From: Mucilaginibacter phyllosphaerae
Lineage (GTDB): Bacteria; Bacteroidota; Bacteroidia; Sphingobacteriales; Sphingobacteriaceae
Assembly (NCBI RefSeq): GCF_004378255.1
Contig: NZ_SNQG01000001.1
Span: 744,001 to 808,000, forward strand
Direction: 5' to 3'
Length of the DNA: 64,000 nt
The notes under the pieces were generated by a model. The model saw only the letters and a list, made by a program, of their open reading frames with translations. It did not search any database and was not told where the DNA came from. The position numbers were made by a program, and so were the translations under genes. Below, piece by piece: positions 1 through 64,000 of the stretch. Each line of letters starts with the position of its first letter. The stretch's first letter is position 1.

Positions 1-1
1 G

Positions 2-1288
2 TTGCCGGACGCCATGGAGGGTCCAACTTCGGTTTCGGCATTGATACATGCAGCTACTATGGTGGCTGCGGGCGTTTTTTTATTAGGCAGGGTTTACCCC
101 ATGTTTAACGATGCCGAGCTTACCGTGCTGGCTGTGGTAGGTTGCTTTACCGCATTTATGGCGGCAACCATCGCCCTTACACAAAACGATCTGAAACGCA
201 TTTTGGCCTACTCTACCATATCGCAATTAGGTTTTATGGTTATGGCGATGGGCGTTGGGGCATATTCCTCATCATTGTTCCATTTGGCTACACATGCCTT
301 TTTTAAATGTTTGCTGTTTTTGGTGGCCGGTATTGTTATCCACCAAATGAAACACATTAAGGATGATAACCATCTTGACATCGACCCGCAAAACATCCTG
401 CACATGGGCGGCTTGCGTAAAAAACTGCCGGTTACCTTTATAGCTGCCTTAATTGGCGGTTTGGCACTGGTGGGTTTCCCGCTTACATCGGGTTACCTGT
501 CTAAAGATGGCATCCTCATCCAGGCGTTTGATTGGAGTGACAACCGGGCGGGCATCTTAAAGCTTATCCCATATGTGGCACTCTTCACCAGTTGGTTAAC
601 TGCATTTTATGTAGCCAGGCTGATCGTAAAGGTATTCTTTGGCGAGTTCCGCCTGCAAAAAATGAACCCGCATATCCACATCCACCTGGGCGATGGTGGC
701 TGGCAATATAAAGTACCGTTGGTTTTTCTGGCACTTTGCTGTTTGTTTCCGCTGTTTTCATACAGCCCGGTGTTTTATGAAGATGCCTGGTTGTACAAAG
801 GTTTTCTGCAAGCTAATTTCTTTGCGCGAGAGAACCTGTATCATGTGCTTATCCCGGTAACGGTAGTGATATTAAGCGTGGTGGTGATATATGGCGCCTA
901 TGTAGTTTATGTAAAACGTAATAGCTGGTCGTTCCCGCAAACTGGCTTTTTATACCGTTTATCATACCATGAATGGTATATCGATAAATTTTATAACCGG
1001 GTTATTGTGGCCTTTATCCTATGGCTGAGTAAAGCCCTTTATTGGTTTGATAAAAATATTATAGACCGCTTTGTGAACGAACTGGAGCAGGTTAGCCGTA
1101 ACATAGCCGGCCTTGCCGCCTGGTGCGATAAATACATCGTAGATGGCTTTTTGCACCTGATAGCTAACTTAGTAGCAGCCATTGGTAATTTTGCCCGCCG
1201 GTTTCAAAGCGGTAAAATTCAATATTATTTATTCAGTATGCTGCTGGTGCTTATTGCTGTGTTTATCTTTAAACTGATCTGGACCTGA
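2..1288 (+). CDS. nuoL: NADH-quinone oxidoreductase subunit L, C-terminal part (5' end outside window)
   Basis: This is the carboxy-terminal 428 residues of the largest antiporter-like membrane subunit of respiratory complex I, which couples NADH oxidation to proton pumping. The frame is already open at the window edge inside the family motif [20 protein letters not shown] (the first codon, TTG, is the Leu of that motif, not a start). The conserved [18 protein letters not shown] segment follows at about residue 60. Many hydrophobic segments follow, and the end matches the long lateral helix plus final transmembrane helix of NuoL. The TGA stop overlaps the nuoM ATG by one base (TGATG), so the two are translationally coupled. 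The missing part is the first third of the protein. Confidence 0.96.
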   Translation: [428 protein letters not shown]

Positions 1289-2901
1289 TGAATTTATTAA
1301 CCCTGCTTATTTTTACGCCTGTATTGTTTGGCCTGGTAATATTGTTGCTGCCATCATCGCTGCGTGCAAGTTTCAAATACATTACGTTGTTTGCTACCCT
1401 ACTGCAGTTATGTTTCAGCATCTACATTTACCTGCATTTTCAAACAGGAGCGGCACACGCAGGCATCAGCAACGAAGGGCAGTACCAGTTTATGCAAAAA
1501 CTGCCCTGGATAAGCCTGGACCTGGGCACCGTGGGCAAAATGCAGATAGAATATTTTGTAGGGATTGATGGCATATCAGTAACGCTATTGGTAATGGCCG
1601 CCTTAGTAATGGTGGTAGCAGCCATAGCATCTTGGGAGATCACCAGTAACCTAAAAGGATTTTTCGCACTGTTCTTATTGCTGGATATGGCCGTAATGGG
1701 TGTTTTTTGTGCGCTGGATTTCTTCCTGTTCTATACCTTTTACGAGCTGATGCTGTTGCCATTATATTTTCTGATAGGGATGTGGGGCGGTGCACGGCGC
1801 GAGTATGCGGCCATCAAATTTTTCCTGTACACATTATTTGGTTCGGTATTTATGTTGCTGGTGATGGTGGGTTTATACCTGTCGGTAAAAGACCCTGTTA
1901 CAGGCAGCCATACTTTTAACATGATCCACATGATGAACCCGGCCAATTATATAGATGGTTCGGTGTTCTCGGTATTAAACCACGCTACCATACTGGGAAT
2001 GCCTGCACGTACGGTTGGCTTTGTGATATTATTTATTGCCTTTGCCATTAAGGTACCGGTTGTGCCTTTGCATACCTGGCTGCCCGATGCACACGTAGAA
2101 GCACCCACACCGGTATCTATTATACTGGCAGGTGTGCTGCTTAAGATTGGCGGTTACGGCATTATCCGGATCTGTATGGGCATCTTCCCGGAAGTAGCTT
2201 TATCCGGCGCGTTCTGGTTAGGATTATTAGGAGTTATCTCCATTCTATATGGGGCATTCAACGCCCTTGCCCAGCGTGACTTGAAACGGATGATCGCTTA
2301 TTCATCCGTATCGCACATGGGTTTTGTGCTGTTGGGAATAGCCTCTAATACGGCCGAAGGTATCAGCGGTGCAGTGCTGCAAATGGTAAGCCATGGCTTT
2401 TTATCAACCATGCTATTCTTTTTGGTGGGGGTTATTTATGGCAGGGTGCATGACCGGGATATTTATAATTTCCGCGGGTTGGGTACGTTGATGCCGCGTT
2501 ACACGGTTTATGTAATGGTAGCGTTTTTTGCATCCTTGGGTTTGCCGGGCTTCTCTGCTTTTGTGGCCGAGGCGTTCACGCTGGCGGGTGCGTTTAAATC
2601 GCACTCGGTAAATGGCTTGTTACCTTACTGGATGGCTATTTGCGGTACGGTAGGGATCTTACTAAGTGCTGCCTATTTTTTATGGACATTGCAACGCATG
2701 TTCTTCGGCACTATATCCCTAAAAGGCGGCGAGATCTGGAAAACAGCCTTAACCGATCTGAACCTGCGCGAAACCGTAACCCTGCTGCCGCTGGCATTGA
2801 TTGCCCTGGCATTGGGTATTATGCCTGCACTGGTGCTGGGTAAAATAAATGATTCTGTATTAGCGCTGGTAGCCTTTACGCAAAACGCCTTAGGTAAATA
2901 A
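1288..2901 (+). CDS. nuoM: NADH-quinone oxidoreductase subunit M
   Basis: Complex I antiporter-like proton-translocating subunit, 537 residues, normal for the family. The conserved membrane Glu is visible in FYELMLLPLYFLIGMWGG, the key Lys in AIKVPVVPLHTWLPDAHVEA, and the second conserved Lys region in QRDLKRMIAYSSVSHMGF. About 14 hydrophobic segments span the chain. The start overlaps the nuoL stop and nuoN begins five bases after its TAA, so nuoLMN is one transcript running into the window from the left. Confidence 0.98.
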   Translation: MNLLTLLIFTPVLFGLVILLLPSSLRASFKYITLFATLLQLCFSIYIYLHFQTGAAHAGISNEGQYQFMQKLPWISLDLGTVGKMQIEYFVGIDGISVTLLVMAALVMVVAAIASWEITSNLKGFFALFLLLDMAVMGVFCALDFFLFYTFYELMLLPLYFLIGMWGGARREYAAIKFFLYTLFGSVFMLLVMVGLYLSVKDPVTGSHTFNMIHMMNPANYIDGSVFSVLNHATILGMPARTVGFVILFIAFAIKVPVVPLHTWLPDAHVEAPTPVSIILAGVLLKIGGYGIIRICMGIFPEVALSGAFWLGLLGVISILYGAFNALAQRDLKRMIAYSSVSHMGFVLLGIASNTAEGISGAVLQMVSHGFLSTMLFFLVGVIYGRVHDRDIYNFRGLGTLMPRYTVYVMVAFFASLGLPGFSAFVAEAFTLAGAFKSHSVNGLLPYWMAICGTVGILLSAAYFLWTLQRMFFGTISLKGGEIWKTALTDLNLRETVTLLPLALIALALGIMPALVLGKINDSVLALVAFTQNALGK

Positions 2902-2906
2902 CATAC

Positions 2907-4418
2907 ATGAAGGACTTGCTACCATATATTACCGGCCAGATAAATGATGTAATAAGCAGCATAGGCCTTTTTATGCCCGAGGTTTATTTAACCGTATTGT
3001 TTATTATCGTATTAGTCACGGATCTATTGTTCGGTAAAAAATCTGCCAAACTTTGCCGCATAGTGGCAAGCGCGGGTATTTTACTGGTGATATTTAAAGA
3101 TTTGCAGCAGGTAGCCCTAACAGGTGCTTATGCATTGCCCATATTTAACGGTATGCTGGTATTGCACCGCACGGCCATAGCCTTTAAATTTATTGTTGAC
3201 ATACTGGCCTTTGCCTTACTGCTTTATTTTGCATGGGATAAAAAACTGCAGGAACACAAAAAAGGGCTGTCGGATCTGTATAGCATTGTAATAGGCTCGG
3301 TATTAGGGCTGCACCTAATGACTATGGCTATTAACCTGCTTTCGGTTTATCTGGCTATCGAATTTGTGTCTATTGCATCATACCTGCTGGCATCCTATCG
3401 TACCGAAAATGCAAAAACTACCGAGGCAGGTTTAAAATATGTGCTGTTTGGTGCAGCGGCATCTGCAGTAATGCTGTATGGCATCTCGCTCATCTATGCC
3501 TACAGCGGCTCGCTGGATGTGTACAGCAAAGAAATGGCCGCCGGGCTGATGCAAACCAATACCTTCAGTGTGTCGTTCGCGTTATCGCTGGTGTTTATTG
3601 GTATTGGCTTTAAGCTATCATTTGTACCGGTGCATTTTTATGTGCCCGATGTTTATGAAGGTGCTGCCACCCCGGTTACGGCCTATCTATCTACCTTACC
3701 CAAAATTGCCGCATTTGCTTTGGTGGTAAATTTTGTGGCCCCATTTGTGGCGCAGCAAGGGTTTTACACCAACTGGAAGGGTTTTGATTTTAGGCTGACC
3801 CTGTCTGCCATTGGCATCCTGACGATGGTGGTGGGTAACTTTGCCGCCGTTTTACAAAATAACGTAAAACGAATGCTGGCATACTCGGGTATAGCGCATA
3901 CCGGTTTTGCTTTGATGGCGCTGGTAACCTTTACCCCGCAGGGCCTAACCGCTTTAACCTATTACCTGCTGATGTATGGCCTGGCCAATATCGCCGCCCT
4001 GGCATTAGCTAACTACTTTGAAAATAACGAGAGCATTACCAACATGAGCGATTATAAAGGCCTCGGCTTTAAATACCCTTTGGCCTCCGTTTGTTTTGTG
4101 GTGGTGCTCATCTCCCTTACTGGAATCCCGGTCAGTGCGGGTTTTACGGGTAAGGTATTTGTGTTTTCGGCAGTTTACGGGGTTTACCAGCAAACGCATA
4201 ATGTATGGCTGCTGGCCCTGCTCATCACCGGGGCGGTAACAACCGTTGTTGGACTTTTTTATTATTTAAAAGTGCCACTTAACTTATTTTTGAAAAGAAG
4301 TGAATTTACCCCGAATGAAATTTCGTATTCTACTAATTTAGTAGTTTTTTCTTCTGTGATTGCATTATTGTTAATAATATTTGGCATTTTGCCAGATTTG
4401 TTAATTAAATTCCTGTAA
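2907..4418 (+). CDS. nuoN: NADH-quinone oxidoreductase subunit N
   Basis: Third antiporter-like subunit of complex I, 503 residues. The signature VPVHFYVPDVYEGAATPVTA and the Lys-bearing NNVKRMLAYSGIAHTGFALM are present, with hydrophobic segments throughout. It is the last gene of the nuo operon here. The 87 bases before the next gene are AT-rich and show no clear hairpin terminator. The ammonium transporter on the same strand is functionally unrelated and probably has its own promoter. Confidence 0.98.
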   Translation: MKDLLPYITGQINDVISSIGLFMPEVYLTVLFIIVLVTDLLFGKKSAKLCRIVASAGILLVIFKDLQQVALTGAYALPIFNGMLVLHRTAIAFKFIVDILAFALLLYFAWDKKLQEHKKGLSDLYSIVIGSVLGLHLMTMAINLLSVYLAIEFVSIASYLLASYRTENAKTTEAGLKYVLFGAAASAVMLYGISLIYAYSGSLDVYSKEMAAGLMQTNTFSVSFALSLVFIGIGFKLSFVPVHFYVPDVYEGAATPVTAYLSTLPKIAAFALVVNFVAPFVAQQGFYTNWKGFDFRLTLSAIGILTMVVGNFAAVLQNNVKRMLAYSGIAHTGFALMALVTFTPQGLTALTYYLLMYGLANIAALALANYFENNESITNMSDYKGLGFKYPLASVCFVVVLISLTGIPVSAGFTGKVFVFSAVYGVYQQTHNVWLLALLITGAVTTVVGLFYYLKVPLNLFLKRSEFTPNEISYSTNLVVFSSVIALLLIIFGILPDLLIKFL

Positions 4419-4505
4419 TTGTTTCCATTATTTTAATTTTTTGTAATTATTGTTATAAAAAAAGTATAAATTGAGGCCGTTTAAACTAAATGGTTTTAAT
4501 TTGAT

Positions 4506-5813
4506 ATGAAACGTTACTTCCCTTTTTTTGTAATCCTGGTCATTTTAGCGCTTACTTTTATTTTTCCGTCGGTTGAATATGATAAATCGGTAAAATCTAA
4601 TTTTAATACCGGTGATATTGCCTGGATGCTGATGTCGACCGCCCTGGTTTTGATCATGACACCCGGCCTTGCCTTTTTTTACGGCGGTATGGTAAATAAA
4701 AAGAATGTAATATCCACGATGCTGCAAAGTATAGTGTGTATGGTTATCATTACGGTAATGTGGGGCATATTTGGTTTCAGTTTGGCCTTTGGGGATAGCA
4801 TTGGCGGTGTAATTGGTAACCCATCTACCTTTTTTATGATGAAAGGCATGTTGGGCAATGCCAGCTGGAAGGCTGCACCAACTATTCCCCTATTATTGTT
4901 TGCCATGTACCAGTTAAAATTTGCCATTATTACCCCGGCGCTGATAACCGGCGCCTTTGCCGAGCGCATCCGTTTCAATTCATACATTATATTTTTAGTG
5001 CTGTTCAGCATTTTTATATTCTCGCCATTGGCACATGCTACCTGGCACCCTGATGGTGTTTTAGCTAAATTAGGGGTGCTGGATTTTGCCGGCGGTACCG
5101 TTGTACACATGTCTGCAGGTTGGGCAGCTTTAGCATCGGCCCTGTTCTTAAAAAGCCGTAACGAAGCCAATCACTCACCTGCCCGCATTACCTATGTAAT
5201 GATAGGTACCGGCCTTTTATGGTTCGGTTGGTTTGGTTTTAACGCAGGCTCGGCGTTTGGTGCCAACCACCTGGCGGTAACGGCGCTGGCTACCAGCACC
5301 ACGGCATCTGCTGCGGCAGGTGTTACCTGGATATTTTTTGATATGCTGCGCGGCCGCAAACCCTCTGCTATGGGTACCTGTATCGGCGCGGTGGTAGGTT
5401 TGGTAGCGATAACCCCTGCAGCAGGCTTTGTAAGCGTACCGCATTCACTGGCTATTGGTATTATTTCTGCCGTGGTGAGTAACCTGGTGGTGGAATGGCG
5501 CACACGCACCACTATTGATGATACGCTGGATGTTTTCCCGTGCCATGGTGTAGGCGGCATGGTGGGTATGTTATTAACCGGCGTATTTGCCAGCCAAAGC
5601 GTTAATCCTGCCAATACAACCGGCGAGGGGCTTTTCTTCGGCCACACCCACCTGTTTCTGATCCAGTTGATGGCTTTGGTAGCCACCTCTATATTCTCAT
5701 TCTTTGGCTCGGTGATATTATTAAAGGTTACCGATATGATCTCGCCGCTGCGTGTGTCTAAGGAAGACGAGGTGTTGGGATTGGATATTAGCCAGCACGG
5801 AGAAAAACTTTAG
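4506..5813 (+). CDS. amt: Ammonium transporter (Amt/MEP/Rh family)
   Basis: Inner-membrane ammonium/ammonia channel, 435 residues. Family signatures include the N-terminal GLAFFYGGMV and the two pore histidines, one near residue 201 (GGTVVHMSAGWAAL) and one near residue 346 (DVFPCHGVGGMVG). About 11 transmembrane segments are visible. The N-terminus has an extra hydrophobic stretch that could be a cleaved signal or first helix. No glnK (PII regulator) gene lies beside it, unlike the common amtB-glnK pair. It faces murI convergently, with no evident hairpin terminator in the 110-base gap. Confidence 0.96.
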   Translation: MKRYFPFFVILVILALTFIFPSVEYDKSVKSNFNTGDIAWMLMSTALVLIMTPGLAFFYGGMVNKKNVISTMLQSIVCMVIITVMWGIFGFSLAFGDSIGGVIGNPSTFFMMKGMLGNASWKAAPTIPLLLFAMYQLKFAIITPALITGAFAERIRFNSYIIFLVLFSIFIFSPLAHATWHPDGVLAKLGVLDFAGGTVVHMSAGWAALASALFLKSRNEANHSPARITYVMIGTGLLWFGWFGFNAGSAFGANHLAVTALATSTTASAAAGVTWIFFDMLRGRKPSAMGTCIGAVVGLVAITPAAGFVSVPHSLAIGIISAVVSNLVVEWRTRTTIDDTLDVFPCHGVGGMVGMLLTGVFASQSVNPANTTGEGLFFGHTHLFLIQLMALVATSIFSFFGSVILLKVTDMISPLRVSKEDEVLGLDISQHGEKL

Positions 5814-5923
5814 ATCGGCTTCAATTGACTACAATTAAAAGCAGAACTTGAGAAGGAAATGTAATAAATATAAATGGGTTGCACAAAGCACGGATTGATA
5901 CTTTAATAGCTGCTTATTTATAA

Positions 5924-6769
5924 TCAGCACCCTTCCTTAACATCTACATAGCTGCTTTTTACCTCGTCTGCAAAAAACTGCGAGGCGTGATGATCGAACT
6001 CGGGCGTATCATCAATGGTCGTATAAAATATGCGGCTTCCGTTTTCGCTGATATTTTGTTTTATTTCCGGATGACGATGGAGGTAGCCGGCCAGGCTGGC
6101 AGCTACAATATCACCCTGGGCCACTACATTGATATTTGCAGGCAAGTGTGCTTTGATCTTATCCTGCAGCAAGGGATAATGGGTACATGCCAGCAGGATG
6201 GTATCAATATCTACCGATTGCTGCATTAATTTGTCCAGGTAAAGCTGCACATAATAATCAGCACCGGGTTTATCATACTCGCCATTTTCTATCAGGGGCA
6301 CCCAAAGCGGGCAGGCTTGCTGGTAAACCGCAAGTTCCGGGAAAAAGTGTTCTATCTCTAATAAGTAGGAGCATGATTGAACAGTGCCTTTAGTGCCCAG
6401 CACACCTATATTCTTACTTTTGGTATAACTGCCTATAACCTCAGCTGTAGGGCGTATAACGCCTAATACGCGCCTATCGGCATAAATGCTTTGGGGCAGG
6501 TCCTGTTGCTGTATGGTGCGCAGGGCTTTGGCAGATGCCGTATTACAGGCCAGTATTACCAGCGGGCAGCCTTGCTTAAACATCCATTGTACACACTCCC
6601 AGGTGTACTGATGTATGGTATTGAATGAGCGGTTGCCATAAGGTGCACGGCCATTATCGCCCAAATAGATGTAATCGTAACCAGGCAATTGCGCCACGAT
6701 AGAACGAAACACCGTAAGGCCACCTATACCCGAATCAAATACACCAATAGGGCTGCCTGATAACATCAT
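5924..6769 (-). CDS. murI: Glutamate racemase
   Basis: Converts L-glutamate to D-glutamate for peptidoglycan. Length 281 residues is usual. The N-terminal IGVFDSGIGGLTV with the catalytic-site Asp/Ser, Cys75 in LACNTASAK and Cys195 in LLACTHYPLL give the two-cysteine active site. Two consecutive Met codons allow starts three bases apart. It lies downstream of ompH on the same strand, but an apparent terminator hairpin separates them, so it may be expressed by read-through or from its own promoter. The order bamA-ompH-ompH-murI is common in Bacteroidota. Confidence 0.97.
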   Translation of the reverse strand: MMLSGSPIGVFDSGIGGLTVFRSIVAQLPGYDYIYLGDNGRAPYGNRSFNTIHQYTWECVQWMFKQGCPLVILACNTASAKALRTIQQQDLPQSIYADRRVLGVIRPTAEVIGSYTKSKNIGVLGTKGTVQSCSYLLEIEHFFPELAVYQQACPLWVPLIENGEYDKPGADYYVQLYLDKLMQQSVDIDTILLACTHYPLLQDKIKAHLPANINVVAQGDIVAASLAGYLHRHPEIKQNISENGSRIFYTTIDDTPEFDHHASQFFADEVKSSYVDVKEGC

Positions 6770-6786
6770 ACCATCAAAAATAAAAA

Positions 6787-6809
6787 AGCGCCTCGTAAAA
6801 CGGGGCGCT
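6787..6809 (-). terminator. Probable rho-independent terminator after ompH
   Basis: Hairpin with arms AGCGCCTCG and CGGGGCGCT around TAAAA (one G-T pair). Read on the minus strand it is followed by an almost unbroken T tract, so it most likely ends the bamA-ompH transcript ahead of murI. Confidence 0.75.
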
Positions 6810-6834
6810 TTTGTTTAGAATTTTTTTTTAAGAT

Positions 6835-7347
6835 TTATTTTAATCCTAATTTAAGCTTTACAGCTGCCATCAGGTCATCAGCAGCAGGTGATACCACCAG
6901 GTACTCGCTGGTTGTATCTAATACATAACCGTAACCTTTTTCTTTTGCTACTGCTTCAACAGCACCGCGTGCTTTATCAATTAAAGGTTTACCCAACTCG
7001 CGTTGTTTTGCTTCTACCTGTTGTTGTGATGATTGCTGATAATCCTGCAAGCGTTTAGCCAGATCCTGTAATTCGGTTTCTGCTGCACCACGCGCGGCAT
7101 CTGTCATGGTAGCTCTTTTGGTTTGGTATGCCTGGCCCTTAGTTTGGTATTCGCCATTCATCGATGTTAATTGATCGATAAACTGTTTTTGGTAAATTTC
7201 GAGCTGAGATTTTACTGTTTTAGTTTCGGGCATTAAGTCAATTAACTGCTGAAAATTAATGTGGCCAATTTTTGATTGTGCCTGGGCAAAGTTGCCTGCA
7301 AATAACATTCCTGCTGCAACTAAAGCAACTTTAAATAGTTTTTTCAT
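6835..7347 (-). CDS. OmpH/Skp-family periplasmic chaperone (second copy)
   Basis: Exported 170-residue protein with a signal peptide (KKLFKVALVAAGMLFAGNFA, cleavage after AQA) and an OmpH core: GHINFQQLIDLMPE, a long coiled-coil hairpin of Lys/Glu/Gln-rich helices (about residues 45-125), then GYGYVLDTTSEYLVVSP. Skp-like chaperones hold unfolded outer-membrane proteins for the BAM machine, and bamA is two genes upstream. It is a paralogue of the preceding gene. The pair probably arose by duplication, and tandem ompH copies are widespread in Bacteroidota. Confidence 0.93.
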   Translation of the reverse strand: MKKLFKVALVAAGMLFAGNFAQAQSKIGHINFQQLIDLMPETKTVKSQLEIYQKQFIDQLTSMNGEYQTKGQAYQTKRATMTDAARGAAETELQDLAKRLQDYQQSSQQQVEAKQRELGKPLIDKARGAVEAVAKEKGYGYVLDTTSEYLVVSPAADDLMAAVKLKLGLK

Positions 7348-7397
7348 TTGTGTTCTTCTGTGTTTAATAATAGTTCTGATTGTAAATATAAAAATAA

Positions 7398-7928
7398 TTA
7401 TTTGGCAAGTACACCCGGTTTTAAGCCTAAACGTGTAATTACATCGTCACTTTTGTTGTAACGCGGGTTTGAATATAACATGATAACCTCGCTGTTTTTA
7501 TCAAATATCATATCCAGGTTTTCGCTTTCGGCAACGGCTTGTATGGCTTTAGACACCCTATCCTGAATTGGTTTAATCAGCGAAGTGCTTTTTTTAGATA
7601 GTTCGCCATCCGGACCGAAGATCTGGCGCTGGTAATCTTTAGCGGCCTTCTCTTTATCCACTATCTCTGCCTCGCGGCGTTTGCGCATATCAGGCGTCAT
7701 TAAAACCTGGTCGGCCTGGTAAGCTTTATAAAGCCTGTCTATTTCCTGAAAACGTGCGTCAACATCTTTTTGCCAACTTTCTGACACAGACGCCAGCTGC
7801 TTTTGAGACGAAGCATATTCTGGCATGTGCTTTAATATATAATCAGAATCAACATAAGCAAAACGTTGCGCCAGCGCTGCCGTGCAGGTTGTAAACGTTA
7901 CAAAAAGTATTAAAATTATTTTTTTCAT
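7398..7928 (-). CDS. OmpH/Skp-family periplasmic chaperone (first copy)
   Basis: Exported 176-residue OmpH/Skp protein. Signal peptide at residues 1-20 ends in AALA. The mature start QRFAYVDSDYILKHMPEY is the OmpH strand-helix motif, followed by a coiled coil and the closing strand LDMIFDKNSEVIML. It lies 16 bases after bamA and 50 bases before the second ompH copy, so all three are probably co-transcribed. The expected role is to escort nascent outer-membrane barrels through the periplasm to BamA. Confidence 0.94.
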   Translation of the reverse strand: MKKIILILFVTFTTCTAALAQRFAYVDSDYILKHMPEYASSQKQLASVSESWQKDVDARFQEIDRLYKAYQADQVLMTPDMRKRREAEIVDKEKAAKDYQRQIFGPDGELSKKSTSLIKPIQDRVSKAIQAVAESENLDMIFDKNSEVIMLYSNPRYNKSDDVITRLGLKPGVLAK

Positions 7929-7944
7929 AATCTGCTGTGCAAAT

Positions 7945-10500
7945 TTAATTAAATCCTCCGCTTAAACTTTGTGAAATTGTAAAATGGAAGTGACCTTTGT
8001 TGGCGTCAGACTGGCCGGGGATCTTGTCGAAACCGTAACCGTAATCTAAACCTAACAAACCAAATATCGGTAAAAATATCCTGGCACCAACACCTGCCGA
8101 CCGCCTAACATTAAACGGATTAAACTGGCTAAAATTATCCCAAACGTTACCGCCTTCTGCAAATGCCAGCAAGAAAATAGTTGCCGACTGACTCGCAATT
8201 ACCGGGTGCCTTAACTCCATGGTGTATTTGTTATAAATAGCACTACCCTGGTTGGTGTTGGCATTAAGATTTGAACCTACCGGTACAATAGAGAAGTTTT
8301 CGTAACCACGCAAGCCTATGATATCTGTACCTTGCAAAAACTGATAGCTTTGCATACCATCACCACCCAGCTTAAAGCGCTCGAACGGTGACGGACCAAC
8401 CAGTTTATTATACTGGCCCAGGTAACCGAAACGCACCTGCGACATTAATACCAGCTTACCGGTTATACGCTGAAACCACTGCGCATCAAACTTCCATTTA
8501 TAGTACTCAACAAAATGGTACCTTTCTTCGGGTGTGGCAACCTTGTAATTAACATTATTAAATAATGAATATGGCGGTGTTGCCTGTATGGTTAACTTAA
8601 TATTTGAACCTGATGTTGGATAAATAGGCACATCGACCGAGTTACGGCTAAGTTCCTGAGTTAATTTGATGTTGTATGACGTACCGTTCTGGAACAGATA
8701 ACCACCATAGTTATCCAGATCGTAATGGTCAAAATTCAACGAGTAGTTCAACTGAAAATAATTATCAGGCCAGTTTAAACGCTTACCCAAAGTTACACCA
8801 ACACCATTAATACGTAGTTTATTGTATCTGCTATCTGTTTTGGCATAATACTGGCCTGTAGAGCTTCCTTGCGTATAGGCAGATACGGCAAAATAAATTG
8901 GTTTTTTACCCCCCAACCACGGCTCGGAAAAGGTGAATGAAAAGTTTTGGTACGTACGCCCGCTCGATTGCCCCCTTAAGCTCAGTTTCTGCCCGTCGCC
9001 TTTTGGCAATGGCTTGTAGGCTTTTAGGTTAAACAAGTTGCGTAATGCGAAGTTATTGAAAGTTAAACCTAAGGTACCCACCAACTGGCCGCCACCAAAA
9101 CCACCCGACAGCTCTATCTGGTCGCTTGGTTTTTCTACCACGTTGTAAACCAAATCAACCGTACCATCGGCAGGATTGATGTTTGTTGGCCTTGGCTCGG
9201 TTTTTTGCTCATCAAAGTTACCCAACTGGCCAATTTCGCGCGCACTGCGTATCAATAATTCTTTATTGAACTTTTGGCCGGGTTTGGTACGAATCTCGCG
9301 CATTACCACCTTATCATTAGTAACATCATTACCCTTTAATATTACGCGGTTAATAGTGTATTGCGGGCCCTCGTAGATGCGGATATCCAGATCAACCGTA
9401 TCATTGTGGATCCTGGTTTGTACAGGGTCGGCATTAAAGGTTAAGTAACCATCATTTAAATATAAAGATGATACGTCATCATTATTTGGCGTTGGGCCTG
9501 TTAAACGCTTGTTTAATTCTTCCTCGCTAAATACCTGCCCTTTTTCTATTTGCAATACACGCGTAAGTATATCTGTTGCGTAACGTGCGTTGCCAGAAAA
9601 ATTGATCTTACCAAAGTAATATTTAGGGCCTTCGTAAACCTTAATTTTTACATCTACGGTTTTCTCATCATGTTTGGTAACGGTATCGCTTACTACTTCG
9701 GCATCGCGATAACCCTTTGCCTGCATTTTTTCTATCAGGGTTTGCTTATCCTCTTCGTACTTATCCTGCTTAAACTTTTTAGAGCCGAATATATTATAGA
9801 ACTTTTTAACCCGGGTATTTTTAAGGAATTTACGCAGCTTACTATCACTAAAGGCCTTATTACCTTCAAACGTTACGCTGTTAATCTTCACCTTAGATTT
9901 TTTGTCGACAGCCACATCCAATATCACGCTGTTCTCGTCGCCAGGGTCTTTAGTTTGTTTAATGGTAACGGTAGTATTAAGGTAACCCTTTTCGTTAAAA
10001 TGTTTTTTAATGATGGCCTTTGTGGTGCTTAACAGGTTTTCGTTAACAATTTTGCCTGTTTTATCACTCAGTTTTTTGTTTACATCCTCAATTTCGCCTT
10101 TGCGGATCCCGGTGATATGCAGCCGGGATAATCGAGGGCGCTCAACAACCGCAATTTCCAGGTAAATGGTATCCATGTTGATGCGGGTAACATTCAGTTG
10201 CACGTCATCAAAAAGGCCTTGTTTATAAAGATCCTTTATTACGTTGGCATTTTGTTCGCCGGGCAGATTGATCTTATCGCCCTTATTTAATTTGGATATT
10301 GTAAGCAAAACATCCTTATTCAAATATTTTGCACCGGATACGGTAATATCACCAATGATATAATCTTTGGGGTTAAGGTAGCTTAAACTATCGGCAGGTA
10401 TAGAGCCGCCGGATAAGGCAGATTGCTTTTGGCCACCAATCTGCGCCAGGGCTGCAGTACTTATAAAAGTGAAGAGAAGAGCAAAAAAAACTTTATTCAT
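7945..10500 (-). CDS. bamA: Outer membrane protein assembly factor BamA
   Basis: Omp85-family insertase, 851 residues. A signal peptide (MNKVFFALLFTFISTAALAQ) precedes consecutive POTRA repeats to about residue 460 (for example VDVKIKVYEGPKYYFGKINF and VDLDIRIYEGPQYTINRVIL), then a C-terminal 16-strand barrel. GGFGGGQLVGTLGLTFNNF marks the entry to the barrel and GARIFLPIFGLLGLDYGYGF lies near its end. Its neighbours (OmpH chaperones downstream, uppS upstream) match the usual Bacteroidota envelope cluster. It probably also inserts the T9SS and TonB-dependent barrels. Confidence 0.97.
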   Translation of the reverse strand: MNKVFFALLFTFISTAALAQIGGQKQSALSGGSIPADSLSYLNPKDYIIGDITVSGAKYLNKDVLLTISKLNKGDKINLPGEQNANVIKDLYKQGLFDDVQLNVTRINMDTIYLEIAVVERPRLSRLHITGIRKGEIEDVNKKLSDKTGKIVNENLLSTTKAIIKKHFNEKGYLNTTVTIKQTKDPGDENSVILDVAVDKKSKVKINSVTFEGNKAFSDSKLRKFLKNTRVKKFYNIFGSKKFKQDKYEEDKQTLIEKMQAKGYRDAEVVSDTVTKHDEKTVDVKIKVYEGPKYYFGKINFSGNARYATDILTRVLQIEKGQVFSEEELNKRLTGPTPNNDDVSSLYLNDGYLTFNADPVQTRIHNDTVDLDIRIYEGPQYTINRVILKGNDVTNDKVVMREIRTKPGQKFNKELLIRSAREIGQLGNFDEQKTEPRPTNINPADGTVDLVYNVVEKPSDQIELSGGFGGGQLVGTLGLTFNNFALRNLFNLKAYKPLPKGDGQKLSLRGQSSGRTYQNFSFTFSEPWLGGKKPIYFAVSAYTQGSSTGQYYAKTDSRYNKLRINGVGVTLGKRLNWPDNYFQLNYSLNFDHYDLDNYGGYLFQNGTSYNIKLTQELSRNSVDVPIYPTSGSNIKLTIQATPPYSLFNNVNYKVATPEERYHFVEYYKWKFDAQWFQRITGKLVLMSQVRFGYLGQYNKLVGPSPFERFKLGGDGMQSYQFLQGTDIIGLRGYENFSIVPVGSNLNANTNQGSAIYNKYTMELRHPVIASQSATIFLLAFAEGGNVWDNFSQFNPFNVRRSAGVGARIFLPIFGLLGLDYGYGFDKIPGQSDANKGHFHFTISQSLSGGFN

Positions 10501-10563
10501 TCGAATATTTTAGTGGGCTAAAAATAATTTATACAGTTGTTAAAAAGTGTTAAAAGTAAAAAT

Positions 10564-11304
10564 TTAGTTTACCTGCTCGCTGGTCATCCCAAAACGGCGC
10601 TCGCGTTTCTGGTAATCCAATATGGCTTCATACAGGTCTTCCCGCCTAAAGTCGGGCCAGAGTTTTGCAGTGAAGTACAGCTCGGCATAGGCAATTTGCC
10701 ATAATAAATAGTTACTTATGCGGTATTCGCCACTCGTCCTAATCAATAGTTCGGGGTTGGGCATACCGCCGGTATATAAATTATTTTCAAACAATTTTTC
10801 ATCAATATCAGCAGGTTGTATTTCCCCGCTTTGCACTTTTACGGCCAAGGCCCTGGCTGCATTTACAATCTCGCCGCGCGAGCTGTAGCTTAACGCAAGT
10901 GTAAGTACCAGGCCGGTATTGCCGGCTGTTTTATCAATTGCATGTTGTAATTCCTGGTGGCATTTACCGGGCAGCATCTGCAGATCGCCAATGGCATTAA
11001 GGCGCACATTATTTTTTTGCAGTTTGGCAATTTCTTTATTCAATGTGCTTATCAGTAACTCCATTATGGCGGTTACCTCAAACTTGGGCCGGCTCCAGTT
11101 TTCGGCGCTAAAAGTGTATAAGGTTAAATACTCTATCCCCAGTTCGCCTGCGCTTTCTACAATATCCCTTACTGATAACACCCCGTTATGATGGCCAAAC
11201 ACACGTAATTTGCCTTTACCCTTTGCCCATCTGCCGTTACCATCCATAATAACTGCTATATGGCGGGGTAATTTCTGAAGATCTATCTGGTCCTTATAAC
11301 TCAT
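10564..11304 (-). CDS. uppS: Isoprenyl transferase (undecaprenyl diphosphate synthase)
   Basis: Cis-prenyltransferase making the C55 lipid carrier for peptidoglycan and surface glycans, 246 residues. IAVIMDGNGRWA contains the catalytic Asp21. The substrate-binding FGHHNG, LYTFSAENWSRP and the C-terminal LLIRTSGEYRISN and LYFTAKLWPDF motifs are all present. It is 63 bases upstream of bamA in the same direction. The 376-base upstream gap probably contains its promoter. Confidence 0.97.
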   Translation of the reverse strand: MSYKDQIDLQKLPRHIAVIMDGNGRWAKGKGKLRVFGHHNGVLSVRDIVESAGELGIEYLTLYTFSAENWSRPKFEVTAIMELLISTLNKEIAKLQKNNVRLNAIGDLQMLPGKCHQELQHAIDKTAGNTGLVLTLALSYSSRGEIVNAARALAVKVQSGEIQPADIDEKLFENNLYTGGMPNPELLIRTSGEYRISNYLLWQIAYAELYFTAKLWPDFRREDLYEAILDYQKRERRFGMTSEQVN

Positions 11305-11630
11305 TTCCCGAACGGTGTTAACAATTGCTTTTGCAACTGTAGCGCCTATTGCTTTGTTAAAATTAAAACGTTTTCAGCAAAGCTTTCAATAACTTATGCT
11401 ATTTTTTTCAGGTGACAAAGGTAAAACTTAATTGTATTTATTTTAGTATGCGCAGAAAAAGAAATAAACAAGAATTTTTGGGGATAAAGCGTAATAAGGT
11501 GTGCTGCAATTGAAATATGATGCAGTAATATACCTACAGATAACATATCCTATAAGCATGGTGGAGTGTAGTTAACAACACGGGCAAGGGAAGCAAAATT
11601 ATAACCCATTTTTTATCAACATAAATAAAA
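11305..11630. other. Intergenic region upstream of uppS
   Basis: About 330 bases without a credible coding frame between uppS and the exbD-like gene. It is AT-rich and is the likely promoter region for the uppS-bamA-ompH transcript on the minus strand. I found no clear promoter match, repeat or structured RNA in it. Confidence 0.5.
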
Positions 11631-11661
11631 AAGCACCGTAATTAATAAAATCACGATGCTT
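11631..11661 (-). terminator. Terminator downstream of the exbD-like gene
   Basis: Imperfect hairpin AAGCACCGT / ACGATGCTT around a 13-base AT-rich loop. On the minus strand it ends in a T-rich run. It separates the exbD-like gene from uppS, so they are likely different transcripts. Confidence 0.65.
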
Positions 11662-11680
11662 AAAATTCAACAAACATTTA

Positions 11681-12202
11681 TTAATAAGCCTGCTTATCCT
11701 TCAGCAAGCTAATATCCTTAGGCGCAATATCGGCAATAGCAAATTGCTGTACATCGGTTATTTTCATTTCGTCAAGCGTATTCACCAGATTTTCGTAGAC
11801 AGAGGTTTGGGCGGGCTTGATCACTACTATTATGCTTTTGCCTGTAGTTTGCTTTACATAACTGCGGGTTGCAACAATAGCTTTGCGCAGGCCCCTGTTG
11901 CTGTAATTGGTAATTTTTGCTTCAAGTACCGGCTTTTCTGCCTGGCCAAGATAATACATGGCCTGATTGTTACTGCCCAGGCAAATGGTCATGGTTCTGG
12001 ATGCGGGTACGGGCTCGCTACTTTTACCTACTGGCATGTTCAATTCCATAGCTTTAGGTTTGCTAAGGGTTGTGGTCAGTATAAAAAAAGTGATCAGTAA
12101 AAATGCCAGATCTACCATTGCGGTAAGATCTACCCTTAAGTTTGTTTTTTTTGCGCGGGGATTTTTACCCTGTTTTTCGGGTGTTGAATTTAATTCGGCC
12201 AT
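11681..12202 (-). CDS. ExbD/TolR-type biopolymer transport protein
   Basis: Inner-membrane energy-transducing protein, 173 residues from the ATG at 12202. A longer frame starting at 12262 adds 20 residues of poor character and is less likely. The layout is typical of ExbD/TolR: a short charged cytoplasmic tail, then one transmembrane helix beginning with the proton-pathway Asp (LRVDLTAMVDLAFLLITFFI), then a periplasmic domain. The long basic tail (KNPRAKKTNLR) and the longer periplasmic domain are typical of Bacteroidota members. No exbB or tonB lies beside it. It sits between the PorG-like gene and uppS, which is unusual for this cluster. It has its own terminator. Confidence 0.88.
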   Translation of the reverse strand: MAELNSTPEKQGKNPRAKKTNLRVDLTAMVDLAFLLITFFILTTTLSKPKAMELNMPVGKSSEPVPASRTMTICLGSNNQAMYYLGQAEKPVLEAKITNYSNRGLRKAIVATRSYVKQTTGKSIIVVIKPAQTSVYENLVNTLDEMKITDVQQFAIADIAPKDISLLKDKQAY

Positions 12203-12317
12203 TGTTGTACATTTTAGGTGAAATAATCGATTATTTATTATCAACATATAAATGTACAACAAAAAGCATTTAAACAGAATTTAATTCTGTTTAATATTAA
12301 ATATCAATATTAAATAT

Positions 12318-13106
12318 TTAAAAGTAACATTTGTCTGTCACAAAAGTGTAGGATACAGTGAAGCCAACAAACATGTAAAAATCACGAGGGCGGTAATCGC
12401 CACGCTGCACACCCTGGGCGCCAATATAAACACCCGTTACTTCGCCAGAACGGTCTGAGAGTGCCCTTGCTACATTTTTAGAACCAAACTGGTTTTTATT
12501 AGCATAAGAACCACTCACATCATCCAGATAATCGGTATTGGTATAGCGATAACCCAGATCAGCAGCTACCGTCCACTTACCCGAAAAATTATACTTAATG
12601 CCTGCCCCAAATGGTATTACAATCGCATTCTTTGCATACTCGGCAGCCTGCCCCTCGGTACGCAGCGGGCGCAAACCAACCACATCGCCGTTATAAATTG
12701 TACGCGGGGCAAAAGCGGTTAAACCAGCCCCTGCATATATATAAGGTGTGTACAGGTTTTTACCGGCATCGGGTATGTAACTCATAAAATTAAACTCGGC
12801 CATCAGGCTAAGTTCTTTTAAGGGGGTGGTAAAATTCAAATTACGATCGCGAAACTGCTGGCTGTTTGATTTTGCGTCATCGCCGCTTATCTGGCCGTAA
12901 GTGTAATTAAGTTTAAGGGCTATATACCTGTCGAAATTGCGTTTAATAAAAAAACCGGCCTGCCCGCCGCTTGGTTTAACAGGGTTATTAACATTTAAAT
13001 CGCCAATGTAGCCTGCAGCCCCTACCTCACCCCCTATTTCCCAGGTTTGGGCTTTAGCGCTGATAGATAGTAAAACAAACAGTACAGCTGTTAAATACTT
13101 GGGCAT
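12318..13106 (-). CDS. PorG-like outer membrane beta-barrel protein (DUF6089 type)
   Basis: Exported 262-residue protein with a signal peptide (start ATG at 13106; the frame also opens three codons earlier at TTG). The mature part begins TWEIGGEVGAAGYIGDLN and alternates short amphipathic strands, consistent with a small outer-membrane barrel ending in VSYTFVTDKCYF. In Bacteroidota the gene between nadK and uppS/bamA is usually PorG/DUF6089, a T9SS component tied to the PorK-PorN rings. The call rests on that position plus the barrel features, so the T9SS role is inferred. The nadK stop lies 11 bases upstream. Confidence 0.78.
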   Translation of the reverse strand: MPKYLTAVLFVLLSISAKAQTWEIGGEVGAAGYIGDLNVNNPVKPSGGQAGFFIKRNFDRYIALKLNYTYGQISGDDAKSNSQQFRDRNLNFTTPLKELSLMAEFNFMSYIPDAGKNLYTPYIYAGAGLTAFAPRTIYNGDVVGLRPLRTEGQAAEYAKNAIVIPFGAGIKYNFSGKWTVAADLGYRYTNTDYLDDVSGSYANKNQFGSKNVARALSDRSGEVTGVYIGAQGVQRGDYRPRDFYMFVGFTVSYTFVTDKCYF

Positions 13107-13117
13107 TAAGGGCAAAT

Positions 13118-13999
13118 TTAATAATTACGGGCATCTAAACCCCATAATAGCTTTTTCCTTAACGTAGATAAGTAACTTTCATTATTAAGGCGGATCAAAT
13201 TCAGCTTAAAGCCGGCCTTATAAACTTTAAATTGGATGGGTTTATCCATAATAACGGTGCGGCTATCGCACGATACGATATAGTTATTGCCACGGTAATC
13301 AATATCAACCGTTAATGTACTGGTATCTGGCAGTACCACCGGCCTAACATTTAAGTTATGCGGTGCAACCGGGGTTAGCGCAATACTGTTTGACTGCGGG
13401 AACATAATAGGCCCGTTACAACTTAACGAATAAGCTGTTGAACCTGTTGGCGTGGATATAATGATACCATCGCCCCAATAGGAGTTTAAAAATTCACCAT
13501 CCAATGATACGTGGGTGGTTATCATGGCGCTATCATCCCGTTTGTGGATAGTTACATCATTCAGGGCAAAATTATCATCGCCAAAAACCTTCTCTTCAGA
13601 ATCTATCACCAACAGTTCGCGGCTATCCAGCGTGAATTCCTTATTTACCACGGCGTGTATAGCTGCGGCTATATCGCTTTTATTGATACTGGCCAAAAAA
13701 CCAAGGCGGCCAAAATTTATACCGATAACGGGTATGCCCGAATCACGGATCTGGGTAACCATATCCAGCAGCGTACCATCGCCCCCAAGGGTTAGAAATA
13801 CGTCAATATCTTTTTTGACAGATTGGCTGCAGTTTAACAGCTTGTAAGCAGATGTATCGATATTCCCTTGCAAATATTCTTTAAGCTGGGGATGCACACA
13901 AATCTCTACATTATGCTGGGTAAGGCTATCAAAAACCTGGCGAACGTATGGAAACACCGATGGATCATTAAACTGCCTGCCGTAAACTGCTATTTTCAT
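13118..13999 (-). CDS. nadK: NAD kinase
   Basis: Phosphorylates NAD to NADP. Length 293 residues. GGDGT at residues 72-76 holds the catalytic Asp, and the second signature STPTGSTAYSLSCNGPIM is intact. IPVIGINFGRLGFLA is the usual nucleotide-binding segment. It is nine bases from the CBS protein and 11 from the PorG-like gene, so the three form a tight operon read right to left. Confidence 0.97.
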   Translation of the reverse strand: MKIAVYGRQFNDPSVFPYVRQVFDSLTQHNVEICVHPQLKEYLQGNIDTSAYKLLNCSQSVKKDIDVFLTLGGDGTLLDMVTQIRDSGIPVIGINFGRLGFLASINKSDIAAAIHAVVNKEFTLDSRELLVIDSEEKVFGDDNFALNDVTIHKRDDSAMITTHVSLDGEFLNSYWGDGIIISTPTGSTAYSLSCNGPIMFPQSNSIALTPVAPHNLNVRPVVLPDTSTLTVDIDYRGNNYIVSCDSRTVIMDKPIQFKVYKAGFKLNLIRLNNESYLSTLRKKLLWGLDARNY

Positions 14000-14007
14000 A
14001 TTGTGCG

Positions 14008-14670
14008 TTACAAATTCAGGTAATTCATGAACGAATCAAACCTGTCCATCGAGTTATCGTTATGGTCGGTAAAGTTAAAGGTTGCCTTTACGTCGTAATT
14101 ATAGCGTAAAAATGTGGCCAGTATATTGGAGATATCCTGCTTGTTCACTTTAAGGGTAACTTCAATTTTGGTGCTGTCCGGGAAAGTACGCGTGTATGAG
14201 CTCAGGATCTGGGCATTGTCAGATTCTACCACTTGCGACATGTGCGCCAACGAGTTGTTTTTGTTATCCACTTCCAGCACAATGATGCCGCCCGGCTCGG
14301 ATACCGAGGTAAGCTTGGCAAAGTACTCGTTCATGGTGTTGATAGAGATCATACCCTGGTAGTCCTTTTTAGTGTTTAAAACCGGCACCACACTTAGCTG
14401 TCGCTCGTAAAAAAGGCGGATAACATCATAAATATGCTGCTCCTCTAACACATAGGGGTTTACCAGCGATAAAGCCAACGACCCTACCGGCGCATTATAA
14501 TCCGTTTCTTCTATCAGGTCATCCTCACTCAGCAGGCCCAGAAACTGCTCCTCGTTTACAATTGGCAAATGGCAAACACGAAATTCTGCCATACGGTCAA
14601 ACACCTTCTGTATCGTATCAGAAGTATGTACCGGTGGTATCGCGTCAGATATCAGCTCAATTGCAAGCAT
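14008..14670 (-). CDS. CBS-domain protein, ACT-like C-terminus
   Basis: Cytoplasmic 220-residue protein. Two CBS motifs (residues about 5-60, with VHTSDTIQKVFDRMAEFRVC, and about 75-130, with RLFYERQLSVVPVLNTKKDY) should bind adenine nucleotides. The C-terminal 80 residues (GGIIVLEVDNKNNSLAHMSQ and TKIEVTLKVNKQDISNILA) look like an ACT-type fold. It is first in the operon with nadK, and a nucleotide-sensing role is plausible given that partner but unproven. Confidence 0.85.
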   Translation of the reverse strand: MLAIELISDAIPPVHTSDTIQKVFDRMAEFRVCHLPIVNEEQFLGLLSEDDLIEETDYNAPVGSLALSLVNPYVLEEQHIYDVIRLFYERQLSVVPVLNTKKDYQGMISINTMNEYFAKLTSVSEPGGIIVLEVDNKNNSLAHMSQVVESDNAQILSSYTRTFPDSTKIEVTLKVNKQDISNILATFLRYNYDVKATFNFTDHNDNSMDRFDSFMNYLNL

Positions 14671-14683
14671 AGTTTGTTTTATT

Positions 14684-14772
14684 TAAAAGAGGCCCCCTCT
14701 AAATCTCTCCCGATGGGGAAACTTTTAATTTCTTAAAGCCCCCTCCTTTGGGGAGGGTTTGGGTGAGGCTCC
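14684..14772. repeat. GC-rich intergenic palindrome (GCCCCCTC...GAGGGTTTGGGTGAGGC type)
   Basis: Two GC-rich arms flank an AT-rich spacer. The second arm contains the hairpin CCCCTCCTTTGGGGAGGG followed by TTTGGGTGAGG. It is related in design to the palindromes at many prophage gene junctions (for example 35204-35302), but it is diverged from them. Confidence 0.65.
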
Positions 14773-15534
14773 TTATTTTTTTATTTTATCTAAAAACAGT
14801 TTCAGGTATTTATTAAATTCTGCGGGCTGCTCCATCATCGGGGCATGGCCGCATTTATCCACCCAGTGCAATTCGGAGTTTGGCAATAGCTCGTTAAATT
14901 CTATTGCTACCTCTGGCGGGGTAATTTTATCATCTTTACCCCATATTAATGATACGGGCATCGTTATTTTGCGCAACTCGTTTTTCATATTATGCCTGAT
15001 GGCCGATTTAGCCATAGCCAGTATCCTGATCACCTTGTGCCTGTCGTTTATGGTGTGAAAAATTTCCTCTACCATGTCTTCTGTGGCCGTTTTAGGGTCG
15101 TAAAAAGTGTATTGCACTTTTTCGCGCACAAAATCTATACTCTCCCTCCTGGGGAAAGAACCGCCGAAAGCATTTTCATATAAACCCGAACTGCCTGTTA
15201 AAACAAGCGCCTTAACATAGCCCGGATGCGCCAAAACATAAACCAAACCAACATGGCCACCCAAGGAGTTGCCTAAAAGTACAACATTGTTAAGCTGCTT
15301 AAATTTAATGAACTTATGTACAAATTTTGATAACGCACGTACCCCCGTTGTGAGCAAAGGCAGATCATATATAGGTAAAACAGGAATTATAACCCGGTAA
15401 TTGGGGCTAAATTCGCGAATAACATCATCCCAATTGCTTAAAGCGCCCATTAAGCCGTGAAGTAGCAGTAGTGGTTCGCCCTGCCCCTCCTCGATGTAAC
15501 TGAAACCCTTTTCTTCTTTAAGCACAAAATCCAT
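14773..15534 (-). CDS. Alpha/beta hydrolase
   Basis: 253-residue alpha/beta-hydrolase-fold enzyme. It has the oxyanion HGLMG at residues 26-30, the nucleophile elbow GNSLGG (Ser90), the acid in WGKDDKITPP, and the catalytic His in CGHAPMMEQP. There is no signal peptide, so it is cytoplasmic. It resembles carboxylesterase or MhpC-like hydrolases. Substrate cannot be told from sequence. The GC-rich palindrome immediately downstream may act as its terminator. Confidence 0.93.
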   Translation of the reverse strand: MDFVLKEEKGFSYIEEGQGEPLLLLHGLMGALSNWDDVIREFSPNYRVIIPVLPIYDLPLLTTGVRALSKFVHKFIKFKQLNNVVLLGNSLGGHVGLVYVLAHPGYVKALVLTGSSGLYENAFGGSFPRRESIDFVREKVQYTFYDPKTATEDMVEEIFHTINDRHKVIRILAMAKSAIRHNMKNELRKITMPVSLIWGKDDKITPPEVAIEFNELLPNSELHWVDKCGHAPMMEQPAEFNKYLKLFLDKIKK

Positions 15535-15661
15535 AGTGTAGCCGGTGTAAGTATTGTTGTAAATATATCAAGCCTGTGTTTAATAACAGCCCGAATTGTT
15601 GTAAAATTATAATTATTAAAATAGTTTGCCAGCCTTTGTGCTAATAATTATTACCGTGTAA

Positions 15662-16111
15662 TTAACCTAACAGTTGTTTAACCACCTCAGAAACCGTTTT
15701 GCCATCGGCACGGCCTGCAAGCTCTTTATTGGCAACGCCCATTACGCGGCCCATATCTTTTACAGATGTAACGCCAAGCCTTTCAATAACCTCTTGTATA
15801 AAACCTTCTATCTCAAAACGGCTCATTTGCTGCGGCAGGTAGGGCTCTATCACATACATTTCGGCCATTTCAATCTCGTACAGATCTTCGCGGCCCTGGG
15901 TTTTGTAAATATCGGCAGATTCTTTACGCTGTTTGATCAGCTTTTGCAATACTTTTATTTCGGCGTCCGCGGTAAGCTCTTCAGCAGCGCCTTTTTCTGT
16001 TTTAGCTAACAGTAATGCCGATTTGATGGCACGAAGCCCCCTAAGGCGATCCGGCTGTTTTGCCAGCATAGCTTGTTTTATATCCTGGTCTATTTGGGTA
16101 ATTAGTGACAT
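15662..16111 (-). CDS. GatB/YqeY domain protein
   Basis: 149-residue YqeY-family protein. Typical features are the N-terminal DIKQAMLAKQPDRLRGLRAI helix, the KQRKESADIYKTQGREDLYE segment, and the C-terminal GRADGKTVSEVVKQLL. This domain is shared with the tRNA amidotransferase GatB tail. Free-standing copies are common and their function is uncertain. Both flanks are non-coding spacers, one of them carrying an inverted repeat. Confidence 0.93.
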   Translation of the reverse strand: MSLITQIDQDIKQAMLAKQPDRLRGLRAIKSALLLAKTEKGAAEELTADAEIKVLQKLIKQRKESADIYKTQGREDLYEIEMAEMYVIEPYLPQQMSRFEIEGFIQEVIERLGVTSVKDMGRVMGVANKELAGRADGKTVSEVVKQLLG

Positions 16112-16130
16112 GGTTTTGATTTTAGTCCGG

Positions 16131-16229
16131 AAGTCCGATAAGTCAGAAAGTCCGGGTGTGTAATGTATAATAAATGAATCATATGTCTTTTATTTTTTCG
16201 GACTTATCGGACTTCACCGACTTTCCGAC
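16131..16229. repeat. Inverted repeat between yqeY-like and SDR genes
   Basis: AAGTCCGATAAGTC at 16131-16144 pairs perfectly with GACTTATCGGACTT at 16201-16214, and further AAAGTCCG/CGACTTTC copies extend both arms. It fills the spacer between two same-strand genes. A short related string (CGGACTTTCGGA) occurs again near 47619. Confidence 0.75.
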
Positions 16230-16994
16230 TTAACTATGCTTCCTGAAAATATTGGTTGCACTTGCCTGTGCGGTTGGCATAATAACCAGATCGTTGATGT
16301 TGATATGGGCCGCGCGCGATGCCACAAACCAAATTGTTTCGGCAACATCCACAGCAACTAATGGCTCAAAACCTTCATATACTTTTTTAGCACGGTCTTT
16401 ATCACCTTTAAAGCGCACTTCAGAAAACTCGGTTTCTACAGCACCGGGATGGATGGCCGACACGCGGATGCCTTTATCATTCAGGTCCAGGCGCATACCT
16501 TTATTTAAGGCATCAACCGCGTGCTTGGTAGCGCAATATACATTACCGTTAGGGTAAACCTCTTTACCGGCTATCGACCCTAAATTAATGATGTGGCCGC
16601 TACCGTTCGTTATCATCCAGTTTGATACTACGCGGCTTACATAAAGCAAGCCTTTTATATTGGTATCTATCATGGTGTCCCAATCGTCGTAACTGCCGTT
16701 CTGTATCGGGTCCAGTCCCTGGCTAAGGCCGGCATTATTCACCAGTATATCAACCTTTTTCCAACGCGCGGGTAAGCCCTCCAGATGTTGCACAACCTGC
16801 TCGCGGTTACGGATATCAAAGGATGATACCGCCACCTCTGCGTTATATTTATCGTTTAAATGCTGCGCAAGTTGTTCCAGCCTGTCCATACGGCGGCCGG
16901 TAAGTATCAGGTTGTATCCTTCGCGTGCAAATGTGTGGGCACAGGCCTCGCCTATCCCTGCGGTAGCGCCTGTTATTAATGCAATTTTTGCCAT
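16230..16994 (-). CDS. Short-chain dehydrogenase/reductase
   Basis: Classical SDR oxidoreductase of 254 residues. It has the cofactor motif TGATAGIG at residues 8-15, TGRRMDRL (basic residues after strand 2 favour NADP), NNAG at 86-89, catalytic Ser140, Tyr153 and Lys157 (YCATK), and HPGAVETEF after the active site. It resembles the YdfG-like 3-hydroxy acid/serine dehydrogenase subgroup. Its exact substrate is unknown. It is divergent from the aldo/keto reductase. Confidence 0.95.
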   Translation of the reverse strand: MAKIALITGATAGIGEACAHTFAREGYNLILTGRRMDRLEQLAQHLNDKYNAEVAVSSFDIRNREQVVQHLEGLPARWKKVDILVNNAGLSQGLDPIQNGSYDDWDTMIDTNIKGLLYVSRVVSNWMITNGSGHIINLGSIAGKEVYPNGNVYCATKHAVDALNKGMRLDLNDKGIRVSAIHPGAVETEFSEVRFKGDKDRAKKVYEGFEPLVAVDVAETIWFVASRAAHININDLVIMPTAQASATNIFRKHS

Positions 16995-17364
16995 AGATAA
17001 TATTAACTATCGGCAACGAAATTATGTTTTTTATGTTGAATATTTGTCTTTTTACCGTAAGGATAGCTTGGGAGGATACTTCTTTCGTCTCAACCCGAAT
17101 TTTTATAATTTATGAATTTCAGAATGACTTTACGTATTTAAAGCTGCTTTGTATAAACAAGAAAGAAAACAAAAGAAGAATCATGTAAATCCTATAATCC
17201 CATAATCACGGTTCAGACAAAGAGCACTACCAAAGGTGCTTCTACCCTAAGCACAGTTTACCACAATTTCAAAAAAATCCTTTTATGTTATTAGCATGAT
17301 ATAAACCTTAAAACTATCTGCGAAATTTGAAACTACAAAACATCAAACCACAAAACATATACGT
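16995..17364. other. Intergenic region between divergent SDR and aldo/keto reductase genes
   Basis: 370 bases without a gene. Near 17176-17220 lies a string of the type ATCATGTAAATCCTATAATC followed by ATCACGGTTCAGAC, which I recognise as a dispersed intergenic repeat common in this phylum. A small hairpin AGCAC/GGTGCT follows. Promoters for both flanking genes should lie here but I could not pick them out. Confidence 0.5.
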
Positions 17365-18396
17365 ATGGAATACAGAAAATTAGGCGGATCGGGCTTAAAC
17401 GTACCGGTACTAAGTTTTGGAACAGCTACTTTTGGCGGCGAAGGAGATTTTTTCAAAGCCTGGGGCAACACCCAGTTAGATGATGCCAAAAAACTAATTC
17501 ACCTTTGCCTTGATGCGGGTGTTAATTTTTTTGATACAGCCAACGTTTACTCCGGCGGGGTATCTGAAGAGATTTTGGGCAAAGCGCTGGAAGGCCTGCG
17601 CAACCGCGTACTGATATCCACCAAAGCTACCTTTAAAATGGGCGATGGCGAGAATGATTACGGTTCGTCCCGCTTTCATTTACTAAATTCGGTAGAGGAT
17701 AGCCTGCGCCGTTTAAATACGGATCATATTGATATTTTTCATCTGCATGGCTTTGATGGCAACACCCCGGTTGAAGAAACCCTGCGTACATTAGATAACC
17801 TGATCAGCAGCGGTAAGATCCGCTACATTGCATGCTCTAATTTTTCGGGTTGGCATTTAATGAAATCGCTTTCGGTATCTGAACGTTATGGCTGGGCCAA
17901 ATATATTGCGCACCAGGCCTACTACTCGTTATTAGACCGCGAGTTTGAATGGGAGTTGATGCCGCTGGGTATTGATCAGCATGTAAGCACCATCGTATGG
18001 AGCCCGCTCGCATCCGGCCAGTTGGGTGGGAAATTTCGCCACGGGCAGCCTATCCCGCAGGATAACCGCCGCGCACAAGGCGGCAGCCACGGCCCGGAAA
18101 CGGATATGGAACGCCTTTATACTATTGTAGATGCCTTGGATGAAGTTGCAGAAGAAACGGGCAAATCTGTTGCGCAGGTATCCATCAACTGGTTATTACA
18201 GCGCCCAACAGTTGCCAACATTATTATTGGCGCCCGCAACGGGGAGCAGTTAAAACAAAATCTGGATGCTGTTGGCTGGAACCTTACTACCGACCAGGTT
18301 AAGAAATTGGACACCGCCAGCGACCGCGACCCGATATACCCCTACTGGCACCAACGCCAGGATACCCGGTTAAACCCGCTGCCAAAATTTTATTAA
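17365..18396 (+). CDS. Aldo/keto reductase
   Basis: NADPH-dependent reductase of 343 residues with a TIM-barrel layout. The catalytic tetrad is visible: Asp57 and Tyr62 in FFDTANVYSGG, Lys87 in LISTKATF, and a His in IDIFHLHGFD. The C-terminal cofactor motif IIIGARNGEQLKQNL is present. It resembles the YajO/YakC-like group, acting on small aldehydes or sugars, with unknown substrate. A long bidirectional terminator separates it from the convergent thioredoxin-like gene. Confidence 0.96.
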   Translation: MEYRKLGGSGLNVPVLSFGTATFGGEGDFFKAWGNTQLDDAKKLIHLCLDAGVNFFDTANVYSGGVSEEILGKALEGLRNRVLISTKATFKMGDGENDYGSSRFHLLNSVEDSLRRLNTDHIDIFHLHGFDGNTPVEETLRTLDNLISSGKIRYIACSNFSGWHLMKSLSVSERYGWAKYIAHQAYYSLLDREFEWELMPLGIDQHVSTIVWSPLASGQLGGKFRHGQPIPQDNRRAQGGSHGPETDMERLYTIVDALDEVAEETGKSVAQVSINWLLQRPTVANIIIGARNGEQLKQNLDAVGWNLTTDQVKKLDTASDRDPIYPYWHQRQDTRLNPLPKFY

Positions 18397-18403
18397 TTTT
18401 AAT

Positions 18404-18450
18404 ACATAATAGCTTTAACTGCTTTTTTCAGGCGGTTAAAGCTATTATGT
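18404..18450. terminator. Bidirectional terminator
   Basis: A 19-bp stem (ACATAATAGCTTTAACTGC pairing with GCGGTTAAAGCTATTATGT, one G-T pair) and a nine-base loop, placed exactly between two convergent genes. Confidence 0.85.
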
Positions 18451-19287
18451 TTACTTATTTAAAGCATTATCCAATTGTGCAAACAATACTTTCTGGTCGC
18501 TTGGCCTTGCAGCAGCCGGAATATCTACTTCCCCCTGTTTGTTGATAATTAAATAGTGGGGCATTAATACCATAGCCGTATCGTTACCTATTGCATTACG
18601 GTAAAGGTTGTTATACTCTTTCTCTTCTAAAAACAGGTGAAAACCCGTTACCCGAAACTTAGCTATTTGTTTTTTCCAGATATATCTGTTGCCACCAGAT
18701 ATGTACAGATAAGCCAAATCACTCCGGTTTTTATAATGCTCTTTTACCGGATGTGTAAAATCATCAAACTCCATTAAACATGGGCCGCAGGTGGTACCCC
18801 AAAAATCTACATATACTACTTTGCCTTTAAAATTTTTGCTGATGATACTTTTAAAAGATGTTTCGCCGGCATCAACTGTAATAAAATTTGCCCCGGCCTG
18901 AGTATTTACCGTCATTGCAATCAATATCTTCGATGCCATAAACACCGCTATCAGGCCTGCAATGGTTAAAGCAGGATTTAAAAATGATGGTTTTTCTTTT
19001 TTAGCAAAAATCATCAGCAGGTAAACACCGATAAATAAAAACAGCAGGCTTAAACCGCCTTTTATTGCCGAAATTTGTACAAGGCTTTGGTTCCTTTCAA
19101 ATACCCTATCCAATATTCCGGCTTTTTGAGCTTTACTGATATCAGTATGAATTTGTACAATATCTATAATGGGTTCCCGCACCTCTTTTTGCCAGGCCAC
19201 ATAATACTCGCTTATATCTAAAAGCAACATAGGGATAATAGCCAGCAGTATAGCACCTATCCGAAAATGTCTCGATCTGATCATCAC
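18451..19287 (-). CDS. Membrane-anchored thioredoxin-like (TlpA/redoxin) protein
   Basis: 278 residues. Four hydrophobic segments occupy the first 130 residues (about 10-30, 75-95, 105-128). A thioredoxin fold follows, with the redox motif Cys167-Gly-Pro-Cys170 in VDFWGTTCGPCLMEF. The catalytic domain probably faces the periplasm, as for TlpA-like thiol reductases. The C-terminal half lines up with the redoxin family (VLMPHYLIINKQGEV carries the cis-Pro region). It lies 39 bases downstream of the Gfo/Idh/MocA gene on the same strand and may be co-transcribed. Confidence 0.87.
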   Translation of the reverse strand: MMIRSRHFRIGAILLAIIPMLLLDISEYYVAWQKEVREPIIDIVQIHTDISKAQKAGILDRVFERNQSLVQISAIKGGLSLLFLFIGVYLLMIFAKKEKPSFLNPALTIAGLIAVFMASKILIAMTVNTQAGANFITVDAGETSFKSIISKNFKGKVVYVDFWGTTCGPCLMEFDDFTHPVKEHYKNRSDLAYLYISGGNRYIWKKQIAKFRVTGFHLFLEEKEYNNLYRNAIGNDTAMVLMPHYLIINKQGEVDIPAAARPSDQKVLFAQLDNALNK

Positions 19288-19325
19288 ATTAAATCCATGT
19301 TTGGGCTATATTCATCACTTGCATT

Positions 19326-20690
19326 TTACTTCGCAACTTTCATTTTTTCCGGGTCCCAAAACATGGGGGTGTTTTTGTAATAGCTATCATTACACAGCAA
19401 TGCCGGTGCTGCTGCGCGGTATCCAAAAACAGCATCCTCGGTAACTTTACCATTGGTGCGGATAGCGGTGATCCAGTTGTTCATATGGTCGTATGGGCCG
19501 CCCAGGTAACCTTTCTCTGCATTAAAGGTAATTTCTTCAGGGGGTAAAATATGCTTGCGGCCAGAGTCGGTTTGCCCCGCCTTGCGCATCTTTTCCAGAT
19601 AAAAAGGATCATCAGAAGCTATCACCTTATTACGTTTCAGGGTAACGCTATCCCAGGTAATATCCATAGAGCCTTCGCTGCCTACCAGTTTAAGATAGGT
19701 AGTGCCGCTGGTACCATCCACAAAGTTGCAGCGTAACGACAGGTTAAAGGCCGGGTGCGAAACCGTTTTGCCGTAATCAAACGTGCCTAATAAAACATCA
19801 GGCACTTCGCGGCCATCATTCCAGTAACGCAAGCCGCCCGATGCATAAATTTTATTCGGGCCCATAGAGCCTGTAATAAAATGCAGGCTGCTAAACAGGT
19901 GCACAAATAAGTCGCCCGCCATACCTGTACCGTAATCGGTATAATTCCGCCAGCGGAAAAACCGTTTGGAATCATAAGGGCGTTTTTGGGTATTGCTTAC
20001 GTAGGTTTCCCAATCTACCGTTTGTGCCGATGCATCATCAGGAATGGGGTATTGCCAAACCTCAACAGGTGCCCTGCGCGCCCAAAAGCCCTCGGCATAA
20101 TTCAGTTCGCCAATGGCACCGCTTTTTAACAATTCGTGGGCTTTCTCGTTCCCTAAAGACGATACCCCCTGGCTCCCCACCTGGAAGATCTTGCCGGTTT
20201 CTTTTTGCGCCTTGATCACTGCAGGCCCTTCGGCTACCGAATGTACCATTGGTTTTTCGCAATAAACATGTTTGCCTGCATGCATGGCATCTACAGAAAT
20301 TTGCTGGTGCCAATGATCGGGCGTGGCTATAATCACGGCATCAATATCCTTTCGGTTTAAGATCTCTTTATAAATTTTAGTGGTATAAATATCTGCTCCC
20401 CAACGGGTTTTTGCTTCTTTCAGGCGGCCGTCATAAAGGTCGCACACGGCAACCAACTTTACGCCGGGCACCTGTAAAGCAACAATAGCATCCTGCGTAC
20501 CCATACCGCCGGCACCTATCAGGGCAATATTTACCTGGTTGTTAGGCCCGTATTGATTATACTTTTGTTTAAGATAATGAAAGCTATGCTTATCTGCTGC
20601 CAATAAACCACTGCCTGCAGTTACAGCGGCGGCGGTAGTAGCCAGTTTCTTTATAAAGCCCCTGCGGGATGCTTCAGAATTTTCTTTCAT
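19326..20690 (-). CDS. Gfo/Idh/MocA-family oxidoreductase, Tat-exported
   Basis: 454 residues from the ATG at 20690. The frame opens 31 codons earlier, but the twin-arginine signal (SRRGFIKKLATTAAAVTAG) should lie at the N-terminus. A Rossmann motif (ALIGAGGMGTQD) and the family's CEKPMVHSVAEG motif follow, then a C-terminal alpha/beta domain. Members oxidise or rearrange sugars with NAD(P). Tat-exported ones abound in Bacteroidota and Planctomycetes. The exact substrate is unknown. It is divergent from satD, with the three palindromes between them, so it may share that control. Confidence 0.93.
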   Translation of the reverse strand: MKENSEASRRGFIKKLATTAAAVTAGSGLLAADKHSFHYLKQKYNQYGPNNQVNIALIGAGGMGTQDAIVALQVPGVKLVAVCDLYDGRLKEAKTRWGADIYTTKIYKEILNRKDIDAVIIATPDHWHQQISVDAMHAGKHVYCEKPMVHSVAEGPAVIKAQKETGKIFQVGSQGVSSLGNEKAHELLKSGAIGELNYAEGFWARRAPVEVWQYPIPDDASAQTVDWETYVSNTQKRPYDSKRFFRWRNYTDYGTGMAGDLFVHLFSSLHFITGSMGPNKIYASGGLRYWNDGREVPDVLLGTFDYGKTVSHPAFNLSLRCNFVDGTSGTTYLKLVGSEGSMDITWDSVTLKRNKVIASDDPFYLEKMRKAGQTDSGRKHILPPEEITFNAEKGYLGGPYDHMNNWITAIRTNGKVTEDAVFGYRAAAPALLCNDSYYKNTPMFWDPEKMKVAK

Positions 20691-20798
20691 AGTTGGTGCG
20701 TTAGGTGTTATTATTGTTAAGTTTAACAGGGCAAGGATGCCGAAAAGTGAAGATATAAATTTTTTAATAATATCTCCAATCATCAGTAGCCAATAAAT

Positions 20799-20874
20799 TT
20801 AGCCCATTAAAGCTAATATCAATAAAATTAGCTTTTTAATGCTAATAATTATTATATTAGCCTTATAATGCTAA
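20799..20874. promoter_or_regulatory. Triple palindromic operator, exact 29-bp period
   Basis: Three copies of the 18-bp palindrome TTAGC-N8-GCTAA begin at 20799, 20828 and 20857. The spacers are CCATTAAA, TTTTTAAT and CTTATAAT. The array ends 24 bases before the satD ATG and lies between satD and the divergent oxidoreductase gene. Repeated dyad sites at constant spacing imply cooperative binding of a dimeric regulator. The SatD protein itself ends in a helix-turn-helix, so autoregulation is a plausible inference. Confidence 0.8.
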
Positions 20875-20898
20875 TGCAAAAAATTATAGGCTACTGTT

Positions 20899-21505
20899 AT
20901 GAATGCAATATTTACTGCTGATATCGTTAATTCATCATCACTTAACCAACAAGGATTTGATAAACTGATAGGCGATCTTAAAAATCTTTTTAAAACTGAT
21001 AATAAAGACTTTTACAACGGTGATAGTTTCAGGGTGCTTATAAAACAACCCGGCGACGCGTTGATGCAATGTATAAAAAGCAGATTATTGGCCATCCAAT
21101 GTTCTGGCCGGTTACGGGTAGACATAAGGGTGAGCATCAATATTGGCAACCTGCAATCAAAGCAAATTGACCTGAGATCAAGTATGGATGAACTTTTAGT
21201 ACAATCGGGCAGAAGCTTTACGCGGCTGCAAAACACTACACAGCGTTTGTATATTACCGCAGGTGACAAGGATGCCGATTTTACCTATGATATTATTGCT
21301 GAATATACCGACACCTTGCTGGAACAAGTAACCGCCAAACAAGCACAAATACTTTTTCTTTTACTATCAGGTAAAACCCAGGTAGAAACAGCCCATCAAC
21401 TGGCCTTATCAACCGCAACAATAAGCAAGCAGGTAAAGGCCGCGCGATATGATAAAATTAAAAGCGTACTTCATAAATTTGAAGTATTAACCAACCAACT
21501 ACAGC

Positions 21506-21516
<11 letters not shown>
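20899..21516 (+). CDS. SatD-family protein with C-terminal helix-turn-helix
   Basis: 205 residues. The N-terminus AIFTADIVNSSSLNQQGFDK and the middle (NGDSFRVLIKQPGDALMQ, VDIRVSINIG) match the SatD family, named from a Streptococcus mutans acid-tolerance locus. The C-terminal 65 residues (AKQAQILFLLLSGKTQVETA then LSTATISKQVKAARYDKI) form a helix-turn-helix like those in phage or LuxR-type regulators. It overlaps the DUF3307 gene by 11 bases, a linkage I know from other Bacteroidota. The triple operator lies just upstream. Confidence 0.85.
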
Positions 21517-22258
<742 letters not shown>

Positions 22259-22377
22259 AGAATACCTTGTTATTACTGATGTTTTAATGAAGGCAAAGTA
22301 AATACATTATCATAATTTCACTATCAGCCATCAACTATGTACTATCAACCACAAAAACTTATCTTTGCGCCATACTC

Positions 22378-23109
22378 ATGAGCAAAACCGTAATACCATA
22401 CCAAAACCAGCAGGGCACCAAAAAAGAGCAGGTAGCCGATATGTTTAACAACATTTCAAAAACTTACGATTTTTTGAACCATTTTATGTCGCTGGGGATA
22501 GATATCATCTGGCGTAAGAAGGCTATTAATGAATTAAAAAACGATAAGCCACAATTAATACTGGATGTAGCTACCGGAACAGGTGATTTTGCCTTTGAGG
22601 CCCTTAAGATCTTAAAACCCAAAAAAATTGTGGGTGTGGATATTTCTCGCGGGATGCTGGATATTGCCGATCAGAAGATCGCTAAACGCAACCTGGCCGA
22701 CAAGTTTGAGGTAAAACTTGGCGATTCTGAAAAATTACCTTTTGGAGCCGATGAATTTGATGCCGTTACCGTAGCCTATGGTGTACGCAATTTTGAAAAC
22801 CTGGAGAAAGGCCTGGCAGATATAAACAGGGTATTAAAACCAGGTGGCAAAGCTGTAGTGCTGGAGTTTTCTAAGCCGAAAAAGTTCCCTGTAAAACAGC
22901 TTTATGCGTTTTATTTTAATTACATAACGCCGGGCATAGGCAAGCTTTTTTCTAAAGATGCCAGGGCATATACCTATCTGCCGGAGTCTGTGGCGGCTTT
23001 TCCGGATGGCGCAACGTTTACCGGTCTGATGCAAAAAGCCGGCTTTAAAGATACCAAATGCCGCCCTTTAGCGTTTGGTATCTGTTCTATTTACACAGGT
23101 ATTAAATGA
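22378..23109 (+). CDS. ubiE: Demethylmenaquinone methyltransferase
   Basis: SAM-dependent C-methyltransferase of menaquinone synthesis, 243 residues. The motif I LDVATGTGDFAFEA, the family signature ADEFDAVTVAYGVRNFENL, and the C-terminal LAFGICSIYTGIK support it. As this organism respires through complex I, menaquinone is the expected product. Its stop overlaps the porT ATG by four bases, an arrangement found widely in Bacteroidota. Confidence 0.97.
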   Translation: MSKTVIPYQNQQGTKKEQVADMFNNISKTYDFLNHFMSLGIDIIWRKKAINELKNDKPQLILDVATGTGDFAFEALKILKPKKIVGVDISRGMLDIADQKIAKRNLADKFEVKLGDSEKLPFGADEFDAVTVAYGVRNFENLEKGLADINRVLKPGGKAVVLEFSKPKKFPVKQLYAFYFNYITPGIGKLFSKDARAYTYLPESVAAFPDGATFTGLMQKAGFKDTKCRPLAFGICSIYTGIK

Positions 23110-23831
23110 TAAAAAGAAGCCTTTTACTACTTATTGTTTTGTTGGGCTGCAGCAACTTTTTGTTTGCCCAGGCATGGGGTGGCGGCGCCGACCAAACAGA
23201 CCTGAGTTTTGGTTTTTCATTCTCCTACGTACAAAGCAGCTTTAAAATAATTAAACAACCCAACTGGCGCCAGCCTTTTGTAGACCCGGAAACTAATACC
23301 AATGTTAGCAGCCCGTTAAACAGTATCAGTTCAAAAAATACACCTGGTTTTGCCGTTGGCTTTTTAACCCGCTACCGCCTAACCGAACATTTAGAGGCCA
23401 GAATTACCCCTTCGCTTGTGTTTTCTGACAGAACGGTGAGTTACGCCTACGTTTTGCCAGAGCAGGACGTGATTAAATCGGTACAGGCTACAACAGTTGA
23501 TTTCCCCTTGCAACTTAAATTAAAATCAGATCGTGTGGGGAATATGCGGGCATACCTGGTGGGCGGCCTGAAATACTCAGGCGCAATCGGCTCTAAGAAA
23601 GATGCAGCCAACACCGCCCCTACAGAACGTTTATTGCAGAACGTAAAAGGTTATGCATCTTACGAAGCAGGTTTTGGTTTTGATATCTATTTTGAATATT
23701 TTAAATTATCGCCCGAAATTAAATTGACCAATAGCTTCGGCAATATGCTGGTAGCAGAGAATACCCCCTATGCAGTGCCTATTAATAAGCTTACGTTGCA
23801 TACTTTTATGTTTAGCTTATTTTTTGAATAA
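23106..23831 (+). CDS. porT: Type IX secretion protein PorT
   Basis: 241-residue outer-membrane barrel protein with a signal peptide (KRSLLLLIVLLGCSNFLFAQ). The mature sequence begins QAWGGGADQTDLSFGFSFSY and has regular amphipathic strands and an aromatic C-terminus (LHTFMFSLFFE). Coupling to ubiE is the well-known location of porT/sprT. PorT is an essential T9SS component needed to secrete proteins with C-terminal sorting domains. Homology was judged by context and features. Confidence 0.88.
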   Translation: MIKRSLLLLIVLLGCSNFLFAQAWGGGADQTDLSFGFSFSYVQSSFKIIKQPNWRQPFVDPETNTNVSSPLNSISSKNTPGFAVGFLTRYRLTEHLEARITPSLVFSDRTVSYAYVLPEQDVIKSVQATTVDFPLQLKLKSDRVGNMRAYLVGGLKYSGAIGSKKDAANTAPTERLLQNVKGYASYEAGFGFDIYFEYFKLSPEIKLTNSFGNMLVAENTPYAVPINKLTLHTFMFSLFFE

Positions 23832-23838
23832 TACATTG

Positions 23839-24342
23839 TTAATCCAGCCGTTTTTCAAAACATACAAATTTTAACCCCGGCCTAAATTGCAGCGTGATCT
23901 CTCCTTTTAAACTGTAGCCCAATTTTGGGAAAAGCTGCTGCGTGGCATGGTTATGCGAATTGGTATCTATACGCAATGTGTGAATGCCGCGCTGCAGGGC
24001 TACCACTTCGGCTTGTTGGAGCAGGTCTGCCGCCAGCCCCCTGCCTCTAAAACGCGGACTAACCGCCAAACGGTGCGTAACAATAGCTTCTTCGCTGATA
24101 TCTAAACCCACCTGTGCATATTCGGGATATTGCTCGGTAGTGATGGCCGTTACCCCGGCAATCTGGCCGTCAACTTCGGCTACCCAAAGCTGCCCTGCTA
24201 TAATATCTTCTTCAAAAACCTGTGGGTTGGGGTAGGTATCGTCCCACTGCAAATTACCGGCGGCACGCATAATAGGTACCACATCAGTTATGATCTGCAT
24301 AATGGCGGGAATATCAGATAAGGTGGCAATACGAATACTCAT
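23839..24342 (-). CDS. GNAT-family N-acetyltransferase
   Basis: 167-residue acetyltransferase. It starts IRIATLSDIPAIMQII, has the strand LWVAEVDGQIAGVTAI, and has motif A as HRLAVSPRFRGRGLAADLLQ, which forms the acetyl-CoA pyrophosphate loop. IDTNSHNHATQQLFPKLGYS is the usual last motif. Substrate unknown. It is convergent with porT, eight bases apart. Confidence 0.94.
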   Translation of the reverse strand: MSIRIATLSDIPAIMQIITDVVPIMRAAGNLQWDDTYPNPQVFEEDIIAGQLWVAEVDGQIAGVTAITTEQYPEYAQVGLDISEEAIVTHRLAVSPRFRGRGLAADLLQQAEVVALQRGIHTLRIDTNSHNHATQQLFPKLGYSLKGEITLQFRPGLKFVCFEKRLD

Positions 24343-24360
24343 GATTATTTATTAATTAGG

Positions 24361-24969
24361 CTAATTTTCTCCTTTACAATATCCTATATAAAATCTTTTT
24401 AATCCTTTTTCTTTTGCTATTACTTCCTTATCATGTGGTACTAAATAGCCGCTATCAATCAATAAATTATTGCCTAAAACAGCAGTTGCTTTACTATTAT
24501 AATTAAGCGTTAATTTATTCCCCTCAAGCTCCCATTTACCGGTAGTCCAATCATTGTAAAAGAAAACACCAGTCCAATGTAGTTCAAACGTTTTGTCTTT
24601 TCTAAATTTAATAGAAGCCTGGTTTTGTGTCCCCTCATAACAAGCGCGAAACTTCACATCACTTTCAAAACGTTCTGATGAACCCAATGGCAATAAAACA
24701 ACAAATAAATAGACCAATAAAGGCAAAAACATCATTGCAATTAACGACTTACGCTGTTTAATAATAGCAACTATTTGTTTAATGCAATTGATAGCTATTG
24801 TGATGAATAACCCCGCGATCATTATCTGTGTTATGATCAAAAACCACAAGGGCATTAATTTATCAATATGGTAGTAAAAAAAAGTCAGCAGGGTAAACGC
24901 TATCCCAATAATTGCGGCCTTTACAATTGAGCTTTTCAAATCCACTTGTTTGGTACTATCCTGTTTCAC
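24361..24969 (-). CDS. Membrane protein translationally coupled to the S24 repressor
   Basis: 202 residues, not recognised. It starts at GTG, overlapping the TAG stop of the S24 gene by one base. Three hydrophobic segments (about 12-32, 40-62, 78-98) are followed by a soluble domain of about 100 residues rich in alternating strands (IKFRKDKTFELHW, GKWELEGNKLTLNY), a lipocalin- or META-like look. The tight coupling suggests joint function with the repressor, for example as a membrane sensor, but nothing in the sequence proves it. Confidence 0.75.
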   Translation of the reverse strand: MKQDSTKQVDLKSSIVKAAIIGIAFTLLTFFYYHIDKLMPLWFLIITQIMIAGLFITIAINCIKQIVAIIKQRKSLIAMMFLPLLVYLFVVLLPLGSSERFESDVKFRACYEGTQNQASIKFRKDKTFELHWTGVFFYNDWTTGKWELEGNKLTLNYNSKATAVLGNNLLIDSGYLVPHDKEVIAKEKGLKRFYIGYCKGEN

Positions 24970-25661
24970 TAATGGTTATGCTTTTTATGAATATCCTTCA
25001 CCAGGCATAACTTTTTAATTTCATCTATGCGGATGGGGAAAGGCGAATATTTTAAGCGGCCGCCAACCATTTCTGTTACATTATCTGAGTGGGCAATCAC
25101 CTCTTCGGGATTATCGCTGGCCAGCAGGCGTTTGTACATACGGTAATCACCCCACTCTATATAATACACTTCACCGGGTAATATTTTTTTATCGTTGATG
25201 ATCTTGAGGGCAACCCAGCAACCGTTCTCCAGATATGGGTACATCGAGTGCCCCCACACCGGCAGTGCAAAGTCGCACTCCTCAATCCCCGGGAAATTCA
25301 TGCGGCCAACCGGATGCGCATCATTAATATCATTATAAACCTCTACACCAGATGCAGTTGCTGTAATTTCGTACATCGGTATTCCTTCCTCTTTTCTGAC
25401 TACTGCCGGTTTATCAGCACTTTTTTTATTGCCTAAATATTCAGCATACTTTTCCTTAAAAGTCTTCAATTTTTCGGGGTCGATATTCTGCCGGCTCTTA
25501 ATAATTTCGGTAATAGAACTGGCCGAATTAAAGCTTAATGCCTCGGCTAACTCGCTGTTGTTGTTAAAAGCCCGCCCTCTTAACTGGTTATAAAGTATAA
25601 TAAACTCCAGAGTTTCAGGCCTTACGGTTTTTATTTTACTTGGTTTTAAAAGCTCGTCCAT
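24969..25661 (-). CDS. S24-family (CI/LexA-like) repressor
   Basis: 230 residues. The N-terminal 75 residues contain a helix-turn-helix (NNNSELAEALSFNSASSITE) and the C-terminal half is an S24 autopeptidase, with Ser139 in WGHSMYPYLENG and Lys177 in YRMYKRLL. A possible self-cleavage site is near ATASG at 101-105. Such proteins repress prophage or SOS genes until damage triggers self-cleavage. The divergent intergenic region holds TAAAGA-N4-TCTTTA palindromes, one of which recurs upstream of the phage terminase operon at 31.1 kb, making this the best candidate controller of that block. Confidence 0.88.
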   Translation of the reverse strand: MDELLKPSKIKTVRPETLEFIILYNQLRGRAFNNNSELAEALSFNSASSITEIIKSRQNIDPEKLKTFKEKYAEYLGNKKSADKPAVVRKEEGIPMYEITATASGVEVYNDINDAHPVGRMNFPGIEECDFALPVWGHSMYPYLENGCWVALKIINDKKILPGEVYYIEWGDYRMYKRLLASDNPEEVIAHSDNVTEMVGGRLKYSPFPIRIDEIKKLCLVKDIHKKHNH

Positions 25662-25685
25662 TTCAATAAAAATAAATTACAGATT

Positions 25686-25801
25686 TTTCTTTATTTTATT
25701 AAAGATATTTCTTTATATTTGTTCATTCGATAATTGCTAATTTAAAACTAATAATCAACAATACAAATAAAGCAGTTACAGAATTTAAAGAATATCCTTT
25801 A
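25686..25801 (+). promoter_or_regulatory. Operator/promoter region of the S24 locus
   Basis: A 16-bp palindrome TAAAGA-TATT-TCTTTA spans 25700-25715, with an extra half-site TTTCTTTA at 25686-25693. It abuts TATATTTG (25714-25721), a match to the Bacteroidota -7 element for plus-strand transcription. A second site, TAAAGA-ATAT-CCTTTA (one mismatch), lies at 25786-25801. The first site has an identical-arm copy at 31106-31121. Confidence 0.75.
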
Positions 25802-25861
25802 AGCCTTTCAACGGGCATAAAGAGTTAATAACCCGAATAAAACAGTATTAATAACATTTAT

Positions 25862-26044
25862 ATGCACTTAGCCCATTCTGCCCTGCGTACCAAACAAAAA
25901 AATGGCAAAAGCCAATTAGCCAACAAAGAACTGGATGAGCGTTATCGGGCCTATTTAACCGCCTGCAATAAATATCAGGCAGAAATTGCAGCCATACAAA
26001 AGTATATGCCTGGCTGGCTGCCACCATTTAAGTTAAAAGCTTAA
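25862..26044 (+). CDS. Small protein divergent from S24 repressor
   Basis: 60 residues, rich in Lys, Ala and Tyr (for example ELDERYRAYLTACNKYQAEI), probably helical, with no signal or membrane segment. It is the first gene behind the S24 operator region and may be repressed by that protein. Function unknown. Confidence 0.6.
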   Translation: MHLAHSALRTKQKNGKSQLANKELDERYRAYLTACNKYQAEIAAIQKYMPGWLPPFKLKA

Positions 26045-26065
26045 AACTTCTGCTCTCTTTTTACC

Positions 26066-26503
26066 ATGAACCATAAAATAAAAACAGCTATGATAAAAAT
26101 TACACAAAAACTAAAGGACCAATTATGGTGGCTTATTATTACGGTAGATTACAACTACAGCCGCATTAGTATTGCAGACCACGATCTGACCGAAGACACC
26201 CTTACCCTTTGGCTGGAAGATAAGCAAGACTTTAAGAACTCGCTGGAAGAATGCCTGCAGCTTGATATTCCTCTAAAGAACTTTGCCAAGATCATTAAGG
26301 CCGAAAACTTAAACAGTTACGAAGGCCAGCGCCTGCATCCCAACAAACAGTTTGTTTATAAAACCCGTGTACAGATCAACGAGGCCATTACCTGGTATCA
26401 ACAAGACGCTACACTTGCAGAGCAGCAGTGGGCGCGGGAAGCGCTGTTAAAGGCCATTCTTACCCAACTGGTAGAAACAGAAGTTACAGATAAAAACTGG
26501 TAG
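26066..26503 (+). CDS. Hypothetical cytoplasmic protein
   Basis: 145 residues, not recognised. A second Met at residue 9 is an alternative start. Composition is acidic and aromatic (ADHDLTEDTLTLWLEDKQDF), ending in helices rich in Glu and Gln (ATLAEQQWAREALLKAIL). It follows the 60-residue gene by 21 bases, so both are probably one transcript from the S24-controlled promoter. It could be an early function under repressor control, but there is no family evidence. Confidence 0.7.
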   Translation: MNHKIKTAMIKITQKLKDQLWWLIITVDYNYSRISIADHDLTEDTLTLWLEDKQDFKNSLEECLQLDIPLKNFAKIIKAENLNSYEGQRLHPNKQFVYKTRVQINEAITWYQQDATLAEQQWAREALLKAILTQLVETEVTDKNW

Positions 26504-26615
26504 CAATTATGCCAAACAGCATTATAAGCATGATTTTAATTGTAGCATTTATTTGAATCATAAGTGACCCAACCCGCTATGTTAATGAACAAACAATAAA
26601 AAATTGGTGATTTTG

Positions 26616-26954
26616 CTACTTTGTTTTAACCAGTTTTTCCTGTTGCTGATCTGCTTCTGCCAGCTCTTCTACCTCACTTACCGCTTCTGCAGGAGCGGTT
26701 GCATAATTAAGCTTACGAAAACGCCAAATGGCGAAGGCAGGTTCCTGGAAACGATTGATCAGTTTGAAAAATTTAGGGAAATTATGCACTTCATCAAGCA
26801 GTACACCGGTTACAATGCCGTTATTGTCTAATATTTCGCGGATAGTATATTCTTTATCTTTAGTGATCCAGATCTCAAAGTCACGCCTTATCTCCTCGTT
26901 CTTATCAGGATCTATCTTATCATTAATGCAAATCACTTTATCGCCGGGCCTCAT
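26616..26954 (-). CDS. Conserved hypothetical small protein
   Basis: 112 residues, soluble, not recognised. The N-terminal part (RPGDKVICINDKIDPDKN, then KDKEYTIREILDNNGIVT) suggests a small beta-barrel (SH3-like) fold. The C-terminal tail is acidic and low in complexity (Glu/Ala/Gln, about residues 85-105). No functional partner is evident nearby. Confidence 0.75.
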   Translation of the reverse strand: MRPGDKVICINDKIDPDKNEEIRRDFEIWITKDKEYTIREILDNNGIVTGVLLDEVHNFPKFFKLINRFQEPAFAIWRFRKLNYATAPAEAVSEVEELAEADQQQEKLVKTK

Positions 26955-27041
26955 AGTAAGTCAAAAGTAAAAAATTCAAAAGTAAAAAGCTGTAATTACT
27001 CGATAATAAACTATCCGGATTAAACATAATGTTCTTTCACC

Positions 27042-28376
27042 TTAACTCCCCGCCGGCATAGAAACAAAGAAAGCAGTACCTTCATCAACGCTGCTCTCTA
27101 CCCAAATACGGCCGCCTTGCAATTCGGTAAACTCCTTGCAAAGCAACAGACCCAGGCCTACCCCCTTTTCGTTATCGGTACCAAAGGTAGATTGTGCCTG
27201 CAGCGAAAAAAGATCTGCCTGTTTCTCGGCACTTATGCCTACACCGTTATCACGGATAATAAGCCAGCACTCGCCACCAATTTGTTTAGCCTTGAAACTG
27301 ATTTTGCCGTTTGGAGGGGTGAATTTTATCGCATTGCTTATTAAATTCCGGGTTACCAACTGCAACATATCGCTATCAGCTACAATCCGCATATCCCAGT
27401 CCAGTTCGGGCACCAGGGTAATTCCCTTCTTCAGTGCTATAGATTTTTCCAGTTCAATGGTATTAAACAAGGCATCACGCAAATTAACATAGCCAAGTTT
27501 AACATTTACGCCATCCATTTGTGCTTTTGACCATATCAACAATTTGCCCAGCATATCTATAGTACGGCGGGTAACCTTAAGCAGGTCGCCTTCCACCATC
27601 AGTCGTTCGGTAGTTTCCAGTTCATATTCGGTAACCAGTTCCAGATAATTCTGAATATTACTCAACGGTGAGCGCAGGTCATGCGCTATGATAGACATGA
27701 GTTTGTTCTTTTCAGAATTGATCCGTTCAAGTTCCTGATTTTGCCGGGTAATATGCCCATTCTGGATAACAATGGCATTTGCCTTGTCTGCCGCCGAACG
27801 TTTTTCGTGATCGTAATTACGCCTGAGGTAGGTAATAGTATAATATATTACAATAACTACTACGATATAAGCAGATGTAAGGTCCAGATAACGGCTTTCT
27901 CGGCTGTTATAGTTATTAGGTATCCATAAAGGCCTGTAGTACTCAATCAGGTGCATCACCATAATAATAGCCAGGTTTACACCTATCCAAAATTTTTGTT
28001 GCTTTTGCGGCACCACGCATATCACTAAAAAAACACAAAGCCCCATCAACAGATCTGTAGGGCCATAAGTACCGGAATTATAGATAAAATTAGTGGCAAA
28101 TAACAGGTTGCCTATGGTAATGAATACGGTAATGGTTGATTTAGCCTTACGCTTATAGCGCGACAAGTAATAAAGCCCGGAAAATATAATAAGCGTTACC
28201 AGGCTTATTAAAGCAATAAAGGGCAAACCAATTATATAGTTAAACGGAACGTTATATGCCAGGGCGATAATAGCCAAAAGGCAAAGAGAATGAAAGATCC
28301 TAAATTCCAACGGGAACTCGCTGGTGGAGCCTGTGAGCTTTAACCATAGCCTGTTTATATTTCCAAATAGGCGCAA
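27042..28376 (-). CDS. Membrane sensor histidine kinase
   Basis: 444 residues. About six transmembrane helices occupy residues 28-185 with little extracellular sequence, then a short coiled linker, a HisKA domain with His232 in SIIAHDLRSPLSN, and a complete HATPase domain: N-box NLISNAIKF (Asn348), G1 DNGVGI (376-381) and G2 GVGLGL (405-410). No response regulator is adjacent, so it is an orphan kinase. The signal is unknown. Confidence 0.95.
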   Translation of the reverse strand: MRLFGNINRLWLKLTGSTSEFPLEFRIFHSLCLLAIIALAYNVPFNYIIGLPFIALISLVTLIIFSGLYYLSRYKRKAKSTITVFITIGNLLFATNFIYNSGTYGPTDLLMGLCVFLVICVVPQKQQKFWIGVNLAIIMVMHLIEYYRPLWIPNNYNSRESRYLDLTSAYIVVVIVIYYTITYLRRNYDHEKRSAADKANAIVIQNGHITRQNQELERINSEKNKLMSIIAHDLRSPLSNIQNYLELVTEYELETTERLMVEGDLLKVTRRTIDMLGKLLIWSKAQMDGVNVKLGYVNLRDALFNTIELEKSIALKKGITLVPELDWDMRIVADSDMLQLVTRNLISNAIKFTPPNGKISFKAKQIGGECWLIIRDNGVGISAEKQADLFSLQAQSTFGTDNEKGVGLGLLLCKEFTELQGGRIWVESSVDEGTAFFVSMPAGS

Positions 28377-28493
28377 TTTGTTAATAGTTTAGGATTTGAC
28401 AAGGATACAAATAATTTTTAAGAGCAACGCCGGTAGGCTAAAAAACTTTCTTAAAAAAATAAATATTATCATACTTAAAAACACAGGCACAAA

Positions 28494-28517
28494 AAAAGCC
28501 GGGCAAACCCAGCTTTT
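28494..28517 (-). terminator. Terminator downstream of the RRM gene
   Basis: Hairpin AAAGCCGGG / CCCAGCTTT around CAAA (one mismatch), followed on the minus strand by seven T residues. Confidence 0.75.
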
Positions 28518-28546
28518 ATATCCAATTTAAAGAAATATCATAAGGC

Positions 28547-28837
28547 TTAATTACGGCTAAAACCGCCTTTGCCACCACCACCGTTAAAACCAGGGCCTTT
28601 ATCCTCTGCGATGTTAACTGTTATGCGTTTGCCATAATAGCTTTGTCCGTTCATGCAACGAATGGCTTCTTTGGCCTCATCTTCGTTTACCATTTCTACA
28701 AAACCAAAACCCCTGCTCTCTTTTGTCTCACGGTCCTTAACAATTCTTAGGGACTTAACCGGCCCAAAATCACCAAAAACCGCATTTAGTTCGGCCTCGC
28801 TTACTTCTAACGGAAGGCCTCCAATAAATACTTTCAT
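28547..28837 (-). CDS. RNA-binding protein, RRM domain
   Basis: 96 residues from the ATG at 28837; an 11-codon upstream extension is unlikely. A single RRM fills residues 2-78, with RNP2 VFIGGL at 3-8 and RNP1 SRGFGFVEM at 41-49. A Gly-rich tail (GFNGGGGKGGF) follows. Small RRM proteins of this type occur in Bacteroidota and cyanobacteria, often in cold response. It is expected to bind single-stranded RNA. Confidence 0.96.
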   Translation of the reverse strand: MKVFIGGLPLEVSEAELNAVFGDFGPVKSLRIVKDRETKESRGFGFVEMVNEDEAKEAIRCMNGQSYYGKRITVNIAEDKGPGFNGGGGKGGFSRN

Positions 28838-28960
28838 TAATCTCCTTTTGTTTTTTGTAAAGGTATGCAAAAAAGCCCGATTTTTAGCTTTATAATGGTG
28901 ATTGGCTTAAGCAGAATACGTTTTTTACACTAAGGTGTCATTACGACACAGCAGTGGCAA

Positions 28961-29551
28961 TTACTGCTTTTTGAGCTTTAGATCAAAGGTACCCTCCACC
29001 CGGTACAAGGATGAATTGGGTTCATCATCTTTAGACAGAAAAGTGAAAAAGTTGCCTTTAGCGAGCATATCCTTTTGGCGGTACTGAACCAGGTTTATCT
29101 TTCCTGCGTCGCCCGGTTCGGCGTATTGTGTTAGGGTGAATTGTTTGGTATGCATTACATCGGCCATCATTAACAACTGGCCGCCGGCAACAGGTTTAGT
29201 AAGGCTATCGGTAGCGGTACCCTTTGAGCTTACCCCAAAGCTTAAAGTATGCGCCTTGTTAATGGCGGTTATGCCAAAATAACGGTTACCGCCAACACTC
29301 ATGTTCACAAACGCAACCGAGTCTTTTGAAGCATCAAACGTGTAGGTAGAATCTTGCATGGTAATGGTAAGCGTACCTGCTGTAGCCAGGAAATTATCCG
29401 GTGAGGATGTGCTGATAACGCTGTCGGCGCTCAGGGCTATTTTCTTTTGATCTATTGCCTGTTCGCCGGTATCTTTCTGGCATGCGGTTGCCAGCACCGA
29501 AAGGAGCAGCACAAGCGAAACATACCAGGGAGTAAACCGTTTTGAATGCAT
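28961..29551 (-). CDS. Putative lipoprotein
   Basis: 196 residues. The N-terminus is a lipoprotein signal with lipobox LATAC (Cys24), followed by KDTGE, so it is probably outer-membrane or surface anchored. The rest is beta-rich (AGTLTITMQDSTYTFDASKD, RYFGITAINKAHTLSFGVSS) and ends in a basic KLKKQ. It resembles no family I can name, beyond the many small immunoglobulin-like lipoproteins of this phylum. Confidence 0.82.
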   Translation of the reverse strand: MHSKRFTPWYVSLVLLLSVLATACQKDTGEQAIDQKKIALSADSVISTSSPDNFLATAGTLTITMQDSTYTFDASKDSVAFVNMSVGGNRYFGITAINKAHTLSFGVSSKGTATDSLTKPVAGGQLLMMADVMHTKQFTLTQYAEPGDAGKINLVQYRQKDMLAKGNFFTFLSKDDEPNSSLYRVEGTFDLKLKKQ

Positions 29552-29735
29552 AGGTAAATGGATGCTATAAATCTACAAAATAATTATTTTTAATTATGCA
29601 CTGCGCAACCTTTTAACCTAATTATTTAACACTTTTTAACAATACTAATTATACGTACAAAAAAGTGCAAAGGTTTGCCTGCTTTGTTAAAAAAGGCCAT
29701 ATTATTTTCACACAGGTTTACTGCCCGGCTTAAAC

Positions 29736-30983
29736 TTAAAATATTTCGCCAACGGTTACAAAAACACCTTTAGAATGCTGGTTACCCATACCATAATCTA
29801 CTGCGATATTGGTTTTTGATACCTTGTTTAATTTGATACGCATCCCTGCGCCATAACCCGGCTGTATGCCCTGCAGATCAGTGCCCGGTGCGCCCGAAAA
29901 CGATTCGGCATTTACAAAGGCCACACCGCCCAGCAGGCCGTTGTGCGTGATCCGGTAACGGTATTCGCTTTCCAGATAAACCATCTGCGCCCCCCTAAAC
30001 CTGCCCTGTATATAGCCCCTGCCGGTGCCATTGTACTGGTCCCAGGTGTTGGCGGGCAAGTCCAGGTAAGGTGGTTTTCCGTTCAGCACCAGCCAGTTAT
30101 AACTCCAAAAGGCAATAACATTATTTGATGAGGCCGGGAAATGGTAATACTTACGCACATCGATCACTAATGATGTCCAGGGCGAAGTGCTCCCCAAAAA
30201 GGATTTATTATCCCTGAATTGCACCCCGGCATAAAAGCCCTTGCCCGGGCTGATAGAATTATCGCGCAGATCTATCAAAGCGTTTAATGTGATGCCAGAT
30301 GATACCGTGCTTGCACTTTCGCCATACCGCGCATAGTCGGATACGCTGCCATCGGGATTCCCCTTTTCGCTTACGTTATAATGCTTATCAAAAATAAAAC
30401 CTGCGCCGGCATACAGGTTACCCACAATGCGGGTAAGCACGGTTTCATAAAAGCGTACCAGGGTGTAATCCATCGGGTTTTCGTTGGCTGTTTTTGAATC
30501 CGACCCTAAACCGAACGTGCTCTGCGGATATTTATAATATTTAAAATCGCCTATAAAATTATATTTGTCGCCCGCTGTCCAGATATTAGATTGTACCGGG
30601 ATGATGATCTGCTTGTTTTGCGTATAGGCCGAATTGGAAGATATGGTAGAGATGCGGGAGTTACCCGCTACACGGAATGCAACATTACCGGATAATGTTA
30701 CTGCCAGTTTGGTTTGCAGGGTATAACCCACAGCAGGCAAAACAGAAAAAACGGGCTTAGTGCCTATTACCGTGGTGCCTTTATTGGTAACCGTTCCCTT
30801 TTTGTTAAATACCGCCCTTATTACATCATAAAGATCCTTTTGCGCCAGCGTATCCTGGTGGGTAACTACCAGCGTATCATTCAAACGGCTTTGGGTTAGT
30901 TTTAAAGTACTGGGCTTATCCTGCGCATGCAATAGGGCAACCGGCAGCAATATAAGGGCTACCAGCAATGTAGCTAATTTCAT
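29736..30983 (-). CDS. Omp85/BamA-like surface antigen beta-barrel without POTRA
   Basis: 415 residues from the ATG at 30983. A signal peptide (KLATLLVALILLPVALLHAQ) is followed by a predicted barrel with strand repeats. YLESEYRYRITHNGLLGGVA and GYGAGMRIKLNK are typical of the bacterial surface antigen (D15) domain. Its size and the lack of POTRA repeats match the stand-alone barrels common in Bacteroidota. Transport function is unknown. It reads away from the phage promoter. Confidence 0.85.
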   Translation of the reverse strand: MKLATLLVALILLPVALLHAQDKPSTLKLTQSRLNDTLVVTHQDTLAQKDLYDVIRAVFNKKGTVTNKGTTVIGTKPVFSVLPAVGYTLQTKLAVTLSGNVAFRVAGNSRISTISSNSAYTQNKQIIIPVQSNIWTAGDKYNFIGDFKYYKYPQSTFGLGSDSKTANENPMDYTLVRFYETVLTRIVGNLYAGAGFIFDKHYNVSEKGNPDGSVSDYARYGESASTVSSGITLNALIDLRDNSISPGKGFYAGVQFRDNKSFLGSTSPWTSLVIDVRKYYHFPASSNNVIAFWSYNWLVLNGKPPYLDLPANTWDQYNGTGRGYIQGRFRGAQMVYLESEYRYRITHNGLLGGVAFVNAESFSGAPGTDLQGIQPGYGAGMRIKLNKVSKTNIAVDYGMGNQHSKGVFVTVGEIF

Positions 30984-31105
30984 TTTAGGGGTATTTTTGG
31001 GTAACGGCAACAACGCTGTAAAGGTAAAAAGTTTTATAAGCAGTAGACTTTAACCTATGCCCGCCTGTTACAAAACCACGAATTATAAATTTGAAATGAT
31101 AATTG

Positions 31106-31182
31106 TAAAGAAATTTCTTTAAATAACTTGTGTAATTAAAGAAATAGTCGTATATTTGTATATACAAAATGCCAACCGGCAT
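31106..31182 (+). promoter_or_regulatory. Promoter and operators of the phage late operon
   Basis: A Bacteroidota promoter TTG (31128-31130), 20-base spacer, TATATTTG (31151-31158) precedes the terminase small subunit. Three dyads decorate it: the perfect palindrome TAAAGA-AATT-TCTTTA at 31106-31121, TTTGTATATACAAA at 31155-31168 over the -7 element, and ATGCC-AACC-GGCAT at 31169-31182. The first has the same arms as the site in the S24 repressor region (25700-25715). Confidence 0.78.
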
Positions 31183-31205
31183 AAAATACATTAAGCGCCA
31201 TTTTC

Positions 31206-31664
31206 ATGAAACAACTTAAAACCATTAAAGCATTCAGAGCGCGAATTGCCCGCTATTTTAGCGCTATACAAGGGGAGTATCATATAGAAAAAGTACCGGC
31301 CAGGAATGCGAAAGACAAAACCGACCTTATTGACCAGAAAGTTTGGGACCGCGAGCCGGAGCCTGCTACCCTATCCGGGTTAGCATTAGCCCTGGGATTT
31401 ACCAGCATAAGCGAACTGGAAGCTTATGAACGCGACGGTAAGTTTGCAAAACTTGCCAAAAAGGCCCGGTTAAAAGTAGAAGCCGAATACGAAAAAAAGC
31501 TTCATTATCAATCATCAACCGGGGCCATATTTTTTTTGAAGAACCTGGGCTGGAATGAAAAAGCCGATGACTTTTTAAAAGAACTGCCTAAAACAGTAAC
31601 GATAGAAATTATTGATTCGGGCCCGGGGCTGGCTTCTAATGAAAAAGATGTACGGATAGATTAA
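31206..31664 (+). CDS. Phage terminase small subunit
   Basis: 152 residues. The order basic N-terminal helices, then a helix-rich middle (SGLALALGFTSISELEAYER), then YEKKLHYQSSTGAIFFLKNL fits small terminase subunits that recognise packaging sites, and it directly precedes the large subunit. It begins 48 bases after the -7 element of the operon promoter. Family similarity is partial, so the call relies on position as well. Confidence 0.82.
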   Translation: MKQLKTIKAFRARIARYFSAIQGEYHIEKVPARNAKDKTDLIDQKVWDREPEPATLSGLALALGFTSISELEAYERDGKFAKLAKKARLKVEAEYEKKLHYQSSTGAIFFLKNLGWNEKADDFLKELPKTVTIEIIDSGPGLASNEKDVRID

Positions 31665-31773
31665 CCGGCCTTTTTTACCCGAATTTGCCCCCCAAACTGC
31701 CCGGCAGCAGTGGCTACCCGCTCAAGCCACATCCGGAAGAAACTTACATAGCTTATCTTATATATCAGGCTGT

Positions 31774-33003
31774 ATGCATCCTAAAACTACTATCTTATTT
31801 AAACATAATTATATGGCTACGGCTAATGTGGTTATCAACCAGGGCGGCACCAGTTCTGGCAAAACCTACGCTATTGAGCAGGTATTGTTTTGCCTGGCCG
31901 CAGCTAATCCAAAGCAGGTAATTACCGTGGTGGGGCAGGATATGCCTAACCTTAAATCGGGCGCCTTGCGCGATGCGCACCACATTTATGATGCATCTGC
32001 CCTGCTGCAGCGCCTGGTAAAAAATTATCATATCAGCAACCGGATCTATGAATTTTATAACGGCAGTATCATTGAATTTAAAAGTTACGAAAACGCGCAG
32101 GATGCCAAAAGCGGTAAGCGCGATTACCTTTTTGTGAACGAAGCCAATGGTATTGCCTGGGATGTGTACACCGAACTGGCCCTGCGTACCAAAAAACGGA
32201 TCTATATAGATTATAACCCCAACACCGGCTTTTGGGTGCACGAAAAACTGATAGGCAAACCCGGTGTACAGCTTTTAATATCCGACCATCGGCACAACCC
32301 TTTTGCAGATGCCCCGCTAAGGGCTAAAATAGAAGCCCTGAAAAACGAAGACCTGGAACTTTGGAAAGTTTATGCCCGCGGCCTTACCGGTAAAATAAGC
32401 GGCCTGGTATTCAATAACTGGCATGTTTGCGAACAAATACCGCCGGATGCCGGGCTGATAGCCGCCGGCCTTGATTTTGGCTTCACTATTGATGAAACCG
32501 GCTGCCTGCTGGTGTATAAGCAAAACGGCGAATTGTGGATAGAGGAACTGTTTTATGAAACCGGCCTTACCAATACGGATATAGCCGCCAGGTTACGGCA
32601 GCATCGCATCGGCAAAGCTACCGAGATCATAGCCGATAGCGCCGAACCTAAATCGATAGAAGAACTGAAACGGCAGGGCTGGTTTGTTACGGGCGCCAAA
32701 AAGGGTGCAGACAGCGTTGCCCATTCCATAGATATCCTGAAAAGATATAAGCTGAACGTTACCCGCAACAGCGTAAACCTGCGCAAAGAACTGGGCAAGT
32801 ACAGGTGGAAAACCGACCAAAACGGCAAAACCATTAACCAACCGATAGATAGCTGCAACCACCTGATAGACCCGCTGCGGTATGTAGCGCTCAACAAGCT
32901 AAACACCAAAAGCGGTATGGGCATCAAAAGCAGGCTGCCGGCCCCCCCGCCCCCTGAAGGGGGAGTTTTAGAAGAACTGCTGGGTTACCCCATAATCCCC
33001 TGA
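31774..33003 (+). CDS. Phage terminase large subunit
   Basis: DNA-packaging ATPase/nuclease of 409 residues, PBSX-like. Walker A is NQGGTSSGKT at residues 22-31. The Walker B region is DYLFVNEAN. The nuclease half has AAGLDFGFTIDETG, EIIADSAEPKSIEELKRQG and HLIDPLRYV with the metal-binding acids. ATG at 31774 keeps the usual segment ahead of the P-loop; ATG at 31813 would leave little. The last 20 residues (APPPPEGG...) are encoded by one arm of a GC-rich palindrome, so the C-terminus was probably altered by that element. Confidence 0.93.
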   Translation: MHPKTTILFKHNYMATANVVINQGGTSSGKTYAIEQVLFCLAAANPKQVITVVGQDMPNLKSGALRDAHHIYDASALLQRLVKNYHISNRIYEFYNGSIIEFKSYENAQDAKSGKRDYLFVNEANGIAWDVYTELALRTKKRIYIDYNPNTGFWVHEKLIGKPGVQLLISDHRHNPFADAPLRAKIEALKNEDLELWKVYARGLTGKISGLVFNNWHVCEQIPPDAGLIAAGLDFGFTIDETGCLLVYKQNGELWIEELFYETGLTNTDIAARLRQHRIGKATEIIADSAEPKSIEELKRQGWFVTGAKKGADSVAHSIDILKRYKLNVTRNSVNLRKELGKYRWKTDQNGKTINQPIDSCNHLIDPLRYVALNKLNTKSGMGIKSRLPAPPPPEGGVLEELLGYPIIP

Positions 33004-33022
33004 AGCGGGTACGGAATTTTAC

Positions 33023-33170
33023 CAACTTATCCCTGTATTAATATTTCAATCAAAAGCTCCCCCTTCAGGGGGTTGGGGGGCTCCGGCTAATAAAATATGA
33101 TAGAAAGAACATTGATAACCACACGCGGCAAACTGCGGGTAAGTATTCCCTCGCAATTAAACGAAGTAAC
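33023..33170. repeat. 148-bp perfect direct repeat, left copy
   Basis: Identical to 34304-34451, offset 1281 bases. It includes one palindrome arm, the leader, and the first 25 codons of the tail-chaperone-like gene. Beyond 33170 the copies diverge, though the translated reading still weakly matches for a few codons. Confidence 0.95.
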
Positions 33171-33240
33171 GCTTGTACAAATGATAAACATAGCTGTTAA
33201 TAAAAGCGACAAAAGACAGGCAATAATTAATTACAATTAA
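33097..33240 (+). pseudogene. Truncated duplicate of the 5' end of the tail-chaperone-like gene
   Basis: Open for 47 codons. The first 25 codons are identical to the gene at 34378. It then reads VTLVQMINIAVN against VTLGQMMALQDK in the intact gene, and stops. It lacks most of the protein and is best seen as a by-product of the cargo insertion between the two repeat copies. Confidence 0.85.
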
Positions 33241-33543
33241 ATTGCAATTTATAATAATTCTCAATAAAGGCATTAAAGCTTATTTAAAGACTTTTAAGGC
33301 ATAACTTTATTATTACATATAGTTACATTATAAATGCAACAGAACTGTTTAAAACGTTTATAATTGCTTCTATTGGCAAGTGTAAAGGTCCATGCTTATT
33401 ATTTGAAAACACATTTGCAATAATCAATATATGTAGATGCATTACAAGCTGTTACATTATATGAAACATTTAGTTATGTTTGCAAGTATTAGTACTATTA
33501 ATAGCATTAGCACTAACAACAACAACAATAAAAACTCTGACAC

Positions 33544-34245
33544 ATGGGTGGGTTTATCAATAAATCTTACGTACAAATACTTCATGATTATAAGCATAGC
33601 ACCACAGCATATAATGGCGGTAAGTTATCTTTAGTTAAAAAGTCAAATTTGGTTCGTATCACACTCGAAGAAATTAATTCTATTAGACCTTCTGTTTACA
33701 AATATCTGCTCCCATAAGTGTTTGATAAACCTTACCGTTTTTGTAAAGTAGGTTCAGATAAAGCACATAACAAAAAACATCTTAAAGAAGTTATTACTTA
33801 TAGTTTCAGATCTGGAATCTATTACCTTGTAGAGGTAGAAGTTTATACTGATGATATTTATATTATAAAATATTATCTAAAAAAACACAAAAACAACCCC
33901 CTAAAGTATAATTTACTTACCGGCGAAAACAAGTGTTCAAGGATTATATCAACCTGTATTAGAATAATGCTCTCTATCTACACCCAAAATAAACAAGCTA
34001 GCTTTGGTTTTTTAGGAGCTACTATTATAAAAGGTGATTTCGAAGAGGCTAAACAGGAAACAAAAAGATTTACAGTCTATAAAAGCGCTGTTATACGCTT
34101 ATTCGGAGTAGAAACATTTACGCACCATCGAGATTCTGAACATAGTACCTATCTAATGGTAAACAACAGAAATAAGGATATCGATGCTATAAAAGACAAA
34201 GCTAAAAAAATGTTTGAGGAGATATTCCCTTCTTTGGATAGCTAA
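33544..34245 (+). pseudogene. AT-rich cargo gene split by an in-frame TAA
   Basis: One continuous frame of 234 codons is interrupted only by TAA at 33715-33717. The first part (57 codons, GGFINKSYVQILHDYKHS) and the second part from GTG at 33718 (175 codons, FDKPYRFCKVGSDKAHNKKH) abut in frame without any gap. Either it was one gene broken by a nonsense mutation, or two tandem ORFs. It is strongly AT-rich against the flanking phage genes, has no recognisable domain and no membrane segment, and lies between the two copies of the 148-bp repeat, so it is an inserted accessory gene. Confidence 0.65.
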
Positions 34246-34303
34246 CCCATTTGTCCCAACTGGTATATAGTTACCCTCCCTAAAGGTTAACAGAATTTAT
34301 ATT

Positions 34304-34451
34304 CAACTTATCCCTGTATTAATATTTCAATCAAAAGCTCCCCCTTCAGGGGGTTGGGGGGCTCCGGCTAATAAAATATGATAGAAAGAACATTGATAAC
34401 CACACGCGGCAAACTGCGGGTAAGTATTCCCTCGCAATTAAACGAAGTAAC
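34304..34451. repeat. 148-bp perfect direct repeat, right copy
   Basis: Same sequence as 33023-33170. Here it leads into the intact gene starting at 34378. Confidence 0.95.
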
Positions 34452-35079
34452 ATTGGGCCAGATGATGGCCCTGCAGGATAAACCCGACCTGGGCGACCTG
34501 GATGCGATCAGCATCCTGTCGGGCGTACCGGTAACCGATCTGCAATCGGTAAAGGATGCAGGCGAATTTATGGTTTTTGCCGATGCCGTGCTTGCCTTAT
34601 CGCAACAGATAAAGTACCTGTACAACAGCGATGACATTCCAAAAAAAGTAAGTTTTGCTATTGATGGCAAAGGCATTACGGTAAAAGTGATCAATAATCT
34701 GTCTGTAGAACCTGCAGGCGCCTTTATGGCCGCGCGGGATGTGATTGCAGATGAAATTGCCGAACACATTAAAATTTATGGTGAAGATAACTGGCAGGAT
34801 TACTTTAACCCCTCGCTAACGGCCTGCTGCAAGGTTTTGGCTCATTATTTTTACTGCCTGGTAACCGGCAAACAATATGATGAATACGCGGCGGCTGCAT
34901 TTACAGAAACCGTTAAAAAACTAAGGGTAACGGAGGCGCTGCCCATAGCCAAACATTTTTTTATGAGCTATCCAAACTTATCGAAACCGAAAACAGGCTT
35001 TTGGCATCTGCTGCTACAGCTTTGGAGAAACGTGCGGGCGTACATGCGTTTGAAAAGTTCAGGTACATCAACACCGTAA
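34378..35079 (+). CDS. Phage tail-assembly-chaperone-like protein, zero-frame product
   Basis: 233 residues, beginning IERTLITTRGKLRVSIPSQL. Soluble and helical, with no named domain recognised. At codons 194-195 (TTT TTT, within the T7 run 34956-34962) a -1 slip would continue into the coding frame ending at 35213. Tail assembly chaperones of many siphophages use exactly this kind of slippery site to give a short and a long product. Unlike phage lambda, the gene follows terminase instead of directly preceding the tape measure. The zero-frame tail after the slip (residues 196-233, rich in Trp/Leu/Arg) may be dispensable. Confidence 0.7.
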   Translation: MIERTLITTRGKLRVSIPSQLNEVTLGQMMALQDKPDLGDLDAISILSGVPVTDLQSVKDAGEFMVFADAVLALSQQIKYLYNSDDIPKKVSFAIDGKGITVKVINNLSVEPAGAFMAARDVIADEIAEHIKIYGEDNWQDYFNPSLTACCKVLAHYFYCLVTGKQYDEYAAAAFTETVKKLRVTEALPIAKHFFMSYPNLSKPKTGFWHLLLQLWRNVRAYMRLKSSGTSTP

Positions 35080-35213
35080 ATGCCCTTGCCGGCGGCGATA
35101 TCACTAAATGGAACCAAATACTGGCCATGCCGTACGAACGCATCCTTACCAAACTGCTTCTAAACAAAACCGAAGCCGAGTATCAGAAAAGGTATGGCGA
35201 ATTAGCCCCCTAA
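34962..35213 (+). CDS. -1 frame extension of the tail-assembly-chaperone-like protein
   Basis: The frame has no good start of its own (an internal TTG at 35001 is the best), yet it reads as clean coding: YELSKLIETENRLLASAATA through to AEYQKRYGELAP. Shifting -1 on the heptamer T TTT TTT at 34956-34962 joins residue 195 of the upstream protein to this 83-residue tail, giving about 278 residues. The alternative is an ordinary frameshift mutation, but the downstream frame shows no decay. Confidence 0.65.
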   Translation, partial: YELSKLIETENRLLASAATALEKRAGVHAFEKFRYINTVNALAGGDITKWNQILAMPYERILTKLLLNKTEAEYQKRYGELAP

Positions 35214-35302
35214 CCCCCTGAAGGGGGAACAAAATTTACGATAAACTTATCCCTGTAAGTAATTTCAATTCAAAAAGCTCCCCCTTCAGGGGGTTGGGGG
35301 CT
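35204..35302. repeat. GC-rich palindrome pair between phage genes
   Basis: Left arm GCCCCCTAACCCCCTGAAGG (35204 onward, starting at the stop codon), an AT-rich spacer, and right arm AGCTCCCCCTTCAGGGGGTT (35275 onward) ending just before the next start. The arms are inverted copies of each other and each holds its own CCCCCTgaAGGGGG hairpin. Sister elements are at 32938-33082, 46837-46926, 48825-48933, 50152-50248 and 52463-52556. Confidence 0.92.
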
Positions 35303-35310
35303 TCACCTAT

Positions 35311-35751
35311 ATGCGCAATCAAATAGAAGCTATCACCCAAACCCTTAACGCCGCCCCTGCTTTTTTATACGGCACCGAAAAAGAATTGAACACCCTTGCA
35401 GATAATGCAAACTTCCCCTGCGTGTTTATGTACCCTATGCAGCCCATTGTGGTATCGCCGCAGGTAAACGGCTCGGTAAATAACGTTTTTACTTTATACC
35501 TGGAGTTTTTGTATAAAACTGAGTTTGGGCAATTCACTGCCGAAAACGAAACCTATGTGCAGCAGGCCCTGCGCATGGCCAACCAGTTTATAGTAAAAGC
35601 CGGTAAATACCGCGATGGCGAAGGCCGCTATTTCCGCATTAAAGCAGGCGAGAAAGCCAAATGTGTACCCGTTTATAACAAGTTTGATGTAAATACAACA
35701 GGCGTAGGCTTAACGGTAACATTAAATACTATGTATTACGATGTGTATTAA
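35311..35751 (+). CDS. Phage structural protein, possibly tail terminator
   Basis: 146 residues, starting IEAITQTLNAAPAFLYGTEK. It has a mixed alpha/beta pattern, with NNVFTLYLEFLYKTEFGQFT and GVGLTVTLNTMYYDV as strands. Size and position near the tail-chaperone-like gene would fit a tail-terminator or head-tail joining protein, but no signature was recognised. Confidence 0.6.
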   Translation: MRNQIEAITQTLNAAPAFLYGTEKELNTLADNANFPCVFMYPMQPIVVSPQVNGSVNNVFTLYLEFLYKTEFGQFTAENETYVQQALRMANQFIVKAGKYRDGEGRYFRIKAGEKAKCVPVYNKFDVNTTGVGLTVTLNTMYYDVY

Positions 35752-35920
35752 ACATAGTTCATAGCTTTCTTGTAAATTATATCCTGTAAAAAATCCTCGT
35801 AGACGAGTAACCAGCTTGCCAAGATCAATGAGAAATTGATTCCTTTTAATGGATATTTAAACATGACTTTCGTACATGAAAATAAATCTATAAGTTTGCA
35901 CACATTTTTCAATAATTTTT

Positions 35921-35938
35921 TGTTTATAATTGTAAACA
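35921..35938. promoter_or_regulatory. Inverted repeat upstream of the HEPN-like module
   Basis: TGTTTA-TAATTG-TAAACA lies 28 bases before the start of the two-gene module in a very AT-rich leader. The position suits an operator for autoregulation, as in toxin-antitoxin pairs, but this is only inferred from symmetry and place. Confidence 0.45.
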
Positions 35939-35966
35939 GCAAAAAGTCGAAATTGCCAACAACGCC

Positions 35967-36443
35967 ATGAGTACCGTAACAGCCTCCGCCACCTCACCGA
36001 GCACTAACACTGACGGGTTTGTTCACTTTGTGCTTGACCAAATAAAAAGCACAGCTGAACATTCAAAAGAACTGCTATCCTCTGGCGCTAAAACGGGGCT
36101 TGCTCAACTTATTGAGCAATTGGCCATAGATCCATTAACATTTAACATTGATGCCTTAAAAAGATATCACGCTGAGTTATTAAAATATGTTGACATCTAT
36201 GTTGTAGCTTACATGCGAACAAAGCAAACTTTTATTAATAAGCTGTACAAATATTCTACAACCACAGGCATTAATTATTTTATGGTCTTAAATGAAGACA
36301 ATACGGAAAACAGAGAAGTATTTTTTCAGTTATTAGATCATTATGAAAACTTAAAAATAAATGCTGTACTTCCTATAAACGTTTCCTTTCTTCCAAAAGA
36401 AGCTGTAGGTCAAATTGATGTTGAAGAGATTGCTTTAGTTTAA
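35967..36443 (+). CDS. First gene of an accessory two-gene module
   Basis: 158 residues, not recognised. A Ser/Thr-rich N-terminus (STVTASATSPSTNTDGF) precedes helices (SKELLSSGAKTGLAQLIEQL, LKRYHAELLKYVDIYVVAYM), then an alpha/beta C-terminus. There is no membrane segment or nucleotidyltransferase motif. Its TAA overlaps the next ATG by one base, so the two are made together. AT-rich and unrelated to the surrounding tail genes, it is an accessory cargo gene. Confidence 0.72.
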   Translation: MSTVTASATSPSTNTDGFVHFVLDQIKSTAEHSKELLSSGAKTGLAQLIEQLAIDPLTFNIDALKRYHAELLKYVDIYVVAYMRTKQTFINKLYKYSTTTGINYFMVLNEDNTENREVFFQLLDHYENLKINAVLPINVSFLPKEAVGQIDVEEIALV

Positions 36444-36850
36444 TGAACGAATATCATCAGCAAGCTATACACAATAAAAATTTCTTAGAGTGTATTAAGT
36501 CCAACTATCCTTCTAAATTTTACGACTGGAAAATAACAGTTATATTTTATATAGCTATTCATTTGCTAAAAGCGCTTGGTAAGAAAAGGAACACTCTCAT
36601 AGGTGAAAGCCATTATGATATTTTTAATAATTTTGACCCTGGCCGTACTGCAAAACCTGTAACAACAATTCCACCTGAAATTTGGACAACATATAAAAGG
36701 CTGTATAAATACTCAAAAAGTTCAAGATATGATGGAATTGCGAATCAGTCAATACGTGATTTGGCATTAAAAGCTGATTACGATGAGGTGGTTAAACTGA
36801 AAGCTGAGTATTGCCAATATATGGATAGCCAGCATCTGAGATTGGTATAA
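36443..36850 (+). CDS. HEPN-like protein, second gene of accessory module
   Basis: 135 residues. The segment KFYDWKITVIFYIAIHLLKA followed by a His-containing loop (GESHYDIF) and helical C-terminus resembles the HEPN-like helical proteins with DWaitv.FYaaLH. The canonical R-X4-6-H RNase motif is not clearly present (Arg and His are seven residues apart in KRNTLIGESH). HEPN proteins are frequent in toxin-antitoxin and abortive-infection systems, so with its partner this may be a prophage-carried defence pair. Confidence 0.62.
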   Translation: MNEYHQQAIHNKNFLECIKSNYPSKFYDWKITVIFYIAIHLLKALGKKRNTLIGESHYDIFNNFDPGRTAKPVTTIPPEIWTTYKRLYKYSKSSRYDGIANQSIRDLALKADYDEVVKLKAEYCQYMDSQHLRLV

Positions 36851-37013
36851 TTAATTTCTTCTTTTGATGATAATATTACGCTCAGTAATATTATATCTTT
36901 CCAAAACATTCTCAAGCATCATAGCTTCTGCGTTATTTTGTTTTGATATTTTTCTTAGTAACATGATGATGTAGCTTTTTTTTTAGTCCGGATACATCTA
37001 AATCAATCTTCAT
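36851..37013 (-). pseudogene. Small antisense ORF broken at an A9 tract
   Basis: On the minus strand the ATG at 37013 opens KIDLDVSGLKKK, then a run of nine A (T9 at 36976-36984 on the plus strand) breaks the frame. With one A fewer, the reading continues for 53 residues to RYNITERNIIIKRRN and TAA at 36851. It could be a slippage-regulated gene, a recent frameshift or a sequencing error. The C-terminal pattern (NITERNIII) weakly resembles the antisense ORF at 44326-44463 (GIQREDIFII). Confidence 0.45.
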
Positions 37014-37057
37014 ACGCCTTTATTTCTTCCGAATAATAACATCTCCTCTTTTTGGAA

Positions 37058-37154
37058 GGGTGCGTTAGCCTGTGTAGTAGCAGGGAGGGGTTTAGGCGAC
37101 TATCCCCTTTCCTACTGCAACCCTCCTGCTAAGATGGATCGCACTACCCAACGC
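37058..37154. ncRNA. Possible structured RNA or palindromic repeat element
   Basis: A GC-rich island of nested dyads in AT-rich DNA: outer GCGTT (37062) with AACGC (37150), middle AGCAGGGAGGG with CCCTCCTGCT (37121-37130), and inner GGGGTTTAG with CTATCCCC around GCGA. It lies in the 430-base gap between the HEPN-like module and the tail protein. It may be an RNA or an intergenic repeat I half-recognise. No flanking reverse transcriptase or nuclease exists. Confidence 0.4.
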
Positions 37155-37283
37155 TCTTAATTAATTGTGCCATAATGTATTATTCCAATCGGAATATACC
37201 GCATTGTTAACCAAACGCCAAGCCGCACATCAAATTTCTTTTGAGGCTTTACCCATATACATAAAACAACTATCACATAAAAA

Positions 37284-39401
37284 ATGAATTTAGTAGCCTA
37301 TATCAACACCTACCACCTGCACGCTGTTACGCTGGATACGTATGGCAGCCAATCGCAGCAGGCACGGGTATCCATAGAAATTTTTGATACCGCAACCGGG
37401 CAGCCCACCAATGGTAACAACTGCAGGGTAACCTACAGGGTTACCGACGAATACGGCAATACCAGTGTAAACACCGTAACCGTACCGGGCATGAAACTGG
37501 TTATTTATGAAGGCGAAATTGGCCGGGTAAATTTTAACAGCAGCCGCGAGGTACTGTCATCTACCTTAAAAAGTTTTGATTTTGTATCGGTAACAGAGGG
37601 CGACGGAGGTGCTATAGCCAATCCCTTACCGCTATTTAGCGAAATACGGATAAACAGTGTTACGGTAGCCCGCCCGGAATCTGCACCCGGTGCGGCCAAC
37701 GGTGAAATTACGGTTGACGCTTATTCCAACTATCTGCCGCTTGCCTATCAGCTAAATGGCAGCCTTACCCAGTCATCGCCCGTATTTACCGGGCTGGCCG
37801 GCGGCAATTACACAATAACGGTTATTGATTCTGCCGATTATGCGCTTAACCGGTCGGTTTTTGTCCCTACTGTAAACAGCCTATTACAGGCCGATCCGAC
37901 GGTTACCCTGCCCGGCGGCAATGTATCGCGCTGGAATGCCGCCTTTAACCCTGTTGTGTTTACCTATCAGCGTAAGGATTTTGCGGTTACCAGCCTGCAG
38001 CTGCATACCGAAACCGGCACTACCCGGGTATCTGTAGATGCTGATATAGCTGCCGTGCAGCCGGGCGATAGGATCTACATCGAAACCCCGGTATGTACAG
38101 GCACATACAGCGTAACAAGTATTTATTCACCTGCTGCGTACTTACCGGCCGTATTGGTTATTGATGCGCCGTTTACAGCAAACAGTACGGGCTTCATCAA
38201 CATTAACCGCTTGCGGCCCTATTACAAAATGCTTACCCGCATCAGCTTTTTTGATAAGATAACGGGCCGCCAAAGCAACATTACATCTACCAACCGCCCC
38301 AATAACCGCGGCATCATCCGGGCAGATCTGTCTAATTTTTTGCAAAGCCTGCTGCGCGCCAAAGACGAAAGCGATTACACGCAAACCAACCACCGCGACC
38401 TTAACCTGAGCGCCAGCTACCAGGTATCGTACGCCGAACATTGGGATGATGACACGCCCGAAGGCCATACCACAACTTATAGCAGCATAGATCACCCTTT
38501 TTATGTGGTTTACGCGGCCAAACAATTGGGCGAGCTTTATGGCGGCAACCTGGCGGCTTATGTGCCGTTTGCAAGCACCCCTAACGGTGCCGGTAAAGCC
38601 CGGTGGATAACCGATTTTGCAGAGCCGGCATACAGCAACGGCTACCCCTTTGATATCAGCTTTATTTACAGTGACGATTTGGTGGGCAGGGAATTATATG
38701 CCGAACTTACCCTGCTGGATATTAACCGCAGCCCATTACCAGGCGGCACACAAAGCAGCTATTTATTAAATGAAGATGGATCGTGGTTACTGAACAGTGA
38801 TGGCAGCAGGCTGGTAATTGCCAGGCAAAGCCAGTCGGTATTGCCGGTACCGGGGCAATTGGGATTAAACCGGTTACTTGTAAAAGGCCCCTTTAGCGAT
38901 GAGGTTTATTATATCAGCCTCATCCTTAAATATAACGATGAGGATGGTATAGCCCACGCGATTACCCAAACCCAAACCATCCGGATGGATGATGCAGTGG
39001 ACGACCAGAGTATCTATCTGCGCTGGATAGGCTTAAGCGGCAGCTGGAACTACTACCGCTTTGTGTACAACCAGGAAGTAAGCCTGGATGTGCAGAACGC
39101 CGTCATCATCAAAAACTACGTAAGCGACTGGGCAAATCAGGACAGTATCGAAGAGGTGATCAGCAAAACGGCGGGCCAAAAAGTAAAAGTCATGGCCGAG
39201 GATCTCTCCGTAGCAGACATTAAGGGCCTGCAATCCATCAAATATTCGCCCAAGGTGCAAATGCTGGTGAACAAAAACCCGGTAAAATGGCAAACCATCG
39301 TTATCAACACCGCCACTTACAGCGAATACGAAACCCGCAACGGCCAGGCGCCGTTCAGCCTAACCTTTAATCTGCCGGCTATAAATATACAGGCGCAGTA
39401 A
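37284..39401 (+). CDS. Phage tail/fibre protein with a SprB-like repeat
   Basis: 705 residues, beta-rich. Near residues 130-190 it carries a segment of SprB-repeat type: GAANGEITVDAYSNYLPLAY, then SSPVFTGLAGGNYTITVIDS. The rest shows fibronectin-like strands and a repeated LLNEDGSWLLNSDGSRLV stretch near 495-515. No signal peptide is present, as expected for a virion protein. It is probably a baseplate or fibre component. SprB repeats are known from the gliding adhesins of Bacteroidota, so the presence in a tail gene is notable. Confidence 0.72.
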   Translation: MNLVAYINTYHLHAVTLDTYGSQSQQARVSIEIFDTATGQPTNGNNCRVTYRVTDEYGNTSVNTVTVPGMKLVIYEGEIGRVNFNSSREVLSSTLKSFDFVSVTEGDGGAIANPLPLFSEIRINSVTVARPESAPGAANGEITVDAYSNYLPLAYQLNGSLTQSSPVFTGLAGGNYTITVIDSADYALNRSVFVPTVNSLLQADPTVTLPGGNVSRWNAAFNPVVFTYQRKDFAVTSLQLHTETGTTRVSVDADIAAVQPGDRIYIETPVCTGTYSVTSIYSPAAYLPAVLVIDAPFTANSTGFININRLRPYYKMLTRISFFDKITGRQSNITSTNRPNNRGIIRADLSNFLQSLLRAKDESDYTQTNHRDLNLSASYQVSYAEHWDDDTPEGHTTTYSSIDHPFYVVYAAKQLGELYGGNLAAYVPFASTPNGAGKARWITDFAEPAYSNGYPFDISFIYSDDLVGRELYAELTLLDINRSPLPGGTQSSYLLNEDGSWLLNSDGSRLVIARQSQSVLPVPGQLGLNRLLVKGPFSDEVYYISLILKYNDEDGIAHAITQTQTIRMDDAVDDQSIYLRWIGLSGSWNYYRFVYNQEVSLDVQNAVIIKNYVSDWANQDSIEEVISKTAGQKVKVMAEDLSVADIKGLQSIKYSPKVQMLVNKNPVKWQTIVINTATYSEYETRNGQAPFSLTFNLPAINIQAQ

Positions 39402-39406
39402 TTTTA

Positions 39407-39499
39407 GGCCATAGTCCATGGTCGATAGTCAATAGCAATACATTTTACTAACCGATATTTAATGCTCCAAAGCCATGGACTATCGACCATGGACTATGG
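39407..39499. repeat. Perfect 22-bp inverted repeat (CCATAGTCCATGG type)
   Basis: CCATAGTCCATGGTCGATAG... at 39409-39430 is exactly complementary to 39478-39499. The 47-base loop is AT-rich. It sits between two tail genes and shares the CATAGTC word with the heptamer array at 22189. Confidence 0.93.
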
Positions 39500-39514
39500 A
39501 CCTTTTCAAACCCC

Positions 39515-41578
39515 ATGACCCAACTCCAACTATATATCAACGACGAACTGGTTGACCTGAGCGACGACAGCCCTATTGCGCTTACCTTCCAGATCAACAA
39601 CCTGGCCGAGGTTAAAAACCAGCAGGGCAACACCAGCAACCAGTTTAAGCTGCCGTTAACCCAGCGCAACCGGCAGATCCTGGGCTTTCCGGATGAGGTG
39701 GCTTTTACCACCAATCTGCCTTATGATAATTATCAGGCTAAAATTATTCAGGATGGGCTGGAGATTGTGCCTGCAGGTATAGCTGTGTTAAATAACATCG
39801 AAAACGATACCGCAGCCATTACCATACTTAGCGGCAACGTTGATTTTTTTGACGCTATCGATTATAAAATATATGACATGGGCGATAGCACAACCACCGT
39901 GGGCTTGCAAAAAATATTTCAATCCTATGAACACAGCTGGACCATTGATAACGTATTGGCATCACAAACCCGTACCGAAGGCTGGATCTGGCCGGTGGTA
40001 GATTATGGCCGGCTATTGTACCCTACAGACCCGGTGATGATGGACGTAAGGGATATGCGCCCCGGCTTTTTTGTAAAAACCGCTATCGAACTGATGGCCA
40101 AACAAGCCGGTTATAAAATAAACCCCAACTCGTTTTTATTAAAACAGCCTTTGTATGATAAATTGATTGTACAATTTGCCAACGATAATTTTGAACACGG
40201 CAGCGATATTCAAAACCAGCCAGATTATTACGGGGCCACGGCTTACATTAAGCCAACGCTGAATGTAAACCATTTAACCGTACGTGATAATGCGGGTATT
40301 ATACCCTTCAGCAACATCGGGGCCGATCAGTTGCAGCAATACAACGGCACCAGGTTTACGGCCCGCAACGTAAGTACAGTAAACGTCAGCGTAAAGATCC
40401 CAAAATTCAGGCTGCAGGGGCGTGTTACCGGATACCCCGCATCTGTCAACATAATTATTTATAAACATAGCAGCCTGGGCGATGAGCAGCTATCGGTACT
40501 TAACTACGATTTTTCTGAATGGAATAATAACGACCGTATATCCGGAAACGGCGGTAATATCTATGGCTGGCACGAATTTGAACAGCGAATACTTTCTGCT
40601 GATGCCGAACTAACTGTTGGTGATGAGATCAGCATCCGGTATGAATTTTTTGGTAATACCCATGCCTCTTTTACCTTATACGAAGGCGCATCGCTTATTA
40701 TTAAGACCCTAAACCTGAATGTATTGTATAAGCAGCCGGTGCAATGCGAGCGCATCTTCCCGGATATTGGCCAAAAGGATTTTTTGAAGGACATCCTGCA
40801 GCGTTTCGGCATCATTTGCCAAACAGACAATACCAATCGCACCATCACCTTCGCATCGTTCAGGGATATTGTGGAGCGCATCCCCGCTGCCAAAAACTGG
40901 ACGGCCAAATGCCTGGACCAGGGCAAAAACATATCCTTCCAACTGGGTGGGTACGCGCAGGTTAACTACCTTAAAAATAAGGAGGACGATAACATTCTGC
41001 CCAAAAAGTACGGCGATGCACAGATAGAGGTAAAAGATAAAACCCTGCCTGCCACTACCACCCTTTTCGAAAGCCAGTTCGCCCCCACCTTAAACCGCTC
41101 GTTTATCAACGGTACCATAGCCCTGATAGATAAGGTAGACCATACCGACGCTGCCAATACCGAATACAACGTTAGTACAGCACCCCGGCTGCTGATAGAT
41201 AAAAAGGTGAATTTGTTAAATTTGAGTAAAGCCATAACTTTTACAGACGGCACCACAACCCGCGTTTACAACGATACTATATCTACCCCGTATTTTTACA
41301 AACCCGACGGCGACTTTAACCTGTGCTTTAGCGATATGCCCGGCACAGCAGGCTCGTTAAAAGGACTGAAAAACAATTACTACCCCGAACTGGAGAAGAT
41401 ACTGCAGCAAACCAAAAAGGTAGACCGCTTTTTTATGCTCTCGCCACGCGACATTCTGGAGCTGGACCTGCTGATACCTATTTACCTGGAGCAGGACAGC
41501 GCCTATTATTACATCAATAAAATAGATAGTTGGCGTAAAGACCAACCCGTAAAGGTAGAGTTGGTGAAGCTGGGGTAA
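39515..41578 (+). CDS. Phage tail/baseplate structural protein
   Basis: 687 residues. The start MTQLQLYINDELVDLSDDSP then NTSNQFKLPLTQRNRQILG belongs to a type of Bacteroidota phage structural proteins whose first domain recalls baseplate or tail-hub modules. The rest mixes beta domains. It has no enzyme motif or signal peptide. Position between the SprB-like tail protein and the tape measure region supports a tail-tip role. Confidence 0.65.
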   Translation: MTQLQLYINDELVDLSDDSPIALTFQINNLAEVKNQQGNTSNQFKLPLTQRNRQILGFPDEVAFTTNLPYDNYQAKIIQDGLEIVPAGIAVLNNIENDTAAITILSGNVDFFDAIDYKIYDMGDSTTTVGLQKIFQSYEHSWTIDNVLASQTRTEGWIWPVVDYGRLLYPTDPVMMDVRDMRPGFFVKTAIELMAKQAGYKINPNSFLLKQPLYDKLIVQFANDNFEHGSDIQNQPDYYGATAYIKPTLNVNHLTVRDNAGIIPFSNIGADQLQQYNGTRFTARNVSTVNVSVKIPKFRLQGRVTGYPASVNIIIYKHSSLGDEQLSVLNYDFSEWNNNDRISGNGGNIYGWHEFEQRILSADAELTVGDEISIRYEFFGNTHASFTLYEGASLIIKTLNLNVLYKQPVQCERIFPDIGQKDFLKDILQRFGIICQTDNTNRTITFASFRDIVERIPAAKNWTAKCLDQGKNISFQLGGYAQVNYLKNKEDDNILPKKYGDAQIEVKDKTLPATTTLFESQFAPTLNRSFINGTIALIDKVDHTDAANTEYNVSTAPRLLIDKKVNLLNLSKAITFTDGTTTRVYNDTISTPYFYKPDGDFNLCFSDMPGTAGSLKGLKNNYYPELEKILQQTKKVDRFFMLSPRDILELDLLIPIYLEQDSAYYYINKIDSWRKDQPVKVELVKLG

Positions 41579-41618
41579 CTTAAACTATAAAGCCAGGGAA
41601 GTTTTGGTTAAAACTTTA

Positions 41619-41650
41619 TTTGCATTTGCCAAATCTCATTTTTATATTTA
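41619..41650 (+). promoter_or_regulatory. Independent promoter of membrane cargo protein A
   Basis: TTTG (41619-41622), 20-base spacer, TATATTTA (41643-41650). The promoter at 43449-43480 has the same two boxes and identical spacing, and both are followed by CCAATAAAATTAGCAAAA before the ATG. Confidence 0.75.
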
Positions 41651-41676
41651 CCAATAAAATTAGCAAAACCTAAATT

Positions 41677-42300
41677 ATGCCTTTAAATCAATTATCTGCA
41701 GTAAATCAATCAAAAAAACGCAAACTTCTTATGAGAAGCGGATATGCGGCTATTATTTTTTTAGCAGCAGGGCTACTTATTTTTTTTAATTTCAATAAGC
41801 TATATGCAGCTTATATTTACACATTTAAAACTGAAAAATTTGAACGGGGGGATAAGGTGTATGCCTCAAATGCCTTGATCGATACAAAAAGTAAAGAAAC
41901 TGTAGTTGCAGCTTTACGAATGATAAGGCCGATGACGGAAAAAGAAATTAAAGATATTATTATGATGTCCAGAGATCAACGCATGCGCTTTTTAAAGGTT
42001 GCCCGAAACCCCAATTCAAAGCCGTATGTAACTTATTTGATGTCATATTTTGATACAAAAGAAATATACAAAACCAAAATTACAGTTATTGGAGAGTATG
42101 AAACTAAATCGTTCACACGCTTAAGACCCCTCAACCAGAATAAAATAATATACGGCACTTTTTATGCGCTTAAACCTAACAAAAAAACCTATCGCTTTCA
42201 ATTTAGCGATGCCGAATTACCGGAGGGTTATACTTTAGCCGATAGTCTGGTTTATGTAGACCCTTTTTTTGCAACTAATAAAATAACATCTATTAAATAA
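41677..42300 (+). CDS. Membrane-anchored cargo protein A
   Basis: 207 residues. A short basic cytoplasmic tail (QSKKRKLLMRSGYA) precedes one transmembrane helix (about residues 24-45), then a 160-residue domain probably in the periplasm. It is a diverged paralogue of the gene at 43507: both share F-x-x-GDKVY, LIRP or MIRP, KPY-x-x-YL, YAL-x-P and LADS-x-x-YV. It has its own promoter, is AT-rich, and interrupts the tail genes just upstream of the tape measure. Anchored prophage proteins in such slots often block superinfection, which is a hypothesis here. Confidence 0.75.
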   Translation: MPLNQLSAVNQSKKRKLLMRSGYAAIIFLAAGLLIFFNFNKLYAAYIYTFKTEKFERGDKVYASNALIDTKSKETVVAALRMIRPMTEKEIKDIIMMSRDQRMRFLKVARNPNSKPYVTYLMSYFDTKEIYKTKITVIGEYETKSFTRLRPLNQNKIIYGTFYALKPNKKTYRFQFSDAELPEGYTLADSLVYVDPFFATNKITSIK

Positions 42301-42356
42301 AAAGCATAAGCTTTTTATTTAATAGATTATGCCAAATAGAATATAAATCATAAAAT

Positions 42357-42460
42357 ATGTCAGATCAAAATATAATGTTGATATTAGTATCAATACCTAT
42401 AGTTTGAATCAAATCCCTCAATATAAAGCTGCTTTTGACAGTTTGTGCTCCTCAGTAAAT
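42357..42460 (+). pseudogene. Relic 1 of the tape-measure 5' end
   Basis: ATG at 42357 reads MSDQNI, then with one frame change DISINTYSLNQIPQYKAAFD-SL, which lines up with the first 35 residues of the intact tape measure (SIDVEVTGDGLQQIDKYAQS, FDSL). It is heavily decayed and short. Confidence 0.6.
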
Positions 42461-42552
42461 ATTTTAATCGTTTAAGAAACTTATAAACGAATTATCTCTA
42501 AAACCGTCCCACCACCCATACCAATAGGCGTAGGATGAATATATAGGCTTAA

Positions 42553-42710
42553 CTATTCTTCTGTATAATAATATAATTGTAAATAACCACTTCTTTGATC
42601 ACGAAATATCTTTAAAATATCGTTTTGGCTAATATTATTATTATGATAAAGTCGACAAACTCTTTCTCCAACGACCACCCACTAAAAATTTTATAATTCA
42701 GTTTCCTCAT
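42553..42710 (-). pseudogene. Broken copy of the antisense small ORF
   Basis: Minus-strand ATG at 42710 reads MRKLNYKIFSGWSLEKEFVD-F. A one-base deletion in an ATAAT run moves the frame, after which it reads NNNISQNDILKIF to YYYTEE and TAG at 42553. It matches the intact 45-residue ORF at 44326-44463 (FWTREDLTKFVKEF, GIQREDIFII, LWYYA). Confidence 0.6.
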
Positions 42711-42735
42711 AAATAAAAATATACTTAATAATTAC

Positions 42736-43440
42736 ATGACTAACGATAACAAAATATCTATTGACGTAACTGTCAATTCAAATGCTGAACAGCAAATTAA
42801 CAACTACGTTAAATCGTTTGATAGCTTACGTACTCAATAAATAGCTTGTCACAACCTTTTAACTCGTTTTCAAATAATCTAAATAATTTAGATAAAAATC
42901 TATCTAAATATACAGAATCTTTAAGTCAAATTAATGCCAAAACAGGGAATTTATAGCAAGTAGCGACAGTACAGCAAGTAAAGTTTCAGGCATATCATCA
43001 TCATTTTTTGCATGGACTGAAGTTATAAGCCATTTGCGTACAGCAACATTAGGTTGGACAGCAGTCTTAACAGGTGGTTTAACACTTATTACAACATTTC
43101 TTCCCGAAATAATAAACATTGCAAAAGCGTTTTTTAATGGTAAAGATGCTGTAAACGCAATGGTAAATAATCTTAGAAACTTGAATGAGGTAATGAAGGT
43201 TTCTAACAAAGACGCCGCTTCAGAAGTTACCAGGCTTCAGGTTTTATACAAATCGGCAACTGATGTGAATAATGCACACCAAAACAGGATAAAAAGTGTA
43301 AAGGAATTACAAAAAGAATTCCCCGCCTATTTTAAAGGGATCAAAGACGAAGATGTACTGAATGATAATGCAAAGAAGAATTTCGAAGAGCTTACCAAAT
43401 CAATTTTCGAGAACGCTAAAGCCAAGGCAGCCCTAATTAA
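42736..43440 (+). pseudogene. Relic 2 of the tape-measure 5' third
   Basis: MTNDNKISIDVTVNSNAEQQ and later pieces (SLSQPFNSFSNNLNNLDKNL; FLPEIINIAKAFFNGKDAVN; SVKELQKEFPAYFKGIKDED) match residues 1 to about 235 of the intact tape measure in order, with at least two frame breaks and an early stop after SLRTQ. Similarity ends abruptly at KAKAALIK, where promoter B begins. The long open part from 43034 to 43462 is therefore a relic, not a gene. Confidence 0.9.
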
Positions 43441-43448
43441 AACCTTTA

Positions 43449-43480
43449 TTTGTTTTTCTTAAACCACACCCGTATATTTA
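43449..43480 (+). promoter_or_regulatory. Independent promoter of membrane cargo protein B
   Basis: TTTG (43449-43452), 20-base spacer, TATATTTA (43473-43480), the same spacing and downstream sequence as the promoter of cargo gene A. Confidence 0.75.
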
Positions 43481-43506
43481 CCAATAAAATTAGCAAAAAC
43501 CTAAAT

Positions 43507-44133
43507 ATGGATTCACAAAAATCAAGTAGTTATAGTACTACTAAATCGCGCAGAGGTAAATTTAAAATTTCGATTATCACTGTTTGCATTACCTGTGTGA
43601 TATTATTAGGATATTTCAACCTCAATTATTTGGTTATAGGGTACTACTATGTAGTTAAGTTTGATCATTTCAATGAGGGTGACAAGGTTTACATAGCAGA
43701 AACTTATTTCAAAAACCAAAACATAGATGCACTTGGTACAATGGAATTAATCCGTCCTTTAAAAAAAGAAGACTTGGATACTTTGGGGTATACATTTGGA
43801 GAAAAACTCAAAATATCGCCTCAGCTTAATGATACTTTAAAACCATATTTAAAGTATCTGGGCCCTTCGTTTGATATTTATAAAATGAGGCAATTCAAAT
43901 CAGGATTGATAGGAACTTTTAAAGGATACAAAATAAGATACGTGAAAGATATTAGTGGTAAATATTATGTAAGGGCTGTTTACGCACTTATAAATCCCGA
44001 TAAAAGGATTTTCAATAAAGATTACTTAGCTGTTTACCCCCCGCCGGCAAATTACATATTGGCCGATAGTGATATTTACGTAATGCCGTTAGATATAAGT
44101 AAAAACGAATTATCAAATTTCAAAAAGAAGTAA
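43507..44133 (+). CDS. Membrane-anchored cargo protein B
   Basis: 208 residues from the ATG at 43507 (an in-frame TTG at 43450 lies inside the promoter and is rejected). Basic tail (TKSRRGKFK), one transmembrane helix (about 22-44), then an external domain. It is paralogous to cargo protein A, with conserved F-N-E-GDKVY, ELIRPL, KPYLKYLG, VYALINP and YILADSDIYV. It begins exactly where tape-measure relic 2 stops. Function is unknown; lysogenic conversion or superinfection exclusion is possible. Confidence 0.75.
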   Translation: MDSQKSSSYSTTKSRRGKFKISIITVCITCVILLGYFNLNYLVIGYYYVVKFDHFNEGDKVYIAETYFKNQNIDALGTMELIRPLKKEDLDTLGYTFGEKLKISPQLNDTLKPYLKYLGPSFDIYKMRQFKSGLIGTFKGYKIRYVKDISGKYYVRAVYALINPDKRIFNKDYLAVYPPPANYILADSDIYVMPLDISKNELSNFKKK

Positions 44134-44208
44134 GTAAAATCAATTTTCTGTTATAAAAAACAATTTTTTTATTATCAATATATGCCAGATTGCATAAAAA
44201 ACACAAAT

Positions 44209-44299
44209 ATGTGTAAAAAACTTTCCGTCGATGTCACGGTAAAAGGCTATGGGCAAAAGCAAATAAATTGACTACATTAACTCATTTAACAGCTTACAT
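44209..44299 (+). pseudogene. Relic 3 of the tape-measure 5' end
   Basis: ATG at 44209 reads CKKLSVDVTVKGYGQKQIN and stop. After a one-base shift it reads IDYINSFNSLH. This matches KISIDVEVTGDGLQQIDKYA and QSFDSLR at the start of the intact tape measure 284 bases downstream. Confidence 0.75.
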
Positions 44300-44325
44300 A
44301 TTTTTATAAATGGGCTATTACACCT

Positions 44326-44463
44326 TTATGCATAATACCATAAAGTCGGCCCTCCCCCAGGTTCGGTAATAATAAAAATATCTTCTCTTTGAATGCCAAA
44401 TTCTTTAACAAATTTGGTAAGATCTTCCCTTGTCCAAAATGATTTCGCTTTTAATTCTTTCAT
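44326..44463 (-). CDS. 45-residue antisense small protein
   Basis: Minus-strand ORF starting at ATG 44463: KELKAKSFWTREDLTKFVKE, then FGIQREDIFIITEPGGGPTL, ending WYYA. The codon pattern looks coding, and a frame-broken homologue lies at 42553-42710 in the corresponding place of the other module copy, which supports a real gene. It points against all neighbouring phage genes, 29 bases from the tape-measure start. Function unknown. Confidence 0.6.
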   Translation of the reverse strand: MKELKAKSFWTREDLTKFVKEFGIQREDIFIITEPGGGPTLWYYA

Positions 44464-44492
44464 AATTCCCCTTTAAAACTTAATAAATTAAT

Positions 44493-46838
44493 ATGGCCAA
44501 TGATAACAAAATTTCCATCGATGTCGAAGTAACAGGCGATGGGTTACAACAAATAGATAAATATGCTCAATCGTTCGATAGTTTACGAAAATCGCTGAAT
44601 GGATTATCTCAGCCTTTAAATTCATTTTCAGGTAACATAAACGCTTTAAATAAGAATTTGTCAAGCTATACAAATGAATTAAGTAAATTAAATGATCAGC
44701 AAAAAGAAACTGCTTCCACCGGTGACCAAGTACACAATAAAGTTTCAGAAATGTCGACAACCTTTTCAACAGGGTTAGGAGTGATAAAAATTTTTACAAA
44801 TGAAGTAAAAGCTTTGTATGTAGGTTTAACAGGTGGTCTCTCTGTTATTATTGCCTTCCTTCCAGAGATCATAAACTTTGCCAAAGCATTATTTAACGGA
44901 AAAGATGCTGTAAACGCGATGGCTTTAAACTTTAAAAATTTGAATGATGTAATGAAGGACTCAAACAAAGAGGCATCTTCAGAAATCACCAGGTTACAAT
45001 TCTTATACAGATCGGCCACTGATATAAATAACAGTTATGGTGATAGGATTAAAAGTGTACAAGAATTAAAAAGAGAATTCCCCGATCATCTGAAAAATTT
45101 AAGTGATGAAGATATATTAAATGGTAAAGCCAAAAAAAATTATGAAGAGCTCAGTAAAGCTATTTTTGAGAATGCCCGTGCAAGAGCTGCACTGTCTAAA
45201 ATTGAGAATCTTGCTGCCCAACAATTAGATATCGACTTTTTAAAACAAAAAATTATAAACGTCAAAAATGCGGAATATAAAAAAATTGAACCTGAAAAAG
45301 TAACCACTAGGAGCGAGATGGGTGAAAGAGTAACGGAGATGTTAACCCCCCAGGCACAACAAAAATCTTTAAAAGATCAGCAACAAACTAACAGGGATTT
45401 ACTTAGAGATGAGCTAAAGGGACAAGACTTAAGAAAACGTTTACTACAAAATCAAATAGATTTTTTAATAAGTTTTGCCGGTGGCAATAATAAAATTGCT
45501 CAGGCAATTAATAATACCCAAACAACCCCTATTATAACACCTACTAAAAAGAAACCTAAACCAGCCCCCAAGCCCCATATTCTGCGCAGCGAAGATCTAA
45601 TTGCCGCACAATCTATCACCATCGCCCAACACTTCGAAAACGAGAAAAAGGCGTATGACAGTGAACTTGCATTATTAAACGACCAGCTAAATAAAAAGCT
45701 GATCAGCCAGGCCGATTATAACAATCAGAGCCAGGGATTGCAGGATAAATACCACCAGGGCATAAGCAGCAGTGTAAAAGATTTTGCAGAAAAGAGCATG
45801 CCCAATACCATGCAGCATTTTAAAAGTATTGCCGAAGCCAACAGGTTGCAAAATGAGATTAACAAGGATGAAAAGAATATTGAAAAAGCCATACTGCCCT
45901 GGCAACAATTTGATGCTGAAAAAAAATTAATACAGGATAAATATGCTTATGAAATAACCCAGGCCGAGGGTAACGAAGAGAAAATTAAAGAGTTAAAAGA
46001 AAAAAGCCAGCAAGCCCAAACCGATTTAACCCAAAAGTACGAACAGCAACGTAGAGAGTTTGCTTTAAACACCGCCCAGCAGGTGGCAGATAAGGCCTTC
46101 TCCATCATCGGCAATAATATTAAAGCAGGTAGCGATGCCAAAATAAAAGGATTTGAAAAAGACAAGGCGAACGAACTTAGCAACAAAAGCCTCACCGAAA
46201 CCCAACGCAAGGCCATTGAAGACAAATACCAGAAAAAAGAGAACCAGGAAAAGGTAAAGGCCTTCAAAGCCGAGCAGCGGATGTCGGTACTGCAGGCGGT
46301 AGTTAATGGGGCTTTAGCCGTTACTAAGGCCACGGCCCAAAGCGGCATACTTGCACCCTTTGTTATCCCCGGTATTATCGCATCTACCGCCTTGCAGATA
46401 GCTACCATTGTCGCTCAAAAACCACCGGCATTTGCCAAAGGCGGCAGGTTCGTATCCGATGGGCGCGGCGCCCTGCTCCCCGGCTATAGCCGTACAGATA
46501 ATACCAATGCCTACCTGCGCAGCGGCGAGGCCGTGGTGGTATCCGAAGCGATGCGCAACCCCTGGGCGCGTAACCTGGTAAGTGCCATCAACGTGGCCCA
46601 TGGCGGCAGGGATTTCTCGATGCCCAACACCGGCAGCGGCTATGCCATAGGCGGCATATTTACCGATGGCGGCAATGCCAACCGCTACTACAACCAACCA
46701 GTTAATGATATAAAGGACATGGCCAACACCCTGGCCTACCAGATGATGAACAACTTCCCCCCTATTTATGTGGATGTGAAGGACGTAAACAACCAGCAAA
46801 ATATACTGGCCCAAACGGTGAATAGGGTGAATCTGTAG
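44493..46838 (+). CDS. Phage tail tape measure protein
   Basis: 781 residues. Long helical, coiled-coil-rich central part with many Gln, Lys and Glu. Two hydrophobic stretches lie near 105-135 (VGLTGGLSVIIAFLPEIINF) and 600-640 (APFVIPGIIASTALQIATIV). The C-terminal FAKGGRFVSDGRGALLPGYS and YLRSGEAVVVSEAMRNPW are hallmark phrases of tape-measure ends. Tape measures set tail length and enter the host membrane during injection. Three decayed copies of its 5' end precede it. Confidence 0.9.
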   Translation: MANDNKISIDVEVTGDGLQQIDKYAQSFDSLRKSLNGLSQPLNSFSGNINALNKNLSSYTNELSKLNDQQKETASTGDQVHNKVSEMSTTFSTGLGVIKIFTNEVKALYVGLTGGLSVIIAFLPEIINFAKALFNGKDAVNAMALNFKNLNDVMKDSNKEASSEITRLQFLYRSATDINNSYGDRIKSVQELKREFPDHLKNLSDEDILNGKAKKNYEELSKAIFENARARAALSKIENLAAQQLDIDFLKQKIINVKNAEYKKIEPEKVTTRSEMGERVTEMLTPQAQQKSLKDQQQTNRDLLRDELKGQDLRKRLLQNQIDFLISFAGGNNKIAQAINNTQTTPIITPTKKKPKPAPKPHILRSEDLIAAQSITIAQHFENEKKAYDSELALLNDQLNKKLISQADYNNQSQGLQDKYHQGISSSVKDFAEKSMPNTMQHFKSIAEANRLQNEINKDEKNIEKAILPWQQFDAEKKLIQDKYAYEITQAEGNEEKIKELKEKSQQAQTDLTQKYEQQRREFALNTAQQVADKAFSIIGNNIKAGSDAKIKGFEKDKANELSNKSLTETQRKAIEDKYQKKENQEKVKAFKAEQRMSVLQAVVNGALAVTKATAQSGILAPFVIPGIIASTALQIATIVAQKPPAFAKGGRFVSDGRGALLPGYSRTDNTNAYLRSGEAVVVSEAMRNPWARNLVSAINVAHGGRDFSMPNTGSGYAIGGIFTDGGNANRYYNQPVNDIKDMANTLAYQMMNNFPPIYVDVKDVNNQQNILAQTVNRVNL

Positions 46839-46926
46839 CCCCCTAACCCCCTGAAGGGGGAACCGAATTTCAAACAACAAAATATTTAATTTATAAAAGC
46901 ATCCCCTTTAGGGACGGGAGGGGCAC
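46837..46926. repeat. GC-rich palindrome pair after tape measure
   Basis: The left arm starts in the TAG stop (GCCCCCTAACCCCCTGAAGG). The right arm (CCCCTTTAGGGACGGGAGGG) is degenerate and ends at the next ATG. Same family as 35204-35302. Confidence 0.85.
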
Positions 46927-46927
46927 C

Positions 46928-47158
46928 ATGAATATCCAAACAGCAAACACACTATTCGACGAAGGCATTTTCTCGGCTATGTACAAGGCCGGGTTTATCA
47001 CCAGCAAAGTTTTCACCTACCGCGAAATTTACCTGTGGGTAAACGCCCAGGTACAAACCCGCGGCATCACCAAAAACCAGGCAGTATTAGAGGCCGAAGT
47101 GAAATTTAAGAAAGACGAACGCACCATATGGCGGGCATTGAATTGTTTTACGGAGTAG
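46928..47158 (+). CDS. Small phage protein with helix-turn-helix-like C-terminus
   Basis: 76 residues, starting NIQTANTLFDEGIFSAMYKA. The end (ITKNQAVLEAEVKFKKDERT, IWRALNCF) looks like a winged or simple helix-turn-helix in which DERTIWRALN would be the recognition helix. No membrane segment. It could be a late regulator, but nothing confirms it. Downstream is a repeat-filled gap. Confidence 0.6.
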   Translation: MNIQTANTLFDEGIFSAMYKAGFITSKVFTYREIYLWVNAQVQTRGITKNQAVLEAEVKFKKDERTIWRALNCFTE

Positions 47159-47160
47159 TT

Positions 47161-47650
47161 GTCTGAACTCGAATTTGTGGAATTAAAGAATTATCAGAAT
47201 ATATGATCAATTCCAAAAATTCAACTATTCGTTTAATTCGAGTTCAGACACCCCTACTGACAAACCTGTGTCACCACTATATTCAATAATAGTCCCGATA
47301 TTTGTAGTGTTCGATTATCATCTGAACCGGAATTCTTAGAATTAATCACTATCATTCTGAAAATTCTAAAATCCGGAAAATTCTGATCTACTGACAAACT
47401 ACTGTCACCAAAAACAAAACAAATTATCCCGACCTTTGATACATGCCAGCAGGCACCCATCGCAAAGTCATGCTGAACTTGTTTCGGCATCCCACAACCA
47501 AGTAACTACCAAGCAGAACAGCAAAATCCTGAGAGATCCCGAAACAAGTGGGGATAAAAATAGGAGTTAATTATGCCAATCAGCATTCAAAACCAATAAT
47601 CGAACAATAGTTCCCTTACGGACTTTCGGATATCCCGACTAAACTAAAAA
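47161..47650. repeat. Repeat mosaic between tail and head genes
   Basis: A 490-base gap with no credible gene. It contains the 15-bp inverted repeat GTCTGAACTCGAATT / AATTCGAGTTCAGAC (47161-47175 and 47235-47249); a direct repeat CTACTGACAAAC...TGTCACCA at 47254 and 47388 with the same internal spacing (offset 134); inverted TCTGAACCGGAATTC / AAATCCGGAAAATTCTGA-type strings; and CATGCTGAACTTGTTTCGG (47469) facing GATCCCGAAACAAG (47536), a dispersed repeat I know from this phylum. Confidence 0.8.
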
Positions 47651-47653
47651 CAA

Positions 47654-48832
47654 ATGAAAATATACCTCTACGATACCGAAACGGATTGCATTGGCTCGGG
47701 GAGCCTATCGTCCGCCTATGTAAAATCACAATTAGATGCAGCTGCCGGCGCCGATGTAGCGGTACACATCAGTTCGGTAGGTGGTTCGGCCTTTGATGCC
47801 ATAGCCATTTATGATCTGCTGAAAAAGTACCCCGGCAACGTAACCACCCACATTGATGCCCTGGCGGCGTCGGCAGCGTCGGTAGTAGCCATGGCAGGCA
47901 GCAAAATAGTAATGAGCAAATACGCCCTGCTCATGATCCATAAACCAATGGTAGGCAGCGGTGGCAATGCAGATGAGCTTTTAAAAGATGTGCAGATGTT
48001 GAATGTAGTGCAATCGCGCCTGGCGCAGATCTACATAGACAAATCCGGGTTAGACGGGGTTACGGTTAATAGTTTGATCAACTCCGTTACCTGGATGACT
48101 GCCGACCAGGCCCTAAATCTGGGTTTTATAGATGCGATTGAGGATTACACCGAAACCATCATCAACAGCGCACTCATCAAAAAATACACAGATACCGCAC
48201 CCGCCGTTTACCAGCGCTGCATCAATAAGATCTTAACCCAAAAAACAACTATGAACACAGACAACCAAGAACTCATCGAACGAACCACCTCGGTTTTAGA
48301 CAAGATCATGAACTTTTTTAAGCGTGTGGTAAACAAACAAACCATTACAGACAAAGGCACCCTGCATCATAGCGGCGACCTAAGCGAAGGCGCAGATGTT
48401 TACCAGGACGAGGACCTGACCACCCCTGCCGTTACCGATACCTACACCACCGCCGATGGCGAACAATTAGCCGTAAAGCAGGGCAAGGTAGCAAAGCTAA
48501 CGCCGGTGGCTATGGATGAGGAAGGCGAAGAAAATATGCCGGCAGCCAGGTTTAAATTGCCCGTAAAGCCCGGCGAAGTGCAAAACCGCCTGCAGGAAGT
48601 AAAAGCCCGCCTGCATGCCCAAAACGCTTTATTGAATGAAGCAAAAACAGCACTGGAAGAAGCGCAAAGCCGCCTGGCCAAAACCCGCGAAGAAGTGAAG
48701 AACGAAATAAAAAGCGACTTTACCCCCGAGGGATCTAAACGCAGCAGCAAGGCCAAAACCGAAACCCAGCCTTTTTTTGCACCTCAAAGCCCGCTGGCCC
48801 AAAACGCGGTGAAAAGAGCGGTGGCTCCCTAA
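47654..48832 (+). CDS. ClpP-like head maturation protease fused to scaffold-like region
   Basis: 392 residues. Residues 1-170 are a ClpP-type serine protease, with Ser73 in DALAASAASVVAMAG, His96 in LLMIHKPMVG, and Asp in the region after NVVQSRLAQIYIDKSG. The C-terminal part has a low-complexity linker and a coiled coil at about 305-360 (LQEVKARLHAQNALLNEAKT), then an Ala/Pro-rich tail, as in protease-scaffold fusions. It is directly upstream of the major capsid gene, as expected for prohead maturation. Confidence 0.92.
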   Translation: MKIYLYDTETDCIGSGSLSSAYVKSQLDAAAGADVAVHISSVGGSAFDAIAIYDLLKKYPGNVTTHIDALAASAASVVAMAGSKIVMSKYALLMIHKPMVGSGGNADELLKDVQMLNVVQSRLAQIYIDKSGLDGVTVNSLINSVTWMTADQALNLGFIDAIEDYTETIINSALIKKYTDTAPAVYQRCINKILTQKTTMNTDNQELIERTTSVLDKIMNFFKRVVNKQTITDKGTLHHSGDLSEGADVYQDEDLTTPAVTDTYTTADGEQLAVKQGKVAKLTPVAMDEEGEENMPAARFKLPVKPGEVQNRLQEVKARLHAQNALLNEAKTALEEAQSRLAKTREEVKNEIKSDFTPEGSKRSSKAKTETQPFFAPQSPLAQNAVKRAVAP

Positions 48833-48933
48833 CCCACTGAAGGGGAACCAAATTTAAATACTCACTGATCATATAACCTTCCCTAAGGCAAACCTTAAAA
48901 TCAAAAAGCTCCCCCTTTAGGGGGCTGGGGGGC
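48825..48933. repeat. GC-rich palindrome pair between protease and capsid genes
   Basis: Left arm overlaps the protease stop (GCTCCCTAACCCACTGAAGG, slightly decayed). Right arm AGCTCCCCCTTTAGGGGGCT ends 11 bases before the capsid ATG. Confidence 0.88.
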
Positions 48934-48943
48934 AAACTTTTTT

Positions 48944-50152
48944 ATGGCTCAATTCACATTTACAAACAACACCTATGCCGGCGAAGCGCTGGCAGGATTT
49001 ATGGCAAGCACCTTACTGGAGGCCGACTCTGTTAAGCGTGGCCTGCTCACTGTTATCAACGACGTAAAACAACGCAAGATCATCCTGGATGTGGATGACG
49101 ATGTGGTACTGCAAAACCCATCGGGCATATTTGCAGACCAAGGCACCACAGCCCAACAAACAGAAAGCTACTTAGACCCGGTAGTTTATGAATTCATGAA
49201 ACAGGAGCAGTGGGACAAACTGGTACAATCATGGGAAAGCCAGCAACTTAAACCCGGCGCTTTCCTGGATTATGAAGGCGTAGTTGACCTGAGCGACTTT
49301 ATGGTACAGCGCTACCTTACCAAAATACAAATAGCTAACGAGCGTTTGTACTGGCTGGGTAAAGGTTCTACCAAAGAAGCAGCTTTTACCGCACCATTCA
49401 CGGGTTTACTGCCATCCATCGCGGCAGCAAGCGGGGTTTACAAAGTGGGCTTGGGTAAATCTGATACCTCTATGGCGGCAACAGCCATCAGCACATCGGG
49501 TGTGGTTACCGTAAGCAGCACCGCAACCTTAAGGGATGGCGATGTGGTTACCATCAACGGCGTAACAGGCGGCATTAAAGATACCACCAACGGCGGCGCA
49601 GGTATAGATGTTTCAGGCCAATCGTACTTTATCCAGGTAGGCAGCGCAAGCACCTTCAAGCTGGTACGCAACTATAACGAGATCAACACCCGCAAGGCGG
49701 CAAGCTTTAGCGGCACGGCAACAGCAGCAACCGTTAGCTACATTAACGCAAGCAACGTATTAGGCGTATTAACAGGCATCTATGCCCAGTTAGACCCAGC
49801 CGACCGCAGTCAGGAAGATTTTAACCTGCAAATTCCGCTGCATGTAGGCTATGCCTACGCACAGGCACAGGCAGATAAAGCCGTAAATGTGCTGAACGCC
49901 TTTACAGACCCTAAAAAGATGGACTACCTGGGTGTACCGTTACAATTGATGAACCACTGGCAGGCCAACACCATCCTGGGCGCACGCTCTTCAAACCTGT
50001 TCCTGGGGGTAGATCTTTTAGGCGATGCTTCCGAACTATCCACCGTTTACATGAAGCCTTACACCAATGATAACGTGGTACGCATGAAGGCCCGTATGAA
50101 AGCCGCCGTAAACTTCAAATTCGCCAACGAGCTATTTTACCTGGGGGCGTAA
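48944..50152 (+). CDS. Phage major capsid protein
   Basis: 402 residues. Position after the ClpP-like protease and overall pattern (N-arm, KQRKIILDVDDDVVLQNPSG, C-terminal NDNVVRMKARMKAAVNFKFA) fit a HK97-fold capsid subunit. Residues about 180-270 look like an inserted beta domain: TSGVVTVSSTATLRDGDVVT, INGVTGGIKDTTNGGAGIDV, QSYFIQVGSASTFKLV. That is similar to the surface decoration modules found in other phage proteins. The fold call is inferred. Confidence 0.8.
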   Translation: MAQFTFTNNTYAGEALAGFMASTLLEADSVKRGLLTVINDVKQRKIILDVDDDVVLQNPSGIFADQGTTAQQTESYLDPVVYEFMKQEQWDKLVQSWESQQLKPGAFLDYEGVVDLSDFMVQRYLTKIQIANERLYWLGKGSTKEAAFTAPFTGLLPSIAAASGVYKVGLGKSDTSMAATAISTSGVVTVSSTATLRDGDVVTINGVTGGIKDTTNGGAGIDVSGQSYFIQVGSASTFKLVRNYNEINTRKAASFSGTATAATVSYINASNVLGVLTGIYAQLDPADRSQEDFNLQIPLHVGYAYAQAQADKAVNVLNAFTDPKKMDYLGVPLQLMNHWQANTILGARSSNLFLGVDLLGDASELSTVYMKPYTNDNVVRMKARMKAAVNFKFANELFYLGA

Positions 50153-50248
50153 AAGCCCCCCAACCCCCTGAAGGGAGGGCTGAATTACAAAATACAAACT
50201 TTTAACCTTGCCTCTCACAATCCCCCCTTCAGGGGGTTAGGGGGCTTA
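50152..50248. repeat. GC-rich palindrome pair after capsid gene
   Basis: Left arm AGCCCCCCAACCCCCTGAAG begins at the stop codon. Right arm CCCCCCTTCAGGGGGTTAGG ends 11 bases before the next ATG. Confidence 0.92.
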
Positions 50249-50259
50249 ATCAACTAACA

Positions 50260-50844
50260 ATGTCAATTTACAATAAAATAAACGCGGGCTTTAGCCTGGG
50301 CACAGCAGGGCCAATTACTTCGGGTATCGAAGATGTAGTATATATTTTTAATCAGGACGATTTTGTGCTTACTTACGATACAGTAAACCCGCTGATCATT
50401 AAAGATATTACCGCAGTAGGCACGGCCAAGGTTTACAAATTTGAGGGAACCAATAACAGCTTTAACACGATGAGCAAGCTGGCCAAAACCCAGGTTGGCC
50501 CGCGTTACACCGAAGAGATAGATTTTAACATCGCCGGTTTATCTACCGATGTTAAAGCACAGTTAATGGCCATGGGCTACGGCCGCATACGTGCTATAGC
50601 GATAAACAACTATAAGGACAGCGATTCAGCTATCGAATTGTTCGGTGCAGTGAACGGCCTGATCGTAACCGAAGCTGAACGCAACGCCGCCGATGAAACA
50701 TTAGACGGTGGTTACAAGATCAAGCTAACCAACCCGGATAAGCTGAAAGAGCCATACCCGCCACGTGCTGTATCTATTGCCCCACAGAGCGGCACAGCTA
50801 CCTACGCCAGCACCATTGCAGCACTGGAAGAGTTGGTGGCTTAA
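50260..50844 (+). CDS. Phage structural protein, possibly tail tube or head decoration
   Basis: 194 residues, beta-rich: starts SIYNKINAGFSLGTAGPITS, middle VGPRYTEEIDFNIAGLSTDV, ends SGTATYASTIAALEELVA. No family signature recognised. Size and position after the capsid gene allow a decoration or tail-tube protein. A spacer with GGTTCATAG/CTATGAACC inverted copies follows it. Confidence 0.6.
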   Translation: MSIYNKINAGFSLGTAGPITSGIEDVVYIFNQDDFVLTYDTVNPLIIKDITAVGTAKVYKFEGTNNSFNTMSKLAKTQVGPRYTEEIDFNIAGLSTDVKAQLMAMGYGRIRAIAINNYKDSDSAIELFGAVNGLIVTEAERNAADETLDGGYKIKLTNPDKLKEPYPPRAVSIAPQSGTATYASTIAALEELVA

Positions 50845-50855
50845 ATTTCATGGCA

Positions 50856-50934
50856 AATGGTTCATAGTTCATGGTAATGAGCTATGAACCTTAGCAAACA
50901 AAAGACTATGAGCTATAAACCATGAACCAACTAC
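50856..50934. repeat. GGTTCATAG-type inverted repeat
   Basis: TGGTTCATAGTTCATGG opposes CTATGAACC and CCATGAACCA in the short gap between two phage genes. It is a further family of junction palindromes, related in style to the CCATAGTCC repeats. Confidence 0.75.
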
Positions 50935-50935
50935 T

Positions 50936-51193
50936 ATGAAAAAATATATTTTAAAACCAGGCCTACATCAGTTCGCTCCTAACTCGGCAGCGGTGCATAG
51001 CAATGATACCATTACAGATAAAGAAGCCGAATGGTACTTGCAGCGATACCCGCACATAGCGGGCCTATTTGTCCAAAGTCCGCAAGACGAGCAGTCGGAA
51101 ATTACGGAAGACGAAAAACCCGATGCGAAGATCAAAAGAAAACGAATACCGAAAAAATCGATGGAATCATCTCAATTCAGTGTAATCCAATAA
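50936..51193 (+). CDS. Small phage protein
   Basis: 85 residues. N-terminal KKYILKPGLHQFAPNSAAVH and DKEAEWYLQRYPHIAGLF resemble a small head-associated module. The tail is highly charged (KIKRKRIPKKS). The next gene starts two bases after its stop, so it is co-expressed with the portal gene. Function unknown. Confidence 0.65.
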   Translation: MKKYILKPGLHQFAPNSAAVHSNDTITDKEAEWYLQRYPHIAGLFVQSPQDEQSEITEDEKPDAKIKRKRIPKKSMESSQFSVIQ

Positions 51194-51195
51194 TT

Positions 51196-52470
51196 ATGAA
51201 AACCTACTTACCACAAATAGAACGGCGCATCCTGGTAAGGCCCAACCAAACCTTCGGCATCCTCAATTATGATATGGATAACGCTTACCCGCAACGCATG
51301 CTGGAGCTGGTGGGCCAATCCCCCACGGCTAAAGATTGCTGGAACAAGCGGGCCAAATTTATTGCCGGTAATGGTTTTGAAGATACCTCGCTTGGCAAAC
51401 AGATCATCAACAGTAAGGGCTTAACCATAGCTAAATTATTAAAGGCGATAGCGTCCGACAAAGCGTTGTTCCGCGGATTTGGTATTCATGTAAACTATAA
51501 CGCCAACTTTAAAATAGCATCGGTAAACTATGTAAAGTTTGAGGACATCCGCATGGGTGATACCGATAATGCAGATACTGCTGGTAAGTTTGCCATTTAC
51601 AACGATTGGGGCCGCAAAACCTGGAAAAACATCATGCGCAGCAAGATTATTTTTATGGATGAATATAATCCCAACGAGCCGATCATTAAACAGCAGGTTA
51701 AAGCAGCAGGCGGCTGGGATAAATACAAAGGGCAGCTATTTTATTTTAACCCCGAAGTATGCGATTATCCGCTGATAGAAGCCGATTCTGTTTGGGAGGA
51801 TTTTGAGACTGAAGCAGGGATCAAGATCTTTAATAACCGCGAGGTTACTACCGGCTTTCTGCCATCCACCATGCTATTTATGCAATCCCGGCGCGAGGAG
51901 GCTGATAACAGCTCCATCAACGGAAACGCTAACGAGCCCTCGCAACTGGAAAAAGATCTGGGCACTTTCCAGGGAGCTAAAAGCGCACAAAAGATCATCG
52001 TGATAGAATACGAAGACGAAAGCGCCAAGCCGGAGTTCATGCCTTATGCTATCCAAAATAACGATAAGCTTTTTGAAAGCACCGAGCGATCTGTAGAGGC
52101 GCGCATTATCAAGGGCTTCTCGGTACCCAAAGAACTGATCAATGCCGAAAAGTCATCCGGCTTAAGCAACGGAGGCGAAAAGAAAGAAGCCATCCGCGAG
52201 TTTAACGATAATACATCTGCCGACAGGTTGGAACTAAGCGAAACTTTTGAAGAATTGTTCAGTCATTTTTGCACCAGCATTAACCCTTCGGCAAACTGGA
52301 ATATTATACCCGTGCCGGCAACCGTTGCCGATGATGCGGTTGGCATTAAAGCCGGGGCAGCTATTAACCAGCTACTGCAATCAAACATCACTACCGAAAC
52401 CAAAATTGCCACGCTAATATACGCCTATAGATTTAAACAAGCCGAGGCCGAAGCGATGTGTACCCCCTAA
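51196..52470 (+). CDS. Phage portal protein
   Basis: 424 residues from ATG 51196; longer readings of the same frame extend through the upstream gene and are not used. Portal-like features: QSPTAKDCWNKRAKFIAGNG near the N-terminus, a central alpha/beta wing, and GFSVPKELINAEKSSGLSNG then EKKEAIREFND in the stem/crown part, as in PBSX-type portals. The portal forms the dodecameric DNA gate with terminase. It lies after the capsid gene here, whereas most phages place it before the protease. Confidence 0.84.
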   Translation: MKTYLPQIERRILVRPNQTFGILNYDMDNAYPQRMLELVGQSPTAKDCWNKRAKFIAGNGFEDTSLGKQIINSKGLTIAKLLKAIASDKALFRGFGIHVNYNANFKIASVNYVKFEDIRMGDTDNADTAGKFAIYNDWGRKTWKNIMRSKIIFMDEYNPNEPIIKQQVKAAGGWDKYKGQLFYFNPEVCDYPLIEADSVWEDFETEAGIKIFNNREVTTGFLPSTMLFMQSRREEADNSSINGNANEPSQLEKDLGTFQGAKSAQKIIVIEYEDESAKPEFMPYAIQNNDKLFESTERSVEARIIKGFSVPKELINAEKSSGLSNGGEKKEAIREFNDNTSADRLELSETFEELFSHFCTSINPSANWNIIPVPATVADDAVGIKAGAAINQLLQSNITTETKIATLIYAYRFKQAEAEAMCTP

Positions 52471-52556
52471 CCCCTGAAGGGGGAACTATTTACCATTTTA
52501 CCTATACATTTATGGACAATAACAATTCAACAACTCCCCCTTCCGGGGCCCGGTTG
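52463..52556. repeat. GC-rich palindrome pair overlapping portal stop and next gene
   Basis: Left arm TACCCCCTAACCCCTGAAGG overlaps the portal stop. The right arm CTCCCCCTTCCGGGG lies within codons 10-15 of the next gene, encoding PPSGA. The element has been absorbed into coding sequence. Confidence 0.85.
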
Positions 52557-53171
52557 GCTACTTTAATTACCCCAACTATCCTGCAACGATACGAGGATAT
52601 TGCAGCAAACATAAAGCCCGAACGCATCAAAGTGTTCATCCAGAAAGCCCAGGAACTGGACTTAAAACCCTTTTTAGGCTATATATTATATTACGATCTG
52701 ATTAAACAATTAGATGAAGATGGTAATTTAAAGGATGATGCCTCACAGCATTACAAAGATTTGCTGAACGGCTGTGAATATTTAGACGAAGCCGGCCACA
52801 TTGTACTATACCAGGGTTTGCAACCGGTATTAGCCTACTTTACCTTTGCCCGCTTTATAGAAACCGACTCAGTACATTATACCGCCACAGGGCCGGTTAC
52901 CAAACGTTATGATAACGCAGATGCCTTGCCTGCAAAAGATATTGTAAAGCTGGTACAGCAGCAACGCAGTACTGCTAATGCTTATGCTAACGAAACTGAG
53001 CGTTTTTTAATAGACCATCAGGATAGTTTCCCGGTTTGGCATTACAATCATAAAAATAAAACAAGCAGGCAGGCAGGTCCCCGGATCCGCGCGGTTGATA
53101 AAACAGATTTCAACTTTCCGGCAGATACCCTTAGCACTAACCATTTTTTCATAACCGACTTTTTAAACTAA
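52512..53171 (+). CDS. Phage head-tail connector-like protein (DUF6712-like)
   Basis: 219 residues from ATG 52512. Helical core: ERIKVFIQKAQELDLKPFLG, DLLNGCEYLDEAGHIVLYQG, YFTFARFIETDSVHYTATGP. This resembles the Bacteroidota phage family I know as DUF6712, thought to sit at the head-tail joint, but that name is from memory. Its TAA overlaps the next ATG by one base. N-terminal codons derive from a palindrome arm. Confidence 0.65.
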   Translation: MDNNNSTTPPSGARLATLITPTILQRYEDIAANIKPERIKVFIQKAQELDLKPFLGYILYYDLIKQLDEDGNLKDDASQHYKDLLNGCEYLDEAGHIVLYQGLQPVLAYFTFARFIETDSVHYTATGPVTKRYDNADALPAKDIVKLVQQQRSTANAYANETERFLIDHQDSFPVWHYNHKNKTSRQAGPRIRAVDKTDFNFPADTLSTNHFFITDFLN

Positions 53172-54451
53172 TGGCAACAGACAAAAAAATAAGTGAATTA
53201 CCGGTTACACAGGCTGTATCTGCTGCCGATGTTTCGGTACTGGTGCGTAATGGTGTCGATTATCAATATAGCTTTACCAGCCTGCTGGAGTTTGTTAATT
53301 CGGGTGTCAATAGTGGAGTAGCCATTTCCTTCGGTACAATAATGCCACAAAATAACAGCGGTAAAAACGGCGATCTTTTTATCAATACTTTATCTGGCAC
53401 TTTCTGCCAAAAAATATCAGGTAGCTGGGTTATTAAGTACACACTCCCCTCTCCGGGCGATCAAAAAGATGGAACCGTGCTGTACGGATCTGGCATCCCC
53501 GGCACAGTAACCGGCGGCAATAACGACACCTATATTAACATAGATACCGGCATTTTCTATAAAAAATCCAACAACGCATGGTTGCAGGTATTTTCTATGC
53601 AAACCGGCCCGCAAGGCCCTAAAGGAGATAAAGGAGATACCGGTTTAACGGGCGCAAATGGCAAAACAATTTTAAGCGGAACCGCTAACCCGTCCAACTC
53701 AACCGGCACAGATGGCGATTTTTATCTTAACACCAATAGTCTGCTATTATTTGGCCCTAAAACGGCAGGTATTTGGGGCAACGGGGTACCAATAGTAGGG
53801 ATACAAGGCGAGCAAGGTGAACCCGGATTGCAAGGACCAGCAGGACCTACCGGCGCAATAGGAGCAAAAGGTGACAAGGGAGATGCGGGGGCAAAAGGTC
53901 CGGATGGAAATAATGGTGCAATTGGGTTAACAGGCCCAAAAGGTGATGCCGGGCCAGGCATTAAAAACGGCGGAATCACCGGGCAAGTTTTAGCCAAAAT
54001 TAGTGACGATGATTATGATACAGGTTGGGTGGATGCGGGAAGTGGCGGAGGGGGTGGAGAAATATTGACTGCTACAGAAGCAACTGCAGGTATCGTTGCC
54101 TTAGCCACATTAACTCAGGCCCTTGCACGCACAGAGGATACCAAAGCGATGACATCACTAAAAACCATTGCATTAATCCTCGACGAAAAAAAGAAGGTAA
54201 GCTATCAGATCAATCCCGTTAGTTTAACCGAAGTTTCGTTGCTAATGGAATTTGCCGGGCAGATAAATAGTGTTTTATTAAGCGGCGCAACCAATGTAAA
54301 GTTAAAAATCGGCATAGCCGGCAGCTATGCCTCGACAACACAATCTTACCCTTTCCACTATGCTGCAGGCGACCGCGTTTTTATAACCTATACATACACA
54401 GATCAATTTAACGCCAGCTGTAACATCAAACTTAAATGTCAAGATAATTAA
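53171..54451 (+). CDS. Collagen-like phage fibre protein
   Basis: 426 residues. Two Gly-X-Y blocks are visible: a short one at about 148-165 (GPQGPKGDKGDTGLTG) and a longer one at about 215-265 (GEQGEPGLQGPAGPTGAIGA then GAKGDKGDAGAKGPDG). They are separated and capped by globular parts with G-x-x-x-FINT repeats. Collagen-like triple helices are common in phage tail fibres and act as stalks. The start overlaps the preceding stop. Confidence 0.88.
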   Translation: MATDKKISELPVTQAVSAADVSVLVRNGVDYQYSFTSLLEFVNSGVNSGVAISFGTIMPQNNSGKNGDLFINTLSGTFCQKISGSWVIKYTLPSPGDQKDGTVLYGSGIPGTVTGGNNDTYINIDTGIFYKKSNNAWLQVFSMQTGPQGPKGDKGDTGLTGANGKTILSGTANPSNSTGTDGDFYLNTNSLLLFGPKTAGIWGNGVPIVGIQGEQGEPGLQGPAGPTGAIGAKGDKGDAGAKGPDGNNGAIGLTGPKGDAGPGIKNGGITGQVLAKISDDDYDTGWVDAGSGGGGGEILTATEATAGIVALATLTQALARTEDTKAMTSLKTIALILDEKKKVSYQINPVSLTEVSLLMEFAGQINSVLLSGATNVKLKIGIAGSYASTTQSYPFHYAAGDRVFITYTYTDQFNASCNIKLKCQDN

Positions 54452-54453
54452 TC

Positions 54454-56061
54454 ATGAGTGCAACATATAATTGGGCATATCGCCCCGGAGTAGCGAATAA
54501 ATACGGAATAGAAATAAGCCCATCTGCAGATGATGTAAGACCACCAGATGCTTGTTATGTCGCCTTGTATGGCAATGATGATACAGGGAATGGTAGCAGG
54601 CAAAAACCTTTTAGAACAATAGTTTATGCAAATAGAATAGTATCAGGTAGTAATATTATTATAGTTGGTGGCGGTGTTTACCGTGAAAGTGGTTTAGTCT
54701 TAGGTAACTCTATCAAACTAGTTGGAGATGGTGATGTTACCTTTGACGTGTCTTTTACGGGTTCTACCATACTAGGCTCTACAAGGAATTGGGTTTACAA
54801 TATTAGTTTTACAGGGTCGGGAAGTTCTCGTATAGGAAATAACGGAGATACGGCTGCCACTTTTACTGATTGCAACTTTAATGGTTGCGCCCCAGTACAA
54901 ACTGACGGAGGAGATACAGTTGCTGGCCAAAATTTGATAAACTGCATATTATCAAATTTTTTTGGAGAATTAACTATTGCTAATAATAAACTTTGTAAAA
55001 GCTGCACATTCTATAAGTGCGGTAACCTCACTATAAAAAACACTGCTGAAACATCACCGCCGACGTCATATAATAACATTTTTTCACATTGTAATATATC
55101 AACTAATAGCGCAACCATAAATACTCAATATGCCCTGTTTTTCAAATGCAATTTTAAATTTCCTGCATTAGGAACCGGCGGCGGCGTATATCCAACTGTT
55201 CCAATAGGTTATAATAATTATGCAACAATTGAGTTGCTTCAAGCAGCTTTCACATCCGCGTATCCGTCAGCTGTCAATCCATTTTCAAAGTGTGTAATAG
55301 CCGATCCAGTCTTTAATAATTCTGCAATTGGAGATTTCACCTTAAATTTTAGTAGTCCAGCTAAAAATCTATCCTATTTCGGCACTTATTTGGGCGCTCG
55401 TTCAATAGCTTACGGTTTAAAAATAAGAGCCTTAGAAGCAAATGGGGACTTTGATTTTTCTACAGCGGTTAATTGTACTATAGCGGATGATAGCATTACG
55501 CTTACTAACCCCAATATTGATGCAGTTATAGAAACCAAAGTAATTGAGAATACTTTAGGCAGGGAGTTAAAATCTATTCCTAATATTTGCTTTAATGCAG
55601 ATAGAAATGGGCAATATATCGATAGTATAGCCGACCTCTCGGCAACAACTATATTAGCCGGTGATATATTAACTATACCTGCCACCTACCTTGTTGAATA
55701 CGGTGGGGTAAATTATAATTCGGCTATTTATACAGCGGGACAAAGATTTACAACCGTAACCGGACAAAATATTTTCACAACGACAACTGGTGGTGTATTG
55801 CGCGAAATTTTAGAAGCTCCCCAACGCCACACCGTTGAAATGAGATTAAGTGATGTACAGCCGTTTACGACAGAAGCCTTTAATCACTTTGAATTTGGCC
55901 TACCCCCCAAAACTAATAATGCTAACAATAGCCGTAATGGCGAGATCATAAGAGGGAATGGCGATCCAGGCTATATTAGAAATTCTAATAATGAGTTTCC
56001 AATAAATGCTAAATTTATAAAATTAAGATTTACAATACGTGCTAACAACTTAAGACCTTAA
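54454..56061 (+). CDS. Beta-helix tail-spike-like protein
   Basis: 535 residues, noticeably more AT-rich than the head genes. The segment VALYGNDDTGNGSRQKPFRT then NIIIVGGGVYRESGLVLGNS is the usual start of a right-handed parallel beta-helix (pectate-lyase-like) domain, filling about residues 30-330. The C-terminal 200 residues are of another type (AQPFTT-like strands, FGLPPKTNNANNS) and may be the receptor-binding tip. It lies two bases after the collagen-like gene, so both probably build the same appendage. Enzymatic activity cannot be judged. Confidence 0.75.
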   Translation: MSATYNWAYRPGVANKYGIEISPSADDVRPPDACYVALYGNDDTGNGSRQKPFRTIVYANRIVSGSNIIIVGGGVYRESGLVLGNSIKLVGDGDVTFDVSFTGSTILGSTRNWVYNISFTGSGSSRIGNNGDTAATFTDCNFNGCAPVQTDGGDTVAGQNLINCILSNFFGELTIANNKLCKSCTFYKCGNLTIKNTAETSPPTSYNNIFSHCNISTNSATINTQYALFFKCNFKFPALGTGGGVYPTVPIGYNNYATIELLQAAFTSAYPSAVNPFSKCVIADPVFNNSAIGDFTLNFSSPAKNLSYFGTYLGARSIAYGLKIRALEANGDFDFSTAVNCTIADDSITLTNPNIDAVIETKVIENTLGRELKSIPNICFNADRNGQYIDSIADLSATTILAGDILTIPATYLVEYGGVNYNSAIYTAGQRFTTVTGQNIFTTTTGGVLREILEAPQRHTVEMRLSDVQPFTTEAFNHFEFGLPPKTNNANNSRNGEIIRGNGDPGYIRNSNNEFPINAKFIKLRFTIRANNLRP

Positions 56062-56063
56062 CC

Positions 56064-56450
56064 ATGGCTTATAATGTTCTAACCGGCGAAATTACTTACG
56101 GTTTACTTTATTATGTTACCGGGGACCAGTCTGTTGTTTATAATGAGGCTATTTATGATCAGGGGGAATATTTCAGGGGGAATAATATTAAAACCTTTAC
56201 TTATTCAGGGGCCGGTTTGCAAGAGCTAAATGAGGTGACCGAATTAAAATGTGCAGGAATTGAATTTTTCGAAGTAAGTAATGATCTTCCGACATTCAAC
56301 GAAACGACACGATTAGTAGGATTTGCTATTGAATTTGAGCCGAATGACAAAGAAAAAATCGTTAACGAGCTGACAATAATAAAGGGATTTGCTTTGGAAT
56401 TGATTGACTATCCTTTTTACAGCTTTGAGATTATAGAAAAGCGTTTGTAA
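56064..56450 (+). CDS. Phage fibre-associated protein
   Basis: 128 residues, acidic, beta-rich (YNVLTGEITYGLLYYVTGDQ, VYNEAIYDQGEYFRGNNIKT). The phrase VYNEAIYDQGEYF resembles NYNSAIYTAGQRF in the C-terminal part of the preceding spike, so it may be an extra copy of that module. It begins two bases after the spike's stop. Unknown function; probably an appendage subunit. Confidence 0.68.
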   Translation: MAYNVLTGEITYGLLYYVTGDQSVVYNEAIYDQGEYFRGNNIKTFTYSGAGLQELNEVTELKCAGIEFFEVSNDLPTFNETTRLVGFAIEFEPNDKEKIVNELTIIKGFALELIDYPFYSFEIIEKRL

Positions 56451-56462
56451 GCATCGCTATAA

Positions 56463-57194
56463 TCACAAGTTGTTTACGAAAAGTGCGTCGCCTTGTATAA
56501 TTTCACCATCTAGGTTTGTCCAGATAGGCGTAGTGCTAACAAGTCTAAAATTGCTTTCGATTAATATTTTATACAAGTCAAAGAATGTTGATGAACCCTC
56601 ATACATTGGTTTGTAAGAAAATTCTGTGTAAACCAAACGCGTGTTTTTTAAGGATTTGGGGGCTGAATTTAAAACCAAGTGTTCAGCACCTTGAACATCA
56701 ATTTTCAACAAATCAACGTCATCAAGATTTGCTTTAGTTAAAACATTGTCAAGTGTATCTGATTGAACCCTAACCTTAATAGGTTCTGCTAAATTGGGGT
56801 CAAAAAAACCATCTTTTACTTTAAGCATAGAACTTAAAACATTAGCATCTTTTGCAAAGTGGTAAAAATCAACATGGCCAGTTGTTTCTGAAATAGCAAC
56901 ATTTTCAACATAAAATCGTGACCGATCAGGAAACTTACTCTCTAATATAGGTTTAAGCTCGGCAATAGGCTCTACTAAAACCGCCCTGTTTATTTTATAA
57001 TATTCATTTATTATACCGGTAAACTTGCCATTAGATGCCCCAATGTCAACTAAATTAATAGGCTTATTATTCGGCAGAAATTTGATAATTTCAACAGGCA
57101 CACCAGCACGGTTATAAGGCATTTTCAACAATTTATAAAGCAAGTATTTACCTTCTTGTTTAACTTTATTTGGTATAATTTTTTTAATATTCAT
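56463..57194 (-). CDS. FkbM-family methyltransferase (accessory cargo)
   Basis: 243 residues, on the strand opposite to all late genes. SAM-binding motif LVDIGASNGKFTG near residue 45 and the family motif DLLKIDVQGAEHLVL near 165 are intact. FkbM enzymes O-methylate small molecules or glycans, and phage-carried copies could alter surface polysaccharide and hence phage adsorption. AT-rich, with its own direction and non-coding flanks, it is a moron-type insertion between fibre and lysis genes. Confidence 0.9.
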   Translation of the reverse strand: MNIKKIIPNKVKQEGKYLLYKLLKMPYNRAGVPVEIIKFLPNNKPINLVDIGASNGKFTGIINEYYKINRAVLVEPIAELKPILESKFPDRSRFYVENVAISETTGHVDFYHFAKDANVLSSMLKVKDGFFDPNLAEPIKVRVQSDTLDNVLTKANLDDVDLLKIDVQGAEHLVLNSAPKSLKNTRLVYTEFSYKPMYEGSSTFFDLYKILIESNFRLVSTTPIWTNLDGEIIQGDALFVNNL

Positions 57195-57319
57195 ATACTG
57201 CTTTGCTGTACTTTATAATCCAAAAATAACAAATAATAACAACCTCTTGCATCTAGAGGATAATTAAATCTGCGTCCATCTTACTCCTTTAACATTTACA
57301 ATCCTTTACCTCCTCTACT

Positions 57320-57577
57320 ATGACATCCATCGAACACCGACAGCTTAAAGGCATCACTATCAAAAATATCATTGTCACAATTTTTAGTACGGCAAGCATT
57401 GTGGCATCGGTTATGGCAACATATTTCGAACTAAAGGGCGATGTACACGAGATTCGCTCCAATCAGGAATCACAGAATAGGATCAATGATATTCGCCTTA
57501 AAGTTTTAGAGAACGAGGTTACGGTCCTGCAACATAATGTAGAGCAACTGAACAGATCTATCCGCCAGGAAAAATAA
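57320..57577 (+). CDS. Small membrane protein of the lysis region
   Basis: 85 residues. One transmembrane helix (about residues 15-35, IKNIIVTIFSTASIVASVMA), then a coiled coil (NRINDIRLKVLENEVTVLQH). This is the layout of phage holin-accessory or spanin-like proteins and fits its place just before the muramidase. No specific family was recognised. Confidence 0.65.
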   Translation: MTSIEHRQLKGITIKNIIVTIFSTASIVASVMATYFELKGDVHEIRSNQESQNRINDIRLKVLENEVTVLQHNVEQLNRSIRQEK

Positions 57578-57653
57578 TCCTTCCCCTTTGTCGATCCGAC
57601 AAATAAACCACCGGCAACAACAAAACTGTTTGCTTGCCTTAAACTAATATTTC

Positions 57654-58232
57654 ATGAATAAAACTTTGACTGAGGCTCAGATATTTGAGTTGGCAACAAG
57701 CCATGGCTATAATTATAAGGCTTTAAAAGCTATTATTCAGATAGAGAGTGGGCAACATGGCTTTTCTCCGGTTACAGGTAAACTTATCATACAATTTGAA
57801 CCGGCATGGTTTAAACGCTTAAAAAAGGATTGGCAGAATGATACCAAACATGTTATTTGGCAATCCAATACAGTTGGTGATCAAACGGCAGAATGGAAAG
57901 CTTTTAATAATGCTTTTGCAAGTGATGCTGATGCTGCTATGAAAAGCACATCTATTGGCATGATGCAACTAATGGGCTTCCATTATGCTGCCCTTGGTTT
58001 TAATACCGTAGGCCAAATGTGGGATTTTGCTAAAGCAGATGAATATAACCAGGTATTACTTGCTATAAAATGGATAAAGACAGTCCCCGCTTTAGATAAG
58101 GCCTTAAAAGCAAAGAACTGGCAAAAAGTAGCTTATTATTATAATGGCGAAAATTACAGGCAATACCGATACGATAGCAGATTAGCCGCTGCTTACAATA
58201 CTATGGATGAATTTAAAAAAGTAAATATATGA
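57654..58232 (+). CDS. N-acetylmuramidase (phage endolysin)
   Basis: 192 residues, the N-acetylmuramidase type (DUF3380-like). It starts LTEAQIFELATSHGYNYKAL and has the catalytic Glu31 in IIQIESGQHGF, a second acid in LIIQFEPAWFKR (Glu49), and STSIGMMQLMGFHYAALGF. It cleaves the glycan backbone of peptidoglycan during lysis. There is no signal peptide, so it needs a holin. Its stop overlaps the next start (ATGA). Confidence 0.93.
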   Translation: MNKTLTEAQIFELATSHGYNYKALKAIIQIESGQHGFSPVTGKLIIQFEPAWFKRLKKDWQNDTKHVIWQSNTVGDQTAEWKAFNNAFASDADAAMKSTSIGMMQLMGFHYAALGFNTVGQMWDFAKADEYNQVLLAIKWIKTVPALDKALKAKNWQKVAYYYNGENYRQYRYDSRLAAAYNTMDEFKKVNI

Positions 58233-58465
58233 GCAGCATTACAAAATTTGGCGCCATTAATGCCCCAAAACCAATATGGGCAACATGGCTATTCCGGTCT
58301 GTTGCTATACTTACCACAGTTGCATCTTTCTGGGTAGAATCCACTACCATTATAACAAATGAAATAAAGGTAGAGGTGATCCTTGCTTTAAAATCGGTTG
58401 ATATACTGGTACTTGGCTTTAGTAACTTATTTGGAGTAATTGTAACCGAAGAGCAAGAAACATAA
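58229..58465 (+). CDS. Putative holin-like membrane protein
   Basis: 78 residues with two hydrophobic segments (about 20-37, ATWLFRSVAILTTVASFWVE, and about 50-70, LALKSVDILVLGFSNLFGVI) and charged ends. Overlap with the endolysin gene supports a holin role. It is the last phage gene before the tRNAs. Confidence 0.65.
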   Translation: MSSITKFGAINAPKPIWATWLFRSVAILTTVASFWVESTTIITNEIKVEVILALKSVDILVLGFSNLFGVIVTEEQET

Positions 58466-58516
58466 TTATATGTCCCTATTTATTTAAACAAACGTAAATA
58501 AACAGTTAATACTTTG

Positions 58517-58600
58517 TGCCCGAGACGAGATTCGAACTCGTACATCCTTACGAATGCCACCCCCTCAAGATGGTGCGTCTACCAATTTCGCCACCCGGGC
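58517..58600 (-). tRNA. tRNA-Leu (GAG)
   Basis: Class II cloverleaf: acceptor GCCCGGG/CTCGGGC, anticodon loop TTGAGGG giving GAG, long variable arm CATTC-GTAA-GGATG, and T loop TTCGAAT. No CCA is encoded. It lies 51 bases after the last phage gene. Confidence 0.95.
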
Positions 58601-58676
58601 TTTATTAAAAATAAAGTCTTAAGTCAGCAGTTTCGGTCTTTACAACTTTAACTGCAGGCTTAAGACTTAATGGATG

Positions 58677-58760
58677 TGCCCGAAGAGAGACTCGAACTCT
58701 CAAGAGACAATTCTCAACGGCTTCTGAGACCGCAACGTTTACCAATTTCGCCATCCGGGC
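58677..58760 (-). tRNA. tRNA-Leu (CAG)
   Basis: Class II cloverleaf: acceptor GCCCGGA/TTCGGGC, anticodon loop CTCAGAA giving CAG, variable arm TGAGA-ATTG-TCTCT, and T loop TTCGAGT. No CCA is encoded. Together with the GAG gene it forms a minus-strand pair. Confidence 0.94.
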
Positions 58761-58893
58761 TTTTACAAGGATGCAAATATAATGGTTTTAAGCAATGTGG
58801 CTAAAAATAAATAGAAAAATAAGTGCCGGTTTTGTAAAGCTGATTTCAAAGGGTAACTTCGGACACCCATATAACAAGGCATAACCAAACGGT

Positions 58894-59901
58894 ATGAAAC
58901 AAAAAACATTATTTATAGCATTGTTGATATTCTTTTCTACAGGTTTAAAAGCACAAAACATCTATAATTTACAACAAGGCAGGGCAACCAGTATTCGTGG
59001 CTTGTCTGTTGTTAATAATAACGTAGCATGGGTAAGTGGCAGCAAAGGTACAATAGCTATAACTACCGATGGCGGTACCAATTGGGCATGGCAGCAAATT
59101 AAGGGATACGAGCAATCTGAATTCAGGGATATCGAAGCTTTTTCTGATAAAGAAGCGGTCATAATTAGCTCCGGTTCGCCCGCGTACATTTTAAAAACAG
59201 TTGATGGCGGAATAACCTGGTCTGTTAAATTCAAAAAAACAGACGTTGCTTATTTTTTAGATGCAACCGATTTTATTGATAAAAAGCATGGTTTTGTATT
59301 AGGCGACCCAATTGATGGCAAATTTTTGCTATTAGAAACTATTGATGGCGGAAACACCTGGCATTCTGCTATAAACCCTCCTGCTGCATTAAAAGACGAA
59401 GGTGCTTTCGCTGCAAGCGGAACCTGTTTGAGAGTAAACGGCCTTATAACTATAGTTACCGGTGGAAGCTATAGCCGCTTATTAATATCACCGGTTAAAA
59501 ATAATAGTTGGGTTGATAAACCTTTGCCGCTTACTAACGGCGCTGCAAGTCGCGGCGCATTTTCTATAGCTTATGGCCGCCATCAAACTGTGATTACAGG
59601 CGGAGATTATACAAAAGATAAGCAAACGGATTCTGTAGCATATATAGTTCCGCAACAAAAAAGCAAATTTAAAAACAACACACCTGTTATTGGCCCGGCA
59701 GGTTTTCAGTCTTGTGTGGAATATATTTCTGGTGATACCTTCTTGTCTACAGGCACACCCGGCAGTAATATAACTAATGATGGTGGCAAAACATGGCGCA
59801 AAATTGATGGCGTTAGTTATAACGTTTGCCGCAAGGCGAAGAAAGGCAATCTTGTTTTATTGGCAGGAGATGGCGGCAAAATAGGAATTCTTAAATTTTA
59901 G
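58894..59901 (+). CDS. Exported Ycf48-like/BNR-repeat protein
   Basis: 335 residues with a signal peptide (KQKTLFIALLIFFSTGLKAQ). Four Asp-box motifs (TTDGGTNW, TVDGGITW, TIDGGNTW, TNDGGKTW) mark a beta-propeller like the photosystem-assembly factor Ycf48. In non-photosynthetic Bacteroidota these are periplasmic or outer-membrane proteins of unknown role, often called oxidoreductases without proof. Confidence 0.9.
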   Translation: MKQKTLFIALLIFFSTGLKAQNIYNLQQGRATSIRGLSVVNNNVAWVSGSKGTIAITTDGGTNWAWQQIKGYEQSEFRDIEAFSDKEAVIISSGSPAYILKTVDGGITWSVKFKKTDVAYFLDATDFIDKKHGFVLGDPIDGKFLLLETIDGGNTWHSAINPPAALKDEGAFAASGTCLRVNGLITIVTGGSYSRLLISPVKNNSWVDKPLPLTNGAASRGAFSIAYGRHQTVITGGDYTKDKQTDSVAYIVPQQKSKFKNNTPVIGPAGFQSCVEYISGDTFLSTGTPGSNITNDGGKTWRKIDGVSYNVCRKAKKGNLVLLAGDGGKIGILKF

Positions 59902-60030
59902 TTACTGACAATGAAGCTCTTATTTTATACTTCAAAATAAATTTAAAATAGACTTGCAGCATATATCTATTAATCCTATATTTGCACCACTTTAAACGGA
60001 AACGATATATTATCGAAAAAGTTAAAAGTT

Positions 60031-60103
60031 GATTCCGTAGCTCAGCTGGTAGAGCATAACACTTTTAATGTTGGGGTCCTGGGTTCGAGTCCCAGCGGGA
60101 TCA
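60031..60103 (+). tRNA. tRNA-Lys (TTT)
   Basis: Cloverleaf GATTCCG/CGGGATC acceptor, D arm GCTCAGCTGGTAGAGC, anticodon loop CTTTTAA giving TTT, and T loop TTCGAGT. Discriminator A, no encoded CCA. Confidence 0.96.
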
Positions 60104-60106
60104 CTT

Positions 60107-60141
60107 AAAAAGCCTCTCTAAGAAATTAGAGAGGCTTTTTT
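60107..60141 (+). terminator. Rho-independent terminator of tRNA-Lys
   Basis: Perfect stem AGCCTCTCTAA / TTAGAGAGGCT with GAAA loop, followed by seven T. Confidence 0.95.
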
Positions 60142-60508
60142 ATTATATGAATTTGTGATTGTTTAAACAATCTTCTACAGTTTTAAGTATCAATACCCGC
60201 AACAAGCAACACTAATTGTCTTCACACATATTTATATCTAAAATTAAAGGCTATGTATAATTAGCTTTTAGTGCCGCAACTCATCACGTGTAAATCAGTT
60301 ATCATCTTTTCGTTACAAAAGCAGGCGCAACCTTAAATTACAAAGGTTATTTAAATATCAATTATCTAAATAACCGACGCCTTGTTACGCATAAACTAAA
60401 TGCATAAAACAACGTTTAGCTACTGGCTATATATGAAGAAAAATTAATTTGGTATTCATCCGCAGCTTATCAGGTGCTTATACTTTTGAGGTATAAATTA
60501 TTAAAATC
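60142..60508. other. Intergenic region before the exported two-domain protein
   Basis: 367 bases without a coding frame. TACTTTTG at 60481-60488 matches the Bacteroidota -7 element 21 bases before the ATG, but no -33 box lies at the usual distance. No repeats or structured elements were seen. Confidence 0.45.
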
Positions 60509-61270
60509 ATGAAAAATCAAATGAATAAAATCTGGTTAACAACATTATTACTAACCGGCGCCTATGCAGCAAATGCACAAGAAATAACCCCACCGCCAGC
60601 ACCGGCACCCGGTAAACCCGAGCTTTTGGCAAGTGGCCAGCAAAAGCTACCCCGCCCGCCAAAGCATGGTCAGAGGCCGGGTGACGATAAAGGGCCACAG
60701 GCAGAAGAAGCGTTAAAACTAACTACAGTAAAAGGTATAGTAGCAGGCTCAATAGCTAATGATCGTTTTGAATACAACGGTCTGTCTGTTAAAACCAATA
60801 GTGGTACAATTGCCGTGATGTTTCCGCCACATTTGGGCGAACAGATATTCGCCAGGGCAAAAAACGGAACGGCTGTAACAATAACCGGTTTTGAACGCAC
60901 CAATCCCGAAAGTAAAAAAGAATTTCGCTTGGTTAGTTTGGATGCCAATGGCAGCACTATTGCAGATGCACCGCCATTATCACCGCATGTGCCCACAGCG
61001 CAGCAACAAAAAAACATTACTGCTACTGTAAAAGAATTAAACTATTCGCCAAATAAAGATGTTAATGGCTTTACCCTTTCATCCGGCGAAAGAATAGGGA
61101 TACCGCCTCATATTGCCAGGCAACTAAACAGCCAGCTTAAAGCGGGCGAAAAGGTAACTGTAAACGGATTTTTAGAACCTAAACGGCCAGGCGTTGTTTA
61201 CAGCCAAAGCATTACCATGATTAGGGCGCAAACCTTAACCATTAAAGGACAGGCATATTTAGTTAGATAA
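60509..61270 (+). CDS. Exported protein with two related small beta domains
   Basis: 253 residues. Signal peptide (second Met at residue 5 possible), then a Pro-rich linker with PPPAPAPGKPE. Two domains of the same plan follow: about 75-160 (VKGIVAGSIANDRFEYNGLS, FPPHLGEQIFARA, VTITGF) and 170-253 (VKELNYSPNKDVNGFTLSSG, IPPHIARQLNSQL, VTVNGF), each an OB-like strand pattern with a PPH-x(5) helix. It precedes the two-component genes on the same strand and may be their periplasmic partner or target. Unknown function. Confidence 0.78.
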   Translation: MKNQMNKIWLTTLLLTGAYAANAQEITPPPAPAPGKPELLASGQQKLPRPPKHGQRPGDDKGPQAEEALKLTTVKGIVAGSIANDRFEYNGLSVKTNSGTIAVMFPPHLGEQIFARAKNGTAVTITGFERTNPESKKEFRLVSLDANGSTIADAPPLSPHVPTAQQQKNITATVKELNYSPNKDVNGFTLSSGERIGIPPHIARQLNSQLKAGEKVTVNGFLEPKRPGVVYSQSITMIRAQTLTIKGQAYLVR

Positions 61271-61280
61271 CCCCTTTGTT

Positions 61281-61313
61281 ATTGCTGTACAGAAAACATT
61301 TCTGTGCAGCAAT
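61281..61313. terminator. Hairpin between exported-protein gene and response regulator
   Basis: Stem ATTGCTGTACAGAA / TTCTGTGCAGCAAT (one G-T pair). The trailing bases are only partly T-rich, so attenuation or mRNA stabilisation is as likely as full termination. Confidence 0.6.
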
Positions 61314-61340
61314 AATTTATATCCGATACCGAGTTTGTAA

Positions 61341-62015
61341 ATGAAGATATTACTGATAGAAGATGAAGTTAAACTGGCCGGCTTTATAAAAATGGCATTA
61401 GAGCAGGCCGGATATGTTACTGACCACGAAACGGACGGAACAGCGGGACTACAAAGTGCAATGATAAATAACTACGACCTCATTCTACTGGACTTGATGC
61501 TACCTTCGCAAAATGGTTTTGATATCTTAAAAAACCTGCGTGCATTTGACAACCATGTGCCGGTAATTATGATTAGTGCTTTAGGCACTACAGACCAGAT
61601 CATTAAAGGGCTGGATGCAGGCGCTAATGATTACTTGAAAAAACCGTTTGAAATGCAGGAACTGCTGGCCCGCGTAAGGGTTTTGCAGCGCCAGCAAACG
61701 CCAAAAAGCACCGCAAGAGTAAGAGTAAACGACCTGGAGATTGATTTACATACCCGCCAGGTAAAACGCGATGAAAAACAGATAAGCCTGAGCAATCGGG
61801 AGTTTTTGTTGTTGGAATACCTGATGTTGAACCCGGATAAAGTGATAACCAAAACACAGATATTAGATAAAGTGTGGAACATGAGTTTTGACCCCGGCAG
61901 TAATGTGATTGAAGTTCATCTGTATCAATTGCGTAAAAAAATCAACGAGGGGTTTGAGCACCATCATATACAAACGGTTATTAATCGTGGCTATACTTTA
62001 AAAACAATCAGCTAA
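61341..62015 (+). CDS. OmpR-family response regulator
   Basis: 224 residues. Receiver domain with phospho-acceptor Asp51 (LILLDLMLPSQNGF), Thr/Ser switch region MISALGTTDQ and Lys101 (DYLKKPF). C-terminal winged helix: LEIDLHTRQVKRDEKQISLS then NREFLLLEYLMLNPDKVITK and HLYQLRKKINEGF. It resembles the CusR/CopR type. It is five bases upstream of its kinase partner. Confidence 0.96.
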   Translation: MKILLIEDEVKLAGFIKMALEQAGYVTDHETDGTAGLQSAMINNYDLILLDLMLPSQNGFDILKNLRAFDNHVPVIMISALGTTDQIIKGLDAGANDYLKKPFEMQELLARVRVLQRQQTPKSTARVRVNDLEIDLHTRQVKRDEKQISLSNREFLLLEYLMLNPDKVITKTQILDKVWNMSFDPGSNVIEVHLYQLRKKINEGFEHHHIQTVINRGYTLKTIS

Positions 62016-62020
62016 ATATT

Positions 62021-63379
62021 ATGCGCCGATATTTTTATAAAGGGCTTAAGTTTAAGATAGCATTGGTATTTAGTGTAGTATTCATTGTTATTAATGTAAT
62101 TTTCAGCAATGTAGTTTACCGCTACTTTAAGGAAGCCTATATAGGCAACTATAATAAGTACCTGTATAATAGGGCTAAAACTATTATTAATCGCACAGAG
62201 ATCAACCCTGATCTGATTGCTTTGCCTGATTCTGGCGAATCAATACGGGTGTTTTATCATGATAATAATAATCTTCCGGTAGTTGTTTTCCAATCGCCCG
62301 GAATTATTGCTCAATTATCCGTTCCTTACCAATCCGGCTTAACAGATAGCCTGGGGCAACATGGCGTTTATTTAAAGAATGAATACGCTGATGGCCGCCC
62401 CGTAGAATTATTTTTAACCGTATCCAATACACAGTTGGTTAAAAAGTTAAATCATCTTTCTTTTTTAATGATAGCAGCAACACTTGCCAGTGTGCTCATA
62501 AGTGCTGTTACAGCTTATCTGGCAGCAGGTTGGTTACTTAAACCAATACGTTTAATAGCTAACGAAGCTGCCGAAATAAACACCAGCCGCTTAAGCACAA
62601 GGTTAAAGGTATCACAAACGCATGACGAATTGCAGCAACTTACCGAAACTATTAATTCCATGATAGCACGCATTGCCGATGAGCAGCAATTGCAAAATAA
62701 TTTCTTTGCAGCGGCATCTCATGAATTACGTACCCCGTTAGCCAACCTGCAGGCAGAAACAGAGCTTTACCTGAGCAAAAGCACCCATACCGACAACCGA
62801 AACCTCTTTATCAGTCACCTGGAAGAAATTAACCGTTTGCAGGAGATCGTTGAACAGTTTTTACTCATCAGCCAGTTTAAACATCAGGGGCTGGCTATCA
62901 ACAAAAAACCTGCAGACCTATCAGACCAACTGCTTAGGGTATTTACGCGTAACCGGTTTTTAGCCCAACGGCTGCAAATAAAAACCACCCTGCACTTTGC
63001 CACAGATATAAAAAGTTTTGAAGTGCATAGTGACAATGATATGCTGGAAGTAGTTTGGCAAAATTTGCTGCAAAATGCTTTAAAATATGCAGAAAGTGGT
63101 TCGGAGGTGATTTGTGAAGTAAAGCAGGAATCATCAAACTTAAATATAACTTTTAAAAACAAAACTAAGGAGAAGCAACTCACAGCGCAAAGCTTAACAG
63201 ATGCATTCACTACCAACCGCTCCTTAAATTCAGGTGCCGGTTTAGGGCTATGGCTCTGTAAGCAAATTATTGATGCGCATAGTGGCTATTTAAACATTAC
63301 AGCTTACGATAATTCTTTTTTAGTTTCCATCACTTTGCCTGACAGTATAACATATTACCCGCAAACACCAGCAGTTTAA
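62021..63379 (+). CDS. Sensor histidine kinase, partner of the adjacent OmpR-type regulator
   Basis: 452 residues. Two transmembrane helices (about 12-31 and 146-170) flank a 110-residue periplasmic sensor region. HAMP follows, then HisKA with His234 (AAASHELRTPLAN) and HATPase with N-box NLLQNALKY (Asn352) and G2 GAGLGL (405-410). The G1 box, normally D-x-G-x-G, reads FKNKTKEK around 378-385, so it is degenerate; some Bacteroidota kinases show this. It forms an operon with the response regulator. Confidence 0.95.
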   Translation: MRRYFYKGLKFKIALVFSVVFIVINVIFSNVVYRYFKEAYIGNYNKYLYNRAKTIINRTEINPDLIALPDSGESIRVFYHDNNNLPVVVFQSPGIIAQLSVPYQSGLTDSLGQHGVYLKNEYADGRPVELFLTVSNTQLVKKLNHLSFLMIAATLASVLISAVTAYLAAGWLLKPIRLIANEAAEINTSRLSTRLKVSQTHDELQQLTETINSMIARIADEQQLQNNFFAAASHELRTPLANLQAETELYLSKSTHTDNRNLFISHLEEINRLQEIVEQFLLISQFKHQGLAINKKPADLSDQLLRVFTRNRFLAQRLQIKTTLHFATDIKSFEVHSDNDMLEVVWQNLLQNALKYAESGSEVICEVKQESSNLNITFKNKTKEKQLTAQSLTDAFTTNRSLNSGAGLGLWLCKQIIDAHSGYLNITAYDNSFLVSITLPDSITYYPQTPAV

Positions 63380-63430
63380 AATATTCGCAAGCATTGCTGT
63401 TTTTGCCGTTATATAAATACCAATGATAAA

Positions 63431-63462
63431 ATAAAACCTGCAAGTGTGTATGCAGGTTTTAT
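63431..63462. terminator. Bidirectional terminator
   Basis: Perfect stem ATAAAACCTGCA / TGCAGGTTTTAT with an eight-base loop, between convergent genes. It gives a T-rich run on both strands. Confidence 0.88.
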
Positions 63463-63499
63463 AATAATTCAGCCCTAATTAATGCTAACGGTTAATAGC

Positions 63500-64000
63500 T
63501 TATTCTGGGCCGTATAACTGCCACTCGCAAACCACCGGCTCCATTGCTTGGTTTTCTATCAGCAAGCGGAAGTACTGCCCCGTTACAGGCTTAAAATTAA
63601 CTACAGAGCCACTACCGCCGGTAACCGTTTTAAGAATGCTTACCCAGGTGTCGCCTTGCTTGTATTGCAATTCCAGTTGCTGTTTCTTATTTTCCCAGGG
63701 ATGCCACGGCTCATCTAATATCATGGTTGATATCAGCGCAGGTTTTTCAAGGTTTACGTCAAGCTTGCCTTTATGGTCGCCTTTTGCAGCTTGCCAGCGT
63801 GTAAGCCGGTTGGCATCTACAGCATTCCTGCCTGCATTTGCAGCATCTTTTTGCGAAGATACAACCACTTGCTTACCAATAACGGGCGACAATGCAGCCT
63901 GTGGCTCACCGGTAAATTGCAAAACTACAACCGTATTGTTTTTATCAGGAGCTGTAGCAGGCAAGTTAATTATGCTGCGGCCAGCAGATGACATCACCTT
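63500..64000 (-). CDS. C-terminal part of a probable GH29 alpha-L-fucosidase (5' end outside window)
   Basis: The minus-strand frame is open to the window edge (reading KVMSSAGRS inward). The visible 167 residues contain NTVVVLQFTGEP, then a discoidin-like (F5/8 type C) module: AANAGRNAVDANRLTRWQAA, ISTMILDEPWHPWENKKQ, GQYFRLLIENQAMEPVVCEW, ending QLYGPE. Many exported GH29 fucosidases of Bacteroidota end this way. The catalytic domain lies outside the window, so the family call is inferred. It is convergent with the kinase across a bidirectional terminator. Confidence 0.75.
   Translation of the reverse strand, partial: KVMSSAGRSIINLPATAPDKNNTVVVLQFTGEPQAALSPVIGKQVVVSSQKDAANAGRNAVDANRLTRWQAAKGDHKGKLDVNLEKPALISTMILDEPWHPWENKKQQLELQYKQGDTWVSILKTVTGGSGSVVNFKPVTGQYFRLLIENQAMEPVVCEWQLYGPE

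Follow-up and report, generated by a model that had tools for sequence, protein, structure and literature searches.

Stacked tape-measure 5' ends and predicted exported cargo genes in an exchangeable slot of a Mucilaginibacter phage-derived element

The slot preceding the tape-measure gene (TMP) of a phage-derived element in Mucilaginibacter phyllosphaerae contains a stack of modules, and comparison with related loci revealed that cargo genes and the 5' part of the TMP are exchanged there together. The anatomy of the slot, the exchange, the displacement of old 5' ends, the pairing of cargo with TMP type, and the intactness of orphan cargo are shown. What this arrangement does is inferred: the reading that we slightly prefer (probability of about 0.55) is that TMP/exclusion cassettes are exchanged on a phage-like particle that has been domesticated; that the cargo protects is an inference, and function is untested. 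The window refers to the whole stretch of 64,000 nucleotides that was analysed (contig NZ_SNQG01000001.1, positions 744,001 to 808,000), and its features are listed in Table 1.

The Phage-Derived Element

Based on PHROGs, the element encodes several caudoviricete-derived proteins, including terminase, head protease, portal, tape measure, and tail fibre. Neither integrase nor repressor nor replication genes were found in it when 20 ORFs were scanned with PHROGs and ten with Pfam (smaller ORFs were excluded). All four TMP matches in the genome fall within one slot, and the possibility of further copies elsewhere in the same genome was thus rejected. The window TMP, the only one checked for toxin domains, had no Pfam domain over the cut-off, and its PHROGs matches were to tape measure or unknown proteins. 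A membrane-spanning segment in the variable part of the TMP was not general (34/104). The tail ('base') gene to the left of the slot was used as the anchor for comparing slots.

Four Stacked Modules in the Window

Three decayed TMP 5' ends lie upstream of the intact TMP, with two intact membrane-protein genes interspersed among them. To evaluate each relic, its stretch was translated and compared locally with 121 TMP N-termini; the best score was taken, and 100 dinucleotide shuffles of the stretch served as control. The scores of relic 1 (stretch 42350-42480), relic 2 (42730-42960), and relic 3 (44200-44330) were 116, 140, and 61, compared with shuffle maxima of 45, 49, and 44, respectively; two control stretches from the same slot reached 28 and 30, under their own shuffle maxima (51 and 52). 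Relic 3 is the weakest of the three, with merely 17 residues aligned, and was unreported by tblastn at E 0.01. Several repeat pairs were also detected (43067-43272/44826-45031, 77%; 43286-43442/45045-45201, 70%; 42736-42767/44493-44524, 78%), together with a repeated promoter stretch (41610-41692/43440-43522, 73%).

The original prediction, made from the sequence alone, had listed the genes, relics, antisense ORFs, and TMP starts of this region, and each item was found. Its claim that the relics are homologous to the TMP start also held, with scores over the shuffle maxima, and the proposed relationship of the two membrane proteins as diverged paralogues was supported by protein alignment (P0001 and P0002 are homologous, with 25% identity and E 4e-16). 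The idea of one unit occurring twice failed: the array consists of four stacked modules of different descent, in each of which a TMP 5' end comes after either a cargo gene or a small antisense gene. The relics belong to different TMP types, and P0001 with relic 1 resembles an active module of another genome, G064 (0.79 for the cargo and 0.72 for the 5' end, as fractions of self-score, and 0.54 for the tail gene), the active cargo of which is 76% identical to P0001 with a dN/dS of 0.153.

The antisense ORF at 42710 appeared by eye to be a frameshifted relative of that at 44463; one of its frames gives MRKLNYKIFSGWSLEKEFVDF and another NNNISQNDILKIFRDQRSGYLQLYYYTEE, and the counterpart gives MKELKAKSFWTREDLTKFVKEFGIQREDIFIIT. 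A strict association of antisense ORFs with a single TMP type was not supported, as only a tendency could be observed (active ends, 10/20 vs 7/89; relics, 3/9 vs 10/27) and the counts rest on a crude motif rule.

Table 1. Positions of the element, its genes, and the parts of the variable slot within the window. For the terminase, 37284 tail, head protease, capsid, portal, and tail fibre genes, the strand is that given for the element as a whole.
Feature	Position	Strand	Basis or remark
Phage-derived element	31206..56450	+	PHROGs/Pfam; boundaries inferred from flanking host genes
Terminase small subunit	31206-31664	+	PHROGs/Pfam
Terminase large subunit	31774-33003	+	PHROGs/Pfam
Tail genes	start 37284 and 39515	+	PHROGs/Pfam
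Tail ('base') gene, left neighbour of variable slot	39515..41578	+	687-aa ORF; PHROG of unknown function, E 6e-19
L box (promoter-like), module 1	41647..41665	+	Exact match; 83 aligned sites
Cargo P0001, family I, module 1	41677..42300	+	N-terminal hydrophobic anchor
R box (palindrome-like)	42328..42343	.	Inferred control site
TMP 5'-end relic 1	42357..42460	+	Frame broken after first codons; score 116
Small antisense ORF, frameshifted, module 2	42553..42710	-	Homology to P0004 by eye
TMP 5'-end relic 2, about aa 1-236	42736..43442	+	Stop and frameshifts; repeats, score 140
L box, module 3	43477..43495	+	Exact match
Cargo P0002, family I, module 3	43507..44133	+	Model pLDDT 88.6, helix 15-37
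R box (palindrome-like)	44181..44196	.	Inferred control site
TMP 5'-end relic 3	44209..44330	+	Score 61; continuation in other frame read by eye
Small antisense ORF P0004, family IV, module 4	44326..44463	-	ORF and motif rule
Intact TMP, 781 aa	44493..46838	+	N-terminal part variable, C-terminal part conserved
Head protease	47654-48832	+	PHROGs/Pfam
Probable capsid	48944-50152	+	By position only
Portal	51031-52470	+	PHROGs/Pfam
Collagen-type tail fibre	53171-54451	+	PHROGs/Pfam

Exchange and Displacement across Mucilaginibacter

Related loci vary strongly at the slot. Detached TMP 5' ends were identified in 25 of 109 comparable Mucilaginibacter slots, and 84 had no relic. The most direct view of displacement came from a metagenome contig (L194) and a sequenced genome (G125, locus L066), which are 96.8% identical from the tail gene across the cargo and into the TMP as far as nt ~249. 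Past this point, the promoter-like box, the cargo, and the TMP 5' part of G125 are all new, and a similarity of about 90% resumes in the TMP 3' part; the contig is the state before displacement and the genome the state after it. A clean swap, with no old 5' end left, was found between loci L048 and L049.

The before/after pair upholds the predicted ratchet in which an old 5' end is left behind. That accessory DNA enters the site held in part, the incoming piece being cargo plus a new TMP 5' part, and that an old end remains each time was also only partly correct, as some exchanges are clean. A lack of variability among related loci would have refuted the prediction; the survey was run, and the strong variation at the slot means that this did not occur. 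The carrier, originally implied to be a prophage, looks domesticated and mostly vertically inherited rather than like an ordinary prophage.

Displaced cargo stays open while the TMP relics decay. An ORF of at least 140 aa follows 25 of 28 orphan L boxes, 57 of 61 last boxes, and all seven tandem boxes (7/7). The dN/dS values between orphan and active cargo were 0.153, 0.138, and 0.116, and one more pair was without synonymous change.

Cargo Genes and Their Pairing with TMP Types

The cargo consists of several unrelated families. Export was predicted for 85 of 89 L-box cargo ORFs versus 144 of 577 controls, using a hydropathy and lipobox rule. Searches of Pfam, PHROGs, and PADLOC returned no informative match for families I, II, and III; one minus-strand member of family II had a weak match to an unnamed PHROG (E 0.0012), family V matches the unnamed phrog_11546, and family VI is a TPR lipoprotein. 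For the family I model, Foldseek searches of PDB and BFVD gave no match at E 0.001, and the best VIA result had a Z of 3.5 (rmsd 3.8, 77 aligned). The family II model is OB-fold-like, with a Foldseek match to 4dam (E 4.5e-4) and a best VIA result with a Z of 7.7 (rmsd 2.7, 92 aligned), a similarity that could possibly reflect just a common arrangement. No known exclusion protein was recognized by Pfam, PHROG, or PADLOC family, or by fold match for families I and II, and a PADLOC scan of ten window and cargo proteins gave a single weak match (E 0.044) and none to SNIPE.

Of 289 pairs with similar cargo, 171 also had similar TMP 5' ends, compared with a permutation mean of 30.6 and a maximum of 59 in 2000 permutations; when the pairing was permuted within families, the mean was 103.5 and the maximum 138. 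Among pairs with diverged tail genes, 88 of 173 share the TMP 5' type (permutation mean 18.2, maximum 37). On the other hand, 118 of the 289 similar-cargo pairs have no common TMP 5' type, seven pairs combine very similar cargo with clearly different TMP 5' ends, and many similar TMP 5' ends carry unrelated cargo. The pairs are not independent, and the pairing would arise from linkage by itself because cargo and TMP 5' end adjoin.

L and R Boxes

The L box is near-invariant in sequence and promoter-like; it is inferred to be a promoter, and the R box a control site. A role of the L box as a signal exclusive to cargo was rejected, since 17 L boxes lie outside the slot, 15 of them ahead of the gene for the terminase small subunit. 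It was also rejected as the single recombination border: among 51 colinear blocks ending inside the slot, just 12 end within 20 nt of the L box end, with 35 ending before it and 4 beyond. Of those 35, 31 stop no more than 35 nt from the end of the tail-gene match. The block pairs are not independent.

Inheritance and Loss of the Proposed Particle

The left host flank is common to 16 of 20 genomes and the right flank to 12 of 20, and four genomes show neither. By rank correlation without tree reconciliation, the head protease followed a host gene closely (rho 0.81, n 18, Mantel p 0.0002), compared with rho values of 0.15 for cargo, 0.38 for the tail gene, and 0.43 for TMP N60; against two other host genes, TMP N60 gave -0.07 and 0.18. 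It is likely that the carrier is mostly vertically inherited and that at least the head protease co-diversifies with the host gene. A portal match is present in 80 of 149 genomes of the genus and absent from 69. Family I, the sole cargo family searched genome-wide, occurs in 6 of these 69 genomes (three of the six were inspected), and general cargo retention after particle loss was rejected on this basis. Three genomes without a portal match retain cargo ORFs at the locus, and one portal-less genome, G010, has the box and nothing more.

Proposed Explanation and Alternatives

In the preferred explanation, the locus would encode a phage-like particle that has been domesticated and passes mostly by vertical inheritance; its tape measure combines a constant C-terminal part with a variable N-terminal part. 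A cassette containing, in order, the L promoter box, an exported cargo, the R control site, and the TMP 5' part would move as one, and recombination would exchange such cassettes between Mucilaginibacter lineages. Exchange would have its right border inside the TMP, and its left border could be the tail gene, the L box, or a point within the old TMP 5' end; with a border of this third kind, that end would be stranded upstream and decay, and the old cargo would keep its promoter and remain intact. The cargo may be a membrane or periplasmic exclusion or immunity protein that blocks the entry of particles with the cognate TMP type, and retained orphan cargo might broaden the range of TMP types resisted. 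Tape measures are usually viewed as rulers with an additional part in bringing DNA into the cell. In RcGTA, tape measures have been proposed to reach the periplasm (PMC7296036).

A bolder reading, against which we lean slightly and for which function is likewise untested, is that this vertically inherited particle of Bacteroidota serves kin discrimination. On this view, a polymorphic TMP N-terminal part would be injected into the envelope and act as a weapon or a passport, the exported cargo would confer the matching immunity, and the stacked orphan modules would amount to an immunity archive able to outlive the particle. If true, a tape measure would here form the base of a polymorphic system in which N-terminal rather than C-terminal modules are exchanged.

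Several alternatives need to be weighed against the cassette explanation. It remains possible that the cargo genes are ordinary morons at an insertion hotspot, with their own promoter and unrelated host benefits, travelling jointly with the TMP through adjacency alone. The promoter-like box, the several unrelated cargo families, and the frequent presence of unrelated cargo beside similar TMP 5' ends are in line with this view, in which linkage explains the pairing; however, export of 85 of 89 cargo proteins is not required of random morons, the TMP 5' part swaps jointly with the cargo, and cargo and terminase operon share one box. Live temperate phages carrying superinfection-exclusion cassettes, for which the common site is merely a preferred integration site, appear unlikely. 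Packaging and tail genes look complete, contigs are catalogued as viral in IMG/VR, and many genomes of the genus lack the element, but the 20 scanned ORFs include no integrase, repressor, or replication gene, most genomes checked have the same flanks, and the head protease is congruent with the host gene.

That a single unit was duplicated in tandem and then decayed can be all but dismissed: although the repeat pairs are spaced about 1.76-1.83 kb apart, the relic TMP types differ, P0001 is far closer to another genome's cargo (76%) than to P0002 (25%), and the before/after pair documents another route. It is also very improbable that the cargo aids the particle, either as assembly factors for the cognate TMP or as entry factors allowing DNA uptake by kin. 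The control box common with the terminase operon in some loci and the pairing with TMP type would fit such helpers, but a tail-assembly factor is not expected to be exported, and cargo is intact in orphans and in three genomes that have lost particle genes. The entry-factor version is not excluded and stays possible.

Relation to Known Systems and Significance

The slot resembles Rhs/CdiA loci (PMC10539506) in having a constant carrier, a variable end, an adjacent partner gene, exchange via the conserved part, discarded modules beside the intact gene, and retained orphan partner genes. It differs from them in that the variable end is N-terminal, modules accumulate upstream, a phage tape measure serves as carrier, no toxin domain was found in the window TMP, and the leftovers are TMP 5' fragments instead of working units. 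The likeness to toxin/immunity cassette swapping is an inference by analogy, protection by the partner being unshown. Two proteins of the group whose superinfection exclusion acts through the tape measure, Ltp of phage TP-J34 (cited in PMC3952083), for which the tape measure is stated as the target, and the HK97 moron gp15 (cited in PMC13190303), are, like the cargo, exported or membrane-bound phage proteins. Both are single phage genes, whereas the slot holds many unrelated families beside the TMP that move with its 5' end, and binding is unshown. SNIPE, a membrane-bound nuclease defence, works at the stage of genome injection, probably in contact with tape measures, and TMP clade correlates with susceptibility to it (PMC13190303); it is a membrane factor like the cargo but, unlike the cargo, a nuclease defence system. 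Gene transfer agents, as defined in PMC9662315, use caudoviricete-derived proteins, are fully endogenized, are inherited mostly vertically and co-diversify with their hosts, package host DNA that is mostly random without being able to package their own genome whole, and bring DNA into other cells. The element shares with them the caudoviricete-type proteins and, for at least the head protease, co-diversification with a host gene, and its locus may likewise be endogenous; cassette exchange with orphan arrays is absent from the passages of that paper that were consulted, and DNA delivery by the element is undetermined. No report of such an arrangement was found in the open-licence literature searched, judged largely from titles and abstracts.

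These findings indicate that the front of a tape measure turns over like a polymorphic effector with its back constant, and that it travels with envelope genes that are still open where their TMP partner is decayed. Should the cargo prove to be immunity, the many natural TMP/exclusion pairs in the stacked modules could help to locate the part of the TMP surface recognized by exclusion proteins. In addition, the element is a candidate for a domesticated particle in Bacteroidota.

Additional Observation on the L Box

By reading, a TTTG variant of the L box sits inside a coding ORF in G001, the one genome for which coding context was read; the variant is also present in G064, G081, G107, G144, and G145.

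Organization of the slot

The slot between the tail gene and the intact tape-measure gene (TMP) contains two intact membrane-protein genes (P0001 and P0002), two small antisense ORFs (one of them frameshifted), and three decayed TMP 5' ends (relics 1-3). Together with a promoter-like L box and a palindrome-like R box, these parts follow the order L box-P0001-R box-relic 1, frameshifted antisense ORF-relic 2, L box-P0002-R box-relic 3 and antisense ORF-intact TMP, and the units are tied to each other by repeats. The original prediction of one unit present twice failed, since by the order of its parts the slot comprises four modules, each consisting of a cargo or small antisense gene and a TMP 5' end. 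By comparison of the translated relics with 121 TMP N-termini, scores of 116, 140 and 61 were obtained for relics 1, 2 and 3 (best of 100 dinucleotide shuffles: 45, 49 and 44, respectively), and two control stretches reached 28 and 30. The predicted identity of the relics as TMP 5' ends was thus upheld for all three, relic 3 being the weakest (17 residues aligned; not reported by tblastn at E 0.01). The two membrane proteins had been considered diverged paralogues, and their homology was confirmed (25% identity, E 4e-16).

Coordinates of features in and around the slot (window positions)
Feature	Position	Remark
R-like box	26508-26523	one mismatch; not within the element; follows a host ORF whose end is at 26503
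Phage-derived element (boundaries inferred)	31206-56450	
Tail gene	39515-41578	687 aa; left edge of slot
P0001	41677-42300	family I cargo
Relic 1	42357	
Relic 2	42736	
P0002	43507-44133	family I cargo
Relic 3	44209	
Intact TMP	44493-46838	right edge of slot
Inverted repeat	47160-47250	41-nt arms, 73% complementary, 9-nt gap; directly 3' of the small gene after the TMP

The same slot in related genomes

TMP relatives were found in 88 of the 149 genomes of the genus Mucilaginibacter, with a strongly conserved C-terminal part and an N-terminal part that is not. A survey of related loci for cargo between TMP 5' fragments and the intact gene, suggested with the original prediction, was performed on 72 loci (TMP of at least 500 aa) and on an enlarged, duplicate-free set of 109 (TMP of at least 300 aa; 35 newly added), excluding loci in which the tail gene could not be recognised or the TMP was cut by the contig end. 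Of these slots, 20/72, 25/109 and, among those added, 5/35 contained detached TMP 5' ends.

In the 72-locus set, the slots hold 134 ORFs of at least 60 aa. Of these, 11 are singletons; the others fall into two small groups and five multi-member families of cargo or antisense genes, each with 9 to 62 members. When the profiles of families I, II, III and V were compared, merely 1-31 columns could be aligned, in four of the six comparisons at the signal or anchor segment. Export was predicted (hydropathy plus lipobox rule) for 85 of 89 distinct cargo ORFs behind L boxes and for 144 of 577 ORFs from those loci that served as controls. Predicted structures are of little help for cargo function: the family I model combines a helix at the N-terminus with a mostly beta domain and gave no convincing structural match, and that of family II resembles an OB fold.

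Family V genes also occupy a second cargo slot 3' of the TMP (L173, 8612-10512; L171, 10544-11434; just past the TMP in L103 and L107); in two loci an L box precedes them. The longest pile of family I seen comprises six matches, some broken, in ~3.3 kb (G143:C1:4828832-4832116). At four loci (L201, L203, L204 and L210), the larger slot ORFs lie on the minus strand with no L box within three mismatches, and another control arrangement may exist there.

Control boxes

The L box, TTTACCAATAAAATTAGCA, spans 19 bases, is accompanied by an upstream TTTG and a TATaTTT-like element, and directly precedes cargo genes of unrelated families (83 aligned sites with up to four mismatches, a few of them weak or spurious). 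Without mismatch it occurs twice in the 4.4 Mb genome of the window, both times in this slot; with one mismatch it was found in 55/149 genomes of the genus, the reversed control pattern giving one site in total. Outside the slot, 15 of 17 L boxes precede the terminase small-subunit gene, and the other two lie just 3' of the TMP in loci with family V cargo there. The palindrome-like R box, TATGCCAATTGGCATA, was counted with up to three mismatches in slots (69) and before the terminase small subunit (43), head protease (41), 46928 homologue (9), terminase large subunit (7) and 50260 homologue (1), with 42 sites elsewhere. Promoters of Bacteroidota follow a -33/-7 pattern. We infer that L is a promoter and R a control site.

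Exchange of modules

The starting state of exchange and DISPLACEMENT is seen in contig L194, in which an intact TMP of one type accompanies the cargo. Its counterpart in genome G125 is 96.8% identical from the tail gene through the cargo to nt ~249 of the L194 TMP. At this point G125 continues with a lipoprotein cargo behind a new L box and with a different TMP 5' part; similarity resumes in the TMP 3' part (89.6%). Loci L048 and L049 represent a clean swap: they are 95.4% identical through the final L-box base, lack any match as far as TMP residue ~356, and are 98.7% identical thereafter. Identity between L201 and L203 is 99.0% as far as a 505-bp difference, which contains an antisense ORF and a TMP relic and could reflect either gain or loss.

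Left borders were compared in 61 locus pairs that share a colinear left block and have an L box in each member. In 51 of them the block ends within the slot, most often before the L box (35, of which 31 stop where the tail-gene match does), less often at the box (12) or past it (4). Because of this split, the L box cannot be the only left border; several exist. On the right, exchange may most simply be explained by homologous recombination within the TMP, the enzymes being unknown.

Pairing of cargo with TMP 5' ends

Pairing was analyzed in 109 modules, 23 of them orphan (with a relic as TMP 5' end), at cut-offs of 0.3 (cargo) and 0.45 (TMP N-terminus) of self-score; a module was counted only where a cargo ORF of 100 aa precedes the 5' end. 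A TMP N-terminal type was shared by 171 of 289 similar-cargo pairs (permutation mean 30.6, maximum 59 of 2000; within cargo families, 103.5 and 138). Linkage by itself would yield such pairing, and the pairs are not independent. With diverged tail genes, 88/173 pairs shared the type (mean 18.2, maximum 37), as did 62/109 pairs of added versus first loci (11.6, 27), 28/61 of the latter kind with diverged tail genes (6.4, 19), and 25/46 orphan-versus-active pairs (4.8, 14), active modules being joined to an intact TMP. Counter-cases include seven pairs whose 5' ends clearly differ despite a cargo similarity of at least 0.5, and unrelated cargo lies beside many similar TMP 5' ends.

Orphan cargo

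An ORF of at least 140 aa opens behind 25 of the 28 L boxes that precede a relic, 57/61 last boxes and 7/7 tandem boxes. The dN/dS values were 0.153, 0.138 and 0.116 for orphan/active cargo pairs (a fourth had no synonymous change) and 0.177, 0.177, 0.182 and 0.371 for active/active pairs. Cargo ORFs persist at the locus in three genomes that lack a portal match. In G002, families V and I accompany a fragment of the tail gene; G123 has family I together with the terminase small subunit and a broken tail gene; and G059 carries one family I and two family V ORFs beside a broken TMP and a broken protease gene. A fourth genome lacking a portal match, G010, showed an L box alone. Family I, the only family searched genome-wide, occurs in 6 of the 69 genomes that have no portal match; for this family, retention in such genomes is not general.

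Possible role and relation to known systems

The exported cargo may act as an exclusion or immunity protein matched to the TMP type. Such a role would fit because the cargo is exported, moves with the TMP type and stays open while the TMP end decays; this step is an inference. For RcGTA, it has been proposed that ejection delivers tape measures and DNA to the periplasm (PMC7296036). Membrane factors probably in contact with tape measures have been described (PMC13190303), and a title cited in PMC3952083 names a tape measure as the target of Ltp.

The logic resembles module exchange in Rhs, where discarded toxin-immunity pairs adjoin the intact gene (PMC10539506), whereas here the variable end is N-terminal and on a tape measure. 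The only TMP scanned, that of the window, showed no toxin domain.

Carrier element

The 20 ORFs scanned with PHROGs include genes for terminase, head protease, portal and tail proteins, and none of them matched an integrase, a repressor or a replication protein; Pfam on ten ORFs agreed. The capsid gene is assigned by position only. The carrier fits the definition of a gene transfer agent (PMC9662315) in its caudoviricete-derived proteins and, as judged from the head protease, in mostly vertical inheritance, DNA packaging and delivery being experimentally open. Portal matches occur in 80/149 genomes of the genus (five at merely 34-39% identity, one partial), and a sample of 300 genomes of the order gave 55 matches, five of them outside the genus at 31-39%. 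Of 20 genomes checked, 16 share the host genes that flank the element in the window on its left side and 12 those on its right, the left block often partly inverted; four had neither, and in two of these the right stretch examined was still inside the element.

Similarity of the head protease correlates with that of a host gene (rho 0.81, Mantel p 0.0002; second host gene, 0.57). Against the same host gene, rho was 0.38 for the tail gene, 0.36 for the TMP C-terminal part, 0.43 for its first 60 aa, 0.23 for residues 60-300 and 0.15 for cargo (p 0.11); two other host genes gave 0.82 and 0.72 (protease), -0.07 and 0.18 (TMP first 60 aa), and 0.10 and -0.06 (cargo). From these similarity correlations, the head protease is therefore mostly vertically inherited and cargo not, with the TMP N-terminal part in between. 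At locus L311 (genome G039), the match to the terminase large subunit stops at residue 98 and is immediately followed by one to the capsid region, suggesting an internal deletion of the element.
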